A DNA stretch of 64,000 bases, taken from contig JABSQZ010000003.1 in assembly GCA_013215505.1 (NCBI GenBank), positions 62,001 to 126,000 on the forward strand. The letters are read 5' to 3'. Made by a program: the position numbers and the translations under genes. This stretch comes from Oceanospirillaceae bacterium (GTDB lineage Bacteria; Pseudomonadota; Gammaproteobacteria; Pseudomonadales; Balneatricaceae). The first letter of the stretch is position 1; every line of letters starts with the position of its first letter. A model generated the notes under the pieces. The model worked only from the letters and a program-made list of their open reading frames with translations, was not told where the DNA came from and did not search any database. Shown here piece by piece: positions 1-64,000 of this stretch.

Positions 1-1
1 A

Positions 2-673
2 GAACTGTCGATGAGTCGTGCAGAAAAATGGAAAGTGATGCGCGGTGTCGCACTACCTGTAGCAGTGGCCTTCACTGTATTGGGCAGTATCTATGGCGGT
101 ATTGCCTCTGTCACCGAAGCCGCCGGAGTTGGCGTAGCAGGAATCGCCTTGTCTACCTGGGTGCGCGGCGAGCTCAACTGGAATCTGATGCGTGAAAGCG
201 CCAAGCAGACTATGCGTACCTGCGGCATGATTATCTGGATTGGCATCGGCGCCACTATGATAGTGGGCGTATACAACTTGATGGGCGGCATGCGCTTTGT
301 AGAGAATTTAATTCTCAACTTCGGCGACGGCAGTCCTCTGTCTATCTTATTGTTGATGATGGCGATTCTATTCTTATTGGGGCTGTTTTTGGACTGGGTA
401 GGCATAGCATTGCTAACCATGCCCATCTTCGTACCGATCATTATTCAACTAGGTTACGATCCGATTTGGTTTGGGGTAGTGTTCTCGATGAATATGCAGA
501 TATCATTCCTGACCCCACCCTTTGGACCCGCCGCATTCTACCTAAAAAGTGTCGCACCCCCTGAGATAACCTTGGCGCATATTTTCCGCGCGGTGTTGCC
601 TTTTATCGGCTTGCAAGTCATCGCCTTAACGTTACTTGTCAGCTTCCCGGTGCTTGCTCTATGGTGGCAATAA
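2..673 (+). CDS. dctM: TRAP transporter large permease, C-terminal part (gene starts upstream of the window)
   Basis: The frame is open to the left edge, so this is the C-terminal half of a longer gene; complete DctM proteins are about 430 residues. The visible part has several strongly hydrophobic helices, a TEAAGVGV stretch, a GLFLDWVGIALLTMP segment and an ending with FLTPPFGPAAFYLKSVAP, all typical of the DctM large membrane subunit. In the inner membrane DctM with DctQ and a periplasmic binding protein DctP imports organic acids using a sodium gradient. The substrate cannot be told from this subunit. A good intrinsic terminator follows about 50 bases after the stop, so this is the last gene of its operon. 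The ATG at 11 is an internal methionine, not a start. Confidence 0.9.
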   Translation, partial: ELSMSRAEKWKVMRGVALPVAVAFTVLGSIYGGIASVTEAAGVGVAGIALSTWVRGELNWNLMRESAKQTMRTCGMIIWIGIGATMIVGVYNLMGGMRFVENLILNFGDGSPLSILLLMMAILFLLGLFLDWVGIALLTMPIFVPIIIQLGYDPIWFGVVFSMNMQISFLTPPFGPAAFYLKSVAPPEITLAHIFRAVLPFIGLQVIALTLLVSFPVLALWWQ

Positions 674-723
674 CCTACCAGTTGGCTTAATCCGCCAAAG
701 ATATAACAGCTAGGTCCGGATAA

Positions 724-772
724 GGGCATAAGATATAGGTTAAATATTCAGCCTTCTTTTATGCCCTTTTTT
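724..772 (+). terminator. Intrinsic terminator after the TRAP operon
   Basis: GGGCATAA (724-731) pairs with TTATGCCC (759-766), with extra pairing inside the loop, followed by six T. It lies 50 bases past the dctM stop on the same strand. Confidence 0.8.
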
Positions 773-1190
773 AGTGGGCAATGATTTTTCTTGCTTGAAT
801 AAAATCAAAGAATTAGTGGGTGTTTTATGCGAAGTCACGACAAAAAAATGCCTATTGAACAATGTCACACTTAATAAAGGAGCTATCAGGGATTGTTTTT
901 TATTGGCTGCAGTATGATTGCTGGACTGCGATAGTCTAAAACGGTCTGATTTTCTGACGTATACTCAATAGTTATGTCAGATCATTGATTTTAATAAAAT
1001 ATATAATTAATTTTTTCCATCTACCCCATAAATACATCGGTTCGTTTTCAGTAAAATAGCGCCAAAATCACTTTGAATTATTATAGGCTTTGTATGACTA
1101 TTATAATGGCCAGGTCCAGCCGTTAGTAAGGTTGATTAGATAGCGATGAATCTGTGATTGGAAATCGACTGTATCGGACAACAGCAGTTA
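773..1190. other. Intergenic stretch without a recognised gene
   Basis: About 420 AT-rich bases between the TRAP terminator and the repeat at 1191. No open frame with a ribosome site or recognisable product was seen. Confidence 0.5.
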
Positions 1191-1331
1191 TTCTCATAGT
1201 CCGAATGAAACACTTTTTATGCCCCCCATTAATATATCGATTTGCATGTTTAACTTTACCCAATATTTATGCTCGTGAAAGGCTGTATTGTATTGGCACT
1301 CTTGAAGATAGACTGGCACTGCTATTAAATG
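1191..1331 (+). repeat. Dispersed repeat copy 1 (partner at 52,561-52,703), coding-like
   Basis: About 140 bases here align by eye at roughly 75-80 percent with 52,561-52,703 in the same orientation. In both copies one frame reads nearly the same peptide: FACLTLPNIYARERLYCIG here and FASLALPNLYASERLYCIG there, both followed by TLEDR, two varying residues and LLLN. Many of the differences fall in third codon positions. This suggests the remains of a small conserved gene rather than a neutral repeat. In copy 1 the frame is open from 1154 to 1336 (60 codons) but has no convincing ribosome site. Confidence 0.6.
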
Positions 1332-1438
1332 TTTAATTATACAAACAGGGTGTTGAATGGAATTTACAGAACATCAGGTATTCGAGATAAATACTGATGC
1401 TAAGATTTTAGATTATCGTGATGAAAGGAGAGAGCCTA

Positions 1439-1837
1439 ATGTCGATACATAAGTTGTCATTTGGTGAAATCACCATACTCAAGCTTAATTTAGCTGAGGT
1501 CATAATTGACAGTGATGTTGTAATGGATTTGGAAATGGTTGGCGAATATCATCAATTCCTTCTCACTCACCTTAAGCATCCTTTTAATTTGTTAATCAAT
1601 AAGGTTCACCAGTACACTTATACCTTTGAAGCTCAACAACTTCTAGCTGCACTACCCCAAATCAATTCAATGGCTGTGGTCGCATATAACTCTGTCACTG
1701 AAAAATCTACAAAATGCCTTTTTCTCATTCCCAGAGCTATCCCATGGAATATACAAGTATTCAAAGAGCGTAAAACTGCATTGGACTGGTTAGTGAGTAT
1801 AGAGCAACAATCTAATCGGGTAGCCGAGATTCTCTAA
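1439..1837 (+). CDS. STAS/SpoIIAA-like hypothetical protein
   Basis: A 132-residue soluble protein. The start is placed at the ATG at 1439 because GGAGAGAG lies 6-13 bases upstream; in-frame starts at 1418-1421 lack such spacing. The body reads HPFNLLINKVHQYTYTFEA, then a SMAVVAYNS strand and WNIQVFKERKTALDWL at the end. This resembles a family of short SpoIIAA/STAS-like proteins best known from Bacteroidetes and some gammaproteobacteria, whose role is unknown. A 31-codon reading frame (1356-1452) overlaps its start and may be a leader or nothing. No operon partner is seen. Family placement is from memory of the fold pattern, not from a search. Confidence 0.6.
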   Translation: MSIHKLSFGEITILKLNLAEVIIDSDVVMDLEMVGEYHQFLLTHLKHPFNLLINKVHQYTYTFEAQQLLAALPQINSMAVVAYNSVTEKSTKCLFLIPRAIPWNIQVFKERKTALDWLVSIEQQSNRVAEIL

Positions 1838-2134
1838 CCCCACAACATCCTGCATGCGGTTTCGCACAGGCGTTCACTTAGAATAGAGAAGCTTAATCCA
1901 AGCATCATATTGCGATAATTTATCGTTTTAAAATCGTCTGCAATGTGTCAGGTTTAGCCGTTACCGAGACTGACTTGCAAGCGCTGAATCTTCGGTTGGC
2001 GATGACGGCTACCGAGCACTCTCAGGAAATTACAATTTTATACCAACAGGTAATCGCATATCGTTGTCGGTGCATCAATGTTGTGATTTTATGAGAACTA
2101 TTGCTAACCGAGCGTTAAGCACATCTCTTATTTT
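1838..2134. other. Intergenic, no gene seen
   Basis: About 300 bases between the STAS-like gene and the small minus-strand frame; nothing recognised. Confidence 0.5.
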
Positions 2135-2353
2135 TTACGCTAGTTGTTTAACGTCATCGATTTCACCATAGATATGTTTGATCATATCCTTCTTTAACTG
2201 CTTGATTTCGTCTTCGATAATGACGGTCAAAGCCATAGCTAATTTGTCTTTCATTTCCATTGAAAGTGGAATCCTACCGTGCAGGGAATGGACATACTCA
2301 ATGTAGTGCACTTGCATATCCAAAGCGAACTGTAAGCTTTTGAAATCATTCAT
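2135..2353 (-). CDS. Small hypothetical protein (72 residues)
   Basis: A short, mostly helical, charged protein with FALDMQVHYIEYVHSLHGR near the start and KDKLAMALTVIIEDEIKQLKKD later. The ATG at 2353 is preferred to a TTG two codons upstream; the ribosome site is weak. It stands alone, flanked by long AT-rich tracts. The amphipathic heptad-like pattern and lack of low-complexity argue for a real gene, but I recognise no family and assign no function. Confidence 0.4.
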   Translation of the reverse strand: MNDFKSLQFALDMQVHYIEYVHSLHGRIPLSMEMKDKLAMALTVIIEDEIKQLKKDMIKHIYGEIDDVKQLA

Positions 2354-2359
2354 TATCAA

Positions 2360-3015
2360 TATCCATATTTATAATGTAGACGTTTTATCAACTTCAAAAG
2401 CGTTTATAGCTAAAGTAACTCTCCATCCGTGGATTACATTACTTTATTAGGCAGAACTCACACTTTTTAGAAGTTTTTATATATCACTGGGACCGTTATT
2501 TTTTTAACTGGAAGCTAGTTAGTAATTATTCCCTTCATACACAATCATGTTTTTAATATGAAAAGTATCGTGGAATTTATGTATGAATATATAAATATGT
2601 TCAATAATTTATATTTTTAAGAATAAAAATTTTATCACCATTAATATCCTTTTTGCTAGAGTGGAAATAAACATACACTATTGATTTATTCATGAGGTTT
2701 AAAAAATCTAGTGGATTAAATAAGAGTCACTAATTTTCGGGGAGATTAACAATGGAGTGATTAAATGTGTTTTTTCGTCAATGAAAAAAAGACAGAGTAA
2801 CAAGAAAAATATAAACAACCAGAGATGAGGTTGGAGCAGATGTATTTAATTATATTGAGAATTTCTATAATTTAGAATGTCTTCATGGTACTAATACCGG
2901 ATCGACTCTAATGCAGTTCTAAAAGTAGTATTCTGAGAATTTAGTATTCTTAGAAATAGATAAGTGTCTAGAAAACTAGTGACTTACCGAAATATGCTAA
3001 ATAAGGACAGCGTTA
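2360..3015. other. AT-rich intergenic tract
   Basis: About 650 AT-rich bases upstream of the channel gene. No gene recognised; it presumably contains the promoter of the MscS gene. Confidence 0.5.
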
Positions 3016-5394
3016 ATGTTTGATATACAACCCTTTCACCTGGCTGCAAAGCTGCTGATATCTTTCTTCAATGTGTTAGTGATAGCTCTACTGCTAATTA
3101 GTTCTACTGCGATTGCCTCGGATAAAAATGTCACTGCAATGGATGAATTAATCCAGGCGGCTACCAAGGCAAACATTCAAATTATTGTATTGAATCCAAA
3201 TAGCAAAATGAATGCAGCACCAAAGGAAGTAGTGATTGATCAGCGCTCTGATTTGGCTAAGTTTCGTAAAAAATCTGATCAATTTAGAAATTCAGCGCAA
3301 GCTTATATATTATTACTTCCAGAAGCTCAAAAAGAAATAATTTCAGTCTTGCGATCCCGCAGCCCGGATGGTAGCAATTTATTTTATGTAGAAATGATTT
3401 TATATACACTGCTATTTTTTGCGCTGGGTTATGTCTTTACCCGGGAAACATACGGCAAGAGAATTGTAGGCCCTTGGTTCAGGTTAATTGCCAAACAAAA
3501 TACCAATCCGGTTGGGTATTCAGAAAAGCTGCCAATTTTAGTGATGAGATTTATACTCGGCGCCGGGGGTATGTTGCTGATCATGTTAGTCGCTTACATT
3601 TTAGATACTATCGTTATAGGAAAAGCGAAAACTGATACACAGATGCTCAGCATAGGATACATCTATGCATCGTTCGCCATGATCAATTTAGTTTCACTAT
3701 TATGGCGGATGATTTTATCACCCTTTCTGCCTGGGTATAGAATTCCCAAATTCCATCCAGATAATTTACAGACATGCACTGCAGCGGCTAAAAAGCTATA
3801 TATGTGGCTGTGGATAGGTGCAACCATGGGAATAATTTTCTACCTAACGGTCTCATGGTTAGGCGAACTAGGTGTTTCATCAACGAGCTACGGGGTACTA
3901 GATTTATACCTCACCGGTATTTCTGCGCTCTATAGTATTGCATTAATTCTTTGCAACAGAACTATTTTAACTGGCGCAATTTTACAGGGGAAAAAGATGC
4001 AGAGATTATCTATTCCCGCAAGAATGACCGCTAACTTCTGGGTTCCTTTCTCCATTGCGTACTTTTTCGTGGCCTGGCTTGATTTGGCTTACGATCTGAT
4101 CAATGGACATGCAACTCGACTGCCACTGATAGCCAGTACTTATTTCATTATTTTATCCGTGATTGTTGTCTATGCCATCGTCAGTTACGTCATCGAGCAA
4201 TTTTTTCAACGCAAAGGACAATTTATTCAGCGTCGATCAGAACAGCAGGATGAAATGTTAATGCAAGGTGGTGCAGAACAACCTCTGTTGGTAGGGGAAG
4301 AAATTCACAGTAGTCAGATCCGCGAGCAGCGAATGGTTGAATCCTCCATCTTAACTTTTGAGGATCTCGCCACCAGAGTTGCCTCTATGTTAGCGCTAAT
4401 CGCCGGATTTTATGCGCTACTCAATGTTTGGAATATCGATGACTTGCTGCACAGTAACACCCTTATTAACAATAGTTATGATGTCATCTTCGTTTTGTTT
4501 GCAGGTTACATCGGCTACAATTTTTTCAAAATATGGATTGATGACAAAATATCCGCCGAAGGTGGGCAAGTAGAGCTTTCACCCGGGGACGAAGGTGGCG
4601 CAGCGGGTGCCAGTCGAGTTGCAACATTGCTACCTCTTTTCAGGAATTTCTTATTAGTGCTCATTTTTGTCTCCGTCACCCTTATAGCCCTGATGGAAAT
4701 GGGAATTAATGTAGCACCGCTGTTCGCCGGTGCGGGTGTGGTTGGCCTGGCCATTGGATTTGGTGCTCAGACCTTAGTCAGAGATGTATTTTCAGGCGCC
4801 TTTTTCCTCTTCGATGATGCTTTTCGCAAAGGTGAATATATTGATTTGGGTGAGGTTAAAGGGACGGTGGAAAAAATATCTGTCCGCTCCTTCCAGTTGC
4901 GCCACCACTTAGGTCGTCTACATACAGTCCCCTTTGGTGAGATAAAGTTTTTGACTAACTATTCCAGAGATTGGGTCATGATGAAACTGCCACTGCGGGT
5001 AACTTATGATACGGATGTAGAAAAAGTTAGAAAGTTAGTAAAAAAGCTTGGCCAAAAACTGCTCGAAGACCCGGAACTCGGTCCTCAATTCCTGCAACCT
5101 TTGAAGTCACAAGGAGTCATTGAAATGCAGGATTCAGCGATGATAATCCGGGTAAAGTTTATGACCAAGCCCGGTGATCAATGGGTCATCAGAAAAACCG
5201 TGTATGCAAAAATTCGCGAGCTATTTATGCAAGAGGGGATAAAGTTTGCGCACCGGGAAGTGACAGTACGCCTTGCTGATAACCAACTGGATCAGCTGCC
5301 GCTGAAACAGAAACAACAGCTGGCGGGCGCTGCCGCGATATCACTCGAAGAGCCCCTGGTTGAAAATGATTTAGGCAATAACGATAAGCGCTAG
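3016..5394 (+). CDS. Large MscS-family mechanosensitive ion channel
   Basis: A 792-residue inner-membrane protein with a hydrophobic N-terminal signal (residues about 12-34), a short periplasmic part, then many membrane helices from about residue 120 on. The MscS pore and beta domain fill residues about 555-760: GAGVVGLAIGFGAQTLVRD is the pore-lining TM3, followed by FSGAFFLFDDAFRKGEYIDLG, VEKISVRSFQLR and VPFGEIKFLTNYSRDW. MscS channels open when membrane tension rises and release solutes on hypo-osmotic shock. The extra N-terminal helices make it one of the long multi-helix members, like MscK or YnaI relatives. AAGGA ahead of the ATG supports the start. It is monocistronic. Confidence 0.92.
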   Translation: MFDIQPFHLAAKLLISFFNVLVIALLLISSTAIASDKNVTAMDELIQAATKANIQIIVLNPNSKMNAAPKEVVIDQRSDLAKFRKKSDQFRNSAQAYILLLPEAQKEIISVLRSRSPDGSNLFYVEMILYTLLFFALGYVFTRETYGKRIVGPWFRLIAKQNTNPVGYSEKLPILVMRFILGAGGMLLIMLVAYILDTIVIGKAKTDTQMLSIGYIYASFAMINLVSLLWRMILSPFLPGYRIPKFHPDNLQTCTAAAKKLYMWLWIGATMGIIFYLTVSWLGELGVSSTSYGVLDLYLTGISALYSIALILCNRTILTGAILQGKKMQRLSIPARMTANFWVPFSIAYFFVAWLDLAYDLINGHATRLPLIASTYFIILSVIVVYAIVSYVIEQFFQRKGQFIQRRSEQQDEMLMQGGAEQPLLVGEEIHSSQIREQRMVESSILTFEDLATRVASMLALIAGFYALLNVWNIDDLLHSNTLINNSYDVIFVLFAGYIGYNFFKIWIDDKISAEGGQVELSPGDEGGAAGASRVATLLPLFRNFLLVLIFVSVTLIALMEMGINVAPLFAGAGVVGLAIGFGAQTLVRDVFSGAFFLFDDAFRKGEYIDLGEVKGTVEKISVRSFQLRHHLGRLHTVPFGEIKFLTNYSRDWVMMKLPLRVTYDTDVEKVRKLVKKLGQKLLEDPELGPQFLQPLKSQGVIEMQDSAMIIRVKFMTKPGDQWVIRKTVYAKIRELFMQEGIKFAHREVTVRLADNQLDQLPLKQKQQLAGAAAISLEEPLVENDLGNNDKR

Positions 5395-5874
5395 GGCGTT
5401 TTAATTTCGATCCTGTCAACTGTGCGAGTAAACACATTTACCATACTATTGAGCTACTATCTGGGGTGCGATTGTAAGTCTGGCTATCACACAGTGGAGT
5501 AGATTGGATAAATTGAAAAATTCCGAAGCAGCAACCGACCAACTTGATCTAAACAATAGATAGGGTAAAAATTCAGTTAAGAAACAACTCAAACAATGCG
5601 TCGAATTAATACAGAACGAATGCATATGAGTGGTCATATATTACTATATTGGGTTTGCAGCATTCCGGTTGACTGCATTATCTTAGCTTCCTTATCTGCA
5701 GTATCAGGCTGAACGCTAGGTATGAAATTAGCCTAGATCTATGCTGTTGTAAGGGCATTAGAAGTACTCAAATATTATTAGGCTAAGCGGACCAGCATCG
5801 GCGCTGTCTGCTATGTGCTAATTAATGTGGCTCCTTTCTATAAAATAAAGATGCCATTGCTGGGTAATAATTTT
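5395..5874. other. Intergenic, no gene seen
   Basis: About 480 bases between the channel gene and the broken lipoprotein gene; nothing recognised on either strand. Confidence 0.5.
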
Positions 5875-6419
5875 TTAGAGTGTAGTCCCTGTGCTAGATG
5901 GCGGCTTGATGAAATCTGAAAACATCAGTGTTGTTTGCAAAGCACTATCGCTTTCTCTGTTCAGCTCGCCAACAGTTATATTTTGATATGAAGATGTTGC
6001 CCATTTCGTAGTGACCTTGGTCATAGTTGTGATCGTACCTAGATGTTTTATATTTACTCCCATATCCGGGTAAGCTTTGAAACCTCCTGGTAGGGAGTCG
6101 ATTTTCTTCGAAAAATAAAAAGTATCTTCACCAACTACTATTGCAAGTGTTTGCATATATTCCGTTACGCTCAGATTAATTTTAATTAAATCATCCTAAG
6201 CTTTTTTACCTTTCAGATCGTTTTTTTGTGCTAGCGAAGATGGCACTCCACTAAGGTAGGGCAGCTCTCTTGCATAGGTATCACGGAATCGAGTAGTTAA
6301 CGCTGTATATTCAGATAATTTTGCAGACTCTTTGGCGTAGTCTGTCACTTCTTGTAGGTTATTACAGCCGCCTAAAATCCAAATTGTTATCAACGCGGAG
6401 GTGATTTAATTGGATTCAT
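5875..6419 (-). pseudogene. Broken lipoprotein gene (in-frame amber plus N-terminal frameshift)
   Basis: Two neighbouring frames on the minus strand (6393-6196 and 6156-5875) are in the same phase and are separated by one TAG at 6198-6196. Read through, they give one continuous protein: QEVTDYAKESAKLSEYTAL, then PYLSGVPSSLAQKND, the stop, DDLIKINLSVTEYMQTLAIV, DTFYFSKKIDSLPGGFKAYPD and KVTTKWATSSYQ. I recall this order from a family of small enterobacterial/pseudomonad lipoproteins. The start is damaged too. An ATG at 6419 gives MNPIK; the lipobox ITIWILGGCNN lies in another phase, so one base has been lost or gained. The C-terminal end after LQTTL looks altered as well. Amber readthrough is conceivable, but the second lesion favours a pseudogene. 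Confidence 0.75.
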
Positions 6420-6754
6420 TAGTTGATTCTCTATGTTGCAATTTTTTTGAGACAAGTTTTATTTAAAAGAGTTTTCAGAAATAATTTTGAGTATTCACTG
6501 TTATATTTTTACGACGAAAATGAGTTTGTTAAAGGTCAGTTAAATATTAATGTAATTTCTAATAGTTTGATTTAAAAAGATAAATTTTTATTCAGCGTGG
6601 GATTGTTGTATATTAATTGATCAGAAATAAAACGGTTTTCTTAGAAGTTATCCTACTGACAACTCGTTTCATGCTGAGCCAAATAGTGGCTTACCCTTAC
6701 AGCACCAAGAGAACAGGGGAGCTTAATCATAAAAATAATCAAAGGTGTAATGTC
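6420..6754. other. Intergenic region upstream of the patatin gene
   Basis: About 330 AT-rich bases between two divergent genes. The frame of the lipase is open upstream from 6617, but no good start or conserved sequence lies there. Confidence 0.5.
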
Positions 6755-7777
6755 ATGGCTTTAAAAATATTGTCTATCGACGGTGGTGGTATAAGAGGAA
6801 TCATTCCAGGGCAAATTTTAGTTACCCTAGAAAAGAAACTCCAAGAAAGATCGGGGAATCCTGATGCTAGGTTAGCTGACTACTTTGATATGTTTGCCGG
6901 TACAAGTACAGGGGCCATATTGAGCGCCGCATATGCTTGTCCTGGTGAGAATGGTAGGCCAAAATTTTCAGCCGAAGAGGCGGTTGGATTCTATCTAGAA
7001 GAAGGGGATGAAATTTTTGACGCTGGTGTATTACATTCCTTAGGATCGGTAGGAGGGTTTAATGATGAAAAGTATCCTGCGGATGATTTGGAGAGAGTAT
7101 TAAGAGACGCTTTTGGAGATATAAAATTAAGCGAATTAACAAAACCGACGTGTTTTGTTGCTTATGATATTAAAAAACGTACACAAGTAATATTTAATCA
7201 GGTTAGAGCCGGCAAAGACAAAGACGATTTTTTAGTTAGAGATTTATTAAGAGGAAGCTCAGCTGCCCCGACCTACTTTGAAACAGCTCGGGTATATTCT
7301 TGCCCGCCAAAGGCTAAACCATATGTTTTGGTTGATGGTGGATTGGTAGCGAATGACCCAGCATTATGTGCTTATTCAGAGGCACTGAAATTAAAAGATG
7401 AGACTGGAGAGAAAAGAGCGAACGGGCTTAAGGATATGATGATTTTATCCATTGGTACAGGGAAGGATTTGAAGAAGTATAAATACTCTGACGCAAAAAA
7501 TTGGGGGGTTGTGGGCTGGGCTAAACCAGTAATTGATATTGCCCTAGAGGGCGGTCCCCAAATGACTCAGTACCACATGAAAATGATAGCCTCTACAGTG
7601 GGTGACTCTAGTTATTTCAGAATTGACCCAGCGCTCAATGGGGCTTCACATGACTTGGATGATGTTTCATCGGAGAACCTGATGAAATTAAAAAAAGCAG
7701 GAGACGTAAATGCAGAAAAGTTCGATGAAACTCTAAATGCTGTAGTAAGTCTTTTGATAGGAGCAAACCTAACTTAA
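6755..7777 (+). CDS. Patatin-like phospholipase
   Basis: A 340-residue patatin-fold lipid acyl hydrolase. The oxyanion-hole motif DGGGIRG starts at about residue 8, the nucleophile elbow GTSTG puts the catalytic serine at about residue 51, and VDGGL puts the dyad aspartate at about residue 194. The ATG at 6755 is chosen because the conserved domain begins almost at once ([12 protein letters not shown]); the longer frame from 6617 adds unrelated sequence. There is no signal peptide, so it is probably cytosolic. Patatin enzymes of this size serve in lipid turnover, and some (CapV) are effectors of CBASS defence that degrade the membrane. No nucleotide cyclase lies beside this one, so a defence role is not supported here. 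Confidence 0.88.
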
Positions 7778-7802
7778 GCCCTTAACGGAAAACTAGGTGA
7801 AT

Positions 7803-7837
7803 GCATCGAAAGTCTTGAAACCAAAGATTTTCGATGC
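7803..7837 (+). other. Hairpin after the patatin gene
   Basis: GCATCGAAA pairs with TTTCGATGC, extended by TCTT/AAGA inside, 26 bases past the stop. No clear T tract follows, so it is an RNA hairpin (3' stabiliser or weak terminator) rather than a standard intrinsic terminator. Confidence 0.5.
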
Positions 7838-7966
7838 GTTATTGCCCGCATAAGATTTAGCACTAGGTTTAAGGCTAATAAAAGCAAGTGGCCTGTATCA
7901 AGACATTCCAAACAAGTATGAACATATGTAACTTTTATCAATTATATACATTGCCATTTCACTTAG

Positions 7967-7999
7967 AGACAGCCCTGCCAAGAAAGCGGGTCTTTTTTT
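7967..7999 (+). terminator. Weak terminator-like hairpin
   Basis: GAC-CCC pairs imperfectly with GGGTC around an 11-12 base loop and is followed by seven T. It is the first of three hairpin-plus-T-run signals within 220 bases. Confidence 0.4.
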
Positions 8000-8108
8000 G
8001 TCTGAACGAAGTTAAAATAAGGAAAAATCTTGTATAACTTAAGAGCTATGAGTAGTACTTTAGAAAGGTTGATACGCTAGTTATGTACTAGATAGTATCC
8101 CCTTTTTT

Positions 8109-8137
8109 ATCCCGCCTTGCAGCGGGATTTTTTATTT
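8109..8137 (+). terminator. Strong intrinsic terminator
   Basis: ATCCCGC (8109-8115) pairs perfectly with GCGGGAT (8122-8128) around a 6-base loop, followed by a T-rich tail. No annotated gene ends directly upstream. Confidence 0.75.
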
Positions 8138-8159
8138 TAATATTTGTGGGACTACCCAG

Positions 8160-8184
8160 AGCTTCGACCCGGCGAGGCTTTTTT
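8160..8184 (+). terminator. Intrinsic terminator
   Basis: AGCTTCG (8160-8166) pairs with CGAGGCT (8173-8179) with one G-T pair, followed by six T. It is the third hairpin-plus-T signal in the run that begins at 7967. Confidence 0.65.
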
Positions 8185-8208
8185 ATGCATATAGCCTGAG
8201 AACCCCCG

Positions 8209-8430
8209 ATGAAAATAACTGATATCACGGTTAATAAACTGTGTGAGGCTTTAGCTCGCCTAGGCTATGCCTTTTTTGACAACGGTAACTATAGTCACTC
8301 CTACGACTATTCAATGCCATGTAGTCAGGGGCTAGTCGGTAACTGAATGCGCTTTTATGATTCTGACAGTATCGATAAAACCGTCGTAATTCCAGGAGTA
8401 TCGACTACTTTCATGCCAAGAAAAATCTAA
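8209..8430 (+). pseudogene. Possible small broken gene with an internal TGA
   Basis: A single phase runs from ATG 8209 to TAA 8428-8430 with only one stop, TGA at 8344-8346, directly followed by ATG. The two halves read MKITDITVNKLCEALARLGY... and MRFYDSDSIDKTVVIPG... and together have normal composition. This fits a 73-codon gene broken by one nonsense change, or a remnant of a larger one. Its end overlaps the 3' end of the opposing TlpA-like gene by four bases. I do not recognise the family. Confidence 0.35.
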
Positions 8431-9062
8431 GCATGCTCTTGTAAATGGCTGATCAGCTGATCGATATCAATGTGGAACCCGTCATACACAACCATCCCAT
8501 TTGGATCAATTATCGTCACCCAAGGAGTACCGCCAGTGCGGTAAGATACCATTGTCTTGGGGAAACGTCCGGGCGCATTATGCGGCAAACTGGAATCGCC
8601 GGGATCGTGCCCAAAAGGTAAATTCAGATCATAGCGTAGTTGATTTTTTCGCAGCGCCTCGGCGTTATTAACCGAGTGCCCTTCGAAAGTGGTTTGGATC
8701 ACTGCCGCAACTATCTTGCTATCATCCGGGAACGCAGCTTTGAGCTTTTGTAGATTTGGGAACCCTACCGAGTGACAAGCCGGGCACCAGTCCTGAAAGC
8801 ATTTGAGATAAATCCACTTACCCCGATGTTCGGCCACGGAGAAAGGGTTGGTGGTTTCACCATTACCATCGATCCAATAAGGTACGCTTAGCGGCGGCGC
8901 CATTTTCCCAACAATCCCTCGCCTTGACTCCGCTTGGGTCATCCCCGCAAGGCCAAAGGTACCAATACTTACTGCCCTCACTGCAGCTGACTTGATAAGC
9001 TGGCGTCGAGTAAGGGATTGTTTATAAAGTAAAACTTTTTTGTTCTCTTGCGGGTCAGCCAT
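8427..9062 (-). CDS. TlpA-like thioredoxin-fold protein with Tat signal
   Basis: A 211-residue protein with a twin-arginine leader (LTRRQLIKSAA, residues about 17-27) and a following hydrophobic stretch ending near TQAES, so it is probably exported folded by Tat. The mature part is a TlpA/ResA-type thioredoxin fold: KWIYLKCFQDWCPACHSVGFP carries the WCPAC redox pair at about residue 92, and GTPWVTIIDPNGMVVYDGFH is the cis-Pro region and end strands. Such proteins reduce or shuffle disulfides in the periplasm or act as peroxiredoxin-like reductases. It points toward the truncated ABC ATPase gene but on the opposite strand. Its upstream region coincides with the break in that gene. Confidence 0.85.
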   Translation of the reverse strand: MADPQENKKVLLYKQSLTRRQLIKSAAVRAVSIGTFGLAGMTQAESRRGIVGKMAPPLSVPYWIDGNGETTNPFSVAEHRGKWIYLKCFQDWCPACHSVGFPNLQKLKAAFPDDSKIVAAVIQTTFEGHSVNNAEALRKNQLRYDLNLPFGHDPGDSSLPHNAPGRFPKTMVSYRTGGTPWVTIIDPNGMVVYDGFHIDIDQLISHLQEHA

Positions 9063-9113
9063 AATAGTCTCTGCAATTTAATGAGTAACCGATAGACTCA
9101 TTTGCCGAGCTAA

Positions 9114-9524
9114 AGTTCAGCAAGGCTCCCCTATAAGCTGGTCGGGCTTGACGGATATCAGGATCAATACCCTAACGCCCTTTCTGGCGGTATGCAGCAA
9201 CGTGTTGCCATCGCTCGGGCTTTGGCACTAGACCCGGAAATATTGCTAATGGATGAGCCTTTTGGCGCTCTTGACGAAATGACCCGACTGGAAATGCAAG
9301 ATGAGTTGTTACGGGTTTGGGAGGCCCGTAAAAAAACCGTAGTGTTTGTTACTCACAGCATCACTGAGGCGCTGGTTTTATCTGATCGAATATTTTTGAT
9401 GGGCCGAAACCCTGGTGGAATCTGTAAAGAATATACGGTTCCTTTCCCGCGCCCGCGCCCGCGCCAGCGCACCGCGCCTGAATTTATGTCAATGTATGAA
9501 GAAATTTGGGCAGGTCTGGAATGA
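9114..9524 (+). pseudogene. 5'-truncated ABC transporter ATPase (SsuB/TauB type)
   Basis: The frame from 9114 reads [19 protein letters not shown], then the ABC signature [15 protein letters not shown], Walker [14 protein letters not shown] and the switch histidine [10 protein letters not shown]. The N-terminal half with the Walker A loop is missing: upstream the frame closes at TAA 9111-9113 and no matching sequence is found. Roughly 130-140 codons have been lost compared with normal 250-270-residue members. The ATG at 9192 lies inside the signature motif and is not a real start. Because the nucleotide loop is gone the fragment cannot work as an ATPase. The importer below would need an ATPase from elsewhere, or is dead. 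Confidence 0.85.
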
Positions 9525-10330
9525 GCCAGCGCCTCGCACTATCCGCCACTACAAAAAGTCGTATTATCGGAGTTTTTTTTATTGTATTCCTTCTGCTCGC
9601 CTGGGAAGCAGCAGTAGAATTCAAGTTGTTGAAAGTCTACAAATTCCCACCTCCTTCCATGTTGTGGGAAGCTTTGACGGAGCTTTTCACAAGTGGCTTT
9701 CCTAAACATCAAACTGTCGATATCCACATTGCGTGGACCTTGTGGCGTATTCTCCAAGGTTACCTTTTGGGATGTTTCTTAGCTATCCCATTAGGCGTTG
9801 TAATCGGTAGCGTTCCGATACTAGATAAATTAACAGCCCCTATAATTACGTTTGGCCGTTCAATTGCAGCACTCAGTTTATTGCCATTGGTCATTTTCTG
9901 GTTTGGCACTGGGGAAGCGCCTAAAATTGCGATTATAGCCTATGGGGCTTTTTGGGCGATGATTGCCCACACCATTGCCGCCGTAAAGTTTGTCGATCCC
10001 CTGTTAATCCGGGCCGCTAGAACACTTGAAGCCAGTCATCGTACGATATTTCTTCATGTAATAATTCCCGCTGCTCTGCCACGAATATTCACTGGCGCAC
10101 GGGTTGCGTTAGGAGTCGCTTTCATGGTCATAGTTGGTGCCGAAATGATCGGCACTATCCAGGGGCTTGGGGCATTAATAAATGAGGCTCGTAATTTTTA
10201 TCGAGCTGATATCACATTGATCGGTATGGTCTTAATCGGACTTTTAGGATTGGGTATTTCAGGCATTCTTCAAGTGTTAGAGCGTGTTTTATTGCCTTGG
10301 AACCAGGGCCTTGAAGGAGTGAGAAGATGA
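9521..10330 (+). CDS. ABC transporter permease (NitT/TauT family), first
   Basis: A 269-residue inner-membrane permease of the BPD_transp_1 family with about six helices. The EAA loop that contacts the ATPase is visible as [32 protein letters not shown]. The start is set at the ATG at 9521, which overlaps the ATPase stop in ATGA, so translation is coupled; a TTG five codons upstream is less likely. SsuC/TauC-type permeases import sulfonates, taurine, nitrate, pyrimidine precursors and similar small molecules. The substrate is not evident. It is followed by a second, different permease, so the importer uses a heterodimeric channel. Confidence 0.88.
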
Positions 10331-11103
10331 ACAAGTCATTTGCACACAATCGCTGGGCCGATACATTATTAGGATTCGTTGGTTTCTTCATATTATTCTC
10401 GGTGTGGGAATTGGTTTCATATACTGGGCTGATTAGTCCGGATATTTTCCCTGCACCATCAATAGCTATTAACTTCACACTTTCAACGATGCCTATGATG
10501 GAAATATCGGGTCACGTTTGGGCCAGCCTGACACGCGTCTTTTGGGGGTTTGCTATAGGCGCTAGCTTGGGTGTTGTTGTAGGTGTCGCGTCCGGTTGGT
10601 ATAACTGGTTAGGTGTTCTCACACGCCCGTTGATTGAACTCACGCGTCCAATTCCACCCTTGGCCTGGATTCCAATGGCTATTATCTGGTTCGGTCTGGG
10701 TGAACCTTCCAAAATATTTGTCATCTCTTTGGGGGCGTTTTTCCCCGTTGTGACCAGCGCCTATAAGGGTATGACGTCCGTAGATCCCGTCTTGTTGCGT
10801 GCGGCTCAGACCATGGGTCTTAAAGGGTGGCGAATATTAATTCATGTTGCTCTTCCGGCATCACTACCGGACCTCGCGACCGGTATTCGTGTCGGATGGG
10901 GCCTAAGTTTTGGCATGCTGGTTGCCGCAGAATTGGTGGCCGCTAGCGAAGGCATGGGCTTTATGATCATGCACGCTCGTGAACTGGGTCAGGTAGAAAT
11001 CATCATTTTCGGCATCGTCTTAATTGGCGTGGTCAATTTAATTACTGACTATGCCATCGGTGTAGTTATTCGACGCCATATCGGAAAATGGCACGCATAC
11101 TAA
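10327..11103 (+). CDS. ABC transporter permease (NitT/TauT family), second
   Basis: A 258-residue permease, again with about six helices and an EAA loop (LLRAAQTMGLKGWRILIHVALPASLPDLATG). Its ATG overlaps the stop of the first permease (ATGA at 10327-10330). The two permeases are homologous but clearly different, which points to an ancient duplication and a heterodimer. It lies 50 bases ahead of the binding-protein gene in the same operon. Confidence 0.88.
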   Translation: MNKSFAHNRWADTLLGFVGFFILFSVWELVSYTGLISPDIFPAPSIAINFTLSTMPMMEISGHVWASLTRVFWGFAIGASLGVVVGVASGWYNWLGVLTRPLIELTRPIPPLAWIPMAIIWFGLGEPSKIFVISLGAFFPVVTSAYKGMTSVDPVLLRAAQTMGLKGWRILIHVALPASLPDLATGIRVGWGLSFGMLVAAELVAASEGMGFMIMHARELGQVEIIIFGIVLIGVVNLITDYAIGVVIRRHIGKWHAY

Positions 11104-11153
11104 TAACAAAAAATTTCGGTTTCAAAAATGAAGCAAACTCAAAGGAGAGTTTT

Positions 11154-12200
11154 ATGATTAAGATTGTAAAAATATTCACAGGTTCTTTATTGGCAGCGGC
11201 ATTGAGCATAAGTGCCGTTTCATCACAAGCCGCTGTGACACCAGAAGTTAAAGATATAGTTTTCGGGATGGGCGTAGATTTACCCTTTGCTCCCCATATC
11301 ATCGGAATTAAGAAAGGCTGGTTTAAAGAAGCAGGATTTGAAAGCGTTAGCACAAAAAACTTTTCTGCCCAGGCTCTTGCGGGACAGGCGCTGATCGCAG
11401 AAGAAATTCATCTTTGGACACCTGCAAATTTACCGCCAATTGCCATGTTCCACAACGGTATGCCAATTGTTGTTTTGGGTACTGATAGTGTCAATACTGG
11501 CCTCGAAAAAATTGTTGTGCGAAAAGATTCTGGCATTAATAAACCGTCTGACCTAGAAGGTAAAAAAGTTGGGTTGTTTTTGGGCTCATCGTCCGGTGCC
11601 CTACTTGCAAAGTTCAAAGAGCAATACGGTATTAAGACACTCACTGGCGTTAATCTGGCACCGCCGGAAGCCTTGGCCGCAATGAAAGCCGGAGATATCG
11701 ACGGAACAATTGTTTGGGAACCGTGGATTTATAAAGCTCTTAATAGTGTTGACTCAAAAGTTATCCATACAGGAAAGGCCAGCTACTTTGATGGTGATGA
11801 CGGCAAGCCTGTTAAATTATCAAGTGCCCGTTCCGTTTTTGTCGCGTCACAAGATTTTGTCCGCGCCAATCCAAATACAGTACAGGCGATAATGAACGTT
11901 TTAGTTCGTGCACAGAGATTTGTTGCAGAATCAAAAAATCGCGACGAAGTCATCAAACTGTTTTCAGAATTCCAAAAACAAGACACAAAAATGAATGCAG
12001 AGTTGCTTGATCCCGCTAACTATAATTTCGATCCAACGATGGGCGAAGGGTATGTCAATGACATGGCTGCAACAGCAGATTTCTTGGAAGAAGGTGGACG
12101 TATTAAAAATCGTCAACTTGCTTTGTCTTACACATACACAGATCCACTAAAGAACATTGATCCGTCTTTGGTGAAAGTTGAAGGTCAGTGGAAACCATAA
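11154..12200 (+). CDS. ABC transporter substrate-binding protein (NitT/TauT, NMT1-like)
   Basis: A 348-residue secreted binding protein. The ATG at 11154 is chosen because AAAGGAG precedes it and the translation opens with a clear signal peptide (MIKIVKIFTGSLLAAALSIS, cleavage near SQAA). The mature part has the family features: VDLPFAPHIIGIKKGWFKEAGF, GQALIAEEIHLWTPANLPP, VGLFLGSSSGALLAKFKEQYG and GDIDGTIVWEPWI. It captures the ligand in the periplasm and hands it to the two permeases. The ligand is unknown. The downstream Gfo/Idh/MocA genes make a sugar, cyclitol or related polyol derivative a reasonable guess, nothing more. Confidence 0.87.
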   Translation: MIKIVKIFTGSLLAAALSISAVSSQAAVTPEVKDIVFGMGVDLPFAPHIIGIKKGWFKEAGFESVSTKNFSAQALAGQALIAEEIHLWTPANLPPIAMFHNGMPIVVLGTDSVNTGLEKIVVRKDSGINKPSDLEGKKVGLFLGSSSGALLAKFKEQYGIKTLTGVNLAPPEALAAMKAGDIDGTIVWEPWIYKALNSVDSKVIHTGKASYFDGDDGKPVKLSSARSVFVASQDFVRANPNTVQAIMNVLVRAQRFVAESKNRDEVIKLFSEFQKQDTKMNAELLDPANYNFDPTMGEGYVNDMAATADFLEEGGRIKNRQLALSYTYTDPLKNIDPSLVKVEGQWKP

Positions 12201-12242
12201 GAATGAACCACAGCGAAATTGGATGGGTTGAGGTAAGAGATA

Positions 12243-13298
12243 ATGACTGACTCATCAAAAGTTCGTGTTGGGATGATAGGCGCTGGTGAAATCAGTGCCT
12301 ATCACCTCGCCGGGCTGGCTGCTACAAATCTTGCTGACGTGCGGGTTGTCATGAGCCGCACGGCGGCTACGGCTCAACAGGCAGCAGATAAGTTTTCAGT
12401 GCCAGAAATTGCCACTGATTTGGACAGCGTTATTGAACGCGATGATATTGATGCTGTTGTCATCGCTACCCCTGATAACACCCATATGGATTATGCTGTC
12501 AGAGCATTGAAAGCGGGTAAAGCCGTTTTATTACAAAAACCAATGGGCCGATCTGTTGAAGAATGCCAAATGATTATCGACACTGCAAAACGATCAGGTA
12601 CGAAATTGTCGGTTAGTTTTATGCATCGTTATTTCGAAGAAGTGCAGGCTATACGTCGCTTGCTTGGACAAGGAAAAATGGGGCGCGTTTTAAGCGCCCG
12701 AATGCGCAACGCAACTCTAGGACCTGAATGGAACTCTTGGTTTTATTCCGCAGAGAATGTTGGTGGCGGTGCCGTCATGCAATTGGGTGTTCATGGTATT
12801 GATTTGATCCAATATGTGCTTGGTGGAATTACCGACGTATCGGCTAATTGCAGTTTGCAACGCCCAAGCCGAACTTTAAAAGATGGCACCATTGTTTATC
12901 CGGATAACGAGGACCATGCAATAGCACACTATAAGTTGGAAAGCGGTGTCGATGTCGTTCATGAAATTAGTTATAACGAATGTGCTGGTACGGATCGTTT
13001 TCGTTTTGAGATCTACTGCGAGGAAGGAACAGCACTTTTGCGGACACAGCGTGGCCGATTGATGTTGTACGCCCCCCACCTAACCGGTGAAGAAGAGTGG
13101 ACAATACCTGAACTGGCTGAGCCTGCGTTCGGAAAATCACACCATCAACATTGGCTGAATGTAGTTCAGGGATCGGAGGCCCCAGAGGGAACCGCCGAAG
13201 CGGGGTTGCAAACTATTCGGGTCGCCGATGCAATCTATCAATCCGATAAAAAGAAAGGGTGGGTGAAGCTAGACAGCTCTCCACAATACTCAATATGA
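12243..13298 (+). CDS. Gfo/Idh/MocA family oxidoreductase, first
   Basis: A 351-residue NAD(P)-dependent dehydrogenase. The Rossmann loop is VGMIGAGEISAYHLAGL at the start. Further family marks are VVIATPDNTHMDYAVRALKAGKAVLLQKPMGRS, where the lysine-proline pair is the EKP-like active-site motif with QKP here, and GGGAVMQLGVHGIDLIQYVLG in the C-terminal domain. Members oxidise or reduce sugars, inositols and related compounds. It lies 42 bases after the binding protein and overlaps the next gene by four bases, so it belongs to the importer operon and probably acts on the imported compound. Confidence 0.88.
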   Translation: MTDSSKVRVGMIGAGEISAYHLAGLAATNLADVRVVMSRTAATAQQAADKFSVPEIATDLDSVIERDDIDAVVIATPDNTHMDYAVRALKAGKAVLLQKPMGRSVEECQMIIDTAKRSGTKLSVSFMHRYFEEVQAIRRLLGQGKMGRVLSARMRNATLGPEWNSWFYSAENVGGGAVMQLGVHGIDLIQYVLGGITDVSANCSLQRPSRTLKDGTIVYPDNEDHAIAHYKLESGVDVVHEISYNECAGTDRFRFEIYCEEGTALLRTQRGRLMLYAPHLTGEEEWTIPELAEPAFGKSHHQHWLNVVQGSEAPEGTAEAGLQTIRVADAIYQSDKKKGWVKLDSSPQYSI

Positions 13299-14353
13299 TA
13301 ACTGATAAAATTGTTAAGACCCCTGTACGGATAGGGATGGTTAGTTTCGCTCATTATCACGCAAATTTCTGGTCCGAAATTTGGCGGGACTCCGCCGAAG
13401 CAGAATTCATAGGTATCTGGGATGCCGATGAAATACGCGGCAGAGAAATGGCCGCTAAATACAACGTTTCGTTTATTACTGATTTAGAAGACCTTTTGAG
13501 TCGTGTTGACGCAATCGGATTGTGCAATGAGACTTCAGCCCATGCCGATGTGATCGAAAAAGCTGCTGCAAAAGGTGTACATGTTCTTTGTGAAAAACCT
13601 CTAGCAACGTCGCGTGAGGCCTATCAGAAAATCACCAGTGTGGTGAATAATTCGGGAATTGTATTTCAACAAAGTTACCCCAAACGGCATGATCCAATTA
13701 ACCATGAAATCAAACGTCTGATCGATGAGGGTGCTCTTGGGCGTATAACGTTAATGCGCGTCCGCCATTGCCACTATTATGGTCTAGACCCAGAATTCAA
13801 GGATGAATGGCACACTAATGCCTCGTTATCGGGAGGCGGGGCGTTAATCGATGAAGGTGTACATGGTGCTGATTTGATTCGTTGGTTCATGGGTGACCCG
13901 GTATTTGTAATGGCCATGCTTTCAGATGATGCCGCTCAAATGGGTGTAGATGATTTGGGTTTGGCGGTCTTCAGATTTGCAAATGGATCACTTGCAGAAC
14001 TGGTGTCTTCGTCAACAATTCTCGCGGCAGAATCCTCAGTCGAGATTTTTGGAACTAAGGGCAGCGTCCTTCTATCAGGCGTTGATTTGGCTTCCAAAGA
14101 TTTTTCGCCAGATAAGAGTTTGAAGATTTATACAGATAATAATCCGCGCGGTTCGTGGACGGTACCGAATATTATTTCGCAATTCAAAAAAGGTGAATTT
14201 CATCAACAAAACGCTCTGAGCTTTCTCAAGACTTTAATCAACGGAACACCGCCTCCGGTGACTTTGTTGGACGGAGGTCGTTCTCTGGAAATGATTCTTT
14301 CAGCGTATGAAGCAGCTAATTCTGGTCGAACCGTTACCATTTCATACGCCTAG
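13295..14353 (+). CDS. Gfo/Idh/MocA family oxidoreductase, second
   Basis: A 352-residue paralogue of the gene before it. The ATG at 13295 overlaps the preceding TGA (ATGA), preferred over a GTG at 13259 that would lie inside the previous gene. Landmarks are VRIGMVSFAHYHANFWSEIW (the nucleotide loop is unusual, lacking the GxGxxG glycines), LCEKPLATSREAY with the active-site EKP, and SGGGALIDEGVHGADLIRWFMG. The degenerate nucleotide loop could mean altered cofactor binding. It is the last gene of the operon; nothing recognisable follows until the first island junction at 14,548. Confidence 0.86.
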   Translation: MITDKIVKTPVRIGMVSFAHYHANFWSEIWRDSAEAEFIGIWDADEIRGREMAAKYNVSFITDLEDLLSRVDAIGLCNETSAHADVIEKAAAKGVHVLCEKPLATSREAYQKITSVVNNSGIVFQQSYPKRHDPINHEIKRLIDEGALGRITLMRVRHCHYYGLDPEFKDEWHTNASLSGGGALIDEGVHGADLIRWFMGDPVFVMAMLSDDAAQMGVDDLGLAVFRFANGSLAELVSSSTILAAESSVEIFGTKGSVLLSGVDLASKDFSPDKSLKIYTDNNPRGSWTVPNIISQFKKGEFHQQNALSFLKTLINGTPPPVTLLDGGRSLEMILSAYEAANSGRTVTISYA

Positions 14354-14547
14354 CCCAAACCAAGAAAAATTGAGAAATAAAGAAATGTCAGATTAAAAAA
14401 CGTTATCATTTTGCCTATCTATAGCGTTTTGATTCTTTGGAAATATTTAGATATACGCGAACGCTTGATCAGCCGGTGTGTAGCCGCTGCCATCTAAAGT
14501 TTCGATGATGACTGCTAAATTGGCCGTAAGTTTAATAGGTCCTGTTT

Positions 14548-14646
14548 ATTTGGTGGAGGTGGCGTCTACTGAATAATAGTAATAATCAATTGAAATTATT
14601 GAATTAAATTTTTTTAAAATTAGTTTATGCCCCCAGTTATACCCCC
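14548..14646. other. Island junction A: attachment core plus arm-type repeats (left end of island 1)
   Basis: ATTTGGTGG, 9 nt, CTACTGAAT at 14548-14574. Within it TGGTGGAGGTGGCG (14551-14564) is identical to the first 14 bases of the T-arm/acceptor-like sequence at 61137. The repeat pair TGCCCCCAGTTATACCCCC lies at 14628-14646. Junctions B and C have the same order; the distance from CTACTG to the pair is 62 bases here and at B. I read this as a former integrase attachment end. Confidence 0.7.
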
Positions 14647-15683
14647 TCTAGTGCTTTGTACATCTCAGTGTTCTGGTGATTAGGTTTTAGCATTCATTGA
14701 ACTAAAATTTTAGGGACATGGATTATAAGCATTATCTCAAACTCGAAAAGTAACCCTGTGGAGATCGTAGCAGAGCAGTGCAATGAATTCTGATCTGTTA
14801 TGTTAACCAAGGCTTCCCCAGAGAATGAACAGATAAGAACTCTAGAAAAAAGCATCGTATAAAAAAGATTGTTTTAATAGGCACAGGGCTTACATGTTGG
14901 CTAAAAGGGCTGTTCCTTAATTTATTAATTCGATGTTAAATTAGATAATTTAATAAAAAATGAGATTTTCATATAGGAGTACTGTAGGTACGTATATAGG
15001 AAATCACGAATACAATATTTAAAAATTACCAAAAGAGGCGTTGAAGTACTTCAATTGGTTAAGAGATCTTCTGAAAAACATGTTAATTATCAACGTTTAA
15101 AAAAATAAGATATTAACGCAGAACACTTTGCTGAAAATGAGCAATGTATCTCTCCCGACAACAATATAACGACAGTTGATAATGGTGGTATAAACGTTTG
15201 TTGGTTTTATTTAAAAGTATGATATAAATCCCGTCTTGCTATTTTATCAAATGAGATAAACTTTATATCGGGGGTCTCACTTAGTGGCAGTAGTTGGAAA
15301 TTAACGAATACACATGAACAGCCCTGATATTATGTTTGGAAGCATTGGATAAAACAAATAAAACAAATAAAACAGATAAAAAGTCACAATCAGTGTCTTG
15401 AAAAAATACATTTTGATTTGGTTGCCCGCAGGAGTTGACCTGATATAAAGCAGGCAAACTTCAACTGTTAAAGGCCGCGGTATTATTCTAAGTTAAATGT
15501 TTTATAGTCAGTAAGTATAAAATAGAGTGGCCACCTTTTTGCAATGAAATGTGCAACAGTATGATCTCTAAGTAAATCACTATCGACAAACAGGTATCTT
15601 TAACGTAGCATAAATTTTCATAAAAATAATCCTTCGATAAATTCGGAGCGATTCATTTGGCGCATAAGTAAAGGATTACACAA
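14647..15683. other. AT-rich left end of island 1, no gene seen
   Basis: About 1 kb between the junction and the protease gene. A short A-rich direct repeat (AAAACAAAT three times with variation) sits near 15352-15382. No recognisable gene. Confidence 0.5.
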
Positions 15684-16817
15684 ATGCAAGAAGCCATTTC
15701 GCTAAAAGATTTGTTAATAATTAGAAATGCTAATAGAGCTAAAATTGAAGCCATTAATGGTAATCTCGGATCCGCATTAGGCATAAAAAAAACGACGAAT
15801 CCTAACGATCCCGAGAATGGGAAACCAGCAATTCTAGTTTTTGTCCCCCAGAAAATCGCACCCAAATGGGTGGAACCTAATCAGCAAATACCTAAAAAAA
15901 TGACTGGTCCTGGCGGTTTATACTGCTGTGTAGATGTGGTCGAGGGCAGTAAACTTACAGATTATAATCTATTATTCCAGGATGCTGGTGGCAACTCTCA
16001 GTTGGTAAACTGGACGACTCTAAGAGGGCTACCAGAGTTATCTGATCCTCAGTTGAAAATTAGAGATCAATTGAGGGGTTGGGGAGAAACTATAACCCCT
16101 GGTGCGCAAATTGCAGCTGAGACGATACATGGTGGATGGTATGGGACACTAGCATGTTTCGCGTGCGAGCGTAATACTGAAAAAATCGGGTTAGTCACTA
16201 ATCAGCATGTAGCCAATAAAGTCGGTCAGTCTCTTTATTTTGCATCTACTAAAGCAAGGAAACTAGCGACAGTTACTAAAACATTTGAGTACGTCACTGA
16301 TGAGAAGAGATTCGGGGGGCTTATAAATGAGGCAGAAGCTTTTTATCGCATTGATTGCGCATTTGCACCTTTGGATCAATCATTTAATGCTATAGATTTT
16401 GATCCTAGAATTCCAGTGATTCAAGAAGATGGAACGATAGTGAATAAAACAATGGGTGGAACTTTCAAGTTTGACATCGAAACAATGAATCCAATCGGGC
16501 AGCGAGTTATCGGAGTTGGTAGGACTATGTCTCATCAAAAAGGGACTATTACTGCTTTCGGTTATGAGTTTCAAGACGAAAACGGTGTTAATTTATATAC
16601 TGATTATCTGATAGTAGGGGATGACCCTAGCCAATTTAGTGCGCCAGGTGATAGCGGAAAATTAATTCTCACTGATGAAGAAGAGCCCAGACCTATTGCT
16701 CTTCTTTGGGGGGGGTGGATAGAACGACTTTCGAACCATCAAGGACAGCGCGATTGGACTTATGCAATAGATATTAACTTTGTTTTGGATACATTAGATG
16801 TCGATATAATCAAATAA
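15684..16817 (+). CDS. Trypsin-like serine protease
   Basis: A 377-residue protein without an obvious signal peptide. The chymotrypsin-type triad can be placed: VTNQHVA gives His at about 175, YRIDCAFA gives Asp at about 224, and APGDSGKLIL gives Ser at about 324. The N-terminal 100 residues contain PAILVFVPQKI, seen ahead of the catalytic domain in other bacterial trypsin-like proteins. AAAGGA lies ten bases ahead of the ATG. It sits 34 bases upstream of the LodA-like gene on the same strand, so the two are likely co-transcribed. It may process or regulate that enzyme, or be an independent part of the system. The linkage is what I see; the role is inference. Confidence 0.82.
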   Translation: MQEAISLKDLLIIRNANRAKIEAINGNLGSALGIKKTTNPNDPENGKPAILVFVPQKIAPKWVEPNQQIPKKMTGPGGLYCCVDVVEGSKLTDYNLLFQDAGGNSQLVNWTTLRGLPELSDPQLKIRDQLRGWGETITPGAQIAAETIHGGWYGTLACFACERNTEKIGLVTNQHVANKVGQSLYFASTKARKLATVTKTFEYVTDEKRFGGLINEAEAFYRIDCAFAPLDQSFNAIDFDPRIPVIQEDGTIVNKTMGGTFKFDIETMNPIGQRVIGVGRTMSHQKGTITAFGYEFQDENGVNLYTDYLIVGDDPSQFSAPGDSGKLILTDEEEPRPIALLWGGWIERLSNHQGQRDWTYAIDINFVLDTLDVDIIK

Positions 16818-16851
16818 AACTAACCTAGTAATTACTAGTAAAGGGGTTACC

Positions 16852-19800
16852 ATGCGAAAAAAAGAACCAACTAAAAATAAAGATAAAACGGTTTCGTATT
16901 GCAGAATTTTTCCTTCAATCGGTATTGCTAGGATTGGAAATAGCCCAAGTGAATACTTTATAGGACCGGAGGCCCCAGGCGAACCAGCAGAACCTGATGG
17001 TGGCTATAAAGATAGCAAAGGGCGAATGAAAAAACAGGCTGCTCGGTTCAGAATTTTCGGTTTCAATCAGGCTGGTCAAAATTTAGGTGAGATAACTTCA
17101 GATATTGGGACAATGAATTGGACGGTCTCAGTAGAAAATAAAAAAGCTGATTGGTGGCAATTTTCTGGTGCTGAAAACGTACAAAATATATTAAACATAG
17201 ATGAGCCATTGCCTGAAAAAGGTGGTAAGCGGAATGCTGCAATTAAAGGGGCTCAGCGTAAAGGTCTGTCTATTAAGCCAGAACCAGTGTCAATAGAGGG
17301 GGTGCATAAAGTATCAAAACTAATGCAAGGTAAGTTCCTTGACTATCAGTACCCAATAACTCTTGGCCAGTGTAGAACAGATGAGAAAGGGCGCTTAATT
17401 TTCACAGGAGGGGATGGTAAATCTGATTCCGTTAGAGGTAAGGACTCTACATTTCTTATAAGTTATGCGAACAATGATTGGTGGTTTGATGATACCTCTG
17501 ACGGGACTGTGAAATGTGAAGTGGTAATTGGCAATAGTAAGGTTGAAGTAAAGGGAGCGGCATCAGTCATTGTCGCCCCTCCAGATTACTCACCACACAC
17601 AAAAAATGTTGTATCTCTTTACGATGTATTCATACAGAGCATTGATGATTTAAATTTAGAGTGGCCTGAGAACGAATTAGGTGTTAAGCCGGATCATGAA
17701 AAATTAACATTTATGATGGATATATATCCCATTCTTCGGCGAACAGGAGATTATCGATGGGTTAATGCAAAAGCATACCAAGCGCATGGAAGGGAACGTT
17801 TAGCTGACTTCATTCCATTCGATCAACTGGTAAAACTTGCCAACCCAGAATTGGCCAGAAAAACTAACTCTATCCAAAAGGGGATTTTTAAACATATAAG
17901 AAACCCAAATTTGGATAGCAACTCCTACGAAGCGGGAAACCAAGCAAACCTCTCTTTTATGCCCCCGCTATCGGGTGATGAAGGCACCATAACATTAGGT
18001 GAACCGGATACATGGCTTAAATTGACAAAAAATCAGTACGCGGCACTCGAAAAGTGGAGTAATGGCGAATTTGAAAATGATTTACCATCGAGTGAACAAG
18101 AATTGAAAAAGAGCGAAGCAAGGATAGGTAATATAAATGAATATGATGTTTGTGATCAGCCATTAGCATTAATCCGATCAGCGCTAGAAGCTTGTGAAGG
18201 CGGGGCTTTTTATCCAGGAATTGAAATAACATCCGTTGTACGACACTCAAAATTTTATAGCGAGGCATTTCGGGTAGACCCATCTTGGATGCCTGGAGAT
18301 ATATCAAAGTGGATGGCGTTACCGTGGCAAGCTGATTTTAATGACTGTAGTGACAATTGGTGGCCCGCTGTGCGTCCTGACGATGTCATTACAGAAAATT
18401 ATTTTAATGAAGTTGTGTCTAAACTGTACAGTTCAGATTCTAACAAAGACATTTATCGGGCTTTGGTTAGACGAGAGAAATGGACAAGAGGCATAGGTGT
18501 AAGATACGGTGGTTTTAATTTTGGAAGTTCAACAACTTTGCCAATACCTTTACAGAATATGAAATCTGCCGAGGAATATAAAGCTTACGCAGAGGCAACG
18601 CTTTCAAGATTCTCTTCAATTTATATTGGAAATCTTCCACGATTGAGGGACGAAGAATTTCATGAGAATTACCTTCGTAGAGTTAGAAATTTTCTAACTA
18701 GTACTATCGGCGCTGCAGATCTGGAGTTAGATGATATCCTTCCAGGCGCACCGGTTATAGTCAGAGAATACCTTGAGACTAAAGTCAAAAAGTATCTTAA
18801 TCAGCATATAACCTTTTCAAAGCCGATGTCAGGCGTTAGCATCGAAGACTACTTTGAAGCTGAATCCAGGCGCGTTAAAACAGAACCAGTTATACAAGGT
18901 GTGTTTGATGTAACCTGGCAAACTCAAAATTCAGATAATATTTGCGCAAAAAACGAATTGGTAGATGCATGGAGTGAACTAGGTGTCGTATCAAAACGGG
19001 ACACACCTGCAGGTGAAGTTGTCTTAGTAGAAGTCGGCCGTGATAAGTATGCAAGGCTGCAGTGGCGTGATTACTTCCACACCCTTATGAATATTGAAGA
19101 TCATCAAGATTTCTTACCAAAAGCTAAAGAATTGGCTGAAGAGTTTTTACAACAAGCAAGAAATTTGATAATCAGCCAGACGAGTGGTAGCAAATATGAA
19201 CGGTTTAAATACTCCAAAATAGCGCTAGACTCTAAACTTGAACAAATATACGAAAAGAATCGTAAAGATGTAGCGGGGTATAACCCAGCTGTTGCCCCAG
19301 GCTTCTTTGATACAGAAGAAAAAATTATTGAAAGAATTCGACAGCTTTCACCATTTAACCAATTGGATGGTGGTTGGTTGCAGCGAGTCACTCCTGCCGG
19401 GAATTCGACAAAATTGCAAGGGTTGCTGTTTCAAATATGGATGGACGAGTTGGGTAATGGTGACCCCGCCCAAAATCATGCAAATGTTTATTCAGATCTA
19501 ATGCGAAGTGCAGGCATCTACTATTCCAAAGTAGATACAAAAGAATATTCTGAAAACCCCGAACTATGGGATGATATGTTTAGTGGCTCTGTTTATCATA
19601 CATCCATATCGCTTTTCCCAGAAACTTTTTACCCCGAAATACTCGGTATGACTTTGTATTTAGAGTGGGAAGCGAATGCACTGCAGAGAATGGTTTCTCT
19701 TTATGAATACTATGGATTCTCATCTTTGTTCTACAAACTTCATGTAGCAATTGATAATGCTGTCGATGGTCATGGAGCTATGGCTAAGAGAATTGTTGAG

Positions 19801-20850
19801 TTATACCTAGACGAAGTTCGCAACGAAAGTGGGGAAGTGGGGGTACAAGATCATTGGGAACGAATATGGGATGGCTATGTCGCTTTTGCCACAGGAGGAG
19901 TGCAGCGCTGGCAATTTGATATAAATAACCCTAAGACGCCAAGAGAAAGAGTAATAGAGCTAATTATTAAAAAAAGGCACTATGGCTCATTAAGCCATCA
20001 CGACAAAAAGCTAGGGTCTGCGCGTATAAACGCACTCTTTGATGAGCCAGATATGTTCTTAACCGAGCTTGAAAACTCAAACTATATTGTTCCAGGCAAC
20101 CCTGAAGATAGTTTGTTTATAAAAATGACTAATCCTGACGGTGTGATGTATAGGGTATTCGGGGAAGAAGAGATTGATGAATGGAAACAATGGATTCGAT
20201 CTCTACCTTCACCCGCAGATAGCTCAGGATTACCAATAGGTGATCAAATGGTAATATTATTGAAGCGGATGGGGGCCAAAGGCGTAGCTGCTATCGAGCA
20301 TGGTTCTTATTGTTTGTCGGGACCTAATCCTGATGTGCCAATGAATGACTGGAACAAATCTGATTTATATGTGAATAAACCGGTGACATGGTGGTTCCAG
20401 CTACTACGCAGAAAACCGATTGGTAAAAAAGTTAGGGATATTCATTTTGCTGCGTTCATGAGAGCGATGGCAAATCAGGAAAACGGTTGGATTGTACCTG
20501 GTAACCCAGAAGAAAGCCGTTTTACAAACGAGCTTTTGAAAGAAGGGGCAATGGGTGAAGCTCTGAGGAAAACAAGGCCATTACTAGGTCATGTTAGAGG
20601 TGCAGAAATTATTAAAAAATGGATAGTGGAGGGTTGCCCAGACCCCGTTTCGGTGAGTGAGCCTATAGCTGAAAATTCTACTGGCAATGAGAGTATCTCA
20701 GGAATTAAAAATCATGAGAGGCATAATCGACTAGTTGAAACCCTAGAAAACATGCTGTCGTTAAGAAGCGAAACAATTCCGGAGCGGATAGCACGCACCG
20801 GCGGTGCGTGTTCTAATGGTCTCGGGCCCGCTATGGGCTGCGTACAATAA
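16852..20850 (+). CDS. LodA/GoxA-type CTQ oxidase fused to a heme-oxygenase-like diiron domain
   Basis: A 1332-residue protein, about twice normal LodA length. Residues 1-640 are LodA/GoxA-like: IFPSIGIARIGNSPSEYFIG opens the domain, then KKQAARFRIFGFNQAG. CEGGAFYPGIEI carries the likely crosslinked Cys (about 448) and DCSDNWWPAVRPDD the Trp (503 or 504) that become cysteine tryptophylquinone. LodA oxidises the lysine epsilon-amine and GoxA oxidises glycine, both releasing hydrogen peroxide. Residues about 836-1060 look like a heme-oxygenase-like diiron oxidase: LYLEWEAN, then LHVAIDNAVDGHGAMAKR with His/Asp ligands. The C-terminus has two modules starting VPGNPEDS (about 1080) and VPGNPEES (about 1214). 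Substrate unknown. A LodB-like flavoprotein gene faces it six bases downstream. Confidence 0.85.
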   Translation: MRKKEPTKNKDKTVSYCRIFPSIGIARIGNSPSEYFIGPEAPGEPAEPDGGYKDSKGRMKKQAARFRIFGFNQAGQNLGEITSDIGTMNWTVSVENKKADWWQFSGAENVQNILNIDEPLPEKGGKRNAAIKGAQRKGLSIKPEPVSIEGVHKVSKLMQGKFLDYQYPITLGQCRTDEKGRLIFTGGDGKSDSVRGKDSTFLISYANNDWWFDDTSDGTVKCEVVIGNSKVEVKGAASVIVAPPDYSPHTKNVVSLYDVFIQSIDDLNLEWPENELGVKPDHEKLTFMMDIYPILRRTGDYRWVNAKAYQAHGRERLADFIPFDQLVKLANPELARKTNSIQKGIFKHIRNPNLDSNSYEAGNQANLSFMPPLSGDEGTITLGEPDTWLKLTKNQYAALEKWSNGEFENDLPSSEQELKKSEARIGNINEYDVCDQPLALIRSALEACEGGAFYPGIEITSVVRHSKFYSEAFRVDPSWMPGDISKWMALPWQADFNDCSDNWWPAVRPDDVITENYFNEVVSKLYSSDSNKDIYRALVRREKWTRGIGVRYGGFNFGSSTTLPIPLQNMKSAEEYKAYAEATLSRFSSIYIGNLPRLRDEEFHENYLRRVRNFLTSTIGAADLELDDILPGAPVIVREYLETKVKKYLNQHITFSKPMSGVSIEDYFEAESRRVKTEPVIQGVFDVTWQTQNSDNICAKNELVDAWSELGVVSKRDTPAGEVVLVEVGRDKYARLQWRDYFHTLMNIEDHQDFLPKAKELAEEFLQQARNLIISQTSGSKYERFKYSKIALDSKLEQIYEKNRKDVAGYNPAVAPGFFDTEEKIIERIRQLSPFNQLDGGWLQRVTPAGNSTKLQGLLFQIWMDELGNGDPAQNHANVYSDLMRSAGIYYSKVDTKEYSENPELWDDMFSGSVYHTSISLFPETFYPEILGMTLYLEWEANALQRMVSLYEYYGFSSLFYKLHVAIDNAVDGHGAMAKRIVELYLDEVRNESGEVGVQDHWERIWDGYVAFATGGVQRWQFDINNPKTPRERVIELIIKKRHYGSLSHHDKKLGSARINALFDEPDMFLTELENSNYIVPGNPEDSLFIKMTNPDGVMYRVFGEEEIDEWKQWIRSLPSPADSSGLPIGDQMVILLKRMGAKGVAAIEHGSYCLSGPNPDVPMNDWNKSDLYVNKPVTWWFQLLRRKPIGKKVRDIHFAAFMRAMANQENGWIVPGNPEESRFTNELLKEGAMGEALRKTRPLLGHVRGAEIIKKWIVEGCPDPVSVSEPIAENSTGNESISGIKNHERHNRLVETLENMLSLRSETIPERIARTGGACSNGLGPAMGCVQ

Positions 20851-20855
20851 AGCTG

Positions 20856-21941
20856 TTAGGGCTGACGAAGCTGCCAAAACGACGATGACCATCTATTCTC
20901 TAGTGAGTAAACGGAATCCCGTTTACTCAGGTAGTTGAAGTAGCTTTGTTCTATTTCCTCAACAAATTGGCTTTGAATGTTCGAATTGTCTTCATACTCT
21001 ACTAAAGCTTTTGCGAAAGTGGCCCCGTCCAGTAAGGCGTTGTGTATACCCTGAGACGATAAGGGATCGACTGTCCGTGCTGCGTCGCCTATGGCAACCC
21101 AGTTCTTTAGTCCAATGTTTTTCAGTTTAGTACTGGCTGCAGAGAAATTTGTGATTTTATTCAGTTCCTCACCTCCCTCCACTAGTTGATTTACCCACGA
21201 AGTCTCGGAAATTTGCTGTAGAAAAATGGATGGCGCTTTAATTTTTCGTGCTATTCCATCGTGCGCGTCAGAGAATCTAGCTACAACTCTTTTATCAGAA
21301 AAGTTTGAAGCTGTGTACCACCAACCAGTGTTAATAGATTCAATTAAGCTCATATCATGAGATAAAGTTGTATTTGCAGTGGTATGTGTAAAACCATCTG
21401 AAAGCGAGGCAATTAGGCGATCATAATGTTGTATTTTTGAGTATCTGCGTGATAAAAAACGATGTCTTCCTGTAGCATCAATAAAAAAGTCAGCAGATAT
21501 TGAATGCGACGAGCCTACAATATCGCTGAATGAAACATCAGTAATGTGGCCATTAGATTTTTCGGACAAGCTCACTTTACGAACCCCGTAATAAATTGGC
21601 ACAGTTGGTGATAAAATATTTCTGAAATGATCTACCAATTTGAATTTACTAATGAGAAGACCATAAGAAGGGATAGATGACGAGAAAGATCGGGTATCAA
21701 TACCTGCATGCCCCCAGCTGGATTGAACGCCAAAGATTTTTTTACCGAAAGTGTCGTGCTTTTCACTGAGAAGGAGTTCGCTAAGCAGTAATGATGATTC
21801 AGGTGGTAGAGTTTCCCCAAAATCCAAAGTAGATTGATTAGCATTGCTTTTTTCGATGATTATACATCCTATACCTTTTCTAATAAGCTCTAATGCGCAA
21901 GCGCAACCGGCGACACCCGCACCAAATATTATAACTACCAT
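20856..21941 (-). CDS. LodB-type FAD-dependent oxidoreductase
   Basis: A 361-residue flavoprotein. The FAD-binding beta-alpha-beta loop is VVIIFGAGVAGCACALELI at the very start, and the second FAD motif is WVAIGDAARTVDPLSSQGIHNAL near residue 275, as in tryptophan-halogenase/GG-reductase-like monooxygenases. LodB proteins of this class modify the partner LodA during formation of the CTQ cofactor. It converges on the LodA-like gene with only a six-base gap, so it is on the opposite strand and not in one operon, which is less usual than the co-directional lodAB pairs I know. Its start at 21941 gives the Rossmann motif immediately. Confidence 0.82.
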   Translation of the reverse strand: MVVIIFGAGVAGCACALELIRKGIGCIIIEKSNANQSTLDFGETLPPESSLLLSELLLSEKHDTFGKKIFGVQSSWGHAGIDTRSFSSSIPSYGLLISKFKLVDHFRNILSPTVPIYYGVRKVSLSEKSNGHITDVSFSDIVGSSHSISADFFIDATGRHRFLSRRYSKIQHYDRLIASLSDGFTHTTANTTLSHDMSLIESINTGWWYTASNFSDKRVVARFSDAHDGIARKIKAPSIFLQQISETSWVNQLVEGGEELNKITNFSAASTKLKNIGLKNWVAIGDAARTVDPLSSQGIHNALLDGATFAKALVEYEDNSNIQSQFVEEIEQSYFNYLSKRDSVYSLENRWSSSFWQLRQP

Positions 21942-22612
21942 TGATTACGCTCTTGTAGGACATTTGGAGGGACTGCAGCGAAAAAGCAATCTTAGCCAGC
22001 ACAGGGTGTTTATTTAAAAACATCTTAAAAGATTAATTATCTCAACATGTATCGATGATACTCTAGAGATGATGATGGCTTCACTAACAGATCGAAAAAA
22101 TACTATGCCACTACAATATTTATATTAATCTGTATGTGGCAAATTTATAGATGCAAGCAATTATTCCAGTGGATTGGTAGCATACATATACGACGATACA
22201 CGATGTTAATAGATGTGTTCAAGTAGAATTGTAACAAAGTAAAGATTACATTCAACTTGATATCCACTGGATAACAAACTAATTAATACTATTTACATAA
22301 ATATAAATAAATTTTAAGTTAATATGGGCTATTAAATATTTTCAGCATATAAATGAAATCACCCGTGCAATGTGATAGATGTTATCGTGTGTTGCTTATG
22401 TTTTTATACTTAAAACTATGATGTACTTTATTTAGAATATATTTAACGTCCTAATAATTTAGGAGATCTGACGACAGGCTCACCGGAGAATAAAATTATG
22501 AGTGAATCATGTTTTTGATCCATGATGGTTATAATGATTTTTTATCGTACATTGGTCCAACCTTTTGGTGTCATCGAGAGTCTTTGTTTGTGAGATGAAT
22601 GAATCCTGATTT
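21942..22612. other. AT-rich tract, no gene seen
   Basis: About 670 AT-rich bases, the start of a 1.7 kb gene-poor region inside island 1. It presumably holds the lodB-like promoter. Confidence 0.5.
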
Positions 22613-22908
22613 CTAGTTTATTACTATAGCTGTAGTTTTTAACTTCTTAATATCTTTCGCAAGCAATATCATGTTTCTCTTAGATGTTAATACTTTTTCA
22701 ATGTCCAATAAGTCATACCATTTGAGAATATTTCAATGGACAACAGAAAATGATCAAGAAGACTCTCTTTAGTCCAATAAGTATCAACATAAAACTCATT
22801 CTCGAAATTTTTCTCCATAGCTGGTTTTGACTCTGCAACAGATTTTTATGCAATAATCTCTGAAAAAAACCAAAACGGAGCACAATAGTTTTTGGAATAG
22901 AACCAATT
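22613..22908 (-). pseudogene. Decayed gene fragment of unknown family
   Basis: On the minus strand one phase reads NWFYSKNYCAPFWFFSEIIA, then a TAA, KSVAESKPAMEKNFENEFYV, DTYWTKESLLDHFLLSIEIF and SNGMTYWTLKK; after a one-base phase change it goes on VLTSKRNMILLAKDIKKLKT to a TAG at 22615-22613. Rich aromatic content and smooth continuation across both lesions suggest a once-real gene with one nonsense and one frameshift mutation. Family not recognised. Confidence 0.4.
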
Positions 22909-23646
22909 TTAAAATTATTTTGATAACTGTATCATAGAATTACTGGGCATATGGTCTTCAATATAAAATTATGATGTGATACAAAAGCAAAAGATCACTT
23001 ATCAGTAATACTGTTCTACAGTGATTAATCAAGGAAGTTAATACAGTTTAGGAGACGAAATTAAATTCGGATTTAGATAATAGTCTAAATTATCAAACAA
23101 TTAATTATTTTAAATAAAAATATAAAATATTTATGTTGTCAAATTCATACAAACTAAATATCGTATTAGAAATTATATTTTAGTAAACGAACTTTGTTCG
23201 TTAAAAATATTTGCTTAGCGGAGAAAAAGTTGTCATGTATAGTCTCTTAAACGTACAATAAAAACTAGATTGAAAGTCAAGTATAGTTTTAATTTTTGCA
23301 GTAAACGACTATTTAGTAGCATCAATAGAAAATCAGTAACAAGGAGCTTGATATGTTTGTATGAAACTCATTTTACCCTGTACAAAAGAGTTAACAATAC
23401 TGACTAATTAATGTTCTTGTTAAGTTGCCATTAACTAGGCAATTATATGAATGCCAAGTATCAGTGGTAGGCTAAAGTTGAATGACAATGACTTTGTTAG
23501 AACATCGTAAAGTCCAAATGAAATAATCGAATCATGAATGTACATAAGAACAATTATTATTGATCCAAAGTTGTTAGCTTAAGGGAAAAATTAAGTATTT
23601 TGGCGTTCTTTACCAAATCGAACAAACAAACACTAGAAGTAAAATA
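22909..23646. other. AT-rich tract upstream of the heme-protein gene
   Basis: About 740 very AT-rich bases; no gene recognised. Confidence 0.5.
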
Positions 23647-25008
23647 ATGAAAATAAAAATAATAATCCCACTAGTCATAACGTTATTATCTATTAATAGC
23701 TATGCAGATGAGTGCAATACATTCACTAAGAGCACTTTGAATATTCCGGATAACGTAAAGAAGACTATCTTAAGTCTGAATTATCCAGAGCAATCGAAGA
23801 GTTTTATGCCTTGGCTTTCAGAAAATTTCGAAGAAGACTGGAAGAAATATATGACAGTGGTGTTGAGCTCAATAGAATCTGATGTCTCTTTTGAAAATGA
23901 GAAAATCACTCTAGTTAATTATGAAAAATGGTTCTCATCACCTTGGATGGATTATGGGAATGCAGGTAGGGAACCTTTGAATGGCCTCACGAGAGAAAGA
24001 GGACCTAGACCTAAAGATGTTGCCCCAAATAGCCCAGGAGGTGGGCAGGTATGGGCAGTTGGATGGTACAACGATGTTGCATCGACAACCCTATCGGAAG
24101 TGTTTAAGAACCCTTGTGATCCAGTTATTGATAGTGATTTTTCGTTTAGCGAGGGATCGGTTGCAATTAAATTTTTATTTACGACCTTAGATGAAAATGC
24201 AATTCCTTATTTAAAAGGGTCCCCAACTATTAAATCTTATATCGACCCTTCAAATATTGCAGGAAGAGGAAGGCCCAATCAAAGAGTTATTTCTACTTTG
24301 AGATTGCTACAAGTTGACATAGCTGTAAAGGATAAACGTGCTTTAGACACAGGTTGGGTTTTTGGGACTTTTGCTTGGATGAATTCTGCCAGTAAAACTG
24401 TATTTGATAGCTTAGTTCCAGTATCGCTAGCATGGGGAGACGATCCTGCTGTTTATAATGATGATATAAAGCAATCAAGGATCAACACTGAATTGCATGG
24501 ATTAATGTTTGGTTGGGATGAGCGACCGTTTCTTGGCTTTATGGGAAGAGCAAATGGTCCAGCTGATAATGCTATATCTTCATGTATTTCATGCCATGGC
24601 TCAGCTCAATTTCCTCGTCCCAAAATTGGAAATTTGGATACGAGAACCTCAGTACAAAGTGCTATGAAAAACTTCAATGTGCGTAAAAAGCTTGTGGATT
24701 CCCGCTTTGTTAATCAGCCAGCTGGTTCGTTGTTTGATGATAGTATAAAAGGAGCTGTTGGTATGGATTATTCTTTACAATTGCAAGCAGGCATAGAAAG
24801 GCTTTGTGAAGCATGGTGTAATGGAGATTTGATTGGGGAACCCAGCTTGTGTAAATTAGATACAGGTTTTAGGTATACACCAGCACGGTGCGATACTTTA
24901 AAAGGCTTTTCTAATAATAAATTTCTTAGGCTGAAGCCTGAGGCATTTATAAAAGAAAACTTACCAAATTCAGAGATTCAAAAACTACTTGATAATCCAA
25001 GAGGGTAA
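23647..25008 (+). CDS. Secreted single-heme c-type cytochrome-like protein
   Basis: A 453-residue protein with a signal peptide (IIIPLVITLLSINSYADEC, cleavage after about residue 20). A single heme-attachment motif CISCHG lies at about residue 313 within SSCISCHGSAQFPRPK. The bulk of the chain has WFSSPWMDYGNAGREPLNGLTRERGP and GWVFGTFAWMNSASK, which I associate with a family of periplasmic proteins with one C-terminal CxxCH and no described function. It probably acts in periplasmic electron transfer. The gene stands alone, 1.7 kb from lodB. Whether it serves the LodA-like system is not shown by the sequence. Confidence 0.75.
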   Translation: MKIKIIIPLVITLLSINSYADECNTFTKSTLNIPDNVKKTILSLNYPEQSKSFMPWLSENFEEDWKKYMTVVLSSIESDVSFENEKITLVNYEKWFSSPWMDYGNAGREPLNGLTRERGPRPKDVAPNSPGGGQVWAVGWYNDVASTTLSEVFKNPCDPVIDSDFSFSEGSVAIKFLFTTLDENAIPYLKGSPTIKSYIDPSNIAGRGRPNQRVISTLRLLQVDIAVKDKRALDTGWVFGTFAWMNSASKTVFDSLVPVSLAWGDDPAVYNDDIKQSRINTELHGLMFGWDERPFLGFMGRANGPADNAISSCISCHGSAQFPRPKIGNLDTRTSVQSAMKNFNVRKKLVDSRFVNQPAGSLFDDSIKGAVGMDYSLQLQAGIERLCEAWCNGDLIGEPSLCKLDTGFRYTPARCDTLKGFSNNKFLRLKPEAFIKENLPNSEIQKLLDNPRG

Positions 25009-25372
25009 GTGCATAAAAACAATATTTTTGTGTTCAGGGAGATTAGGCTGGAGACGTGTATTTCCCTTGGCACTTCTCTGTTTTACAATAAAGAGAGGAA
25101 CAAAAAAAATTTTTGGTATAACAGCTATTTGTTCGAAAATATCAATTTTTATTCATTTTTATATTTATTGGTTAAATCCTCTAAGGATTACATTGTTAAA
25201 ATTTGGTGGTGTTAAAGTAGGACAATTTTAGTATTGTATTAGTGTAAGTCTTTGGATATAAGAAAAAATATTGATTTATCTGAGACCTAATAACTTATCT
25301 CGTAGTAAGTGGAAGTTTATAATAATATATTATCATGTGATTTTACATTTTAAATTAAATATTGAGGTTTTT

Positions 25373-26293
25373 ATGAGTAACTTAGAACAATGGAAAAATA
25401 AAACTGTTGAAGAATTGATTAGTCGGCCAAAGCTTGAACTTTCATCTCAAGAGATGGAAAGAAGAAAAATATATTCTTCGTTGTTATTTGCAATCACAGC
25501 ATATTATTTTAATGGGAATAAATATGGGGATAATAATGAGTACCCATTTAGTCCAAATAATGAAAATAGTGATAGTTATTATGGTCATAATATAGCTGCA
25601 CTTGCAGTAGATAAATATGGGGAAGTTTGGGATTTTGAATTTAACCATAATAAGCTTTTTAGTAGCTCTGTAGAACATGCTGAATCTAGGTTGATTAGGC
25701 GAGTTTTTTCACTTACTCAAGTTCATAACTCCTGGAAATTAGATTCTCAAGAACCCCCTAAAAGGTACGGAAACTTGTTGTCTGAAGTTTCTGTTTATAC
25801 AACTCTGGAATCTTGTACTCAATGTACAGGTATTATGACGTTAGGTAATGTAAAAAACATTGTATACTTGCAAGATGATCCAGGCATGTATCACATAGGG
25901 AATATAGTTAAAAATTTAACTGAAGGCCAGGGGTTTATTGAAGCACCATTACCTATATCTGGTGCTGAGATAGGCTTTGATCTATATGACCAACTGAACC
26001 ATGCATTTCTATTGTTTAAAGCACAACAAAGAACTAAAGAAGGTCTCCCTTTTGTTATTTACCCTGATGGCGAAAAACGTTTCACATCATCTATTACATC
26101 ATTCCTTTGCACCGAAACAGCATATAATATCTTTAGAAAAGGTCTAAATAATCTAGAGGAATTAGAATTGGCCTATGGTGATTTTAAACCAATTGAAAAA
26201 GCTCTTTCAAATAAAGAAGTCTTAGACGAATGTGTCAGTTTTTATAAGTATGCTACATCTATGGGGAAAAGAGGAACGCCTCATCGTATGTAG
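25373..26293 (+). CDS. Cytidine/deoxycytidylate deaminase-fold protein
   Basis: A 306-residue protein starting at the ATG at 25373, where GAGG lies upstream and the soluble sequence begins; the frame open from 25271 adds an AT-rich hydrophobic tail that is probably not translated. The zinc site of the CDA fold can be read as SSVEHAESRLIRR (HAE, about residue 100) and TTLESCTQCTGIM (SCTQC in place of PCxxC, about residue 148). It is much longer than housekeeping cytidine deaminases, with about 150 residues after the zinc site. Stand-alone deaminases in islands can be toxins, nucleotide-depleting defence enzymes or tRNA/antibiotic-biosynthesis enzymes. Nothing here decides between them. Codon use is very AT-rich. 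Confidence 0.65.
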   Translation: MSNLEQWKNKTVEELISRPKLELSSQEMERRKIYSSLLFAITAYYFNGNKYGDNNEYPFSPNNENSDSYYGHNIAALAVDKYGEVWDFEFNHNKLFSSSVEHAESRLIRRVFSLTQVHNSWKLDSQEPPKRYGNLLSEVSVYTTLESCTQCTGIMTLGNVKNIVYLQDDPGMYHIGNIVKNLTEGQGFIEAPLPISGAEIGFDLYDQLNHAFLLFKAQQRTKEGLPFVIYPDGEKRFTSSITSFLCTETAYNIFRKGLNNLEELELAYGDFKPIEKALSNKEVLDECVSFYKYATSMGKRGTPHRM

Positions 26294-26716
26294 AATACAT
26301 ATAAATCCCCTTTGGTCGGAAAAGCAGTCGATTTGATTTTCGTCTAGCGAAGGATAATCAACTGCATATACCACTCAACTTATTGTATTGAGTAAGAGAA
26401 GCTATTTATGAAATAGTGATTCAAGCTTTGTCGTGCTTACTGGGTGATTTATCTATTTTTATTGATGTAGCATCTGCCCAGAGCCAGAAAAATTTTGATT
26501 GAATTTACCACGATTTAATGTGTAGTCAATAACATTTCTTTGTGATCGTATAATCCTGCAATATAAATCATATGTTAAATATAATTTGATTGAAGGATCA
26601 ATATTGAAATGGAATCTAATAATTTATTTGTACCGACAGTATTGAATAATTATAACTTAATTAGGTGTCTGGAAAATCACAGAGTTTATAAGCCATTAGT
26701 TTACTATCTGGGCGAG
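26294..26716. other. Intergenic, no gene seen
   Basis: About 420 AT-rich bases between the deaminase-like gene and the IS remnant. Confidence 0.5.
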
Positions 26717-26921
26717 GGTACTGAATATATTCAGTCAGGAAACCCGCAGCAGAATGCTTACATCGGAAGAAAATCGCACCATCCGTTATAGCTGGTTAAG
26801 AAAATATCTATTTGAAACTTTAACTGAAGTACAAAACTATACAACGAACTGGCTGTGGTTTTACAATAACGAGGAGCTCCATAAGGCGAATGGTGGGAGA
26901 ATACCATTGATGGCTGCTTAA
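26717..26921 (+). pseudogene. IS3-family transposase (OrfB) C-terminal remnant, frameshifted
   Basis: The fragment starts GTEYIQSGNPQQNAYI, then one extra base shifts the phase, and it continues ENRTIRYSWLRKYLFETLTE, VQNYTTNWLWFYNNEELHKA and ends at TAA 26919-26921. This is the classic end of an IS3-family DDE transposase (QPGKPQQNAYVERYNRT... in active copies). The N-terminal part and the inverted repeats are not recognisable, so it is a dead scar. It lies about 1 kb inside the right end of island 1, where an integrase gene would be expected. Confidence 0.8.
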
Positions 26922-27138
26922 CTTCTACTTTTGACATGAGAATCTCCATTGTTAACTATTATATAAAATGTACATTACTTCAATGTTATTCGTGTCTTCA
27001 TTAGTAAACATTTAAAATCTATTACAATATCAATGGTATAATATATAGCGGGTTGATATGTAACGAGAAGTTCGTTGTTTCTATAAACGCGAATTCGCAG
27101 CATTAAGCTGTTTGGCTTTCCATTAAAATAGGTGAATA

Positions 27139-27549
27139 ATGCACAAATTTAAACTCTACGGATCTTCGCTTGAATATATGGATGAAGAACTCAATCGCAT
27201 CACGAGACAATTACCGATTATCGGCGATACTAAGTCTTCTGAAGTAATTACATTGGCACACTTTTCAGAAAACCCATCAATTGAGAAGTTTACGAAGAAT
27301 ACGATGTCCAGCTGGACTTCTAATGTGTCAAATTCACCATTGATTATAGAAAAACTTATTGGGATGTTTAGTGAAAGCTATACATCAATTTATTTAATTA
27401 AGCTTGGGATAAGTAACTTATACTCATCAAGGGTAAATAATATTGATTTAATGTCTGAACATGCTATCGATCTAGCAGTAAACAATGGTGAATTTTCGAT
27501 TCTAAGCATTGAATACAATGAGCACCAAGGGTTATATATACCAAATTAA
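27139..27549 (+). CDS. Hypothetical protein (136 residues)
   Basis: A soluble protein with an AGGTGA ribosome site directly ahead of ATG 27139. It begins MHKFKLYGSSLEYMDEELNR and later has SENPSIEKFTKNTMSSWTSN and MSEHAIDLAVNNGEFSIL. No membrane segment, signal peptide or catalytic motif is visible and I recognise no family. It is the last intact gene of island 1, about 330 bases before junction B. Confidence 0.5.
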   Translation: MHKFKLYGSSLEYMDEELNRITRQLPIIGDTKSSEVITLAHFSENPSIEKFTKNTMSSWTSNVSNSPLIIEKLIGMFSESYTSIYLIKLGISNLYSSRVNNIDLMSEHAIDLAVNNGEFSILSIEYNEHQGLYIPN

Positions 27550-27880
27550 AAATAAACCATCAAAACAAGGTTAATTAATCCGAACTAGGTTACCTTCTTT
27601 TAGGAAATAACCGTAAAAAAAAGTAAGCATACTATGGCTGTTCCTGGAGGCGTTGGCACTGTACAAAGTCTCAACTGAATAGTGCTGGTTTGGTATATAT
27701 AAGAGACAAAACTGCTCTCAAAGGTTATATTTATCAATCTATTGTCAGTATTCCGGCTAAAGGAGAACACCTGTTCGGAAGTTGAGGCTGAAATGTTCAC
27801 CTTGGAACCGGAATCACTGATCACATTAAACTAGAATAGATGTACAGGTTGGTCCGGAATATTCTACTGTGATATATTTT

Positions 27881-27979
27881 ATTTAGAGGATGTAGTGCCT
27901 ACTGAATAAAGCGGCTAAGTTGCTTAATTAAAATGCCTTAGTGATTATTAATACTGAAAGTGCCACCATAAATGCCCCC
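27881..27979. other. Island junction B: decayed attachment core plus arm-type repeats
   Basis: ATTTAGAGG, 9 nt, CTACTGAAT at 27881-27907, with the same 27-base layout as junctions A and C, though the core has drifted. The pair TGCCACCATAAATGCCCCC lies at 27961-27979, exactly 62 bases after CTACTG as at junction A. Confidence 0.65.
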
Positions 27980-28553
27980 GATATGATAATTTGCATTATC
28001 ATCTATTGGCCCATAGAAGGTTTGTAGGGTTATTGTGAAGGGGAATATTAAAATAATGTGAAGGCTATTCTAATCCCATAAGAACAGAGCTTGATCCTTC
28101 TTAGGGGAAACAGCGATTAAGTTAAAACAACCTCGCTTTAATCTGACCAGCCTCAAGCTTAGCCGCCGAATGATATTCATATGCAGTGTCATTGACCTGG
28201 ATACGCCATTCTTAAAGGTCTGTTAATTTTCCCAAAATAGAACTGTTGTGCTTCAAGATGGTAAAGAGCCATCCCTGCTCAAGGGCCTTATACGAGATTG
28301 CTTATTGTATGTTTTCGTACGGCGGGTTTCGAGCCCCCATTTTATCCGCTTATAATCAATGATGTAGAGTGATTGCTGTCGCGATGTTGTCATAAAAATA
28401 GGGGTTTTAAAAAGGAGTGCCAACTACTGTCATTATAACAAATACTATAGTTGGAATCACCATAATGGTTCCACAAATTTCGGCTGTACTATTGGAATCT
28501 TAAATTCAATATATGCTAATCTTGTCTCTTTGATACCTTAAAGAATTAAGTCC
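27980..28553. other. Left end of island 2, no intact gene
   Basis: About 570 bases. On the minus strand near 28120-28210 one phase reads RIQVNDTAYEYHSAAKLEAG to a stop, possibly the tail of a decayed gene. Near 28322-28339 GGCGGGTTTCGAGCCCCC resembles the T-arm-like part of the sequence at 61137. Confidence 0.4.
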
Positions 28554-29675
28554 ATGATTTATTTAGATACAGCAGCATCTTCGCCAATACTACCAGAAGT
28601 TAAAGACACCTTATTCCAGGCATTTGAAAACTCTTATGCGAACTCTGCTTCTAGTCATCTACTTGGGGAGCAAGTCTCGAATGAGATTGATCAAGTTAGG
28701 GAGTTATTAGCTGATTCTATAGGGGCGTACCCCAGTGAAATCATTTTTACTAGTGGTGCTACTGAGTCTAATAATATTGCATTTAAAAGCTTACTTTTAG
28801 GCGGCGATATACCTTCTGATAAAAAGCATATCATCACAACACATATAGAACATAAATGTATATTAGCAATTTGTGATTACTTCGTGACACTTGGTTATCA
28901 GATTACTTATCTCAAACCCAATAAATATGGGATTATTGAAGCCGCAGCAGTGGCTTCAGCAATCCGAGCAGACACCGCACTTGTCTCTGTTATGCAGGTA
29001 AACAATGAGCTTGGAAGCATTAATCCTATTGCTGAGATAGGGGAGGTGTGTTGTAAGAGTGATGTGTTATTCCATAGCGACGCAGCGCAAAGCTATGGCA
29101 AGGTTGATATAGATGTTGATGATTTAAATGTCGATGTAATGTCATTTTCTGCACACAAAATTGGTGGCCCAAAAGGGATAGGTGCCGTTTATATACGCGA
29201 TTTACGTAAGAGAAAGCTGATGCCGGTGATTCACGGCGCTGGACAAGAAGAAGGGCTAAGAGGAGGGACTGTTGCCGCACCTCTGATCATAGCTTACGGC
29301 ACTGCGATTACTGTGTTTCCGGATTATTACGAACAATTCAAATCAATAGGTGCTAAAGAGTATTTAATCGGACAACTGACAGATTATGGAATTAGCTATA
29401 ACATCAACGGCTCCGGAGATTGCCTACCCAGTTGCTTATCGTTAACTCTCTCTGCGACCAACATAAGTTTGTTAATCAGGGACAATGAAAATGAATTTTG
29501 CTTAGCCCAAGGGTCAGCCTGCTCGTCTAGGGAAATAGAAGCTTCCCATGTATTAACTGCACTAGATCTGACGAGAGAATTAGCAGAGAACACATTACGT
29601 ATAAGTTTTCCATTAGACATCCTAAAAAAGAACTTAGATGCGTTAGTCTTAGCCATTAAAAAAGCGGCTATATAG
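28554..29675 (+). CDS. sspA: Cysteine desulfurase of the DNA phosphorothioation system (SspA/DndA-like)
   Basis: A 373-residue PLP enzyme of the IscS/NifS class. YLDTAASSPILPEV opens the fold. HIEHKCIL carries the histidine stacking on PLP, SFSAHKIGGPKGIG the Schiff-base lysine (about residue 202), and AQGSACSSREIE the catalytic cysteine (about residue 324). It takes sulfur from cysteine and passes it on as persulfide. Next to SspD, SspC and SspB it is best read as the sulfur donor for backbone sulfur insertion in DNA. It is transcribed toward the sspD gene and ends in a shared palindromic terminator. That it supplies the Ssp proteins rather than Fe-S assembly is inferred from context; no iscU-like genes are near. 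Confidence 0.87.
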   Translation: MIYLDTAASSPILPEVKDTLFQAFENSYANSASSHLLGEQVSNEIDQVRELLADSIGAYPSEIIFTSGATESNNIAFKSLLLGGDIPSDKKHIITTHIEHKCILAICDYFVTLGYQITYLKPNKYGIIEAAAVASAIRADTALVSVMQVNNELGSINPIAEIGEVCCKSDVLFHSDAAQSYGKVDIDVDDLNVDVMSFSAHKIGGPKGIGAVYIRDLRKRKLMPVIHGAGQEEGLRGGTVAAPLIIAYGTAITVFPDYYEQFKSIGAKEYLIGQLTDYGISYNINGSGDCLPSCLSLTLSATNISLLIRDNENEFCLAQGSACSSREIEASHVLTALDLTRELAENTLRISFPLDILKKNLDALVLAIKKAAI

Positions 29676-29681
29676 CCGCTT
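29662..29681. terminator. Bidirectional terminator between sspA and sspD
   Basis: AAGCGGCTA (29662-29670) and TAGCCGCTT (29673-29681) form a perfect inverted repeat around two bases. An A run lies on its left, giving a T tail for the leftward transcript. It includes the sspA stop codon and lies 12 bases from the sspD stop. Confidence 0.7.
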
Positions 29682-29692
29682 AATAGATCGAG

Positions 29693-30586
29693 TTATTTGT
29701 AACAGGTCACGCAGGCCCCGCCGCCTTCTGCATCATCGTATATTTCATCGAGATCACAAAATTCAGAAGTGCCATCTTCGTCAGTCAGTAGGGCATTTCT
29801 GCGTTTTTTCTTAGCAAATCTGGCCAATTTTTTCTCATGATTTTCTTTGATACGTTTTTGCATGTCAGGGCTTTCCAAAATTTCTAATGGTTGACCTTTA
29901 CCCATCCAGTAGAATTTCTCACCGACCACATTGTTACCTTCGCCCTTTTCAAAAGCTTTTGCTTCCTCGAATAAATGAGGATGCTTTTCGAGTAGTTTGA
30001 CCCACTCGATTTTCCGCTGATAAAAACAAAATGTACAACCTGACCTCGATCGCCATTCATAATAAGCAGGCAATTCTAATCCATTTCTTTGCAGTATGTT
30101 GACGATATCACTTTTTACAATACCGTCTTCTCGAAAAGGAAATATAGAATCAATTGGTTTCTCAATTGTCATATAACCTACACGTTCAGGCTCATCTGCT
30201 CTTATGCCAACGTAGTTTTTAATACGATAGCCATCTTTGATGTAACCGTCTAACCAGCGCTCAAAAGGTTTAAGCTTTAGCTGTACAGTGCACCATCTAT
30301 CCCTTTGCGAAGGTAAGTAATTACCATGTCCCTTGAGCATATGAGCAAAGTCTTTTTCACCGCGACCTTCCATGTTATTCATTGAGCGAGCGTTCAGTCT
30401 GTGAATATACCCAAGTTTATCTTCTAGTTGGTCGATAAACTCATTGGTTTCAGGCAATTCATAACCTGTGTCGGTAAAGAAATATTCAACGTCCAAATCA
30501 GGCCTGGTTTCTTTCACATATAGCGCTAGTGCACTACTATCCTTGCCGCCAGATAACCCAAGAACATGCTTAATTTTTTCAGCCAT
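29693..30586 (-). CDS. sspD: ATP pyrophosphatase/PAPS-reductase-like phosphorothioation protein (SspD-like)
   Basis: A 297-residue adenine-nucleotide alpha-hydrolase-fold protein. The PP-loop is VLGLSGGKDSSALALYV at residues about 8-24. Cysteines at WCTVQLK (about residue 98), RSGCTFCFYQRKIEW (about 182-185) and the C-terminal GGACVTCYK could bind a cluster or carry sulfur. SspD, like DndC, activates the DNA backbone phosphate with ATP so that sulfur can be inserted. It starts eight bases after the end of sspC in one leftward operon sspB-sspC-sspD, the order known for SspBCD. Confidence 0.85.
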   Translation of the reverse strand: MAEKIKHVLGLSGGKDSSALALYVKETRPDLDVEYFFTDTGYELPETNEFIDQLEDKLGYIHRLNARSMNNMEGRGEKDFAHMLKGHGNYLPSQRDRWCTVQLKLKPFERWLDGYIKDGYRIKNYVGIRADEPERVGYMTIEKPIDSIFPFREDGIVKSDIVNILQRNGLELPAYYEWRSRSGCTFCFYQRKIEWVKLLEKHPHLFEEAKAFEKGEGNNVVGEKFYWMGKGQPLEILESPDMQKRIKENHEKKLARFAKKKRRNALLTDEDGTSEFCDLDEIYDDAEGGGACVTCYK

Positions 30587-30594
30587 GTTTTAGC

Positions 30595-33500
30595 CTATGC
30601 TTCTTCCATTAAATTTGACATTAGGCGTGCTAATGTTGCGAGTTGTTTTTCTTTTGAGATATTAGCAATAGACTGTTGGATATCATTAACGGCTGCCTTT
30701 ACTTCTATATCGTTATGAAGATCGTATTTGATAAAGCCGCTATACTCTTTATATGCGCCAGCACTATCAGTAGTCATAAAAGCTAAAGGTTGGGTAGTTT
30801 TTTTATTGCTAATATTACTTAAAGACTCAATACGTCTGAACTGAACACATAAATTTTGTAATTCATCTAAGCCATTTCTTAAGTGCTTATCGGTCCATTT
30901 TGGATCGGGAACACCGGCGGCGAGGTTAATGATAAGTTCGAAAGAACCATTACCTTCAATAAATTTAATAAGGCGTGAAGCTAGTTCTTTAACATTGGGT
31001 CGCTGAGCCATAGTCACAATAATCTCACAGCGCGCCTTCAAGTCATTATCAAAATCAGCAGCTAAACCAGACTTAATGATCTGTTTAAAACCTGACAACA
31101 ACATATCATGTTGTGCGGATAAATCTTCTATCGCTGTTTTTAAACTGTGTGCTAATTTCGCATCTGCATCGGGATCTTTCAAATCAACATCAAAAACGCT
31201 AGGTAGGTCCTCAAGTATTAATTTATATGGATCACTTGCCCCAATAACTTTATTGCGGAAGGCTCTAGCTTGGTTGGTTAACCCACCAGAGGTTTGATTG
31301 TTAGAGATGTTCTCACCGCTGGTTTTTTTAACCCAGGTAGGTAAGGTATGAACAATTTTAACAATATGTTTAGCAATGCTTAAAATTGTATCGCTTGATT
31401 CTATTTTCCCCACTGTCGCCTTGGCCAAAGTATCTAGAAGGTGCGTTTGAATTTCAGATATTTCGAAATACCTGACACCTGCTTCAGCAGGGCGCTTATA
31501 GATTTTGGTAATCAATTCTTCATCTAATTCAGGTATGAATAACCACTGCTGTGTTATATCGTAATCATAAAAAGCAATATGCCCTTCTAATGATTTTAAA
31601 AGAGCTAGGCCGTAAATTTTACATAAACCTGTAGTTAGGCCAAAAGGTGGACGCATCCATCTTTGATATAACTCTTCTAGTGTGACCCGTGACCCACTTG
31701 ATTTAATAAAATCTACACCATCTTGCCACAGACTTTGCATATTACTTTCAATAGTCTCAGGTAGGCCTCGCCAGTTACTTGGAAACAAGTAGCCTTCCTC
31801 TGTTTCGCAATGCCAGCCTTTACTTTTTAAGCATGATAGATAGATACCTTTTTCAGGAGGGCAAGTATTATCGTCAAAGCCTAAGTCTTTCTTATCCCCA
31901 TTCTCTAACATTTTGTTCATTAACTTAAGAATAGCGCTGTTTGCACTGCCTGAAGGCTTAGACCTGTTTACTAGTTCGTTAAGAACTTCTGGAGCAAGGT
32001 AGTATATTTCGTCTGCTATTTTGGATGCACTAACAGACAATGGCTGATGCTTTAATTTCTGACCTTGATGTGACCACTGAGCTCGTCTGAAAACAAGTTC
32101 TAGTTCTATAGCTACATTTTGATTGGCTAGAATAATACGGTGTTCTATTTCATTCTTTGCGATTAGATCGTGATTGATTTTTTTTTCATGTTTTTCGATC
32201 TGGCGTAATGCGATAAGTTCAATAGCAACTGCTTTAAGGTTATCTAAGTTATCCGCTTCCCCTAATACAGCGTAAGGTGAATCCTCGCATTGCTTGGTAA
32301 GCTCTTTTGCAACGTTTGCATTGGCAGGTATCAAGAAGTTTGCAAACGCTTCGCCTGTGATAGGAGGCTTCTTCAGGCTCTCTAGCAGTGTAGAATCTAT
32401 CTTGCTGATGAGGTGAGTATTAGCCCAACGCATAGTGCCGGTTCGGTGATAGTGAGCGGTGGCTAAAATGTTTTGAGATTTGTCGCAAACATTTGTCCAA
32501 TCAACACCGTCACTAACAACTTCAATACGTTCAAGTACTAAATTGTGGATGTCTATATCGCTACCTTGAAAGACAAACAAAGCATCATGTTTTTGCCGAT
32601 ATATGATAATTGTCCAGGTTTCAAGATCTAATAGAGCATTTTCAACCTCAACAGGAGCATGATTCAGATGGGTGAAATATTTAACGATGAAATCACGCTT
32701 GGCATGCAAGTGATGATGGAAGCCGAAAATTGTGAGTAACGCAATTAATTTAGCAACTGCTACATGCAAATCACCGCCTTTTTGTGTTGCCCGGTATATC
32801 GCGTCGCACCCTTCAAGCCAAGCTTTGCTATCGTTAGAAGTAACAATTAAATGATGCAAGTTGTGATGCAAATAGTCCCACAACCGTGATGGGCTAAATA
32901 GTGCATATGTAGATATATCAGCACCATAGTTTTCTGCTAAAAACTCTCTGAATCCTAACTTCTCATGTGAAGATAGAAAGCCAAATATACTACGCTCATT
33001 TTGCGAAAATCTTCGCCTTGAAATCGGGCCAAGCAGTAAGCTAACTAAAGGATCAAGAGGTAGTGTTTTTGTAAGTGCTGAGATGTTCTTGCTTTGGTGA
33101 GTAAAAGTTGAAACGACATCATCTAATAAAGCTGAGTAGCGACTTTCAAGTAAACTGGTCACTTCCTCAGTTTTTTGTATTGAGTCCCCAACCAAAATAA
33201 GTGATTCATCAATTGAAGGGTTAAAGCTTAAATCGCTGTACCTACCCTGTACTTTTGCCCACTCTTTTTGTGCTATAGCATCTTTATTTCTAGCATAATC
33301 GGTAAAAGCTTGGTGTAGAAAACTTATTAATAATGTCGGTAAATCAGACTGTTGAGCAATATCAGCTAAAGATTGAAAGAGGTGTAAATCTTTATTTGCT
33401 CGAGATTGATAATCTAAAGCCTTACCCATTTCATCCAGCAGAATTAAGACACCATCTGCTTTCGTATTTTGTTTAGTAATAGTTGCTTTAATTCTTGCTA

Positions 33501-33984
33501 AGCATTCATCATCATCTAATAACTTAATTTCTTCTATATCATAATCTAGGTCGAACGCACCATAAGTACTCATCAAAATAGCATTTGCGGGCGACTCCAA
33601 ACCGCACACATGCTTGATTACTATCCAGCCTTTTTTAATTCCAAACCGGGAGGGGAATTCGTCTAACAATCCAAGTGTGCTACCTAGTTTTTGAGTGGCG
33701 TAGTCGCGCTCTTTTTTGTTAATAGATAATAAGCTAGATAAAAAAAGTGCAATAGTTGATTTACCTGATCCATAAGGTCCAGTTAAAGTGTAAGCACGTT
33801 GTGAGCTGCCAGCATAATCGCGACTGATAGTATCTAGTACATTGACGGCAGTGCCGTGCAGTATAAAATCATCAACAAAATGTTTAAAATCAGTTCCTTG
33901 AGTGTCTATTTTGACAGAGCTTTTATAACGTTGATTGATATTGATTGATTGCGAGGTCATATTATCGTGCGCCATATAGTTCAT
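30595..33984 (-). CDS. sspC: Large P-loop ATPase of the phosphorothioation system (SspC-like)
   Basis: A 1129-residue protein with a Walker A loop LTGPYGSGKSTIALFLSSLL near residue 70 and a likely Walker B at VLILLDEMGKALDY near residue 185. The remainder is long, helical and without other motifs I can name. SspC is the ATPase needed with SspB and SspD for single-strand phosphorothioation. The gene overlaps the end of sspB by 23 bases, so translation is coupled. Starts at residues 1, 4 or 9 are all possible because no clear ribosome site is present; the longest is given. The assignment rests on its position between DUF4007 and PP-loop genes plus its size and P-loop. Confidence 0.82.
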   Translation of the reverse strand: MNYMAHDNMTSQSININQRYKSSVKIDTQGTDFKHFVDDFILHGTAVNVLDTISRDYAGSSQRAYTLTGPYGSGKSTIALFLSSLLSINKKERDYATQKLGSTLGLLDEFPSRFGIKKGWIVIKHVCGLESPANAILMSTYGAFDLDYDIEEIKLLDDDECLARIKATITKQNTKADGVLILLDEMGKALDYQSRANKDLHLFQSLADIAQQSDLPTLLISFLHQAFTDYARNKDAIAQKEWAKVQGRYSDLSFNPSIDESLILVGDSIQKTEEVTSLLESRYSALLDDVVSTFTHQSKNISALTKTLPLDPLVSLLLGPISRRRFSQNERSIFGFLSSHEKLGFREFLAENYGADISTYALFSPSRLWDYLHHNLHHLIVTSNDSKAWLEGCDAIYRATQKGGDLHVAVAKLIALLTIFGFHHHLHAKRDFIVKYFTHLNHAPVEVENALLDLETWTIIIYRQKHDALFVFQGSDIDIHNLVLERIEVVSDGVDWTNVCDKSQNILATAHYHRTGTMRWANTHLISKIDSTLLESLKKPPITGEAFANFLIPANANVAKELTKQCEDSPYAVLGEADNLDNLKAVAIELIALRQIEKHEKKINHDLIAKNEIEHRIILANQNVAIELELVFRRAQWSHQGQKLKHQPLSVSASKIADEIYYLAPEVLNELVNRSKPSGSANSAILKLMNKMLENGDKKDLGFDDNTCPPEKGIYLSCLKSKGWHCETEEGYLFPSNWRGLPETIESNMQSLWQDGVDFIKSSGSRVTLEELYQRWMRPPFGLTTGLCKIYGLALLKSLEGHIAFYDYDITQQWLFIPELDEELITKIYKRPAEAGVRYFEISEIQTHLLDTLAKATVGKIESSDTILSIAKHIVKIVHTLPTWVKKTSGENISNNQTSGGLTNQARAFRNKVIGASDPYKLILEDLPSVFDVDLKDPDADAKLAHSLKTAIEDLSAQHDMLLSGFKQIIKSGLAADFDNDLKARCEIIVTMAQRPNVKELASRLIKFIEGNGSFELIINLAAGVPDPKWTDKHLRNGLDELQNLCVQFRRIESLSNISNKKTTQPLAFMTTDSAGAYKEYSGFIKYDLHNDIEVKAAVNDIQQSIANISKEKQLATLARLMSNLMEEA

Positions 33985-34909
33985 CTAAATAGAAATCAGG
34001 ATTTTCTAAAGTTTTTTGCGTCAGTTTTACTTGCCTTAAGCCAAGTGAATCTAACCATGAAACAGCGCCTTGCGTAAATTCTTGTGCTTCATCAAGCTTC
34101 TGCCCTAAGCCCGCCTCAGATAATCTAAAAATGCGACCAGGTGAATAAGGCTTACTCAGTAAAGCATCGAAGTTTACCGTGAAAATTTTAGAATCTTCAG
34201 TCTCAACCTGTGCAAATTTAACTAGGGCATAAATAAAAATTTCGATAGGTAAATCAGGTCTATCAGTCAAGTTGCTGACATAGTAACCACCGCCGTTATC
34301 TTGAACTAAATTGAGTTCAGCTAGCGGCGAATTGAAGTGATCTTCATCAACACTAAATTTCTTTTTTGCCGTTGTGCTTTTAAATTTCGTGCAGTATGTG
34401 CTTAAAAAGCAGTCAATGTCTTTCTTGAGAGTTGTCTCAATACCTATTTCATTAGTGACTAATCGTTGTGCGTCATCAGTAAAGTCAGTGACTAGTTTAG
34501 ATTTTTCAAAATGTTGAATGTTTGAAAAATTAAAAAAGTAACGGTAAGCAGTAAGGTGCTTGTAATTGAAATTCAACCAAAAATGTAGAAGCCATACAGA
34601 GGCAGAATTTTCTAAGTACGGATCTTTGCCTTGCACACTGCGGCTGCCAAAAAGATACGTACCTTGCGCAGAAACACTATGGCTAACAACGTTGTTTTTA
34701 TTCGTCATCGTTATAACGCTACTTGCTTCACCCCAGTAACGGATAGCATTAACCATATTTTTTCCGACACCAAGCTCCACAATCGCCTTGCGGGTACTTT
34801 CTTCGTTCGATGTTTGTAATTTCCCGCCTGAATTCAGATAGTTAATAGCTTTATATAACCATCCGTATCTTAATGAAAATGTATCGTGCCCGGTGAATTT
34901 AGCTTTCAT
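33962..34909 (-). CDS. sspB: DUF4007 family protein, phosphorothioation nickase (SspB-like)
   Basis: A 315-residue protein that begins KFTGHDTFSLRYGWLYKAIN and continues RKAIVELGVGKNMVNAIRYW, which are hallmarks of the DUF4007 family. SspB is described as the DNA-nicking component of single-strand phosphorothioation. It is first in the leftward sspBCD operon; the next gene overlaps its end. About 930 bases separate it from the divergent PLD-helicase gene. Confidence 0.87.
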   Translation of the reverse strand: MKAKFTGHDTFSLRYGWLYKAINYLNSGGKLQTSNEESTRKAIVELGVGKNMVNAIRYWGEASSVITMTNKNNVVSHSVSAQGTYLFGSRSVQGKDPYLENSASVWLLHFWLNFNYKHLTAYRYFFNFSNIQHFEKSKLVTDFTDDAQRLVTNEIGIETTLKKDIDCFLSTYCTKFKSTTAKKKFSVDEDHFNSPLAELNLVQDNGGGYYVSNLTDRPDLPIEIFIYALVKFAQVETEDSKIFTVNFDALLSKPYSPGRIFRLSEAGLGQKLDEAQEFTQGAVSWLDSLGLRQVKLTQKTLENPDFYLDELYGAR

Positions 34910-35838
34910 GTATGTAAGGGTCTCTGGAGAAATTGTCCAAGAGAGATGATATTACTATTTCCTGATAGATTAAAGTGATTTGTTGTTAAGTAGAGATTTT
35001 TTAAGCGAGTTTAAGGCGAGGTTAATCTTCAAAAAATAACGACTAATAGTTTGATTTAAATCAAATTATTCAGCATAAATAAATATATTAAAGATTACAC
35101 TGTCAACGTATCTTCGAAAAATGGTGGGTGATCAGGTAGTCGTCAGTACATCTCGTTTATGTTTGGGCTGAATGCTCCAGTAACCATACAAAGGTGGTAA
35201 CTGGATAACGCCGGCACGCATTGGATAGATATTGGCGTTGATTGCAGAGTTAATTTTTGACCACTTTGTAAAATAGCTACATCAATAAAGAAGAAGCTGG
35301 AACAAAGATTGTACCTTTTAATTGTACAAGGGCTAAAGAAAGAGCCAGAGGCCCCTTATTAAACCGAACCAAGTGTCGCTAAGGTGATGAAGTCAAAATG
35401 ATTGACCTGAATTATAGAAGTCAGCCAGCTTAACAACGACGGGGGATAGACTTGGATTTGATGTTGAGAAAGTGATGTCAGAAAAGGCTCCCCGAAAAAA
35501 TTGTCCTAGAGCAATAGTGATAGTTGGTATTGAACGATGAAATATTTTGTTATTAAACATTCATGAGTATTGTCTTTGATAAGTAACGTATTAATAAAAT
35601 TAACTTGTTGAAATGTATTCATAAAATACATATTCTATCGAATGGTGTCTTTATCGTCATACCTCGTGAAACGGAGATAGGTTGCAGAAAATATGAGACA
35701 AAATTGTGGGAAAATTCACTAAGTTTTTTATCCGGTAATGCTAGCGATCTTATTGCATTGCAATCCGTTGAAAACATCAAAACGCTGAAGCACTCACTTA
35801 CTTCACATTAGAGGTTACAAATGTAGCAAAGGAATTGA
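34910..35838. other. Divergent intergenic region of the defence island
   Basis: About 930 bases between sspB and the PLD-helicase. A 68-codon frame at 35605-35811 starts with TTG and lacks a ribosome site; I do not count it as a gene. No clear operator or IS end was seen. It must hold the two divergent promoters. Confidence 0.5.
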
Positions 35839-38028
35839 ATGAGTTTTTTAGATATTAGTTTTCCCAATAATTTTGAGTTTAGTTCCGATTCAGATAACTT
35901 GCCTTTGGAATTTTATTTACAAACATTTCCTAAATCAAAAACAGTTTATTTGAAGCTAGGGTACTTTAGTTCGTCTGCGATTAAAGTGCTTGCATATGGC
36001 TTTGCTCAGTTCATATACCGAGGCGGAACTATAAAGATAGTCACCAACCATTTTCTATATGGCCAAGATAAGCAATTATTAGATCCGGATCATTCCTCCC
36101 AAGACGATATTGAAGGAAGCTTCCTCTTGAATTTAAATTGGCTGAAAGACTCTCTCACTAGTGAGGCAGAACAATTTTATGACTGCCTTAAATATTTAAT
36201 AAAGAATAAGAGGGTAGAAATAATTCCTGTAATGTTATTGCCAAATAAAATGGCTCATTACAAACAAGGAATTTTCACCGATAAACATGATAATACAATT
36301 TTCATGGATGGTAGTTGTAATTTTACGGCCAATGGTCTTCTTGAAAATGGCGAGAATATATCTGTATATCGTTCGTGGGGAGATGCTTTTGAGCAAGGTA
36401 AGATAACAGACAAAAAATTAGATATTGCAAGTATATGTAATAAATCGAATGAACAATATAAATATTTAGATAGTGAAAAAATTTTAGATGCTGTTTCATC
36501 CCTTGGCAAGGAGAAGTCAATAGAGGAGTTGCTTTCAAATGAGATGACTCTAATTGGAAAGAATTATATTACTAATACTGAGCTCATTGAAAAGTATAAG
36601 TTGGAGTTGGAGGCGGTCATAATTAAAGAGAAGCATGAACCTAAGTTTCCATTCTCCTCATCTCCAAGAGGTTACCAAGTTGATGCATATAATCAGTGGC
36701 TTGAAAAGGGAAAACAAGGAATTTTCGCAATGGCAACGGGGACAGGTAAAACCATTACCTCATTGAACTGTGTCCTCAATCAGTACCAAATAGATGGAAA
36801 ATATCAAGTTGTTATTCTTGTACCTTCTAAAGTATTGCTTAACCAATGGGCAGATGAAGTGTCCTTATTTAATTTTTCTAACATTCACCTTGTATCTTCA
36901 GAATATAAATGGAAACCAGGATTAAATAACTTAGCTACACATTTAATGTTTAATGCGAATGTGTCTTTTATTATGATTTGTACATACACAACGTTTTCTT
37001 CCGAAAGGTTTGAAAAATATAGAAAATTTATACCAAAAGAAACAATTTTCATTGCGGATGAGGCGCATAATATCGGCAGTGTAAAAATGAAAAAATTACT
37101 ACCAGAGCTTTCTTATGAAAGGAGAATTGCACTATCTGCAACCCCTAAAAGGAAGTTTGACGAAGAAGGGAACTCACAGATTGAAGAATTCTTTAATTCC
37201 TCTGAACCATATACATTCACTTTTTCAATGGAGCGGGCGATTAGGGAGGGTATTTTATGTACATATGATTACTTTCCTCAGATTGTTACTCTTACGGATG
37301 AAGAATTAGCTAGCTATGTAGAAATAAGCAAGAAGCTAGCTAGGTTTTTCGACAGTGAGTCAGGTACGTTTAAAAAGAATGACATGCTAGAAAAGCTACT
37401 CCTGGCAAGAAAGAGAATTATACATAAAGCCGAAAATAAAAAATTTGTATTTAAATCTATATTAAATAAACACGTTCGGAATAATGGAAAATTGAAACAC
37501 TCATTCGTATATACGCCGGAAGGGAGCGATTCTGAAGGTCAGAATATTATGGAAGAGTATTTGTCTATATTAGAGGATGTTTCCCCGAGTACAAGAGCTT
37601 TTTCGTATACAAGTGGTACTCAAAATAAAAAGGAAGTAATGGATAATTTTGAACGAGGCCTCATAGATTCGCTGTTTTCAATGAAATGCCTTGATGAAGG
37701 TGTTGATATACCAAGGGCTGAATTAGCAATTTTTTGCTCAAGTACCGGTAATCCGCGCCAATTCATACAGAGACGGGGAAGGATTCTAAGGAAGCATCCA
37801 GAAAAAAAACAGGCAACTATATACGACTTAGTCGTTGTACCAAGCCTAGAGCATGATCCATCAACTTTTTCTTTTGAGAAAAGCTTGATGCGTGAAGAAT
37901 TAATTAGAGTTATTTATTTCGCTTCATTAGCGGACAACTATTACTCAGCAATGAAGCTATTTGAACCGGTTGCAGATTTCTATGATTTAAATCTATATGC
38001 AATGCAGAACGAATTAGGGGAACATTAA
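35839..38028 (+). CDS. PLD-nuclease/SF2 helicase fusion (restriction component candidate)
   Basis: A 729-residue protein. The N-terminal third has one phospholipase-D (HKD) site: MAHYKQGIFTDKHDNTIFMD with HxK at about 139-141, then GSCNFT. The rest is a superfamily 2 helicase/translocase: MATGTGKTITSLNCVL (Walker A, about residue 302), FIADEAHNIG (DEAH), RIALSATPKR (motif III), LDEGVDIPRAE and QFIQRRGRILRKHPEKK (motifs V-VI). AAGGA precedes the ATG. The gene starts a tight rightward block of four. It fits the nuclease/helicase of the restriction arm in phosphorothioation systems such as SspFGH, but I cannot tell from memory which letter it would be. A self-contained defence module is the alternative. 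Confidence 0.82.
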   Translation: MSFLDISFPNNFEFSSDSDNLPLEFYLQTFPKSKTVYLKLGYFSSSAIKVLAYGFAQFIYRGGTIKIVTNHFLYGQDKQLLDPDHSSQDDIEGSFLLNLNWLKDSLTSEAEQFYDCLKYLIKNKRVEIIPVMLLPNKMAHYKQGIFTDKHDNTIFMDGSCNFTANGLLENGENISVYRSWGDAFEQGKITDKKLDIASICNKSNEQYKYLDSEKILDAVSSLGKEKSIEELLSNEMTLIGKNYITNTELIEKYKLELEAVIIKEKHEPKFPFSSSPRGYQVDAYNQWLEKGKQGIFAMATGTGKTITSLNCVLNQYQIDGKYQVVILVPSKVLLNQWADEVSLFNFSNIHLVSSEYKWKPGLNNLATHLMFNANVSFIMICTYTTFSSERFEKYRKFIPKETIFIADEAHNIGSVKMKKLLPELSYERRIALSATPKRKFDEEGNSQIEEFFNSSEPYTFTFSMERAIREGILCTYDYFPQIVTLTDEELASYVEISKKLARFFDSESGTFKKNDMLEKLLLARKRIIHKAENKKFVFKSILNKHVRNNGKLKHSFVYTPEGSDSEGQNIMEEYLSILEDVSPSTRAFSYTSGTQNKKEVMDNFERGLIDSLFSMKCLDEGVDIPRAELAIFCSSTGNPRQFIQRRGRILRKHPEKKQATIYDLVVVPSLEHDPSTFSFEKSLMREELIRVIYFASLADNYYSAMKLFEPVADFYDLNLYAMQNELGEH

Positions 38029-38261
38029 TGGCAAGAGATAGGAACGAAATACTACAGGAATTCTTGAAAAACGAGAAGTTATTGGAGCTGTTAGAAGTAG
38101 GGGCTTTAGATGCTGTAGATAATTCATTTAAAGATAAGTCAAAATATTTACTAGTCGAAGCTATAAAAAAGATGATACTTAGCTACAGCACAGAGGATAG
38201 TACTTCGCAGACCCTAAAAAAAATTAATGCCTTAATATCAACTGAGGTCAGGTCGTCATGA
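38028..38261 (+). CDS. Small protein between the helicase and the SMC-like ATPase
   Basis: A 77-residue charged helical protein (ILQEFLKNEKLLELLEVGAL, SKYLLVEAIKKMILSY). Its ATG overlaps the helicase stop by one base (TAATG) and its end overlaps the next ATG by four bases, with GGGGA ahead of the start. Such coupling marks a real gene, probably an accessory subunit. No family recognised. Confidence 0.65.
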   Translation: MARDRNEILQEFLKNEKLLELLEVGALDAVDNSFKDKSKYLLVEAIKKMILSYSTEDSTSQTLKKINALISTEVRSS

Positions 38262-40363
38262 TAATTAACTCAATTTCAATGAAAAACTTCCAATGCTACG
38301 CGGGAGAGCATGAGTCTAATTATCTAGAGTTTTCAAATGGACTTAACCTCATTATTGGTGACAATGGTGGAGGAAAGTCAAAACTTTATGATGCATTTTA
38401 TTGGGTGATTCACAACAAAATCTTCCAATCAGACCAAAGGGACTGGGTCAGCACAAAAATTTATAAGGAAAACTTAATATCTGACAAAGCAAAAAGTGAG
38501 TGTCAAATAGGAGAAACAATCACATCAGAAGTTACCATGATTGTAACAAGCAGGGATGAAAAGAAGTACAAGCTAGAAAGAATATACGAAGCAAAGAAAA
38601 TTGGCGAAAGAGAATGGTCATCTAAAGCTGACTCGGCAATGTTGGTTTCTGTATATTCGCATGCTAAGTGGAATATAGTGCCTGAACCAAAACACGAGAA
38701 GATACTTAATAGAGTGATTCCTGGCCACATAGAACCTTACATGTGGTTTCAAGGAGAGCAAGTTGATAGTTTAATGGACTTAACTGATAGCACTGCTCTG
38801 GAACAGGTAGTTAATTTGCTATCAGACATTAAAGATTACGATGATCTGATTGCAATTACCACAACAGGTGCATCAAGGACAGCTAGTGATCTAATAAGAC
38901 ATAAAAATAAGCTCAGTAATGACGAAAAGAAAAGCAATGAACTAAACGCTACTTTAGAGGCTAGCTTAAAGAGTATTTATAAATATGAAAAAGATATAGA
39001 AGTCTGCGATTACAATATCGAAACAGCAAAAGTTAAAGTGGAAGAACTTATTAGTAAAGTTGAAGATGCTGAGGCTAAAGCTGATTATAAGTCCCGAAGA
39101 AAGGCCCTTGTAGACTTATGCAAAAATTTAGAAAAATCACTACTTGAAAAGCATGGTAGCTTTTCGAAAAATATATTTAAAAAACATTGGATATTGAAGA
39201 ACGTAGACCCTTTTTTCAAGAAATTTGAGGCTAAATATAAAAAATATTCAAAAGAGCACAACAGGAAAGAAAATGAGAATAGTCGCGTCGTAATTAAACT
39301 GCCCTTAAACGTACCTCAGCCGATACATGTTGAACGGATGATCGAGGAGGAGTCCTGCTTTGTATGCGGAAGTGCGGCACCTAAAGGCTCTTTGGCTCAC
39401 GAGCACATATTAAGCTTAATAGAAAGAAAACCGCCTAAAGATATTTTCACTAATGACCTTTCAAGTGATTTTGAAGGTTATTACAATAATAATTTAAGGT
39501 ATGGCATTTCTATTCAGGATATAGATTCGTCAATTAGTGAAGAACTTAGTGTCATTCAAGACCTAAAAAACAAACGAGTCGTTGCAGAAAGGCAAATCAG
39601 AGAAATCGATAATCAATTTGATATTTTACTCGAAGAAGATAAATCAGAAGATATCTTAGGTGAATTTAAACAGCAGAATAGATCTAGAGAACGCTTCGAA
39701 CAAAATAAGGCTCGTTTGTTGGAGAAACTTCGCGTAACTACTCAACAACGTGATGATGCTAAAACAGGTATCGACAAGTTAGTAACTGGTGAAATTGATA
39801 AAGTTACTTTGATTTCAGAGAAAATATTCTCTCAATTAAAGTCAATAGCTAAATCTACTAAGCAGCAGGTATTTGAAAGTATTATTTTGGAGCTAGAAGA
39901 AAAATCGAATGAAATTTTCAGAGATATGACCCATAAAAATACATCAATAAAGGGAAAAATAAAGTTTAAAAAAATAACAAACGGAAGTTATATCCCAGAA
40001 ATTGTTGATGGTGATGATTATATTATTAACTCTCCTAATGACTCAAATATTATTTTAGTAAAATTATCTTTGATAATGGCTATCTTAACTGCTCGGGCGA
40101 AGTGGAGCGATAACTACGCGCTAATTTCTGACGCCCCGACATCCAAAATGGCTGATAATTATACATTCGGGTTTTATAAAACTGTTAGTGAGCGTTTTAC
40201 TCAAAGCATTGTTACTACTTATGACTTTCTAGAAGCGGAGCGAAAAGCCGTTCTATCAAACTTCAATATGGGAAAAGTCTACCAAATTGAATCTCATTAT
40301 CCTTCTGGTAACAGCGATAATAGAGCTGATTTATGCGTTAAGATTACGGAGGTGACAATATGA
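38258..40363 (+). CDS. SMC/DndD-like ATPase
   Basis: A 701-residue ABC-type ATPase of the Rad50/SMC kind. ISMKNFQCYAGEHESN and GLNLIIGDNGGGKSKLYDAF form the N-terminal strand and Walker A (about residues 29-40). A long helical middle from about 215 to 560 is probably coiled coil, broken near residue 370 by CFVCGSAAPKGSLAHEH, a CxxC that may bind zinc like a hook. DNYALISDAPTSKMADN near residue 625 replaces the usual Walker B/D-loop. DndD of the Dnd system is built like this. It overlaps both neighbours by four bases. It probably acts with the PLD-helicase on invading DNA. Confidence 0.78.
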   Translation: MIINSISMKNFQCYAGEHESNYLEFSNGLNLIIGDNGGGKSKLYDAFYWVIHNKIFQSDQRDWVSTKIYKENLISDKAKSECQIGETITSEVTMIVTSRDEKKYKLERIYEAKKIGEREWSSKADSAMLVSVYSHAKWNIVPEPKHEKILNRVIPGHIEPYMWFQGEQVDSLMDLTDSTALEQVVNLLSDIKDYDDLIAITTTGASRTASDLIRHKNKLSNDEKKSNELNATLEASLKSIYKYEKDIEVCDYNIETAKVKVEELISKVEDAEAKADYKSRRKALVDLCKNLEKSLLEKHGSFSKNIFKKHWILKNVDPFFKKFEAKYKKYSKEHNRKENENSRVVIKLPLNVPQPIHVERMIEEESCFVCGSAAPKGSLAHEHILSLIERKPPKDIFTNDLSSDFEGYYNNNLRYGISIQDIDSSISEELSVIQDLKNKRVVAERQIREIDNQFDILLEEDKSEDILGEFKQQNRSRERFEQNKARLLEKLRVTTQQRDDAKTGIDKLVTGEIDKVTLISEKIFSQLKSIAKSTKQQVFESIILELEEKSNEIFRDMTHKNTSIKGKIKFKKITNGSYIPEIVDGDDYIINSPNDSNIILVKLSLIMAILTARAKWSDNYALISDAPTSKMADNYTFGFYKTVSERFTQSIVTTYDFLEAERKAVLSNFNMGKVYQIESHYPSGNSDNRADLCVKITEVTI

Positions 40364-40839
40364 GTCTGCTCAAGGATAAGTTTGGAAATTTAAAACCAGG
40401 GTATTTACCAAAGTTTAAAGACTTTATAAAACAGATCTCGCAATTCGGCGGAGGCGCAGAAGACGATAAGTATATCAATGCGAAAAGTTTTTCTAATGTA
40501 TATGAATTGTATACTTATGCTTTCTTCATTGCTCTATACAAAGACATAAAAATTGATCTGTCTGAGGATGATAAGCTAATTGGATTTTGGGAAATGAAGA
40601 ATTGGGAACCTAAAGCCCTCACTGATAGCTTAATTACGTGCGCTATAGCAGAATCCAACTTTGATATGAACGCACTTGAAGAAGGAGATAGTAGCTATAT
40701 GACTGAACAAATAAAGCTAGTAAAAAGGGAAATAGAAGCCTATGCAAATGCTGGTTTAGAGTTTATCAAAGGAGAGATTGATCAAGATCCTGAGTTGTTA
40801 GAGGATGACATGTATTTTATCAACTTGCTTTCTAGTTAA
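40360..40839 (+). CDS. Last protein of the helicase/SMC block (159 residues)
   Basis: A soluble acidic protein starting MSLLKDKFGNLKPGYLPKFK with GGAGGTG ahead of an ATG that overlaps the previous stop. Features are YELYTYAFFIALYKDIKIDL and a C-terminal acidic helix. No catalytic motif is apparent and I do not recognise the family. Its position as the fourth coupled gene argues that it is a subunit of the same machine. It ends 13 bases from the convergent methyltransferase gene. Confidence 0.65.
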   Translation: MSLLKDKFGNLKPGYLPKFKDFIKQISQFGGGAEDDKYINAKSFSNVYELYTYAFFIALYKDIKIDLSEDDKLIGFWEMKNWEPKALTDSLITCAIAESNFDMNALEEGDSSYMTEQIKLVKREIEAYANAGLEFIKGEIDQDPELLEDDMYFINLLSS

Positions 40840-40852
40840 CGAATTAACTTCA

Positions 40853-42892
40853 TCATCTAGCTACAAGACATAAACGATAACCTTTTCTGCAATATTTGTT
40901 TAGTATTAAGGCTTCTTTGAGGTGATTTTCACTTATAGAAGCCTTTTCTGAACCTATATCGGGTAGAGTCTCTAAAAGACGCTTATTAAAGGATTTCTGT
41001 TTTTTATAGTCCCCGAAGCTCTCATCTATATATTCAATTTTATCTAACAAAACCGGACGCCGATGTTCGTTGATATAATCAAAGAAATCGACTTCTTGTT
41101 CCGCCATTTTTATTTTTACCCGCTCTACCAATTGGGGGAGGGGAGTATCCTCAAAACCTACAAAACCCAATAAAGTCACTTTCCCGGAAGTGATATGGAT
41201 TTTTATTAGTTGGATGTCATCAAGTTCACCGTATAGTTGTAAAGCGGCTAGTACATAAACCCTTAACAGTGGTGTTAATAAATCGACAAACTTTTTGTGA
41301 ATAGTGAGCGAGTGTGGCTGGCCATTTTCATAAGCGAGTTTTGCCGCTGGTAAATTTTCTTTTGCCTGTATGCATTCTCGCTCTATTTCTCCGCTGTTGG
41401 CAATATTGAACAGTAGCTCTTTTGCTTGGTGTTCTGCTACTTTGTAGCTGTCGAAAAAAGCCTTTATATCTCTTTTTAAATCATCTGGTTGATTACTGTA
41501 GGCTTTACGTTTTTCAAACATGGCTAAGGCAAAGTAGATTAACAAATCTTCTTTTCGCATATCTTCAGCCATTACCAGTTCATCTTTATCAAACCAGCCG
41601 GAGACAAGTTTCAGGGCTTTTTTGTTGGAACCTATTATAGTTTTTATTTCACCGCTTCGTAGGTATTCGTCAGATGCAGGGCAACGCCCGTAGGCTAAAC
41701 AGCTCAACCAGAAAGACTCTAATAGTTCTTGGTGTTGGCTAAACAACAATCTTGCCTGAGCTTCGCTTGATGGAGTAGGGGCTGTTAATTGTTGCCATTG
41801 GTAACTCCGTTTGTGACGGTTTTGTAAAAAATGTTGTTCTAAAGTTTTATCTTTAAAAATATAGAAGATACCAGGAGCGATGGTGATGGGCTCTTCGTCT
41901 AAAATACGCTCGATATAAGCCTTTAGTTCTGCTTGGGCGTAGTACTTTTGAAAAGTATTACGTGAAGTGATTACTCCATCTTTGTAGGGTTTAAACTGTG
42001 CAATGTGGCTGTCGTTTGCCAGCATGGCGGATACTACTAGTAATTTTCCTGATAGTTCCCAGGCCCCTAGTACAGCTTCTATGCGTTCGTCTTGATCTTC
42101 AATGACATTAATTACGAAGCCGATATTTACGATATCAGATGCCACCTTTTCTGCATCGGGTCTGAAGTTGGGATCCCAGCCTATTGCATCTAGGCCGTGA
42201 GCTTCTAATTCCCGGAGGTCATCGCCGCGACCACAGCCATAATCGAAGATCGAGTAATCTCCGGTTAAATAACCACTTTTAGCGATACATTTCATCGGTG
42301 CCGAAAGATCGTGTCGGACGATAGCTGTTAGGTGGCGATCAATACCGGTTTCTGTGTCGCCTTTATCGAACACAGCAGAGCTACGAAACAATCGACCATC
42401 CACCAATTCATAACCATGTTTGGCAATTATATTATTCCAAGAGTTTTTGAAGCCTATCATGCGACTGTTTTCATACAAGCCAGCAGCCTCACCCTCTTGG
42501 GTGATCATGCAGAAGTCTTCATACGCCGCGTGACTGCTGGGTAGCATTGTTTCTTTGCGATGTAATATGGGTGGGTTATCTTGGGTGTTATAGGAGGTGA
42601 CACGATGTGTTAGTTTACTTAAATCAACAGTGACACTTTGTGCTAACGCAGGGTAAGAATCTTCAAAGAAAGTAGGGTAGTGCAGTAATGATAAGCGGAA
42701 ATCATTTTTGAACACTTTAACTAAGTTCCAGTCGTCATCTTCAATTTTAAGCGCCTTAGCTACGACAGTAATAAATTGTGTTAATGCAGACGGGGCTTCT
42801 GGGAACCCCTCCTTATGGAAATAGATAGCATCGGGTAATGTCTTACCGACCGTTATTGATTTCACTAACTCTTTAAACTGTTCTGCATTCAT
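40853..42892 (-). CDS. DNA phosphorothioation-associated putative methyltransferase
   Basis: A 679-residue protein with a class I methyltransferase core: SIFDYGCGRGDDLRELEAHG is the SAM-binding loop (about residue 217), preceded by HLTAIVRHDLSAPMKCIAKS and followed by GWDPNFRPDA. The long flanking N-terminal and C-terminal regions and the HKRSYQWQQL stretch match the family that accompanies dnd and ssp clusters. Its substrate is unknown; it may modify DNA or another component. It is transcribed leftward toward the PLD-helicase block, two bases after the M15-like gene, so the two form an operon. Family recognition is from memory of the motif order and the context. Confidence 0.78.
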   Translation of the reverse strand: MNAEQFKELVKSITVGKTLPDAIYFHKEGFPEAPSALTQFITVVAKALKIEDDDWNLVKVFKNDFRLSLLHYPTFFEDSYPALAQSVTVDLSKLTHRVTSYNTQDNPPILHRKETMLPSSHAAYEDFCMITQEGEAAGLYENSRMIGFKNSWNNIIAKHGYELVDGRLFRSSAVFDKGDTETGIDRHLTAIVRHDLSAPMKCIAKSGYLTGDYSIFDYGCGRGDDLRELEAHGLDAIGWDPNFRPDAEKVASDIVNIGFVINVIEDQDERIEAVLGAWELSGKLLVVSAMLANDSHIAQFKPYKDGVITSRNTFQKYYAQAELKAYIERILDEEPITIAPGIFYIFKDKTLEQHFLQNRHKRSYQWQQLTAPTPSSEAQARLLFSQHQELLESFWLSCLAYGRCPASDEYLRSGEIKTIIGSNKKALKLVSGWFDKDELVMAEDMRKEDLLIYFALAMFEKRKAYSNQPDDLKRDIKAFFDSYKVAEHQAKELLFNIANSGEIERECIQAKENLPAAKLAYENGQPHSLTIHKKFVDLLTPLLRVYVLAALQLYGELDDIQLIKIHITSGKVTLLGFVGFEDTPLPQLVERVKIKMAEQEVDFFDYINEHRRPVLLDKIEYIDESFGDYKKQKSFNKRLLETLPDIGSEKASISENHLKEALILNKYCRKGYRLCLVAR

Positions 42893-42894
42893 TT

Positions 42895-43587
42895 TTATAA
42901 CTCAGCTGCAAGTAACTTGGCTGCGGTACCATAGGCTTTTTTGCCAGGGATACGTCTTCCGTTTTTACTAATACTCATTGTTTGAAGGTGTTGTTCCGGT
43001 GTTTCGCTAATACTTAGGTGTATAGGTTTATCTGTATCGTAGTAGTAAAGCTTATCAAAATTGAGGTTGTCGATAACAAACCTTGTCACTGAGTTCATCC
43101 TGTCTCCAAAATTAGCAACGGTGAAGTCGCAGGCTAGCCCGCCGCGCTTACAAATCTGATTGTCATTTTTATTGGTTTCTAATGCTGAGTGCTGGTCAAT
43201 TGCAGGGCAGGTACCAGTAGGGCTGATTTTTTGGATGTAGCGGTTTAAGGCTGCTGACGTAAATCCGTAGGTGATTTTTATTTCCCCAAATTCATCTTGT
43301 ATCGGAATAAGCAGCTGCTGAAGTAAATCACAGATCAATGTTTTCGTATCGCTATCTGTTGGTGTGTTATCAATATCTGACTTGTGCTTCTCTCGGTGCC
43401 AGTTTATTAACTGATCTGCTAGAGGGTGATTGAGTAAATATTTTTTATCAGGCAATTGATAGAAGTATGCAGCCCCTTTTTTTTCATAACATAACGCCCC
43501 TGACGACCTCCTGTGCATTAGCTCACAGTCGGATATTTGAAGTAGGGTTTTGATTTCTTTACTGGGGTACAGTTTTTGGGTGCTCAT
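42895..43587 (-). CDS. Protein with peptidase M15-like metal-binding motifs
   Basis: A 230-residue protein. The C-terminal half reads ALNRYIQKISPTGTCPAIDQ HSALE, then KRGGLACDFTVANFGDRMNS and PIHLSISE. The order H...GxAxDF...H is that of zinc D-Ala-D-Ala peptidases (M15), with an insert between the first His and the Asp. No signal peptide is present, so a cell-wall role is unlikely; the fold is probably used for something else. It directly precedes the phosphorothioation-associated methyltransferase, and proteins of this shape are known beside dnd-type clusters, though I know of no assigned function. Confidence 0.55.
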   Translation of the reverse strand: MSTQKLYPSKEIKTLLQISDCELMHRRSSGALCYEKKGAAYFYQLPDKKYLLNHPLADQLINWHREKHKSDIDNTPTDSDTKTLICDLLQQLLIPIQDEFGEIKITYGFTSAALNRYIQKISPTGTCPAIDQHSALETNKNDNQICKRGGLACDFTVANFGDRMNSVTRFVIDNLNFDKLYYYDTDKPIHLSISETPEQHLQTMSISKNGRRIPGKKAYGTAAKLLAAEL

Positions 43588-43859
43588 TATTTACTAAAAT
43601 CAATATATTGAGAGACTCTCCTAAACCATAGGTAATTTTCGCAGGCTTGTAAACAATAATATCTTCTTGGATTAAGGATGGTTTTGAAGGGATCCAGTAG
43701 AGTGCAATTTGCTTTGAGGTTGTAGGACAGCTAGGCGATATCGGCTTTTCTCAAAAAAGAAGTCATGAAGAATAGTCCTGTAAACATGTGGTGATTGTAA
43801 CGGTGTGTTTATGAGCTTCGAGATGCCTCGTGAAGGCATCTCTGTTGGTGATTTTCTTC
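43588..43859. other. Intergenic, no gene seen
   Basis: About 270 bases between two leftward operons; nothing recognised. Confidence 0.5.
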
Positions 43860-44162
43860 CTAGCCATAGGATTTTATCGATTTTCCGAGATAAAGCTTAG
43901 GACTGAATGCGTTCCTCTCCATCCCTGCCTTATAATTTAGAGGAAGCATTCTTATAGTGCCCTTAGTTTTAAACTTACCCTTCACTATCGCATCTATCAG
44001 CTGTGCTTCAGTGTAACCTTCGAACTTGTTAGTATCGTTCGTAAAATTGACACTGAATAGCCCTTTCTTAAGTCCTTTTTCTCCTTTGTAAGGGTGCAAT
44101 TTATTACCTTCGCTATCCAAAGCACAAACATCGAGTAAAAAATCATTCTTCAATAAAGCCAT
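43860..44162 (-). CDS. Hypothetical protein (100 residues), partner of the UDG-like gene
   Basis: A small basic protein (LLKNDFLLDVCALDSEGNKL near the start, FKTKGTIRMLPLNYKAGMER later). It follows the UDG-like gene by nine bases on the same strand and is probably translated from the same message. No family recognised. A two-gene unit with a nucleic-acid glycosylase-fold enzyme suggests an accessory, inhibitor or specificity role, but this is only inference. Confidence 0.55.
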   Translation of the reverse strand: MALLKNDFLLDVCALDSEGNKLHPYKGEKGLKKGLFSVNFTNDTNKFEGYTEAQLIDAIVKGKFKTKGTIRMLPLNYKAGMERNAFSPKLYLGKSIKSYG

Positions 44163-44171
44163 GCTAATCTC

Positions 44172-45611
44172 CTATCCGCTTACTAATATGTCAAGTTTAT
44201 TAAGAATCCCTTGGCGTGCCTGATCGATCGCCATCGCGTTCGTCTTAATCGATAATTGGTCTTTTGGCTTCTCTTCACAAAAATACTTAATACGCTCCGC
44301 ATTAGCTCCTGAAGGGTGTGGAAACCCATCGAGAATTTGATGCTCTTTTAAGCATTTCTGACTAACTAGATAATGCAATACTTCAGCAGGCTTGGGGCCT
44401 AAAGGAATAAAAATAGCGTTTTTATCCAACTTGCTTACTTCTGGGATTAAATACTCTTCAATCTGCCAAATTAATGATGAATCCTTAAGCATCCCAGGAG
44501 TTCCGTTATAGTTGCCGCCTTTATAAAATACTGGATTTTGCAATGCGGAAGTATAGTGGACTAAATCTTTACGCTCCTCAAAAAGTGCCGCACAGCTTTC
44601 AATATCTAAGTGACTATTCAAACTTACATGATCTAACATTCTTACTAAGTTCGTCCGCATAGTTCCTGCAAAGCTTGCTGACTCCTTGGCTCTTTTTTTA
44701 GCTTCTTTCTCGTCCAAGCCTTCTTCTAATGCTTTCCTATATGTATTTAAAGAAAGGCAAGCTTGTGACTTCCCCGGAGTAATCCCGCAAAGTACAATTT
44801 TTGCAGATTCATTTATGTGTCCGAAGAAACTCTTATATGTCTTCAACTCCCCCTTTTCTTTTAGTAACAAGAAGGCTGGTAATTCCTCTTCTACAGAGAA
44901 TTCCCCATGTTCAAGGATCAGTTTTCGACGATCAGATTCTTGTTGCTCTGAATTCTCGGAAGTATTCTCTTTAGGACTTTCAAAACAGTGTTTGCTTTTC
45001 AGCCAACGTAAGGCTTCCTCTCGTTCAACGAAAACAGTTTTAGTTTCCTCTATACTCTCAACCGCCTTTGCGCCTTTTGCGCCCTTTTCGTCCTTATTAT
45101 CCTCAATTATCTTATTTCCCCTACTGTTTATATGGACAACATTTTCATATGTAGTTGTTTTAATCTCTTTTTTTGAAACTGAGTTTCTTATACTGCCGAT
45201 GCTCCTGCCACTTAAAAAAGCCATATCATCAAGACTAAATATGGATGAAGTTGTATTTCCATTTTCGTACTTGTAGTTGGAGCAGTAACTAGCTTCACCA
45301 AATTCTAAATTAAAGTAGAGATTTGCAGCCCTGGAGATTTTATCTACTTCCTTACTCATGCAATGTGAAGGAATTAGTCTCTCGAAATGGCGGTATACTT
45401 CAATAAAAATAGATAAATTACTGAGTGATAAATTAAGTGTCTCAAAATCTTCATCCGGAATAATTTTTCTATCAACGACATATCGATATGCATTGTGGAG
45501 GTCTGAGTCGGATTGTCCCAAAAAGTGATCCATTAGTGCCTGCATATCCTCAAACAAGTCATCAAGATTGTTAATTGCATCAAGCTCTTCGCCTGTATAT
45601 TTCAGCATCAT
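44172..45611 (-). CDS. Uracil-DNA-glycosylase-superfamily-like protein
   Basis: A 479-residue protein. Residues 1-240 are helical with LDDMAFLSGRSIGSIRNSVS, which looks like a helix-turn-helix, and a charged linker. The C-terminal half resembles the uracil-DNA-glycosylase fold: AKIVLCGITPGKSQACLSLN supplies the GxxPG-type water-activating loop (about residue 275), and LDGFPHPSGANAERIKYFCE supplies the HPS motif (about residue 425). AAAGGAT precedes the first of two adjacent ATGs. UDG-fold proteins excise bases from DNA, and one of them (Brig1) is an anti-phage enzyme. In this defence island a base-excising restriction role is plausible. Substrate residues cannot be judged by eye. Confidence 0.6.
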   Translation of the reverse strand: MMLKYTGEELDAINNLDDLFEDMQALMDHFLGQSDSDLHNAYRYVVDRKIIPDEDFETLNLSLSNLSIFIEVYRHFERLIPSHCMSKEVDKISRAANLYFNLEFGEASYCSNYKYENGNTTSSIFSLDDMAFLSGRSIGSIRNSVSKKEIKTTTYENVVHINSRGNKIIEDNKDEKGAKGAKAVESIEETKTVFVEREEALRWLKSKHCFESPKENTSENSEQQESDRRKLILEHGEFSVEEELPAFLLLKEKGELKTYKSFFGHINESAKIVLCGITPGKSQACLSLNTYRKALEEGLDEKEAKKRAKESASFAGTMRTNLVRMLDHVSLNSHLDIESCAALFEERKDLVHYTSALQNPVFYKGGNYNGTPGMLKDSSLIWQIEEYLIPEVSKLDKNAIFIPLGPKPAEVLHYLVSQKCLKEHQILDGFPHPSGANAERIKYFCEEKPKDQLSIKTNAMAIDQARQGILNKLDILVSG

Positions 45612-45771
45612 ATATATCCTTTAATAATTGAATGAGTAACATTTGATTTAATTACTATAGCAATCAGAAGTTGGTGATGCAATGGTATCATTAATTTTCT
45701 ATGATCTCCTTTGCATCACAAATATTTTGATCTAGTATGAGTACACACTTTCATAGTCGATGTGTGTTTAG

Positions 45772-45795
45772 CCCCTCTGACGAGGGGTTTTTTTT
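45772..45795 (+). terminator. Orphan rightward terminator
   Basis: CCCCT (45772-45776) pairs with AGGGG (45783-45787) around a six-base loop, followed by a run of eight T. A CACAC/GTGTG hairpin lies just upstream (45744-45767). No rightward gene precedes it, so it could end a small RNA or be a leftover of the island end. Confidence 0.55.
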
Positions 45796-45827
45796 GACTT
45801 TATTTTGGCGAGGAGGGTGGTAAGGTT

Positions 45828-46085
45828 CTAGATGATTTTTTCATTACAGAGCCTAACCCCAAAGATTTTAGACGCTTTATCTCCAGCATCTGACTTAACG
45901 CTATGTATAAACTTATCGTAGATCTTGGCAGTTGTTAGCACGTTAGAATGCCCCATCTGGTGAGATGACCAAGAGAGGGGTTCACCAGCAGATAGCATCA
46001 TCGAAGCATAGGTATGCTGAGTCTGATATGGGTTTCTAAATCGGGCCCCTGCTTTCTTTAAGGGATGGACCCACAGTGTTATTCT
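45828..46085 (-). pseudogene. Tyrosine integrase, C-terminal remnant (island 2)
   Basis: The minus strand reads TLWVHPLKKAGARFRNPYQT, QHTYASMMLSAGEPLSWSSH, QMGHSNVLTTAKIYDKFIHS and ends VRLCNEKII at TAG 45830-45828. PYQTQHTYAS is box II (the first catalytic Arg is replaced: normally RHT, here QHT), QMGHSN carries the second His and TAKIYDKF the nucleophilic Tyr. The N-terminal three quarters are absent. It lies 190 bases left of junction C, the same relative place and direction as the intact integrase left of site D. It is therefore probably the dead integrase of island 2. Confidence 0.8.
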
Positions 46086-46271
46086 AATGGCCTGATCACA
46101 AGACCAAGATTGGTCTGTTTTGAATTATGGAACACCTACTCACCGGCAAAAAAGGTAACCGCTTCTTTTCCTAGAGGGCAAACAAACCATCTTGCAGTAG
46201 CTTGGGTGTACTTGTAGGGACATTGTTAATTTGATTATCTAAAAAGGCTGGAAATTAAAGCGATCCATTTT

Positions 46272-46393
46272 ATTTGGTGGGTATAATGACTACTGAATAT
46301 GCTTGTTAAACTGTTAAACTGTTAAACTGTTAAACTGTTGAATTAAAGTAACTCAGTGTATATTTAAATTTAAGTGCCCCCATAAAAGCCCCC
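46272..46393. other. Island junction C: attachment core plus arm-type repeats (left end of island 3)
   Basis: ATTTGGTGG, 9 nt, CTACTGAAT at 46272-46298, then the pair TGCCCCCATAAAAGCCCCC at 46375-46393. The distance from CTACTG to the pair is 85 bases instead of 62; the extra 23 are accounted for by an 8-base tandem repeat in between. Confidence 0.65.
46304..46338 (+). repeat. 8-base tandem repeat, about four copies
   Basis: TGTTAAAC is repeated four times and followed by a partial fifth (TGTTGAAT). It lies inside junction C between the CTACTGAAT block and the GCCCCC pair. Too short and without spacers, so not CRISPR. Confidence 0.85.
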
Positions 46394-47168
46394 TTTAAGA
46401 GTAGTTCAAAGCGATTACTAAATAGCTCAATAAATCATTTGGAATACCCAGGGCCAAAATTCGGGCTCTGGACAAAATATTGTAATGAATTTCCAGAGAC
46501 CTAAGTATGACTCTGGTTTGGGTGGTGGGATAACTTGAGTAAATTAATTTAACTCCGAAGATCTCAGGGTTTAGATATATCGAAAGATTTTTCAGTAGGA
46601 TTCGATCCGTGGCATGTCACAACTGATAACCTTTCTTTATTAACAGATGCGACTTCCTCCTGAGATGGCTTCCAAAGGAGAAATTCATTAAGCTCAAATG
46701 CCTCTAAGGATAGAGCTAAAGCTTTAGTTCCAGGCTAGAGAGAACTTTAGGGGTGTGCTCTGAAGTGGAACAGGTAGTCTTCAGGGGCTGACTAGACACG
46801 GCAACTAATTGATTTAATTTTAATACTCAATCAGCAGTATATTTAAAGGTCCCCACCTTACACAGGTCTAGATTATTTTTTGATGATTCCCCTATGCTGA
46901 ATCAAATAGGCAAAGCGGGGTCCCCACTTAGTTCAATAAACCAGGGTTACGCTACTAGGGCCCGAATAGAACTCTGGGCTGATTTATGTAGCTACCGCAA
47001 TATTCTTCGGTAGCTCTGAGCTCAGTGACATGTCGGATTTGATCGCTGTGTGCTTTAACTTGTTATATTACTGCACTCCGACATGTGCTCGTTTGAAAGG
47101 AGCACATGGGCAGGTCTGTTTTGTGCATTTAAGGTAAAGGCGATTGAATAAGCGACTTGAAGTAAGAT
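46394..47168. other. Left end of island 3, no gene seen
   Basis: About 775 bases without a recognisable gene. The 16-base word TTAACTCCGAAGATCT occurs at 46550 and again at 48401. Confidence 0.5.
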
Positions 47169-47315
47169 TTATTTACAGCCACAACCGCAAGGAGGTCTGG
47201 CACACGTAGGACAATAGTTATGGTGACGGCCTCCGCATTCTGCACAATCAAACATTGCATTGATAAATTTTGCATACAGTTTAGTTGTTATCAATTTTAG
47301 TCTTTCGAATTTCAT
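47169..47315 (-). CDS. Small cysteine-rich protein (48 residues)
   Basis: ATG at 47315, stop at 47169. The sequence begins MKFERLKLITTKLYAKFINA and ends DCAECGGRHHNYCPTCARPP CGCGCK. Seven cysteines in CxxC...CxxC...CxCxC pattern plus HH suggest zinc ribbon or metal binding. GTAGGT lies upstream of the start. The dense, ordered cysteines make chance unlikely. It is 91 bases after the SHOCT lipoprotein gene on the same strand. Function unknown. Confidence 0.6.
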   Translation of the reverse strand: MKFERLKLITTKLYAKFINAMFDCAECGGRHHNYCPTCARPPCGCGCK

Positions 47316-47406
47316 AATATTACCTACGTTTGGATGATGAGTGCTCGTTTAGCTGACTTAATTATTGAGTCGATATTGCTCATTGAATTGACCATGATAT
47401 AACAGC

Positions 47407-47934
47407 TCAATACTGCGCATTTGTGGAAATAATGAGTTTTTCGCTATGGTTACCAGTTAAAATTTTAGCTTTCATTGTCTCGAATTCAGCTTTAGTAATG
47501 ATACCTTTTTCAAGTAAGCCATGACTTTTAATTAGCTCTGAATAAATATCTTTTGTTACCTGTGAAGGTTTTGAATTGATATCAATTTTTACATTGTTAT
47601 CTACCACATGATCAGCACGTTTTATTAAAGAAGTTCTTACTGCTTCTTCATCATCTTTTCCTACAACTCTAAATTGATATTCGAAAGATGCCCATTGACC
47701 GGGTCCGTTACCTATAGGTGTATATGTTGATAAAATAGGTACGGCTATTTTTCCTTGTGAATTAGCAAATTTATTAGCATCTCTAATGACACCTGCTCTT
47801 AATGCACCAGCATTACCAAAAATTCCACCATGATCGTCTCTGAATAGGACATATGTATCTGGCGATACCTCAACAACACTAGGGTTAGCGCAAGCTGTTA
47901 GAGCAAGACAAAAAAGCAAGATTATCTGCTTCAT
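47407..47934 (-). CDS. Lipoprotein with C-terminal SHOCT domain
   Basis: A 175-residue protein with a lipoprotein signal (IILLFCLALTACANPS, lipidated Cys at about 15). The central domain starts SPDTYVLFRDDHGGIFGNAG. The C-terminal 30 residues, IYSELIKSHGLLEKGIITKA EFETMK, are a SHOCT motif, a short helical module found at the ends of many bacterial proteins. GGAG precedes the ATG. Likely anchored to a membrane facing the periplasm. No partner suggests its role. Confidence 0.75.
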   Translation of the reverse strand: MKQIILLFCLALTACANPSVVEVSPDTYVLFRDDHGGIFGNAGALRAGVIRDANKFANSQGKIAVPILSTYTPIGNGPGQWASFEYQFRVVGKDDEEAVRTSLIKRADHVVDNNVKIDINSKPSQVTKDIYSELIKSHGLLEKGIITKAEFETMKAKILTGNHSEKLIISTNAQY

Positions 47935-48493
47935 TTTAATAGAACTCCAATTATTGAATATTATGCATCATGCCCTGGTAATCAAAATCCTCAGCGCCTA
48001 TTGCGGTTTGATAAACACCATCTAGCAGTAAGCCGATCGAAAGGTAAGAACCTGCGATAGTTTTCTTCAGCTCCCTCCGTATCTGATGTGATCATTCTAC
48101 CTTCAGGACAAATGCTGGCTCTGCAATCTATGCCAATATATATCCAATCCATGCCAATGTTATGTATGAGATGGATAGGTGTTGGTGCAATGCAGAAGGT
48201 TCGATCACTCACTAAGCCAGAAATTATTTATTTGTGCTGGACGATAAAGCTTGTTCACACAGTGTTGTCTCTGAAGACGGATGGGTTAGGGATGATTTAG
48301 TCATTAGGAGTAGAATGATGGATGTCCGCAACCGATACCCACCATTGCCAGTCACATCACTGAACTTATAAACCCATCAGATCGTAACTATGCTCATATT
48401 TTAACTCCGAAGATCTGGGGATGCATCAGAAAATAGTTAGCTTTGAGGACAAGTTTTTTTTTAATTTCGACCATATAAAAATCTTATCAGGTA

Positions 48494-48675
48494 GCAGTGT
48501 CCGCTTAACCTATAAGCCGCAAGAATCTGATCCCCCCTATACCTCAGCTATCAGCCGCTCTTGTTAGACCTCATTTATGTTCTGTCTGAAGTGGTCAATC
48601 AATCGTTACTCTATGATGATAGGCCGGTAGGGGGGAGGGTAAATCTCTACAGCTTATGCAAATAACGGACACTGC
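48494..48675. mobile_element. MITE-like element of about 180 bases with terminal inverted repeats
   Basis: The left end GCAGTGTCCGCTTA..TAAGC (48494 onward) is an inverted copy of the right end GCTTA..AACGGACACTGC (to 48675). The ends match over the first ten bases perfectly and again at the TAAGC boundary about 15-20 bases in. The 140 bases inside have no gene. This is the build of a non-autonomous insertion element. Target duplication is not obvious. Confidence 0.6.
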
Positions 48676-50028
48676 CCCTTAGAAACATTTTTATATGGAC
48701 GGAGAATAAAAATGAAACTTGACTCTGACGCTAAGTCTAATCTGATTAATCCACAGACATGAGGAGTTTAATTTAGGATAGTCGAGCGATTCATTTCTTT
48801 AATTACTGACGGGGCCCTAGGCTATATTGGCGCCTCCACGGGCATGAGAAACTCGCGGTTTTCGAGAGTTTTTCGGTGTTTATGCGTCGTCACCACCAGT
48901 ACCCTTAACTTCATGAATTGAAACGATATCATGCCGGGACTACTGGTGATTTCGTATAAGATTTTCCGCTGGTTCTTCACCAACACATTCACTCGATAAA
49001 TTAGATCAAATATTTGGTAGATAGCTATGGTGGCAGAGATCATAAATATTGCTGAAGCGTATAGCTGGAGTATCATCAAAAATAGACGACACTTTTGGTA
49101 ATGCTTGTCGCAACTCCCGCAACACCCTTCCTCATCCATTCAAAAGCAGTATTTTCCTATATATCCACTGGCTACGATTTCTCAAAATATGGGGGCATGA
49201 ATAGCCAGTCTAGCCAGTACAATATTAAGCAAACACAAATAGTTAACACTACTGGTGGCGGCTACTCCAGAAATCCGAAATTTACTCGCAAACCACGAGT
49301 TCCCCATGCCCGTGGTAACGATAATATCCCTAGGGACCCGCCAATAATCAAGGGAATGAAGAATTAGCATCACAAGCTGAATACAGCTACTAACGAGTCG
49401 TTTTGCTACTGCAAAGGGGAGGACTAAATCCGTGCGCTGTTTCAAATTAACTATGCCACTAGATGATGCTATTAATAGTGAGACGGGTAAATTGGACAGA
49501 ATAAGGGAGCATTCTGGGTGAAATTCCAAAACACTAATATCTCATTAAGGGATCGTGTTATGAGACTCCATGAGTTGAGTCGATATCTCCTCATATTGGG
49601 AGGGGAGTGTGGCACTATGTTAATCAAACTTGGGCAGAGTGTTTTTCTGTCGATGCTTAGTAAATTCTGAAGTGTTTTGTAAGGCTCCAGTCGGCCAAAA
49701 GCAGACCATTTTGATATAATCTCACCTTTGAATTTCTGAACTAATTATGAGCTTATTTGTGTCACATCAAGATGTATGTGCGTTTATCTGGGATAGGTTC
49801 TTTGAAAATTATTGTTTAGCTGATATAAATATATTGGTTTTATAAAGATTTCAATATTAAACAAATGACACAGATTAAGATTACAAGAATGATTGTTCTA
49901 AGGTAACAGGAATGCGTAATTTTCTGGGGCTAAAACAAAAAAAATTGTGAACGTTAATAAAGTTAACTACATGGAGGCAAGCTTGGAAAAAGTAAAAAAG
50001 CGTAAACGCGCATGCCTCATATTAAGCT
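48676..50028. other. Region without convincing genes
   Basis: About 1.35 kb before the first cassette. Minus-strand frames at 48822-49139 and 49182-49529 have unusual composition and no ribosome sites, and I do not call them genes. A short inverted motif CTCGCGGTTTTCGAG sits near 48852. No RNA gene recognised. Confidence 0.4.
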
Positions 50029-50035
50029 GTTAGGT
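50029..50035 (+). repeat. attC-type core GTTAGGT opening the cassette array
   Basis: AAGCTGTTAGGT matches the GTTRRRY core at the right end of integron attC sites; the first TIR gene starts 11 bases later without a ribosome site, as in many cassettes. The left half of the site is not evident. Confidence 0.5.
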
Positions 50036-50045
50036 TTTAATAAAC

Positions 50046-50912
50046 ATGCAATCAAGTATTCAAAAAATCTCAGGTGCCCGTGCTCTGACAACGCGACTTA
50101 AGAAACGTGCTAAGACAGTAGAGAGGCACTATCTTGGACTTAATGGGCACGACGATTTCATTGACTGGCCGAAAGATGCGGAAATTGCAGCAATAGAGCA
50201 GGTGGTTCGTGAACTAAGCCAAGAAATTTTAGGAACAGACAACATTGCCCCAGCTCTATGGCAGGAAGGCAGACCGTTTGCACTTGAAATTCAACGGCCA
50301 TACACAAGGGAGGCACGTGGCCCTGACAGAAGTAATTCAGAGGGGCAGGCTAATTACGAACGAGCAGAGGCGGAGTATTTTCGAGGCTTTCAACTGTGGT
50401 GCGATCACACAGATGACTTCCTTGAATACCTTATTGGTAATCAGGCAGCGGGGTCCACCGCTTCGCCTTCAATGCAAGTACCAAGAAATGAGTCTAATGG
50501 ATTAGAGTTTGACGTAGCCATTTCGTTTGCTGGAGAAGATCGGGTAACCGCACGAAAAATAGCTAAATTGTTGAGGGACAATAGAAGACGTGTTTTCTAC
50601 GATGAATATGAAAAAGCATCTCTTTGGGGGCAGGATTTATACTCCCACTTATCAAATGTGTATAAAAACAAGGCTCGATACTGTCTCATTTTGATAAGTA
50701 AATACTATAAAGATAAATTATGGACTAAACACGAATTGCAATCCGCACAAGCACGTGCGTTCTCTGAAGACCAAGTATACATACTACCGCTTTATATTGA
50801 CGATACTGAATTAGAAGGTATATTGCCGACAACTGGGTATTTGCATGTCGAACAAAACAGTATTGAAGATATTGTAGAAGCAATTGAGCAAAAGCTTGAT
50901 GATGATACCTAA
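50046..50912 (+). CDS. TIR-domain protein, cassette 1
   Basis: A 288-residue protein. Residues 1-145 are a charged helical domain of unknown type. The C-terminal part, from EFDVAISFAGEDRVTARKIA at about residue 155, is a TIR domain: KASLWGQDLYSHLSNVYKNK, RYCLILISKYYKDKLWTKHE with the Glu of the NADase site (about 231), and VYILPLYIDD. Bacterial TIR domains cleave NAD or make cyclic ADP-ribose signals in anti-phage systems. No SD motif precedes the ATG; it lies 11 bases after a GTTAGGT core, as in integron cassettes. The N-terminal domain may be the sensor. It is a single-gene cassette. Confidence 0.82.
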   Translation: MQSSIQKISGARALTTRLKKRAKTVERHYLGLNGHDDFIDWPKDAEIAAIEQVVRELSQEILGTDNIAPALWQEGRPFALEIQRPYTREARGPDRSNSEGQANYERAEAEYFRGFQLWCDHTDDFLEYLIGNQAAGSTASPSMQVPRNESNGLEFDVAISFAGEDRVTARKIAKLLRDNRRRVFYDEYEKASLWGQDLYSHLSNVYKNKARYCLILISKYYKDKLWTKHELQSAQARAFSEDQVYILPLYIDDTELEGILPTTGYLHVEQNSIEDIVEAIEQKLDDDT

Positions 50913-50944
50913 ACTTAATAATGGGCTAAACAAGGGCGTTAGGC
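50908..50944 (+). repeat. attC-like site 1 (short or degenerate)
   Basis: ACCTAAAC (50908) and GGGCTAAAC precede AAGGGC and the core GTTAGGC (50938-50944), which is followed by CCCC and, after 15 bases, the next start codon. The right core is canonical; the left core carries one extra A and the site is shorter than usual. Confidence 0.5.
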
Positions 50945-50959
50945 CCCAAGGAATCCACT

Positions 50960-51373
50960 ATGGAAGCAAAATTAAAGCACCTTGAAATGATACAAGGAAT
51001 AATAAATAGAATGGCTGGGAACTCCTTTCTTCTAAAAGGATGGAGCGTGATACTAATATCAGCCCTATTTGCTTTAGCGGAAAAAGATTCAAACCAGTTC
51101 TTTTTATATTTGACATACTTTCCTTGTATAGCATTTTGGAGCCTAGATGGTTATTTTCTATGGCAAGAGAAAATGTACCGTAAGTTGTATCAGGAGGTTA
51201 CTAAGAAAAGTGTAGAGACAATTGACTTTGATATGAACGCTGTCAAGTTTAAAAGCGATGTAGATTCTTGGTTTTTCGTTTGTTTCTCAACAACACTGCG
51301 TTTATTTCATGGTGTTATTTTCGGTGTATTAGTTTTAATAATGTTAATCACTATTTATACAGGGAGCAATTAA
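50960..51373 (+). CDS. Small three-helix membrane protein paired with a TIR protein
   Basis: A 137-residue protein. MEAKLKHLEMIQGIINRMAG is a charged amphipathic start, then helices at about 20-45 (NSFLLKGWSVILISALFALA), 48-68 (FFLYLTYFPCIAFWSLDGYF) and 105-132. A good AAGGA site precedes the ATG. The next gene, a TIR-like protein, starts one base after its stop, so the two are one translational unit inside one cassette. I recall this membrane family beside DUF1863 TIR-like genes elsewhere. A membrane effector triggered by a TIR-made signal is the natural model, but it is inference. A decayed relative lies at 53607-53860. Confidence 0.75.
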   Translation: MEAKLKHLEMIQGIINRMAGNSFLLKGWSVILISALFALAEKDSNQFFLYLTYFPCIAFWSLDGYFLWQEKMYRKLYQEVTKKSVETIDFDMNAVKFKSDVDSWFFVCFSTTLRLFHGVIFGVLVLIMLITIYTGSN

Positions 51374-51374
51374 A

Positions 51375-51872
51375 GTGGCAAGGCGTGTGTTTTATAGTTT
51401 TCATTATGCACCCGATGTAATGCGGGTTTCTCAAGTAAGAAACATTGGTGCATTAGAGTCTAATCGACCTGCTACTGACAATGACTGGGAGACTGTTAAA
51501 AGCGGTAAAGACATCGCAATAAAGCGCTGGATCACTCAGCAAATGGATGGCCGCTCATGCACTGTCGTGCTAGTCGGTGAGAATACTGCGAATAGAATAT
51601 GGATAAACCACGAGATAATTAAATCGTGGGATGAAGGCATGGGCGTCGTCGGTATACGCATTCATGGTCTCAAAAGTACCAATGGCTATATTGCAAAACA
51701 AGGTAATAACCCTTTCGATTATATTGGCTATGGAAAGACAGGGAAGAAATTATCTAGCATAGTGAAATGCTATGACCCTGCGGGATCCAATAGTAAGGAA
51801 AAGTATGCATGGATAACAAAACACTTAGAAAATGCTGTTGAAGAAGCCATCAACATTCGAAATGCTAATTGA
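51375..51872 (+). CDS. TIR-like (DUF1863, ThsB-type) protein
   Basis: A 165-residue protein starting with GTG at 51375, preceded by AGGGAG. The sequence MARRVFYSFHYAPDVMRVSQ and VRNIGALESNR, then AIKRWITQQMDGRSCTVVLV and ANRIWINHEIIKSWDEGMGV, matches the TIR-like DUF1863 family. The Glu in NHEI (about residue 79) is placed like the TIR catalytic Glu. ThsB of the Thoeris system belongs to this family and makes a nucleotide signal on infection. Here the expected ThsA is missing and the partner is the membrane protein just upstream. Confidence 0.82.
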   Translation: MARRVFYSFHYAPDVMRVSQVRNIGALESNRPATDNDWETVKSGKDIAIKRWITQQMDGRSCTVVLVGENTANRIWINHEIIKSWDEGMGVVGIRIHGLKSTNGYIAKQGNNPFDYIGYGKTGKKLSSIVKCYDPAGSNSKEKYAWITKHLENAVEEAINIRNAN

Positions 51873-51880
51873 GCTAAAAA

Positions 51881-51965
51881 GCCTTAACAAAGTAATGTCA
51901 CTGTAAGTCAATTTCTGGGCCAAAATCCGCTCATCAGTTGCCGTTAAAAAATCTCGGCATTAGGT
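51881..51965 (+). repeat. attC-like site 2 (degenerate)
   Basis: GCCTTAAC (51881-51888) and ATTAGGT (51959-51965) sit where the two attC cores should be, each one base off consensus, 9 bases after the TIR stop and 16 before the next start. The inner palindrome is not clear. Confidence 0.4.
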
Positions 51966-51981
51966 AATTAAGGAGGCAGCA

Positions 51982-52413
51982 ATGAAAACCATAAAACTGT
52001 TATCAACCATACTTGTCATATTTACGCTAATGCCAGCTATTGGAAATGCTCGAGAAATATCATTGTATGATGATGCTGGTGAAGCTGTTGCTTATATTGA
52101 TACAGATGACGAAATGAACATTTACCTTTGGAAGGGCAGGTCAGTTGCTTACTTGGATGACGAATCTGTTTATGGATTTAATGGGAAGCATCTTGGATGG
52201 TTTAAGAAAGGCATAATTTGGGATCGCAAAGGTTATGTTGTCGGCTTTATTGAAGGCGCTGTTAGTAAACTTACAAAACTTGAACGCTTAAAGGGGTTGC
52301 AAAAATTGACACCTCTAAAATCATTACAACAATTGGAACCGCTAGAACCTTTGCAAAAGACTAAATGGGGTAAGCTTTCATTAGAAATATTTCTCTCATT
52401 TGGTGCAAAATAA
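51982..52413 (+). CDS. 4-fold beta flower protein, cassette 3
   Basis: A 143-residue protein with an AAGGAGG ribosome site and a signal peptide (TIKLLSTILVIFTLMPAIGN). The core has four strand-turn repeats built around aromatic-glycine turns: EISLYDDAGEAVAYIDTDDE, MNIYLWKGRSVAYLDDESVY and GFNGKHLGWFKKGIIWDRKG, YVVGFIEGA. This pattern is the 4-fold beta flower domain often found in integron cassettes. The tail repeats KLTKLERLKGLQKLTPLKSL QQLEPLEP, a leucine/proline-rich low-complexity stretch. Function unknown; probably periplasmic or outer-membrane associated. Confidence 0.75.
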   Translation: MKTIKLLSTILVIFTLMPAIGNAREISLYDDAGEAVAYIDTDDEMNIYLWKGRSVAYLDDESVYGFNGKHLGWFKKGIIWDRKGYVVGFIEGAVSKLTKLERLKGLQKLTPLKSLQQLEPLEPLQKTKWGKLSLEIFLSFGAK

Positions 52414-52416
52414 TCC

Positions 52417-52521
52417 ACCTAACAACCCGCTATAATCGGATTCTATAATCTGTCGCGGTTTTTGAAAAAAGACGCAAAAAATGCACACCAACTTACTCCA
52501 CCGATTAGCGGGTCGTTGACC
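52417..52521 (+). repeat. attC site 3 (well preserved arms)
   Basis: ACCTAAC (52417) is followed by AACCCGCTATAATCGG, whose inverted copy CCGATTAGCGGGTCGTT ends the site about 85 bases later, next to GTTGACC. The unpaired bases in the arms and the variable middle are typical of attC. It starts four bases after the beta flower stop. The right core deviates from GTTRRRY. Confidence 0.7.
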
Positions 52522-52560
52522 CCTGATCTCAAACGTCTGATATGTGTCAAATAGCCGCCA

Positions 52561-52703
52561 CTCTCATTGGCCCAATGAAGTACGTTCTTTATGACCCTGA
52601 ATTAGTTATTCGTTTGCATCTTTAGCTTTACCCAATCTTTATGCCAGCGAAAGGCTGTACTGTATTGGCACTCTTGAAGATAGAACGGTACTGTTGTTAA
52701 ATG
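52561..52703 (+). repeat. Dispersed repeat copy 2 (partner at 1,191-1,331)
   Basis: See the entry at 1191. Here the conserved phase reads ALPNLYASERLYCIGTLEDR and ends VLLLNDFF and a stop. The same phase is closed by a TGA a short way upstream. It fills a cassette-sized gap (52516-52886) without an intact gene. Confidence 0.6.
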
Positions 52704-52885
52704 ATTTCTTTTAAATTCAGATGTTTAGGAGAATATTGCTGAAGGATATGCCTCTTAAATCTTTAGACAGTGATACGTCTTAAAAACTAAAGCTTGCGAT
52801 ATAGAAAGTGTTTTTTAAATTAACCTTTTTGATTGAGTTTAGAGAATATTACTTTCACGTAAATGCGCTGGGGCACAACTACGCT

Positions 52886-52892
52886 GTTAGGC
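52886..52892 (+). repeat. attC-type core GTTAGGC before cassette 5
   Basis: ACTACGCTGTTAGGCATC carries a perfect GTTRRRY core 51 bases ahead of the next TIR gene. The matching left core was not found. Confidence 0.5.
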
Positions 52893-52942
52893 ATCTTCAT
52901 CATTTCTGCATACAATAAAACTTGGAACGTAAGGATTTAGTA

Positions 52943-53617
52943 ATGGGTAGAAAAGTATTTGTTTCATATAAGCATAGCGATAATAATGTAGAATTTTTGC
53001 GAGATTTTGGTAGTACAGCACGAGCATATGTTGATTACCTCATAGAACATCGCCTGCATGACGAAATTTATAAAGGTGAAGGTGATGAAGATATAAGTCA
53101 TTTCCGAGACGATACAATTAAGACTCATTTAAAAACTAAGATACACGATAGCAGCATTACGATAGTCTTAATATCTCCAGGTATGAAAAATCCTCACCAA
53201 ATGGAAGCAGATCAATGGATACCTTGGGAGGTTTCCTATTCACTGAAAGAAATAACTAGAAGTGATAAATTAAGCCATACAAACGGTATCCTTGCTATTG
53301 TCCTTCCTGACCAATATGGCTCATATGACTATTATATCACTCAGCCTTGTTCTGTTTGTAAAACTAGGCAATTTGGAGTTAAGAAATTATTCCAAATACT
53401 TCAAGACAATATGTTTAATTCAAAAGATAAATCTGAAATTCAAGGACACTGCCCATCATGCAACAGCACATTTTACCGAGGCGGTCACTCATATATTGAA
53501 TCAGTAAAATGGTTAGATTTTTTGAGCAATAAAGACCACTATTTAGATAGAGCGGCAAATATCAGAGACGATAGAAAGTCATACAATATAGTCAAAGAGG
53601 TGAAAAATGGATGGTAA
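52943..53617 (+). CDS. TIR-like (DUF1863-type) protein with zinc-ribbon insert
   Basis: A 224-residue protein. ATG 52943 is chosen over the TTG at 52922 because AAGGA stands eight bases upstream and the domain begins at once: MGRKVFVSYKHSDNNVEFLR. SSITIVLISPGMKN and QWIPWEVSYSLKEI follow, with Glu in PWEV as the TIR active-site candidate (about residue 100). Two CxxC pairs, PCSVCKTRQFG (about 141) and HCPSCNSTFY (about 178), suggest a zinc ribbon inserted near the C-terminal end. A membrane-protein gene begins within its last codons but is frameshifted. The cassette thus repeats the TIR plus membrane pairing in reversed gene order. Confidence 0.78.
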   Translation: MGRKVFVSYKHSDNNVEFLRDFGSTARAYVDYLIEHRLHDEIYKGEGDEDISHFRDDTIKTHLKTKIHDSSITIVLISPGMKNPHQMEADQWIPWEVSYSLKEITRSDKLSHTNGILAIVLPDQYGSYDYYITQPCSVCKTRQFGVKKLFQILQDNMFNSKDKSEIQGHCPSCNSTFYRGGHSYIESVKWLDFLSNKDHYLDRAANIRDDRKSYNIVKEVKNGW

Positions 53618-53860
53618 AGAAAGAGTAGTTAAACATATAGAGACTCCTAAGGAGTAATTAATCGACTTGCAAATAACTCCTTTTTAATTCAAGTCTGGAG
53701 CATGACTATATTGGTAGCAGCAATATTGTTCCTTGCAAGAGTCGAAAGTGTTGACTCTGTTTATATAACTTTATCTTTTGTTATTCCAGTATTTGGTTTC
53801 TGGATACTAGAAGGTTATAGAGATAACGACATATTTCTCGACAAATTCAGTAATCTTTAA
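53607..53860 (+). pseudogene. Frameshifted relative of the small membrane protein
   Basis: ATG 53607 overlaps the TIR stop and reads MDGKERVVKHIETPKE before TAA at 53655-53657. One base back, another phase continues INRLANNSFLIQVWSMTILV, AAILFLARVE and IPVFGFWILEGYRDND to TAA 53858-53860. Together they align with the protein at 50960: KHLEMIQGIINRMAGNSFLL there, KHIETPKE-VINRLANNSFL here. Two membrane helices remain and the third is missing. A minus-one shift at CTCCTAAGGAGTAATT would join the halves. AGGAG there could act as an internal SD, so programmed frameshifting cannot be excluded, but mutation is simpler. Confidence 0.75.
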
Positions 53861-53875
53861 TTTCAAGTTGCAAGG

Positions 53876-53931
53876 TGTTAACAAGCCAAGGCAGTCGTAC
53901 AGCTCTCCGTCCTCTGCTTTGAGTGTTAATC
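53876..53931 (+). repeat. attC-like site 4
   Basis: TGTTAACAAGCCAAGGCAG (53876 onward) and CTGCTTTGAGTGTTAATC (ending 53931) form inverted arms with one bulged base, 15 bases after the membrane-protein stop. Cores deviate slightly from consensus. The following CCCTGATATCAAACG resembles the bases right of attC site 3 (CCCTGATCTCAAACG). Confidence 0.6.
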
Positions 53932-54275
53932 CCTGATATCAAACGACCGTTCTGTGTCAATGACTAAACCGCTATTTTTAATGGTACTGGTGTACCGGTT
54001 TATTTCGAGGCACTTTGTACGCTAACAAATTTTCCTAGAGTTATGAAAAAAACTATTTAACACGCAATAAACGTGTCGTCATTTTTCATAGTTGTATAAA
54101 TATTGGCCTGCATCTATCACATACATCACCTTTTCTATTCGAATTATTGTTGAAGATCAACTAAGAGCTAATTCATGTATTTCACTGTGGATCACAGGCT
54201 TACATACCTAACTCAACAGTGCTTATTGAATAGGTATTTTGCTACGAAGATAAAAAAGCCGTTTTTACCTAGCCC
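53932..54275. other. Region between the cassette array and the iterons
   Basis: About 340 bases without a gene; its first 45 bases repeat, at about 70-75 percent, the bases after 52521. Confidence 0.5.
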
Positions 54276-54563
54276 ACCTGTCCCACTTGTCCGTATCATA
54301 CGTCTTGCAAGGAGTACTTCTGGTATAGGTTTTTAAAATAGCAAAACAGGGCTGTTCCACCTATCCCATCTTTGGCCAAAATCGGTATAGGTCTTAGATT
54401 CTCTCCAAAAACCTGTGCCACACCCAATCCCTTAAATAGCATGCTCTGTAGTGTTGCTGATGTATTTAGTGGTATAGGTAATATGAATTTTAGTAAAACC
54501 TGTACCACCTTGAACCCCTTTAAATTCGGAGGTTGAAGGAAAAATGGTATAGGTGGTACAGGT
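54276..54563. other. Iteron cluster, probable island replication origin
   Basis: The 9-base word GGTATAGGT occurs at 54322, 54384, 54471 and 54546, with GGTACAGGT at 54555; inverted forms ACCTRTACC or near matches lie at about 54276, 54358, 54411 and 54498. About nine copies in 290 bases, in both directions, directly after the helicase gene. P4-type elements bind their primase-helicase to such repeats next to the replication gene. Confidence 0.7.
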
Positions 54564-54574
54564 ATTTCATGTTT

Positions 54575-55909
54575 TTAAAAAATATCATCGCTTTCGTGTC
54601 CTAGATTTGATGCAAATAGAGCCCTCAACTTCCCGCCACTTGGCAGCTCATATATCTTTCCAGAGCCTCTATCTGAGCGACCAGTCATAGGAATTTTAAG
54701 AGCAGCCATTGCTTTACCCATTTGGCTCCGTGCTGAGGATACGGAAATTTTCTCAACATTTATATCGGACCAAAATTGGAACATTTGTACTAAGTCAGTT
54801 GATGATATTCTTACTGATCCGCCGAATGCTTTCGGTTTACATAATTCATCATATATATATGCAAGGGCAGGTTTTAAACTTGCGATTTTCTCATCAATCA
54901 AACCTTTGGTGGCAGGCGCTTTATAAGGGTTAAAATTAGTCAGATCAAAATTCAATAAGTGGTGTAGGAAGGAGTCTCCACCATTAGTATCTATTATTTG
55001 ATTTAGCTCACGCCAATAAGCTTCATCATCGGCCCTGTGTATTGAAGGCTCTATCACCAAGAAACGTCTCTCTCGAGTGCCGGCGGAAATTATGCGGTCG
55101 TGATTACCTGCAAAGATAAACCTGGCGTAATTAGGTACAGGCTCAGGGTCTATTCCTTTAAGCTCCAGGCTAAGTGTAGCCTCAGAGATAATTCCTTTGG
55201 CCTTATCGAATACAGCCTTACTGGTGAGATCGACTTCATCGCCAAAGATTAATAAACGTCCTGCTATAACCGAATTAAAGCGGCCCGTTAGTTGATAATG
55301 GCCATTTACTTGGTGGGCATTAGTCCCCAGCATTGTCTTTAAGAGTTTATACAGTGTGCCTTTGCCTGTTCCCTCAGCAGATTTCATTAGTATAGCCACG
55401 GAAGGTTTATGGGAAGGCTTTTGGAATAGATGGGCTAACCAACCTATAAAGTAAGTACTCGCTTTACTGTCGCCACCGCAGAGTACGTCATGTATATGGC
55501 TCAGTATCAAAGAGACATCACCAGGCCTAGGGGAGCAAGGGAAGGGCTGAAAGGTGTTAAATATCTTATTGGGAGCTTTAGACACATCAGGGTAATAGCC
55601 AATACCATCAGGATAGAACTTTTTACCAGACCATTTAAACCAGGCAGCGCCTTGATTCTGCCCTGCTACTTGAGGTTTATGAGCAAAGTAGTTGCCAATA
55701 TCATTTGGTGTTTCAAAAGTCATTTTAAGCCCGTTGATAGGACAGGGCTTATAGGTCATTACTCGATGTTTACCGCCTATTACTACATGGCAATAAATAT
55801 CGTTCATGGATAGCAGCAAGGATTGCTCATCGGAAGTTAATAGCTTGTCACCCACCATACCTAAATTGGTTGGTTCATCTGAGGTGATAATCTTCAAGAC
55901 ATTTGGCAT
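54575..55909 (-). CDS. P4/D5-type replicative helicase (DUF5906, SF3)
   Basis: A 444-residue protein with the superfamily 3 Walker A VAILMKSAEGTGKGTLYKLL near residue 175, Walker B RLLIFGDEVDL, and motif C YARFIFAGNHDRIISAGTRE RRFLV near residue 265, all as in D5-like/DUF5906 helicases of satellites and plasmids. AAGGAGG precedes the ATG, which shares one base with the primase stop (TAATG). With the Toprim protein it forms the split equivalent of the P4 alpha primase-helicase. The iteron cluster directly downstream supports replication of the excised island. Confidence 0.87.
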   Translation of the reverse strand: MPNVLKIITSDEPTNLGMVGDKLLTSDEQSLLLSMNDIYCHVVIGGKHRVMTYKPCPINGLKMTFETPNDIGNYFAHKPQVAGQNQGAAWFKWSGKKFYPDGIGYYPDVSKAPNKIFNTFQPFPCSPRPGDVSLILSHIHDVLCGGDSKASTYFIGWLAHLFQKPSHKPSVAILMKSAEGTGKGTLYKLLKTMLGTNAHQVNGHYQLTGRFNSVIAGRLLIFGDEVDLTSKAVFDKAKGIISEATLSLELKGIDPEPVPNYARFIFAGNHDRIISAGTRERRFLVIEPSIHRADDEAYWRELNQIIDTNGGDSFLHHLLNFDLTNFNPYKAPATKGLIDEKIASLKPALAYIYDELCKPKAFGGSVRISSTDLVQMFQFWSDINVEKISVSSARSQMGKAMAALKIPMTGRSDRGSGKIYELPSGGKLRALFASNLGHESDDIF

Positions 55910-56838
55910 TACGATACCTCCTTAAAGCAATGAGCTAACTGATCTGATACTTCTTTGATTCCAACTACAGCTGCAAGATCGTTAAAATCGGAACCATCAA
56001 GGCCTTTCTGAAAGAGTGGATACACTAATGGTAAGCCAAAAGTTTTTGCTGCGAATTTGCCTTTATCCAATCCAACATTGCTTACTGAACAGTGATCATT
56101 GTCAGCAGCGATCACTAGCTCAATATCAGGCGAGGTGGTAGTTATAGATTTGATAACGGGAAGAAGATTACCTGCATTGAAAGCCACAATTACACATCTA
56201 TTTGTGGCCTGGTGGATAGTAACTCCTGTGGCATATCCTTCACAGACAAAGGCTGCGGTTTGTAGCTCGCCTATGACCGTATAACAGGACTTAACAGCGC
56301 CTCCATACATGAACCGCTTTGTTCCATCAGGAGTAATACTCTGCAGGTTTATGAGCTCTCCCAATGAATTCTGGATAGGAATCAGCAAGGAGTTCTTAAA
56401 TTGTTTTAGCCCAATAGGCTTAATCTGCTTAGCCATTAGATAAGAGTGCTTAATATCTATATAAGGGCTAGCTTTGGTCCATATACAACCGCAGTTAATA
56501 GCTGCCTTTTTTTGTCTGAGATATTTCTCCTTGGCTCTTAGAGCTTTAGTGTGTTCCATTCGGTGTTCATGCTGCTTACGCAGCTTAGGATCCATTTTAT
56601 TTTGAGCGATAGCGCACCAGGTAGTACTTACCGCTCTTTTCCAGCAACCAAAAGCACCGGCGGGTATTTGCCCGCCATGTAAAATATACCAGCCATTCGT
56701 AGTATCTGCTTTATCCCCCTCAACCCGAAAACGATGTATTGCCCCATCATCTATAGGCAGAGCTGGTGGACCTATACCTTCAGCTATCATGGCCTCTTGG
56801 AAGCTAGCGCAGTAGTTATGATCAAATGATTTTTTCAT
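55909..56838 (-). CDS. Toprim-domain primase
   Basis: A 309-residue protein. ATG 56838 is the start because AGGAGGT lies five bases upstream; an in-frame TTG at 56853 does not. An N-terminal domain (EGDKADTTNGWYILHGGQIP, then FGCWKR) precedes a helical part. The Toprim core follows: AAFVCEGYATGVTIHQATNR gives the catalytic Glu (about residue 196), and ELVIAADNDH the metal-binding Asp pair (about 245). It makes primers for the helicase encoded by the next, overlapping gene. It lacks an obvious zinc-finger, unlike DnaG. Confidence 0.83.
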   Translation of the reverse strand: MKKSFDHNYCASFQEAMIAEGIGPPALPIDDGAIHRFRVEGDKADTTNGWYILHGGQIPAGAFGCWKRAVSTTWCAIAQNKMDPKLRKQHEHRMEHTKALRAKEKYLRQKKAAINCGCIWTKASPYIDIKHSYLMAKQIKPIGLKQFKNSLLIPIQNSLGELINLQSITPDGTKRFMYGGAVKSCYTVIGELQTAAFVCEGYATGVTIHQATNRCVIVAFNAGNLLPVIKSITTTSPDIELVIAADNDHCSVSNVGLDKGKFAAKTFGLPLVYPLFQKGLDGSDFNDLAAVVGIKEVSDQLAHCFKEVS

Positions 56839-57151
56839 TACGACCTCCTGCAACTTGCTTGTTAAGCTCTTGTGTCACACTTAAGATCACACAATGCATC
56901 TTCAACTGGTCAATAGCATGGCCTAAGCCAGGAATTGCGCAATTAACGGTAGTTAGCATTAATGTGCTTCCCAGCGTCTCTTCAGAGCCAGCATAAGAGG
57001 CTATTTTGGTGACAAAGGAAGGTATAGCTAAGGGCACTTCAATAGCTTCCCCTGAGCTACCAATAAAATCAGCTAGATCCTCTGTAGGAATCTTGTAAAT
57101 AATTTGAGTAAGAAGGTGGGGGCATGCAGGGTGATTTGTTGTAAGCATCAT
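56822..57151 (-). CDS. Hypothetical protein of the island replication operon (109 residues)
   Basis: GGAGGTG stands ahead of ATG 57151, which overlaps the preceding stop (ATGA), and the end overlaps the primase start by 17 bases. Such coupling supports translation. The chain (LLTQIIYKIPTEDLADFIGS, LGHAIDQLKMHCVILSVTQE) has no motif I recognise. Confidence 0.6.
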   Translation of the reverse strand: MMLTTNHPACPHLLTQIIYKIPTEDLADFIGSSGEAIEVPLAIPSFVTKIASYAGSEETLGSTLMLTTVNCAIPGLGHAIDQLKMHCVILSVTQELNKQVAGGRNEKII

Positions 57152-57519
57152 AAAGCACCTCCAAATTGGAGGTGATTTACTACTGCAAGTATTGGGTGGG
57201 TACTCAAGATAATAGGTTGAGAATAAGACATTACATTTTCCCTAGCTTTATTTAAAGTAGGGTGGATCGGGTATTCGCAAAACAGCACCAAGCTAGGAAG
57301 GCGCAGTGGGGGCTTTTTCTTTGGCTCCCGACACATGCCCTCAAATACAGCAGATTCCATCGACGTGGTGTCAGTAGATTGATTAATACGGGGGTATAGT
57401 TCTCCTGGCTTAGAAGAAGCTTGCGGTTGCTTAATCCTCGAGCATTGTCGGTTGTTTAAGTCGACAAAATTTATACAACTGTCCAAACATTTACTTATCA
57501 ATAGGAAGACTCGTTTCAT
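57148..57519 (-). CDS. Hypothetical protein of the island replication operon (123 residues)
   Basis: ATG 57519 overlaps the Rha-like stop (AATGA) with AGGAG seven bases upstream. The sequence RVFLLISKCLDSCINFVDLN, then RQCSRIKQPQASSKPGELYP is not recognisable; composition is somewhat proline- and serine-rich. Evidence for a real gene is the position and ribosome site only. Confidence 0.5.
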   Translation of the reverse strand: MKRVFLLISKCLDSCINFVDLNNRQCSRIKQPQASSKPGELYPRINQSTDTTSMESAVFEGMCREPKKKPPLRLPSLVLFCEYPIHPTLNKARENVMSYSQPIILSTHPILAVVNHLQFGGAL

Positions 57520-58208
57520 TTTGAAACTCCTTTCAGCCCTTTGGGGCCAGTAAACATTGATAAATGCCCTTCTAACTGGGTTTTAACCGACTTATAAGCG
57601 ATTTTGTGGTCTTGCCCGTTAGCAAGTGCTTGCTTATATACCCTGGATGCTAGAGCCATAGCAGAACCAATCATTAGCCTGATCTCTATTGGCTGCTGTT
57701 GTCGGGTACCTGGGGTTAAACCAAAGACTTTATTTAATAGTTTCTCAAGGTTCATGTGATGAATTTTTGCAGGTGTAGTACTACCCGATTTATTGATGAC
57801 CGCTTGTAAATCTTCATGCACAGCGTGATAAAAGGGTATGTAGTTACCACTTGCCTCAAGCGTGTTCCTGGCTTTATCGAAAGCTTTAATAAGGCCTACC
57901 TTTAACCGCCTTGATTCAGGTGTGTTTGAGGAATAGGTCAGTAGTAATTCAGATTGGGATCTATTTAGCAGAACAAACTTTGTTTCTCTGCCTCCAGACT
58001 TTCGCGTTTGAAACGCGAAAGTACCAAACTCTTCAAAGTCAGATTGATAACGTAATAATAGCGCCAGGACATTCTTATGTTGGTTGTTTAACAGACCGGC
58101 AATAACGCGGCTATCTACTCTGAACTCAAAGCCTACATGCTGTAATTTGATAAGGGATGATTGATTGCTCCCTTCACGGTGACCTATGGTTGGAGAGTGC
58201 ATATTCAT
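57516..58208 (-). CDS. Rha-type phage regulatory protein
   Basis: A 230-residue protein. Residues about 20-115 read FEFRVDSRVIAGLLNNQHKN, VLALLLRYQSDFEEFG and KFVLLNRSQSELLLTYSSNT, the pattern of the Rha (pRha) domain found in prophages and satellites. Some Rha proteins interfere with growth of infecting phage. The rest is helical and unknown. GGAGG precedes the ATG. It follows AlpA by two bases in the same operon. Confidence 0.75.
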   Translation of the reverse strand: MNMHSPTIGHREGSNQSSLIKLQHVGFEFRVDSRVIAGLLNNQHKNVLALLLRYQSDFEEFGTFAFQTRKSGGRETKFVLLNRSQSELLLTYSSNTPESRRLKVGLIKAFDKARNTLEASGNYIPFYHAVHEDLQAVINKSGSTTPAKIHHMNLEKLLNKVFGLTPGTRQQQPIEIRLMIGSAMALASRVYKQALANGQDHKIAYKSVKTQLEGHLSMFTGPKGLKGVSK

Positions 58209-58210
58209 GA

Positions 58211-58405
58211 TTAAGCCTCCAAGCCGGCGGCTTCAATCTGTTCAGTTATCCATCCCTGGATATCGCTTTCTAGCCAACCCTGTAACCTCCCGCCAATTGA
58301 AATAGATTTAGGAAAAGTACCGTCATCCATACGACGATAAATGGTGCTTCTTGATAGGCCTGTTAGGCTTTCTACTTGTGGACGTCTGATAATACGCTTT
58401 GACAT
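58211..58405 (-). CDS. alpA: AlpA-family excisionase/transcriptional regulator
   Basis: A 64-residue MerR-like winged-helix protein: IIRRPQVESLTGLSRSTIYR, then RMDDGTFPKSISIGGRLQGW. ATG 58405 is the start because AGGAGA precedes it and the family begins with this sequence; the frame open to 58471 is extra. AlpA proteins switch on the integrase and excision of P4-like islands. It heads the leftward replication operon. Confidence 0.85.
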   Translation of the reverse strand: MSKRIIRRPQVESLTGLSRSTIYRRMDDGTFPKSISIGGRLQGWLESDIQGWITEQIEAAGLEA

Positions 58406-58501
58406 GCCCTGATCTCCTATTGGTTGATTCAGGACAAATATAAGCGAATTATTTTGAGAAATAGTCCCCAAACCCCCTTATGAAAAAGGGGGTAACCGGG
58501 G

Positions 58502-59602
58502 TTATGGGTATATTTTAGGCCTTCCGCCTGGGTGCGACCTAGAGTCTCTAAGCAGCGTATCTACTGACTCTGCCAAGGTGACCGGGAAGTCGTTTTCTTT
58601 CGTTAACCAATCGATAACATCTCTTCTCTTCGGGGCGGTACGAAGATCATCAGGGTCAAAGCTTGACCAAAATTCATGATTTGCTTGGATGGCAATTTTT
58701 AATCGAGAGGAAGTGTTCTCGTGTAGTTCAATACTAGATTGGGTTTTCAGGGCCGTGTAATAAGAGGGTCTATTTGATTCATCAGAGCTACGCTCATCAA
58801 TATTTACGTTCGTGGCTCTCTCTTTCAGCTTTATCAATTCAGTTGCTTTTATAACTAAAGAGCCTTGGATTGGAAAAGTATCTAGCGGGGGGTATTCGTC
58901 GAATGCTTCTTTATAGCCTTTTGGGGACAGGCTATCGTATCTTCCAATATGGACGTTAGTATATTTTGGCTCCCCTTCTTTCCTTTCAGTGTTTTCTCTC
59001 ATTACCACGAAACCATGATTTGAAGATTCTCGGATTTCAGGTCCGCGAAATGGTCTTTCTAATCTTTTTTTGATGGCTGTATCATTTGACCACAACATTG
59101 GCAGATCCCAAAGTCCATCTACTTGAATAATTTCGTTGTTTAAATATTCAATGACCTGATTATCACCATGAGGAGATCCTTCGTAATCAATATAAGATCC
59201 ATCTTGTGGGGACTCTGAATCTGGAATTATTCTAGAGAAAGATTTATACAGGCTTTTTAGAGTTGTATGATCTTGCTTTGTAAGCTCTTCATCTTCGAGG
59301 TAACGGCGCATAGATTTTTTACTTTTTTCAGTTAAGTGACAGTCCGGAAGTATTAGATATCTAACTGTCTGCCCCTTATAAGTATGTTTCATCCAGACAC
59401 CTACATTTGCATCTGATAATGTGTGAGCGCTCATTTTTAAGCCGAAGACTGGGGTCGGAAAATACAAAGAAAGGGTTAATCCGCCCTCCTGAGCAATATG
59501 GTAGATATCATCAGCTGTAACCTCCTCATCAAACATCTTTGATAGATGTTTTGTGGCTTCTTCAATACTAAAATATTTTTTAAGGCTTAAAAGTTTGCTC
59601 AT
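58502..59602 (-). CDS. Island protein of unknown function (366 residues)
   Basis: ATG 59602 has AGAGGGT eight bases upstream and the text MSKLLSLKKYFSIEEATKHL, which looks like a DNA-binding or adaptor helix pair also seen at the start of many P4-island hypothetical proteins. The middle has PIQGSLVIKATELIKLKERA, and the C-terminus SHPGGRPKIYP. It lies between the integrase and AlpA genes. Function unknown; possibly regulatory. Confidence 0.6.
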   Translation of the reverse strand: MSKLLSLKKYFSIEEATKHLSKMFDEEVTADDIYHIAQEGGLTLSLYFPTPVFGLKMSAHTLSDANVGVWMKHTYKGQTVRYLILPDCHLTEKSKKSMRRYLEDEELTKQDHTTLKSLYKSFSRIIPDSESPQDGSYIDYEGSPHGDNQVIEYLNNEIIQVDGLWDLPMLWSNDTAIKKRLERPFRGPEIRESSNHGFVVMRENTERKEGEPKYTNVHIGRYDSLSPKGYKEAFDEYPPLDTFPIQGSLVIKATELIKLKERATNVNIDERSSDESNRPSYYTALKTQSSIELHENTSSRLKIAIQANHEFWSSFDPDDLRTAPKRRDVIDWLTKENDFPVTLAESVDTLLRDSRSHPGGRPKIYP

Positions 59603-59709
59603 AACATACCCTCTAATGCTAATCCTCATTTGAATCTACCAGCCAAGCGGTGAGGATACCGCTAATTCGGGAGCTACCCTAGGCTGGTAAAACTGGTCAG
59701 AGCTGGTGG

Positions 59710-60933
59710 TTAAGCCCTGTTGAAGTTACCTGTGACAACGTTTTTGGCTAATGCTTTGTCTCTTAATTTGTCCAAGTAATCAGCCCATGCTTGCATCATT
59801 TCAGTTCGTTGCTTTAAGTGTTTGGTGCGGTTGTAAGCTCGACCATTCGGATCTTTTACGGTATGTGCAAGTTGCTGTTCTATCCACTCAATACGATACT
59901 CAAGTATCTCATCTAGTAGAGTTCTAGCCATGGCTCGAAAGCCGTGCGGTGTCATTGTATCGTTATCGTAGCCCATTGATCGCAAAGCTACCCTGACCCC
60001 GTTCTCGGACAGACAACGACTACCACCTCTAGCGGAAGGGAGTAAATATGGGCTGCTGCCATTGTATGCTTTAAGGTTTTCTATTAGTGCTATTGCTTGT
60101 GTACATAAGGGAATTATCAGCTGCTGCTTAGTTTTGCTCGCAATAAGCTCAATCCGATTCTCTTCGTAGTTAATATCAGACCACTTAAGGTGTCTTATCT
60201 CACCGGGGCGGCAAAAGAATAGTGCCGACAAGTGGAGGGCTGTTTTAACCACAATGGTTCCGTTGAAGTTATCTATTGCTACCATCAAGTGGCCCACATC
60301 TCGGGGCTCAGTCAGAGCGGCGTGATGCTTTTTAATGGGTGGCTGTAATGCGCCTTTCAAGTCAGGGGTAGGGTCTCTTTCCGCTCGCCCTGTTGCGATA
60401 GCATATCTAAAGATTTGGCCGGCTATCTGTTTAGTGCGATGGGCTGATTCAACAGCGCCCCTTTTCTCTATAGCCCTGAGAGCTTCAAGTAAAACTGGGG
60501 CGGTGATTTGGTTGATAGGGAGATAACCAAGGGTAGGGAATAGGTCACGCTCCATTCGGCTTTTAACTCTACTCTTGTGCCTTTCTACTTTATTTTTCTG
60601 GTGAATATCAAACCACTCTAATGCAATGGCTTTAAAATTGTTTTCAGTATTCAGTCGTACCTGAGTTTTATCAGCTTTCTTTTTGGCGCTTGGATCGATA
60701 CCTTGATTAAGTAGGAGTTTGGCTTTGCTTTTTTCACTGCGTGCTGTTGATAATTTAACCAGGGGGTACACACCAAGTGAGAATGTTTTTTCTTTCCCCA
60801 AAAATCTATATTTTAAACGCCAGTATTTTGAGCCGTTTTTCTTAACGAGTAAAAACATCCCTTCGCCATCGGATAGCTTGTAATCCTTTTCCTTTGGTTT
60901 AGCGTTTTCTATCTGCTTAGTAGATAGCGGCAT
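59710..60933 (-). CDS. P4-type tyrosine integrase of island 3
   Basis: A 407-residue recombinase, apparently intact. The N-terminal arm-binding domain (DUF4102) reads LSDGEGMFLLVKKNGSKYWR and FSLGVYPLVKLSTAR. The catalytic domain has Arg in FFCRPGEIRHLKWSDI, TPHGFRAMARTLLDE (HxxR) and QLAHTVKDPNGRAYNRTKHL with the last His and the Tyr nucleophile. This full length and order match P4-family integrases that insert into tRNA or tmRNA 3' ends. It is read leftward, away from site D 200 bases upstream, and ends 107 bases from the next gene. Confidence 0.9.
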   Translation of the reverse strand: MPLSTKQIENAKPKEKDYKLSDGEGMFLLVKKNGSKYWRLKYRFLGKEKTFSLGVYPLVKLSTARSEKSKAKLLLNQGIDPSAKKKADKTQVRLNTENNFKAIALEWFDIHQKNKVERHKSRVKSRMERDLFPTLGYLPINQITAPVLLEALRAIEKRGAVESAHRTKQIAGQIFRYAIATGRAERDPTPDLKGALQPPIKKHHAALTEPRDVGHLMVAIDNFNGTIVVKTALHLSALFFCRPGEIRHLKWSDINYEENRIELIASKTKQQLIIPLCTQAIALIENLKAYNGSSPYLLPSARGGSRCLSENGVRVALRSMGYDNDTMTPHGFRAMARTLLDEILEYRIEWIEQQLAHTVKDPNGRAYNRTKHLKQRTEMMQAWADYLDKLRDKALAKNVVTGNFNRA

Positions 60934-60961
60934 AGCTTGAACCCTCTTGGTTGTAGCCTTG

Positions 60962-61023
60962 CTGGGGGTACTAATTTTGTGGATATAACCCTAAAAGGGG
61001 TACATGTACATTAATATACCCCC
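60962..61023. promoter_or_regulatory. G/C-run repeats in the integrase upstream region (possible arm sites)
   Basis: TGGGGGTA (60963), AAGGGGTA (60996) and ATACCCCC (61016) lie in both directions ahead of the integrase start. The TRCCCCC word matches the paired repeats at junctions A, B and C, so they may be binding sites for the integrase N-terminal domain, overlapping its own promoter. Confidence 0.45.
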
Positions 61024-61066
61024 AAGTAATGCGGGATTCAATAGGACGTGCTGGGAAGTTACAGGC

Positions 61067-61100
61067 AAAAAAAAGCCCTTAAACATTGCTGTTAAAGGGC
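61067..61100 (-). terminator. Terminator between site D and the integrase
   Basis: GCCCTTAAAC (61075) pairs with GTTAAAGGGC (to 61100) with one mismatch; the leftward strand has eight T after it. It would stop a transcript coming from an RNA gene at site D before the integrase. Confidence 0.75.
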
Positions 61101-61136
61101 TTTCAGGCATTCCCGGTGACTCTTGGGAACTGTGTG

Positions 61137-61163
61137 TGGTGGAGGTGGCGGGTTTCGAACCCG
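61137..61163 (-). other. Attachment site D: tRNA/tmRNA 3'-end-like sequence
   Basis: On the minus strand the 27 bases read CGGGTTCGAAACCCGCC, then ACCTCCACCA: a T-loop with TTCGAAA, most of its stem, one acceptor strand and CCA. This is how tmRNA (ssrA) or tRNA genes end, and P4-type integrases use them. No body of such a gene is found to the right, so only the duplicated att core is present here. Fourteen of the bases recur at 14551. Confidence 0.7.
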
Positions 61164-62110
61164 TACCCCTGCCAATATGCTAAATCAATCACTTAGCTCT
61201 GAAGGTTGTCTGCCAATAGTCTATCTTAGTAGCAAACTTAGTAGCAAGCTCAGTAGTAAAACACTTCAGGGAATCACTCGAGAAAGGCTCAGCAAGCTTC
61301 TTGCTGGGGAGTACAATACCGTTTTGAGCAGTCAACAGAATTCAGGGTAGATAGGGTTAATGACATGCGTTCGAATAGCTTACTGTAGGTCACAGTATGT
61401 GTACTAGACTATGCAGCGCTGATGTTCCACAAGTAAGGACTCAAGAGCTGCAAGGCTGGAGTCGTGTGTCCATTGCTGATCAGTACGGAGAACAAACTGC
61501 CCTCAGAAGTCTACAAGTAGATCTGTTGAATACGCTTTGATGGTGCTATAAATACCCAAGTGCATGCTCAGAAGTCATAGTGAAATGGTTGTAATCTGTA
61601 CTATTTAGTGGAAGTGCAGGTGTGTACCTTAGTAGTAAGTTATGGCATTGTGGTTCTTTACTTGTCAAAAAAAGTCCTATAATGATATTGAAGACCAGAA
61701 TTATAGGTGGTGTCCGGAAGGTAAAATTCTTTTGTTTTTCTCACGTTGGGAACACTGCAGAAATCGTTATAGATCTAGAAGCTTGAGCATAACTAAGACT
61801 TTAACTGAATTATCATCCATGTACTGTTATTTTATATATAATTACTGGGCTTACATGAAGACTGGGATGGATGCTTAATAAAGTAAAAAGCATAACATAC
61901 AGGAATTAAAGTTGTAATTTGTTGAAACATAAGTGTTTTTCTTAGTTTTCTTGAATTAACAGTACATAGCTATTGACTTTAATAGTCTCCGCTGGCTATA
62001 TGGGGCTATAGATTTTTACTGGCTATTGTGCGGACACAAAATAAAAAGTATAATACGCGCCCCTATGGATTAGGGCTATTCAAAAAGAGATGGACATCAG
62101 TGAGGTCATC
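61164..62110. other. Right of site D, no convincing gene
   Basis: About 950 bases. A 78-codon frame at 61642-61878 has no ribosome site or family. The triplet-like words AGTAGCAA and AGTAGTAA recur near 61228-61260. No tRNA or tmRNA body was found. Confidence 0.4.
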
Positions 62111-62356
62111 ATGTCATATGTTTATATTATTGCGGGATTAGTAAGTCTGTTAATCTCTGTTTATTTTCATTTCAAGTTAAAAGACCAAGCATCAATTGTA
62201 AAGGCGGAGAAGCGCCTTATCGAAACTGGTGCAATAGTTGGTGGATCCTGCGTGCGACATGGCATGGTAATTACAAGTGAAGGATCTCTTATTCCTGATC
62301 AAAAGCCTACCGCAAACTATTACTCTCGCCTCCGTAACGTTAGCGCTAGCACTTAA
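62111..62356 (+). CDS. Small single-helix membrane protein
   Basis: An 81-residue protein with one N-terminal membrane helix (YVYIIAGLVSLLISVYFHF) followed by a charged soluble part (AEKRLIETGAIVGGSCVRHG). GTGAGG stands ahead of ATG 62111; an ATG seven codons upstream is also possible. A strong terminator follows. No family recognised. Confidence 0.5.
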   Translation: MSYVYIIAGLVSLLISVYFHFKLKDQASIVKAEKRLIETGAIVGGSCVRHGMVITSEGSLIPDQKPTANYYSRLRNVSAST

Positions 62357-62392
62357 CTATACAATTCTACTCTAAGCGAGTAACCATATAAG

Positions 62393-62419
62393 ACCCGATA
62401 ACTTTATCGGGTTTTTTTT
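62393..62419 (+). terminator. Intrinsic terminator
   Basis: ACCCGATA (62393-62400) pairs with TATCGGGT, followed by eight T. It ends the small membrane-protein transcript. Confidence 0.85.
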
Positions 62420-62470
62420 GATTAATTGTTCATGTAAAAATTCTGCTTTACAATAAGGAGTTAGCCCGTA

Positions 62471-64000
62471 GTGGAGCTAAAGGACGCGCTCGTTAATTTA
62501 TTTTCCAAAAAATCATCCAATTCAATTGAGCCAAGCCATGTGGCATGGGTACCGTGTGTAAGTGGTCATCTTGATTTTGGTTTAATGAAGGTGGGATTAG
62601 ACGGATCACAAGATAGAAAAGGGGAGAGAGATGATCCTCACTATACATTAAACTATGCTTCAGAAGGTTCCAAAGGGGGGCATCAGCGTAACATCCTTTT
62701 GGAATCATGGGTTGATTGGAAAGATTCTGATGCCGGTGATGGGGTGTTCCGAGTCATCCTTATAGCAAAAGCAAATAAGTCGAGAAGCTTGGATGGGAGG
62801 TCACTAGAAGGTCAGATCTTCTTGTATCCTAAGGCATATGAAAAGGGTGGATTAAAAAATATAACATCGCCTCTTCTTCAGGAAATAAGGCACCTTCATA
62901 AGACTCTTCATAGTTCAGAGGAAAACGGAATCTCTTGGAGGGAAAAGCAAGAGTATCTGAATACGAATTTCGATAAAATTCACGACGGAGTTAACGTATC
63001 AGCTCCGTTAGGTTTTCCGGATAACTTAGATAACGATACTCCAGTACAGCATCAATATGTAATAGATTTCCGGGTAGCGCATAATGGAATTACTTTTCTG
63101 GAACTGAAGGATAAGACCCATCCTAAAGCATTTCCTATCACTGAAGAGATTCGCTATACGGTTATTCGGCAAGCTTTTTATTACATCAAATATGGTTTGC
63201 ATACACATAAACACCACGAGTTTGAGCGTGATGCGTTAACAACCGTTATCCCAATATTGCCTGAAATAGCAGGTCCCTCTAAAACCATAGGCTCAATTTG
63301 GCTGCAATTGATTGGGCAGTTGAAGCGCGAGCTTGTGCGTATAAAACGAACTCAAAGTATTGCTGAGAATGACCTCCATGTAAATGATATACATACCGCA
63401 GAAGGTATTATTGCGTACAGTCGAACACTTCTTTCGCAGCTTAAATACCATGAGTTTCTGAAAGAGGGTTGTTATTCCCGCGAATTAGAAAGCCTTAATG
63501 GTGTAAAGGCATCGCTTTCTGCTCATGCAAAAGGAGCTTTTGAAGCAACTAAGGTGAAAGAAAGAAAACAGGACGTTGAACGTCATTGGGGAACTTTTTT
63601 CATTGCATTTTTTGGTGCTCTTGGTGTTGGTGTTGCTAACTTTGCAAACATTTATTGGTCTAAAACTAGTGAGATAAATCAAGTAGTTGTATTTACAATT
63701 TTCTGTTGTGTATTATTCACGGTTGTTATTGGGGTAAGGCTAGCCAAGTCATGGTATAAGCAAGTTACAAGTGAAGCTGGGTACGTAGAGAAATTGATTA
63801 AGGAGAAAGGTTTTTTCAATACCAAGTCTGTAATGAAGAAACTAAAGTGGTTGTTCACTGTGGTTGCGATTACAGCTCTAATTCAAGGGTTTTATGATAT
63901 TGCACTCCTTCATCTTCCCTTAGACTGGAAGACCACCTTGGGGGATATAAAAATATCTGATTTGATACAATCAAAGTTCTTTTTAGGAGCTGATAATAAT
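62471..64000 (+). CDS. Large unrecognised membrane protein, N-terminal 510 codons (runs off the window)
   Basis: The frame from GTG 62471, with AAGGAG ten bases upstream, stays open for 510 codons to the window end. Residues 1-385 are soluble, with SHVAWVPCVSGHLDFGLMKV, WVDWKDSDAGDGVFRVILIA and VIDFRVAHNGITFLELKDKT. About three membrane helices follow: FFIAFFGALGVGVANFANIY, VVVFTIFCCVLFTVVIGVRL and LFTVVAITALIQGFYDI. A soluble N-terminal domain with a C-terminal membrane bundle is a common build for membrane-targeting defence effectors. I do not recognise the family and claim no function. Confidence 0.75.
   Translation, partial: MELKDALVNLFSKKSSNSIEPSHVAWVPCVSGHLDFGLMKVGLDGSQDRKGERDDPHYTLNYASEGSKGGHQRNILLESWVDWKDSDAGDGVFRVILIAKANKSRSLDGRSLEGQIFLYPKAYEKGGLKNITSPLLQEIRHLHKTLHSSEENGISWREKQEYLNTNFDKIHDGVNVSAPLGFPDNLDNDTPVQHQYVIDFRVAHNGITFLELKDKTHPKAFPITEEIRYTVIRQAFYYIKYGLHTHKHHEFERDALTTVIPILPEIAGPSKTIGSIWLQLIGQLKRELVRIKRTQSIAENDLHVNDIHTAEGIIAYSRTLLSQLKYHEFLKEGCYSRELESLNGVKASLSAHAKGAFEATKVKERKQDVERHWGTFFIAFFGALGVGVANFANIYWSKTSEINQVVVFTIFCCVLFTVVIGVRLAKSWYKQVTSEAGYVEKLIKEKGFFNTKSVMKKLKWLFTVVAITALIQGFYDIALLHLPLDWKTTLGDIKISDLIQSKFFLGADNN

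Follow-up and report, generated by a model that had tools for sequence, protein, structure and literature searches.

The window analysed here is a 64,000-nt stretch of a contig from an Oceanospirillaceae bacterium, and positions are counted from its first nucleotide. On the forward strand, positions 16852-20850 correspond to a single uninterrupted frame of 1332 aa, which coincides exactly with the chain proposed by the first-pass annotation. The product carries a LodA_N domain (residues 20-239, positions 16909-17568; PF17990, E 1.8e-63), a LodA_C domain (residues 383-510, 17998-18381; PF18417, E 4.3e-26) and a heme-oxygenase-like domain (HDO; Haem_oxygenas_2, residues 830-1005, 19339-19866; PF14518, E 2.8e-18). 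All three matches exceed the Pfam gathering scores, with 66.8 bits against a gathering score of 28.9 for PF14518. A linker or insert (residues 549-702, 18496-18957) was delimited by a five-way alignment of fusions, in which it has a counterpart of 149 residues in the homologue L158 and of 16 residues only in L028, L033 and L034; no Pfam family was found for it above cut-off. The sequence data support a LodA-type cysteine tryptophylquinone (CTQ) oxidase fused to an HDO domain, a proposal made at first reading and now backed by profiles, homologues and residue conservation.

Downstream of the fusion gene, after a gap of 5 bp, lies a gene encoding a LodB/GoxB-type flavoprotein of 361 aa (20856-21941), the predicted CTQ maturase. 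It is located on the opposite strand and is convergent with the fusion gene, which is unusual. Over its whole length, its product matches the NCBIfam models of LodB (164 bits) and GoxB (163 bits), with scores that stay under the equivalog cut-off of 400. Upstream, at 34 bp and on the same strand as the fusion gene, is found the gene of a Nal1-type trypsin-like serine protease of 377 aa (15684-16817), with Nal1_N and Nal1_C matches, a hit to the Narrow Leaf 1 structure in the PDB (E 3.8e-43) and recognizable His, Asp and Ser motifs.

The putative CTQ site (18334-18363) was located by alignment to LodA and its codons were checked. C499 (18346-18348) and W504 (18361-18363) align with C516 and W581 of LodA (3weu numbering) and, like D495, are identical in 27/27 aligned LodA-like rows. 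The tryptophan at 503/504 had thus been correctly singled out in the first-pass annotation and corresponds to W504, whereas the cysteine placed at about 448 had not: C448 occurs in 16/27 rows, is a Thr in the closest homologue found and is ruled out by the LodA alignment, the actual candidate being C499. LodA (L-lysine 6-oxidase, PDB 2ymw/3weu) and GoxA (glycine oxidase, PDB 6byw) are CTQ oxidases with LodB/GoxB maturases. The fusion shares with them LodA_N, LodA_C, the CTQ Cys and Trp, the Asp that precedes them and the adjoining lodB-type gene, but differs by its additional HDO domain and modules; its Cys-Trp spacing is 5, compared to 65 in LodA. It also scores too low for either NCBIfam equivalog, reaching 336 bits where GoxA requires 750 and 176 bits where LodA requires 600. 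In the AlphaFold models obtained from two jobs, the LodA half is usable and resembles the solved structures of GoxA and LodA, with a best E of 6.3e-26. Judging from these families, the LodA half would form CTQ and produce H2O2.

The HDO domain displays a conserved set of seven candidate metal ligands composed of E866 and H876 (19447-19479; each kept in 31/36 HDO rows), E929 and E938 (19636-19665; 35/36 and 30/36) and H964, D968 and H974 (19741-19773; 32/36, 32/36 and 30/36), all intact in 5/5 fusions. The E/H/D/H pattern noted earlier was correct as far as it went but missed part of this set. Conservation of the histidines goes beyond chance, since 876, 964 and 974 are kept in 30-32 of the 36 rows while the next best of the seven histidines in residues 703-1030 is kept in six. 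A weak profile match pairs E866 and H876 with positions 215 and 225 of SznF. The residues of the E-H-E-H-(D/E)-H metal motif of HDO dimetal oxidases, and the seventh Glu that goes with it, are all present, but H974 lies 10 residues after H964, the canonical HDO spacing of this last His being 7. When solved structures were searched with the HDO alignment, RohS and SznF chains were matched around helix 1 only, and the match ended before helix 3; with residues 700-1130 alone, no HDO chain was found. The PF14518-type domain is common to the fusion and to SznF, RohS, UndA, BesC and FlcD, and the motif of helix 1 can be aligned to that of the SznF and RohS chains, but pairwise similarity to chains of this type is very weak (E 0.0086 to 0.5). 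We know of no fusion of any of these five enzymes to a CTQ oxidase. HDO dimetal oxidases have a seven-helix heme-oxygenase-like fold. The HDO half was modelled with low confidence in both jobs, with a mean pLDDT of 50.5 in one and 31-69 per ten-residue block over residues 841-970 in the other, and Foldseek returned no hit for it that reached E 0.001, SznF appearing at E 1.8 with a probability of 0.15. FlcD, an HDO, uses a single iron (PMC11363339), so that a PF14518 match alone does not imply a diiron site. On family grounds the HDO half would hold a diiron centre, and the second enzyme of the chain is probably an iron-dependent oxidase.

The two VPGNPE modules that had been pointed out are confirmed, with motifs at residues 1080 and 1215. 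The first module (about residues 1030-1124, 19939-20223) and the second (about residues 1165-1269, 20344-20658) are related to each other by hhalign (probability 97.5, E 7.8e-12 in one profile-versus-profile comparison), while a Pfam search with E values up to 10 gave weak, unrelated matches only. In pattern they may resemble cytochrome c-like domains in their C-terminal half, though without CXXCH. HDO and VPGNP units also occur without LodA in other proteins; the modules accompany HDO domains and would probably pack against them. One such group, the tandem HDO proteins of ~740 aa annotated as 'iron-containing redox enzyme family protein', has an HDO unit with a VPGNP module as in the fusion (about 28-36% identity to residues 730-1020), but where the fusion has LodA, these proteins begin with a second, degenerate copy of HDO. 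Two of these proteins are located among biosynthetic-type genes.

Four relatives with the same architecture and 35-41% identity were detected in genomes or plasmids, namely in Paraburkholderia caribensis (WP_082670604.1), Paraburkholderia sp. UYCP14C, Xanthobacter autotrophicus DSM 432 and a genome designated G1406. Domain order and candidate ligands are as in the fusion, two VPGNP modules are present where checked, and lodB lies directly downstream in 4/4. It runs in the same direction as the fusion gene in the relatives but is convergent in the window, and the 549-702 insert is shared with L158 only. The architecture is rare: no further example occurred among 368 genomes sampled from the class and 389 from the order. 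No relative was found in a scan of genome contigs with a single protein or in a scan of viral contigs. Of 45 LodA loci, only two (L033 and L034) had HDO in frame with LodA, a few loci being cut by contig ends. In trees from which L158 was absent, four fusions group as a single clade by their HDO domains (support 99/97). A quick tree of the LodA halves did not unite the fusions, but constraining them to one group gave a tree of higher likelihood, which the AU test did not reject (p 0.712); separate origins are therefore not claimed. The trees are compatible with a single fusion event, and the HDO clade, together with a LodA clade that is not rejected, indicates that the two halves have apparently been retained together over a long divergence.

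The pairing of LodA with pfam14518 is not wholly new. The 2015 survey of Campillo-Brocal et al. lists in its Table 3 five LodA-like proteins with pfam14518, of 985-1413 aa, from Actinoplanes, Burkholderia BT03, Calothrix, Paenibacillus and Rhizobium STM6155, as well as 21 with a catalase-fold domain (PMC4417212), which indicates that redox partner domains recur in LodA-like proteins. Like the fusion, the five unite both domain families in a single protein, but according to the text of the paper pfam14518 is N-terminal, and not C-terminal as here, a comparison based on the reported positions. The statement in the first-pass annotation that the fusion was not known to it as a described enzyme thus holds for function, as no characterised member or report of function was found in the open-access literature searched, but not for the pairing of domains.

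With modest confidence, we favour a bifunctional oxidase whose single chain houses two cofactor sites, one for CTQ amine oxidation and one for diiron oxidation. C499 and W504 would be converted into cysteine tryptophylquinone with the aid of the adjoining LodB-type flavoprotein; the CTQ half would oxidise a primary amine to an imine or carbonyl, passing the electrons to O2 to give H2O2; and the HDO half would act as a diiron oxidase using O2, or peroxide from the CTQ half, for a second oxidation, for instance an N-oxygenation or oxidative bond cleavage, on the same compound or in the same pathway. The substrate, the nature of the second oxidation and any transfer from one site to the other are guesses. 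This two-site reading is adopted because the domains exceed curated cut-offs, D495, C499 and W504 are identical in all 27 aligned rows, the LodA half of the model matches crystal structures, the seven HDO ligands are intact in all five fusions, and the architecture with a downstream lodB recurs in four relatives. The HDO clade with the LodA clade that is not rejected, and the recurrence of redox partner domains in the 2015 survey, also speak for it. Counted against it are the low pLDDT of the HDO half and its lack of a significant Foldseek match, the H964-H974 spacing and the profile match ending before helix 3, the single iron of FlcD, the opposite strand of lodB in the window and the split in the quick LodA tree.

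In a special case of this reading, which we regard as unlikely, H2O2 from the CTQ site would feed a diferric HDO site and no outside electron donor (ferredoxin or other) would be needed. A peroxide shunt exists in other diiron oxygenases and speaks for such coupling, but the HDOs known to us use O2 and we are aware of no quinone-to-diiron relay within a single chain. H2O2 is a known by-product of LodA/GoxA oxidases according to the 2015 survey, and the catalase-fold domains fused to 21 LodA-like proteins in its Table 3 are another possible peroxide user (PMC4417212). The halves might instead be two separate enzymes, tethered so that they are expressed or localised together, each performing its own pathway step with no transfer between sites. 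The presence of the HDO and VPGNP unit in proteins without LodA, which shows it to be self-standing, and the scarcity of HDO among LodA loci (2/45) fit such tethering, yet distant lineages, at 35-41% identity, have retained the fusion and kept the ligands of the two sites, and we find mere tethering rather doubtful.

A non-catalytic HDO domain with a structural, regulatory or peroxide-scavenging role appears quite improbable: such domains exist, as illustrated by ligand-less N-terminal copies in five tandem proteins and in the first gene of L024, but no such decay is seen in the fusions, whose copies keep the seven residues in 5/5. CADD, an HDO, modifies its own chain, and by this precedent the domain could assist CTQ building in its own chain, for example through the first hydroxylation of W504. 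In LodA/GoxA this step is presumed, but no more than presumed, to be autocatalytic (PMC7876137), but most LodA-like proteins of this analysis have no HDO in frame (only L033 and L034 of the 45 loci had one, a few loci being cut by contig ends), which makes such a role very improbable.

Both halves of the two-site oxidase belong to families that have repeatedly yielded unexpected oxidations and have mostly been studied separately. In this natural fusion of a peroxide-making quinoprotein and a probable dimetal oxidase, the use of peroxide versus O2 by an HDO could be addressed in one chain, and the fusion is a candidate for double amine oxidation by one enzyme. If the peroxide relay were true, it would be a self-fuelled oxygenase in which amine oxidation supplies the H2O2 for a second oxidation; if the halves act independently, it would still connect amine substrates with an HDO subfamily that has not been characterised.

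Finally, a peptidase gene also precedes the fusion in both Paraburkholderia loci, but it is of the S53 type, and no relative of either the Nal1-type or the S53-type peptidase was found in the L034 and L158 stretches. QHNDH uses a subtilisin-like protease, QhpE (PMC7876137). A role of the neighbouring peptidase in maturation of the fusion is taken as a lead only, the families differing between loci. When window frames of 80 aa or more were compared with 50 loci (L028-L077), the genes other than the fusion and lodB had no match in the fusion loci L028, L033 and L034 and only scattered matches in six other LodA loci.

A single open frame on the plus strand (16852-20850) encodes one protein of 1332 residues in which a LodA-type quinoprotein oxidase is joined to a heme-oxygenase-like domain (HDO), a probable diiron oxidase. 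Three Pfam families were detected in it above their gathering scores, namely LodA_N (residues 20-239; E 1.8e-63), LodA_C (residues 383-510; E 4.3e-26) and Haem_oxygenas_2 (PF14518; residues 830-1005; E 2.8e-18). In NCBIfam, the LodA part is nearest to GoxA (336 bits) and then to LodA (176 bits), both below the equivalog cut-offs of 750 and 600, respectively, which gives no basis for assigning it a glycine or a lysine oxidase activity. The pairing of LodA with pfam14518 is already known and the window fusion is a variant of it: five LodA-like proteins with pfam14518 are reported in the survey of Campillo-Brocal et al. 2015 (PMC4417212, in excerpt), which describes the domain as N-terminal, whereas here it is C-terminal to LodA. 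The first-pass annotation, to which the fusion was not known as a described enzyme, thus overlooked the 2015 listing but agrees with the absence of any characterised LodA-HDO fusion from the open-access literature, subscription papers lying mostly outside the search.

Four relatives share the architecture, all with LodA_N, LodA_C and PF14518 (4/4), and show 38.0, 37.6, 35.2 and 41.4% identity to the window protein over aligned columns: L028, from the Paraburkholderia caribensis plasmid NZ_CP013105.1 (1136 aa), L033, from Paraburkholderia sp. UYCP14C (1149 aa), L034, from Xanthobacter autotrophicus DSM 432 (1141 aa), and L158, from genome G1406 (1327 aa). An insert at residues 549-702 comprises 154 residues in the window protein, 149 in L158 and 16 in each of the other three. 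A lodB-type gene, predicted to encode a flavoprotein that matures cysteine tryptophylquinone (CTQ), lies immediately downstream in each of the four relatives and reads the same way as the fusion gene, whereas in the window lodB is convergent with it.

In LodA, CTQ is formed by C516 and W581 (PMC4417212, in excerpt). By phmmer, C516 pairs with the end of a motif at residue 499 of the window protein, and the WWP that follows C499 aligns with LodA 580-582, which makes W504 the counterpart of W581. Across 27 LodA-like rows (the window protein and 26 proteins from genome-contig loci), D495, C499 and W504 are identical in 27/27, while C448 is kept in only 16/27 and was discarded as the CTQ cysteine. 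Of the two residues first proposed, Trp 503/504 was therefore correctly placed and Cys about 448 has to be replaced by C499. Cys and Trp lie 5 positions apart in six rows (the window, L033, L034 and loci L046, L047 and L077) and 9 to 37 apart in the remaining 21, as compared to 65 in LodA. An AlphaFold model of residues 1-1130 (27 alignment rows) had a mean pLDDT of 67.7, and all of its 50 PDB matches at E <=0.001 were LodA or GoxA entries (best 6.3e-26). CTQ formation needs LodB in LodA and GoxB in GoxA, the first hydroxylation of the Trp being thought autocatalytic (PMC7876137, in excerpt). Both enzymes give H2O2 (PMC4417212) and, by analogy, the CTQ half of the fusion should oxidize a primary amine with release of H2O2.

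For the HDO half, an alignment of 36 rows, which includes the N-terminal copies of tandem HDO proteins, defined seven candidate metal residues: E866 (31/36), H876 (31/36), E929 (35/36), E938 (30/36), H964 (32/36), D968 (32/36) and H974 (30/36). The E/H/D/H pattern of the first-pass annotation is borne out by these Glu, His and Asp positions, kept in 30-35 of 36 rows, but was incomplete. All seven, together with D495, C499 and W504, are intact in 5/5 fusions in a five-way alignment. Residues 703-1030 hold seven histidines, of which only 876, 964 and 974 are conserved, the runner-up being kept in 6/36 rows. Six rows lack most of the candidate set, namely the N-terminal copies from tandem loci L018, L030, L031, L100 and L102 and the first gene of L024. 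In these tandem proteins (about 700-800 aa), ligands are lost in the N-terminal copy and kept in the C-terminal one, while L024 encodes the copies in two neighbouring genes; two of the tandem proteins have genes for SidA-type monooxygenases, ketoacyl-ACP synthases and the like around them. A profile search placed E866 and H876 on positions 215 and 225 of SznF, metal ligands in that enzyme, in a weak match (E 0.48) that ends before helix 3. The HDO motif is E-H-E-H-(D/E)-H with a seventh Glu and variable spacing among the last three residues (PMC11363339, in excerpt); H974 would be its last His and is a candidate ligand. AlphaFold models of the HDO half were of low confidence: mean pLDDT was 50.5 for residues 696-1332 modelled from three sequences, and ten-residue blocks across 841-970 ranged from 31 to 69 in the model of residues 1-1130. 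One HDO, FlcD, works with a single iron (PMC11363339). The HDO half of the window protein should use O2 or peroxide.

Two VPGNP modules, at about residues 1030-1124 and 1165-1269, were matched to each other by their profiles (four fusions each; probability 97.5, E 7.8e-12, single comparison), and a Pfam scan of them returned no family above cut-off. The first also accompanies HDO domains outside fusions. A similar G-x-G-x-x-H tail closes the sequences of the four relatives; the window protein has a different C-terminus, with two cysteines within its final 13 residues.

The complete architecture occurs in 1 of the 63 plasmid records having any match, 2 of the 45 genome-contig loci and 1 of the 377 genomes from the order of genome G604. 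Outside the window's own genome it was absent, by match ranges, from 57 relatives, 369 class and 390 order genomes, counts that include that genome and overlap one another; the domain scan covered neither a 1014-aa frame of G1122 nor a 1035-aa frame of G590, both order genomes. LodA_N is present in 12 of 398 phylum genomes, the window's being the one frame among them longer than 1100 aa, and PF14518 is absent from three LodA frames that were scanned, 948 to 985 aa long (L035, L048 and L013). In these searches the window protein served as query and the best candidates per genome were scored, a design that distant or N-terminal HDO fusions could escape. In the window's own genome (G000, contig C23) nothing but the fusion gene itself matched at E 0.001.

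In an HDO tree of 36 rows, the domains of four fusions (L158 left out) form one clade with support of 99/97. In a quick LodA tree (65 rows) the fusions came out apart, but the tree constrained to unite them had a higher likelihood and was not rejected (AU p 0.712). A single fusion event followed by long divergence would be the simplest, if unproven, reading of these sequences. The 2015 survey also counts 21 LodA-like proteins fused with catalase-fold domains and urges experimental work on additional domains (PMC4417212); because such fusions recur there alongside the five with pfam14518, a redox partnership between the CTQ and HDO halves would be plausible, no more.

The fusion gene is preceded, at a distance of 34 bp, by a gene for a Nal1-type serine protease with His/Asp/Ser motifs, and an S53 peptidase gene is found upstream of both Paraburkholderia fusions. 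These recall QhpE, the protease of quinohemoprotein amine dehydrogenase (PMC7876137), but since the protease families differ and no relative of the Nal1-type or S53 peptidase was found beside the L034 and L158 fusions, no protease link is claimed. In L158, a di-haem cytochrome c peroxidase/MauG-family gene (14339-16006) lies about 1 kb downstream of lodB.

Elsewhere in the window, 23647-25008 encodes 453 aa with an apparent signal peptide, one CXXCH haem motif and no Pfam family above cut-off, and 25271-26293 encodes 340 aa with weak deaminase matches under gathering scores. A phosphorothioation-type defence island (28554-40363) comprises, over 28554-38028, strong matches to an SspA-like cysteine desulfurase, SspD, SspC and SspB (all four on the minus strand) and then a PbeA-like helicase, and a weaker one to a PbeC-like ATPase (38258-40363). 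Finally, a TIR_2 domain protein is encoded at 50046-50912, and a DUF5906/VapE-like primase, a Toprim_3 protein and an arm-binding phage integrase (54575-60933) form a mobile-element remnant or satellite.
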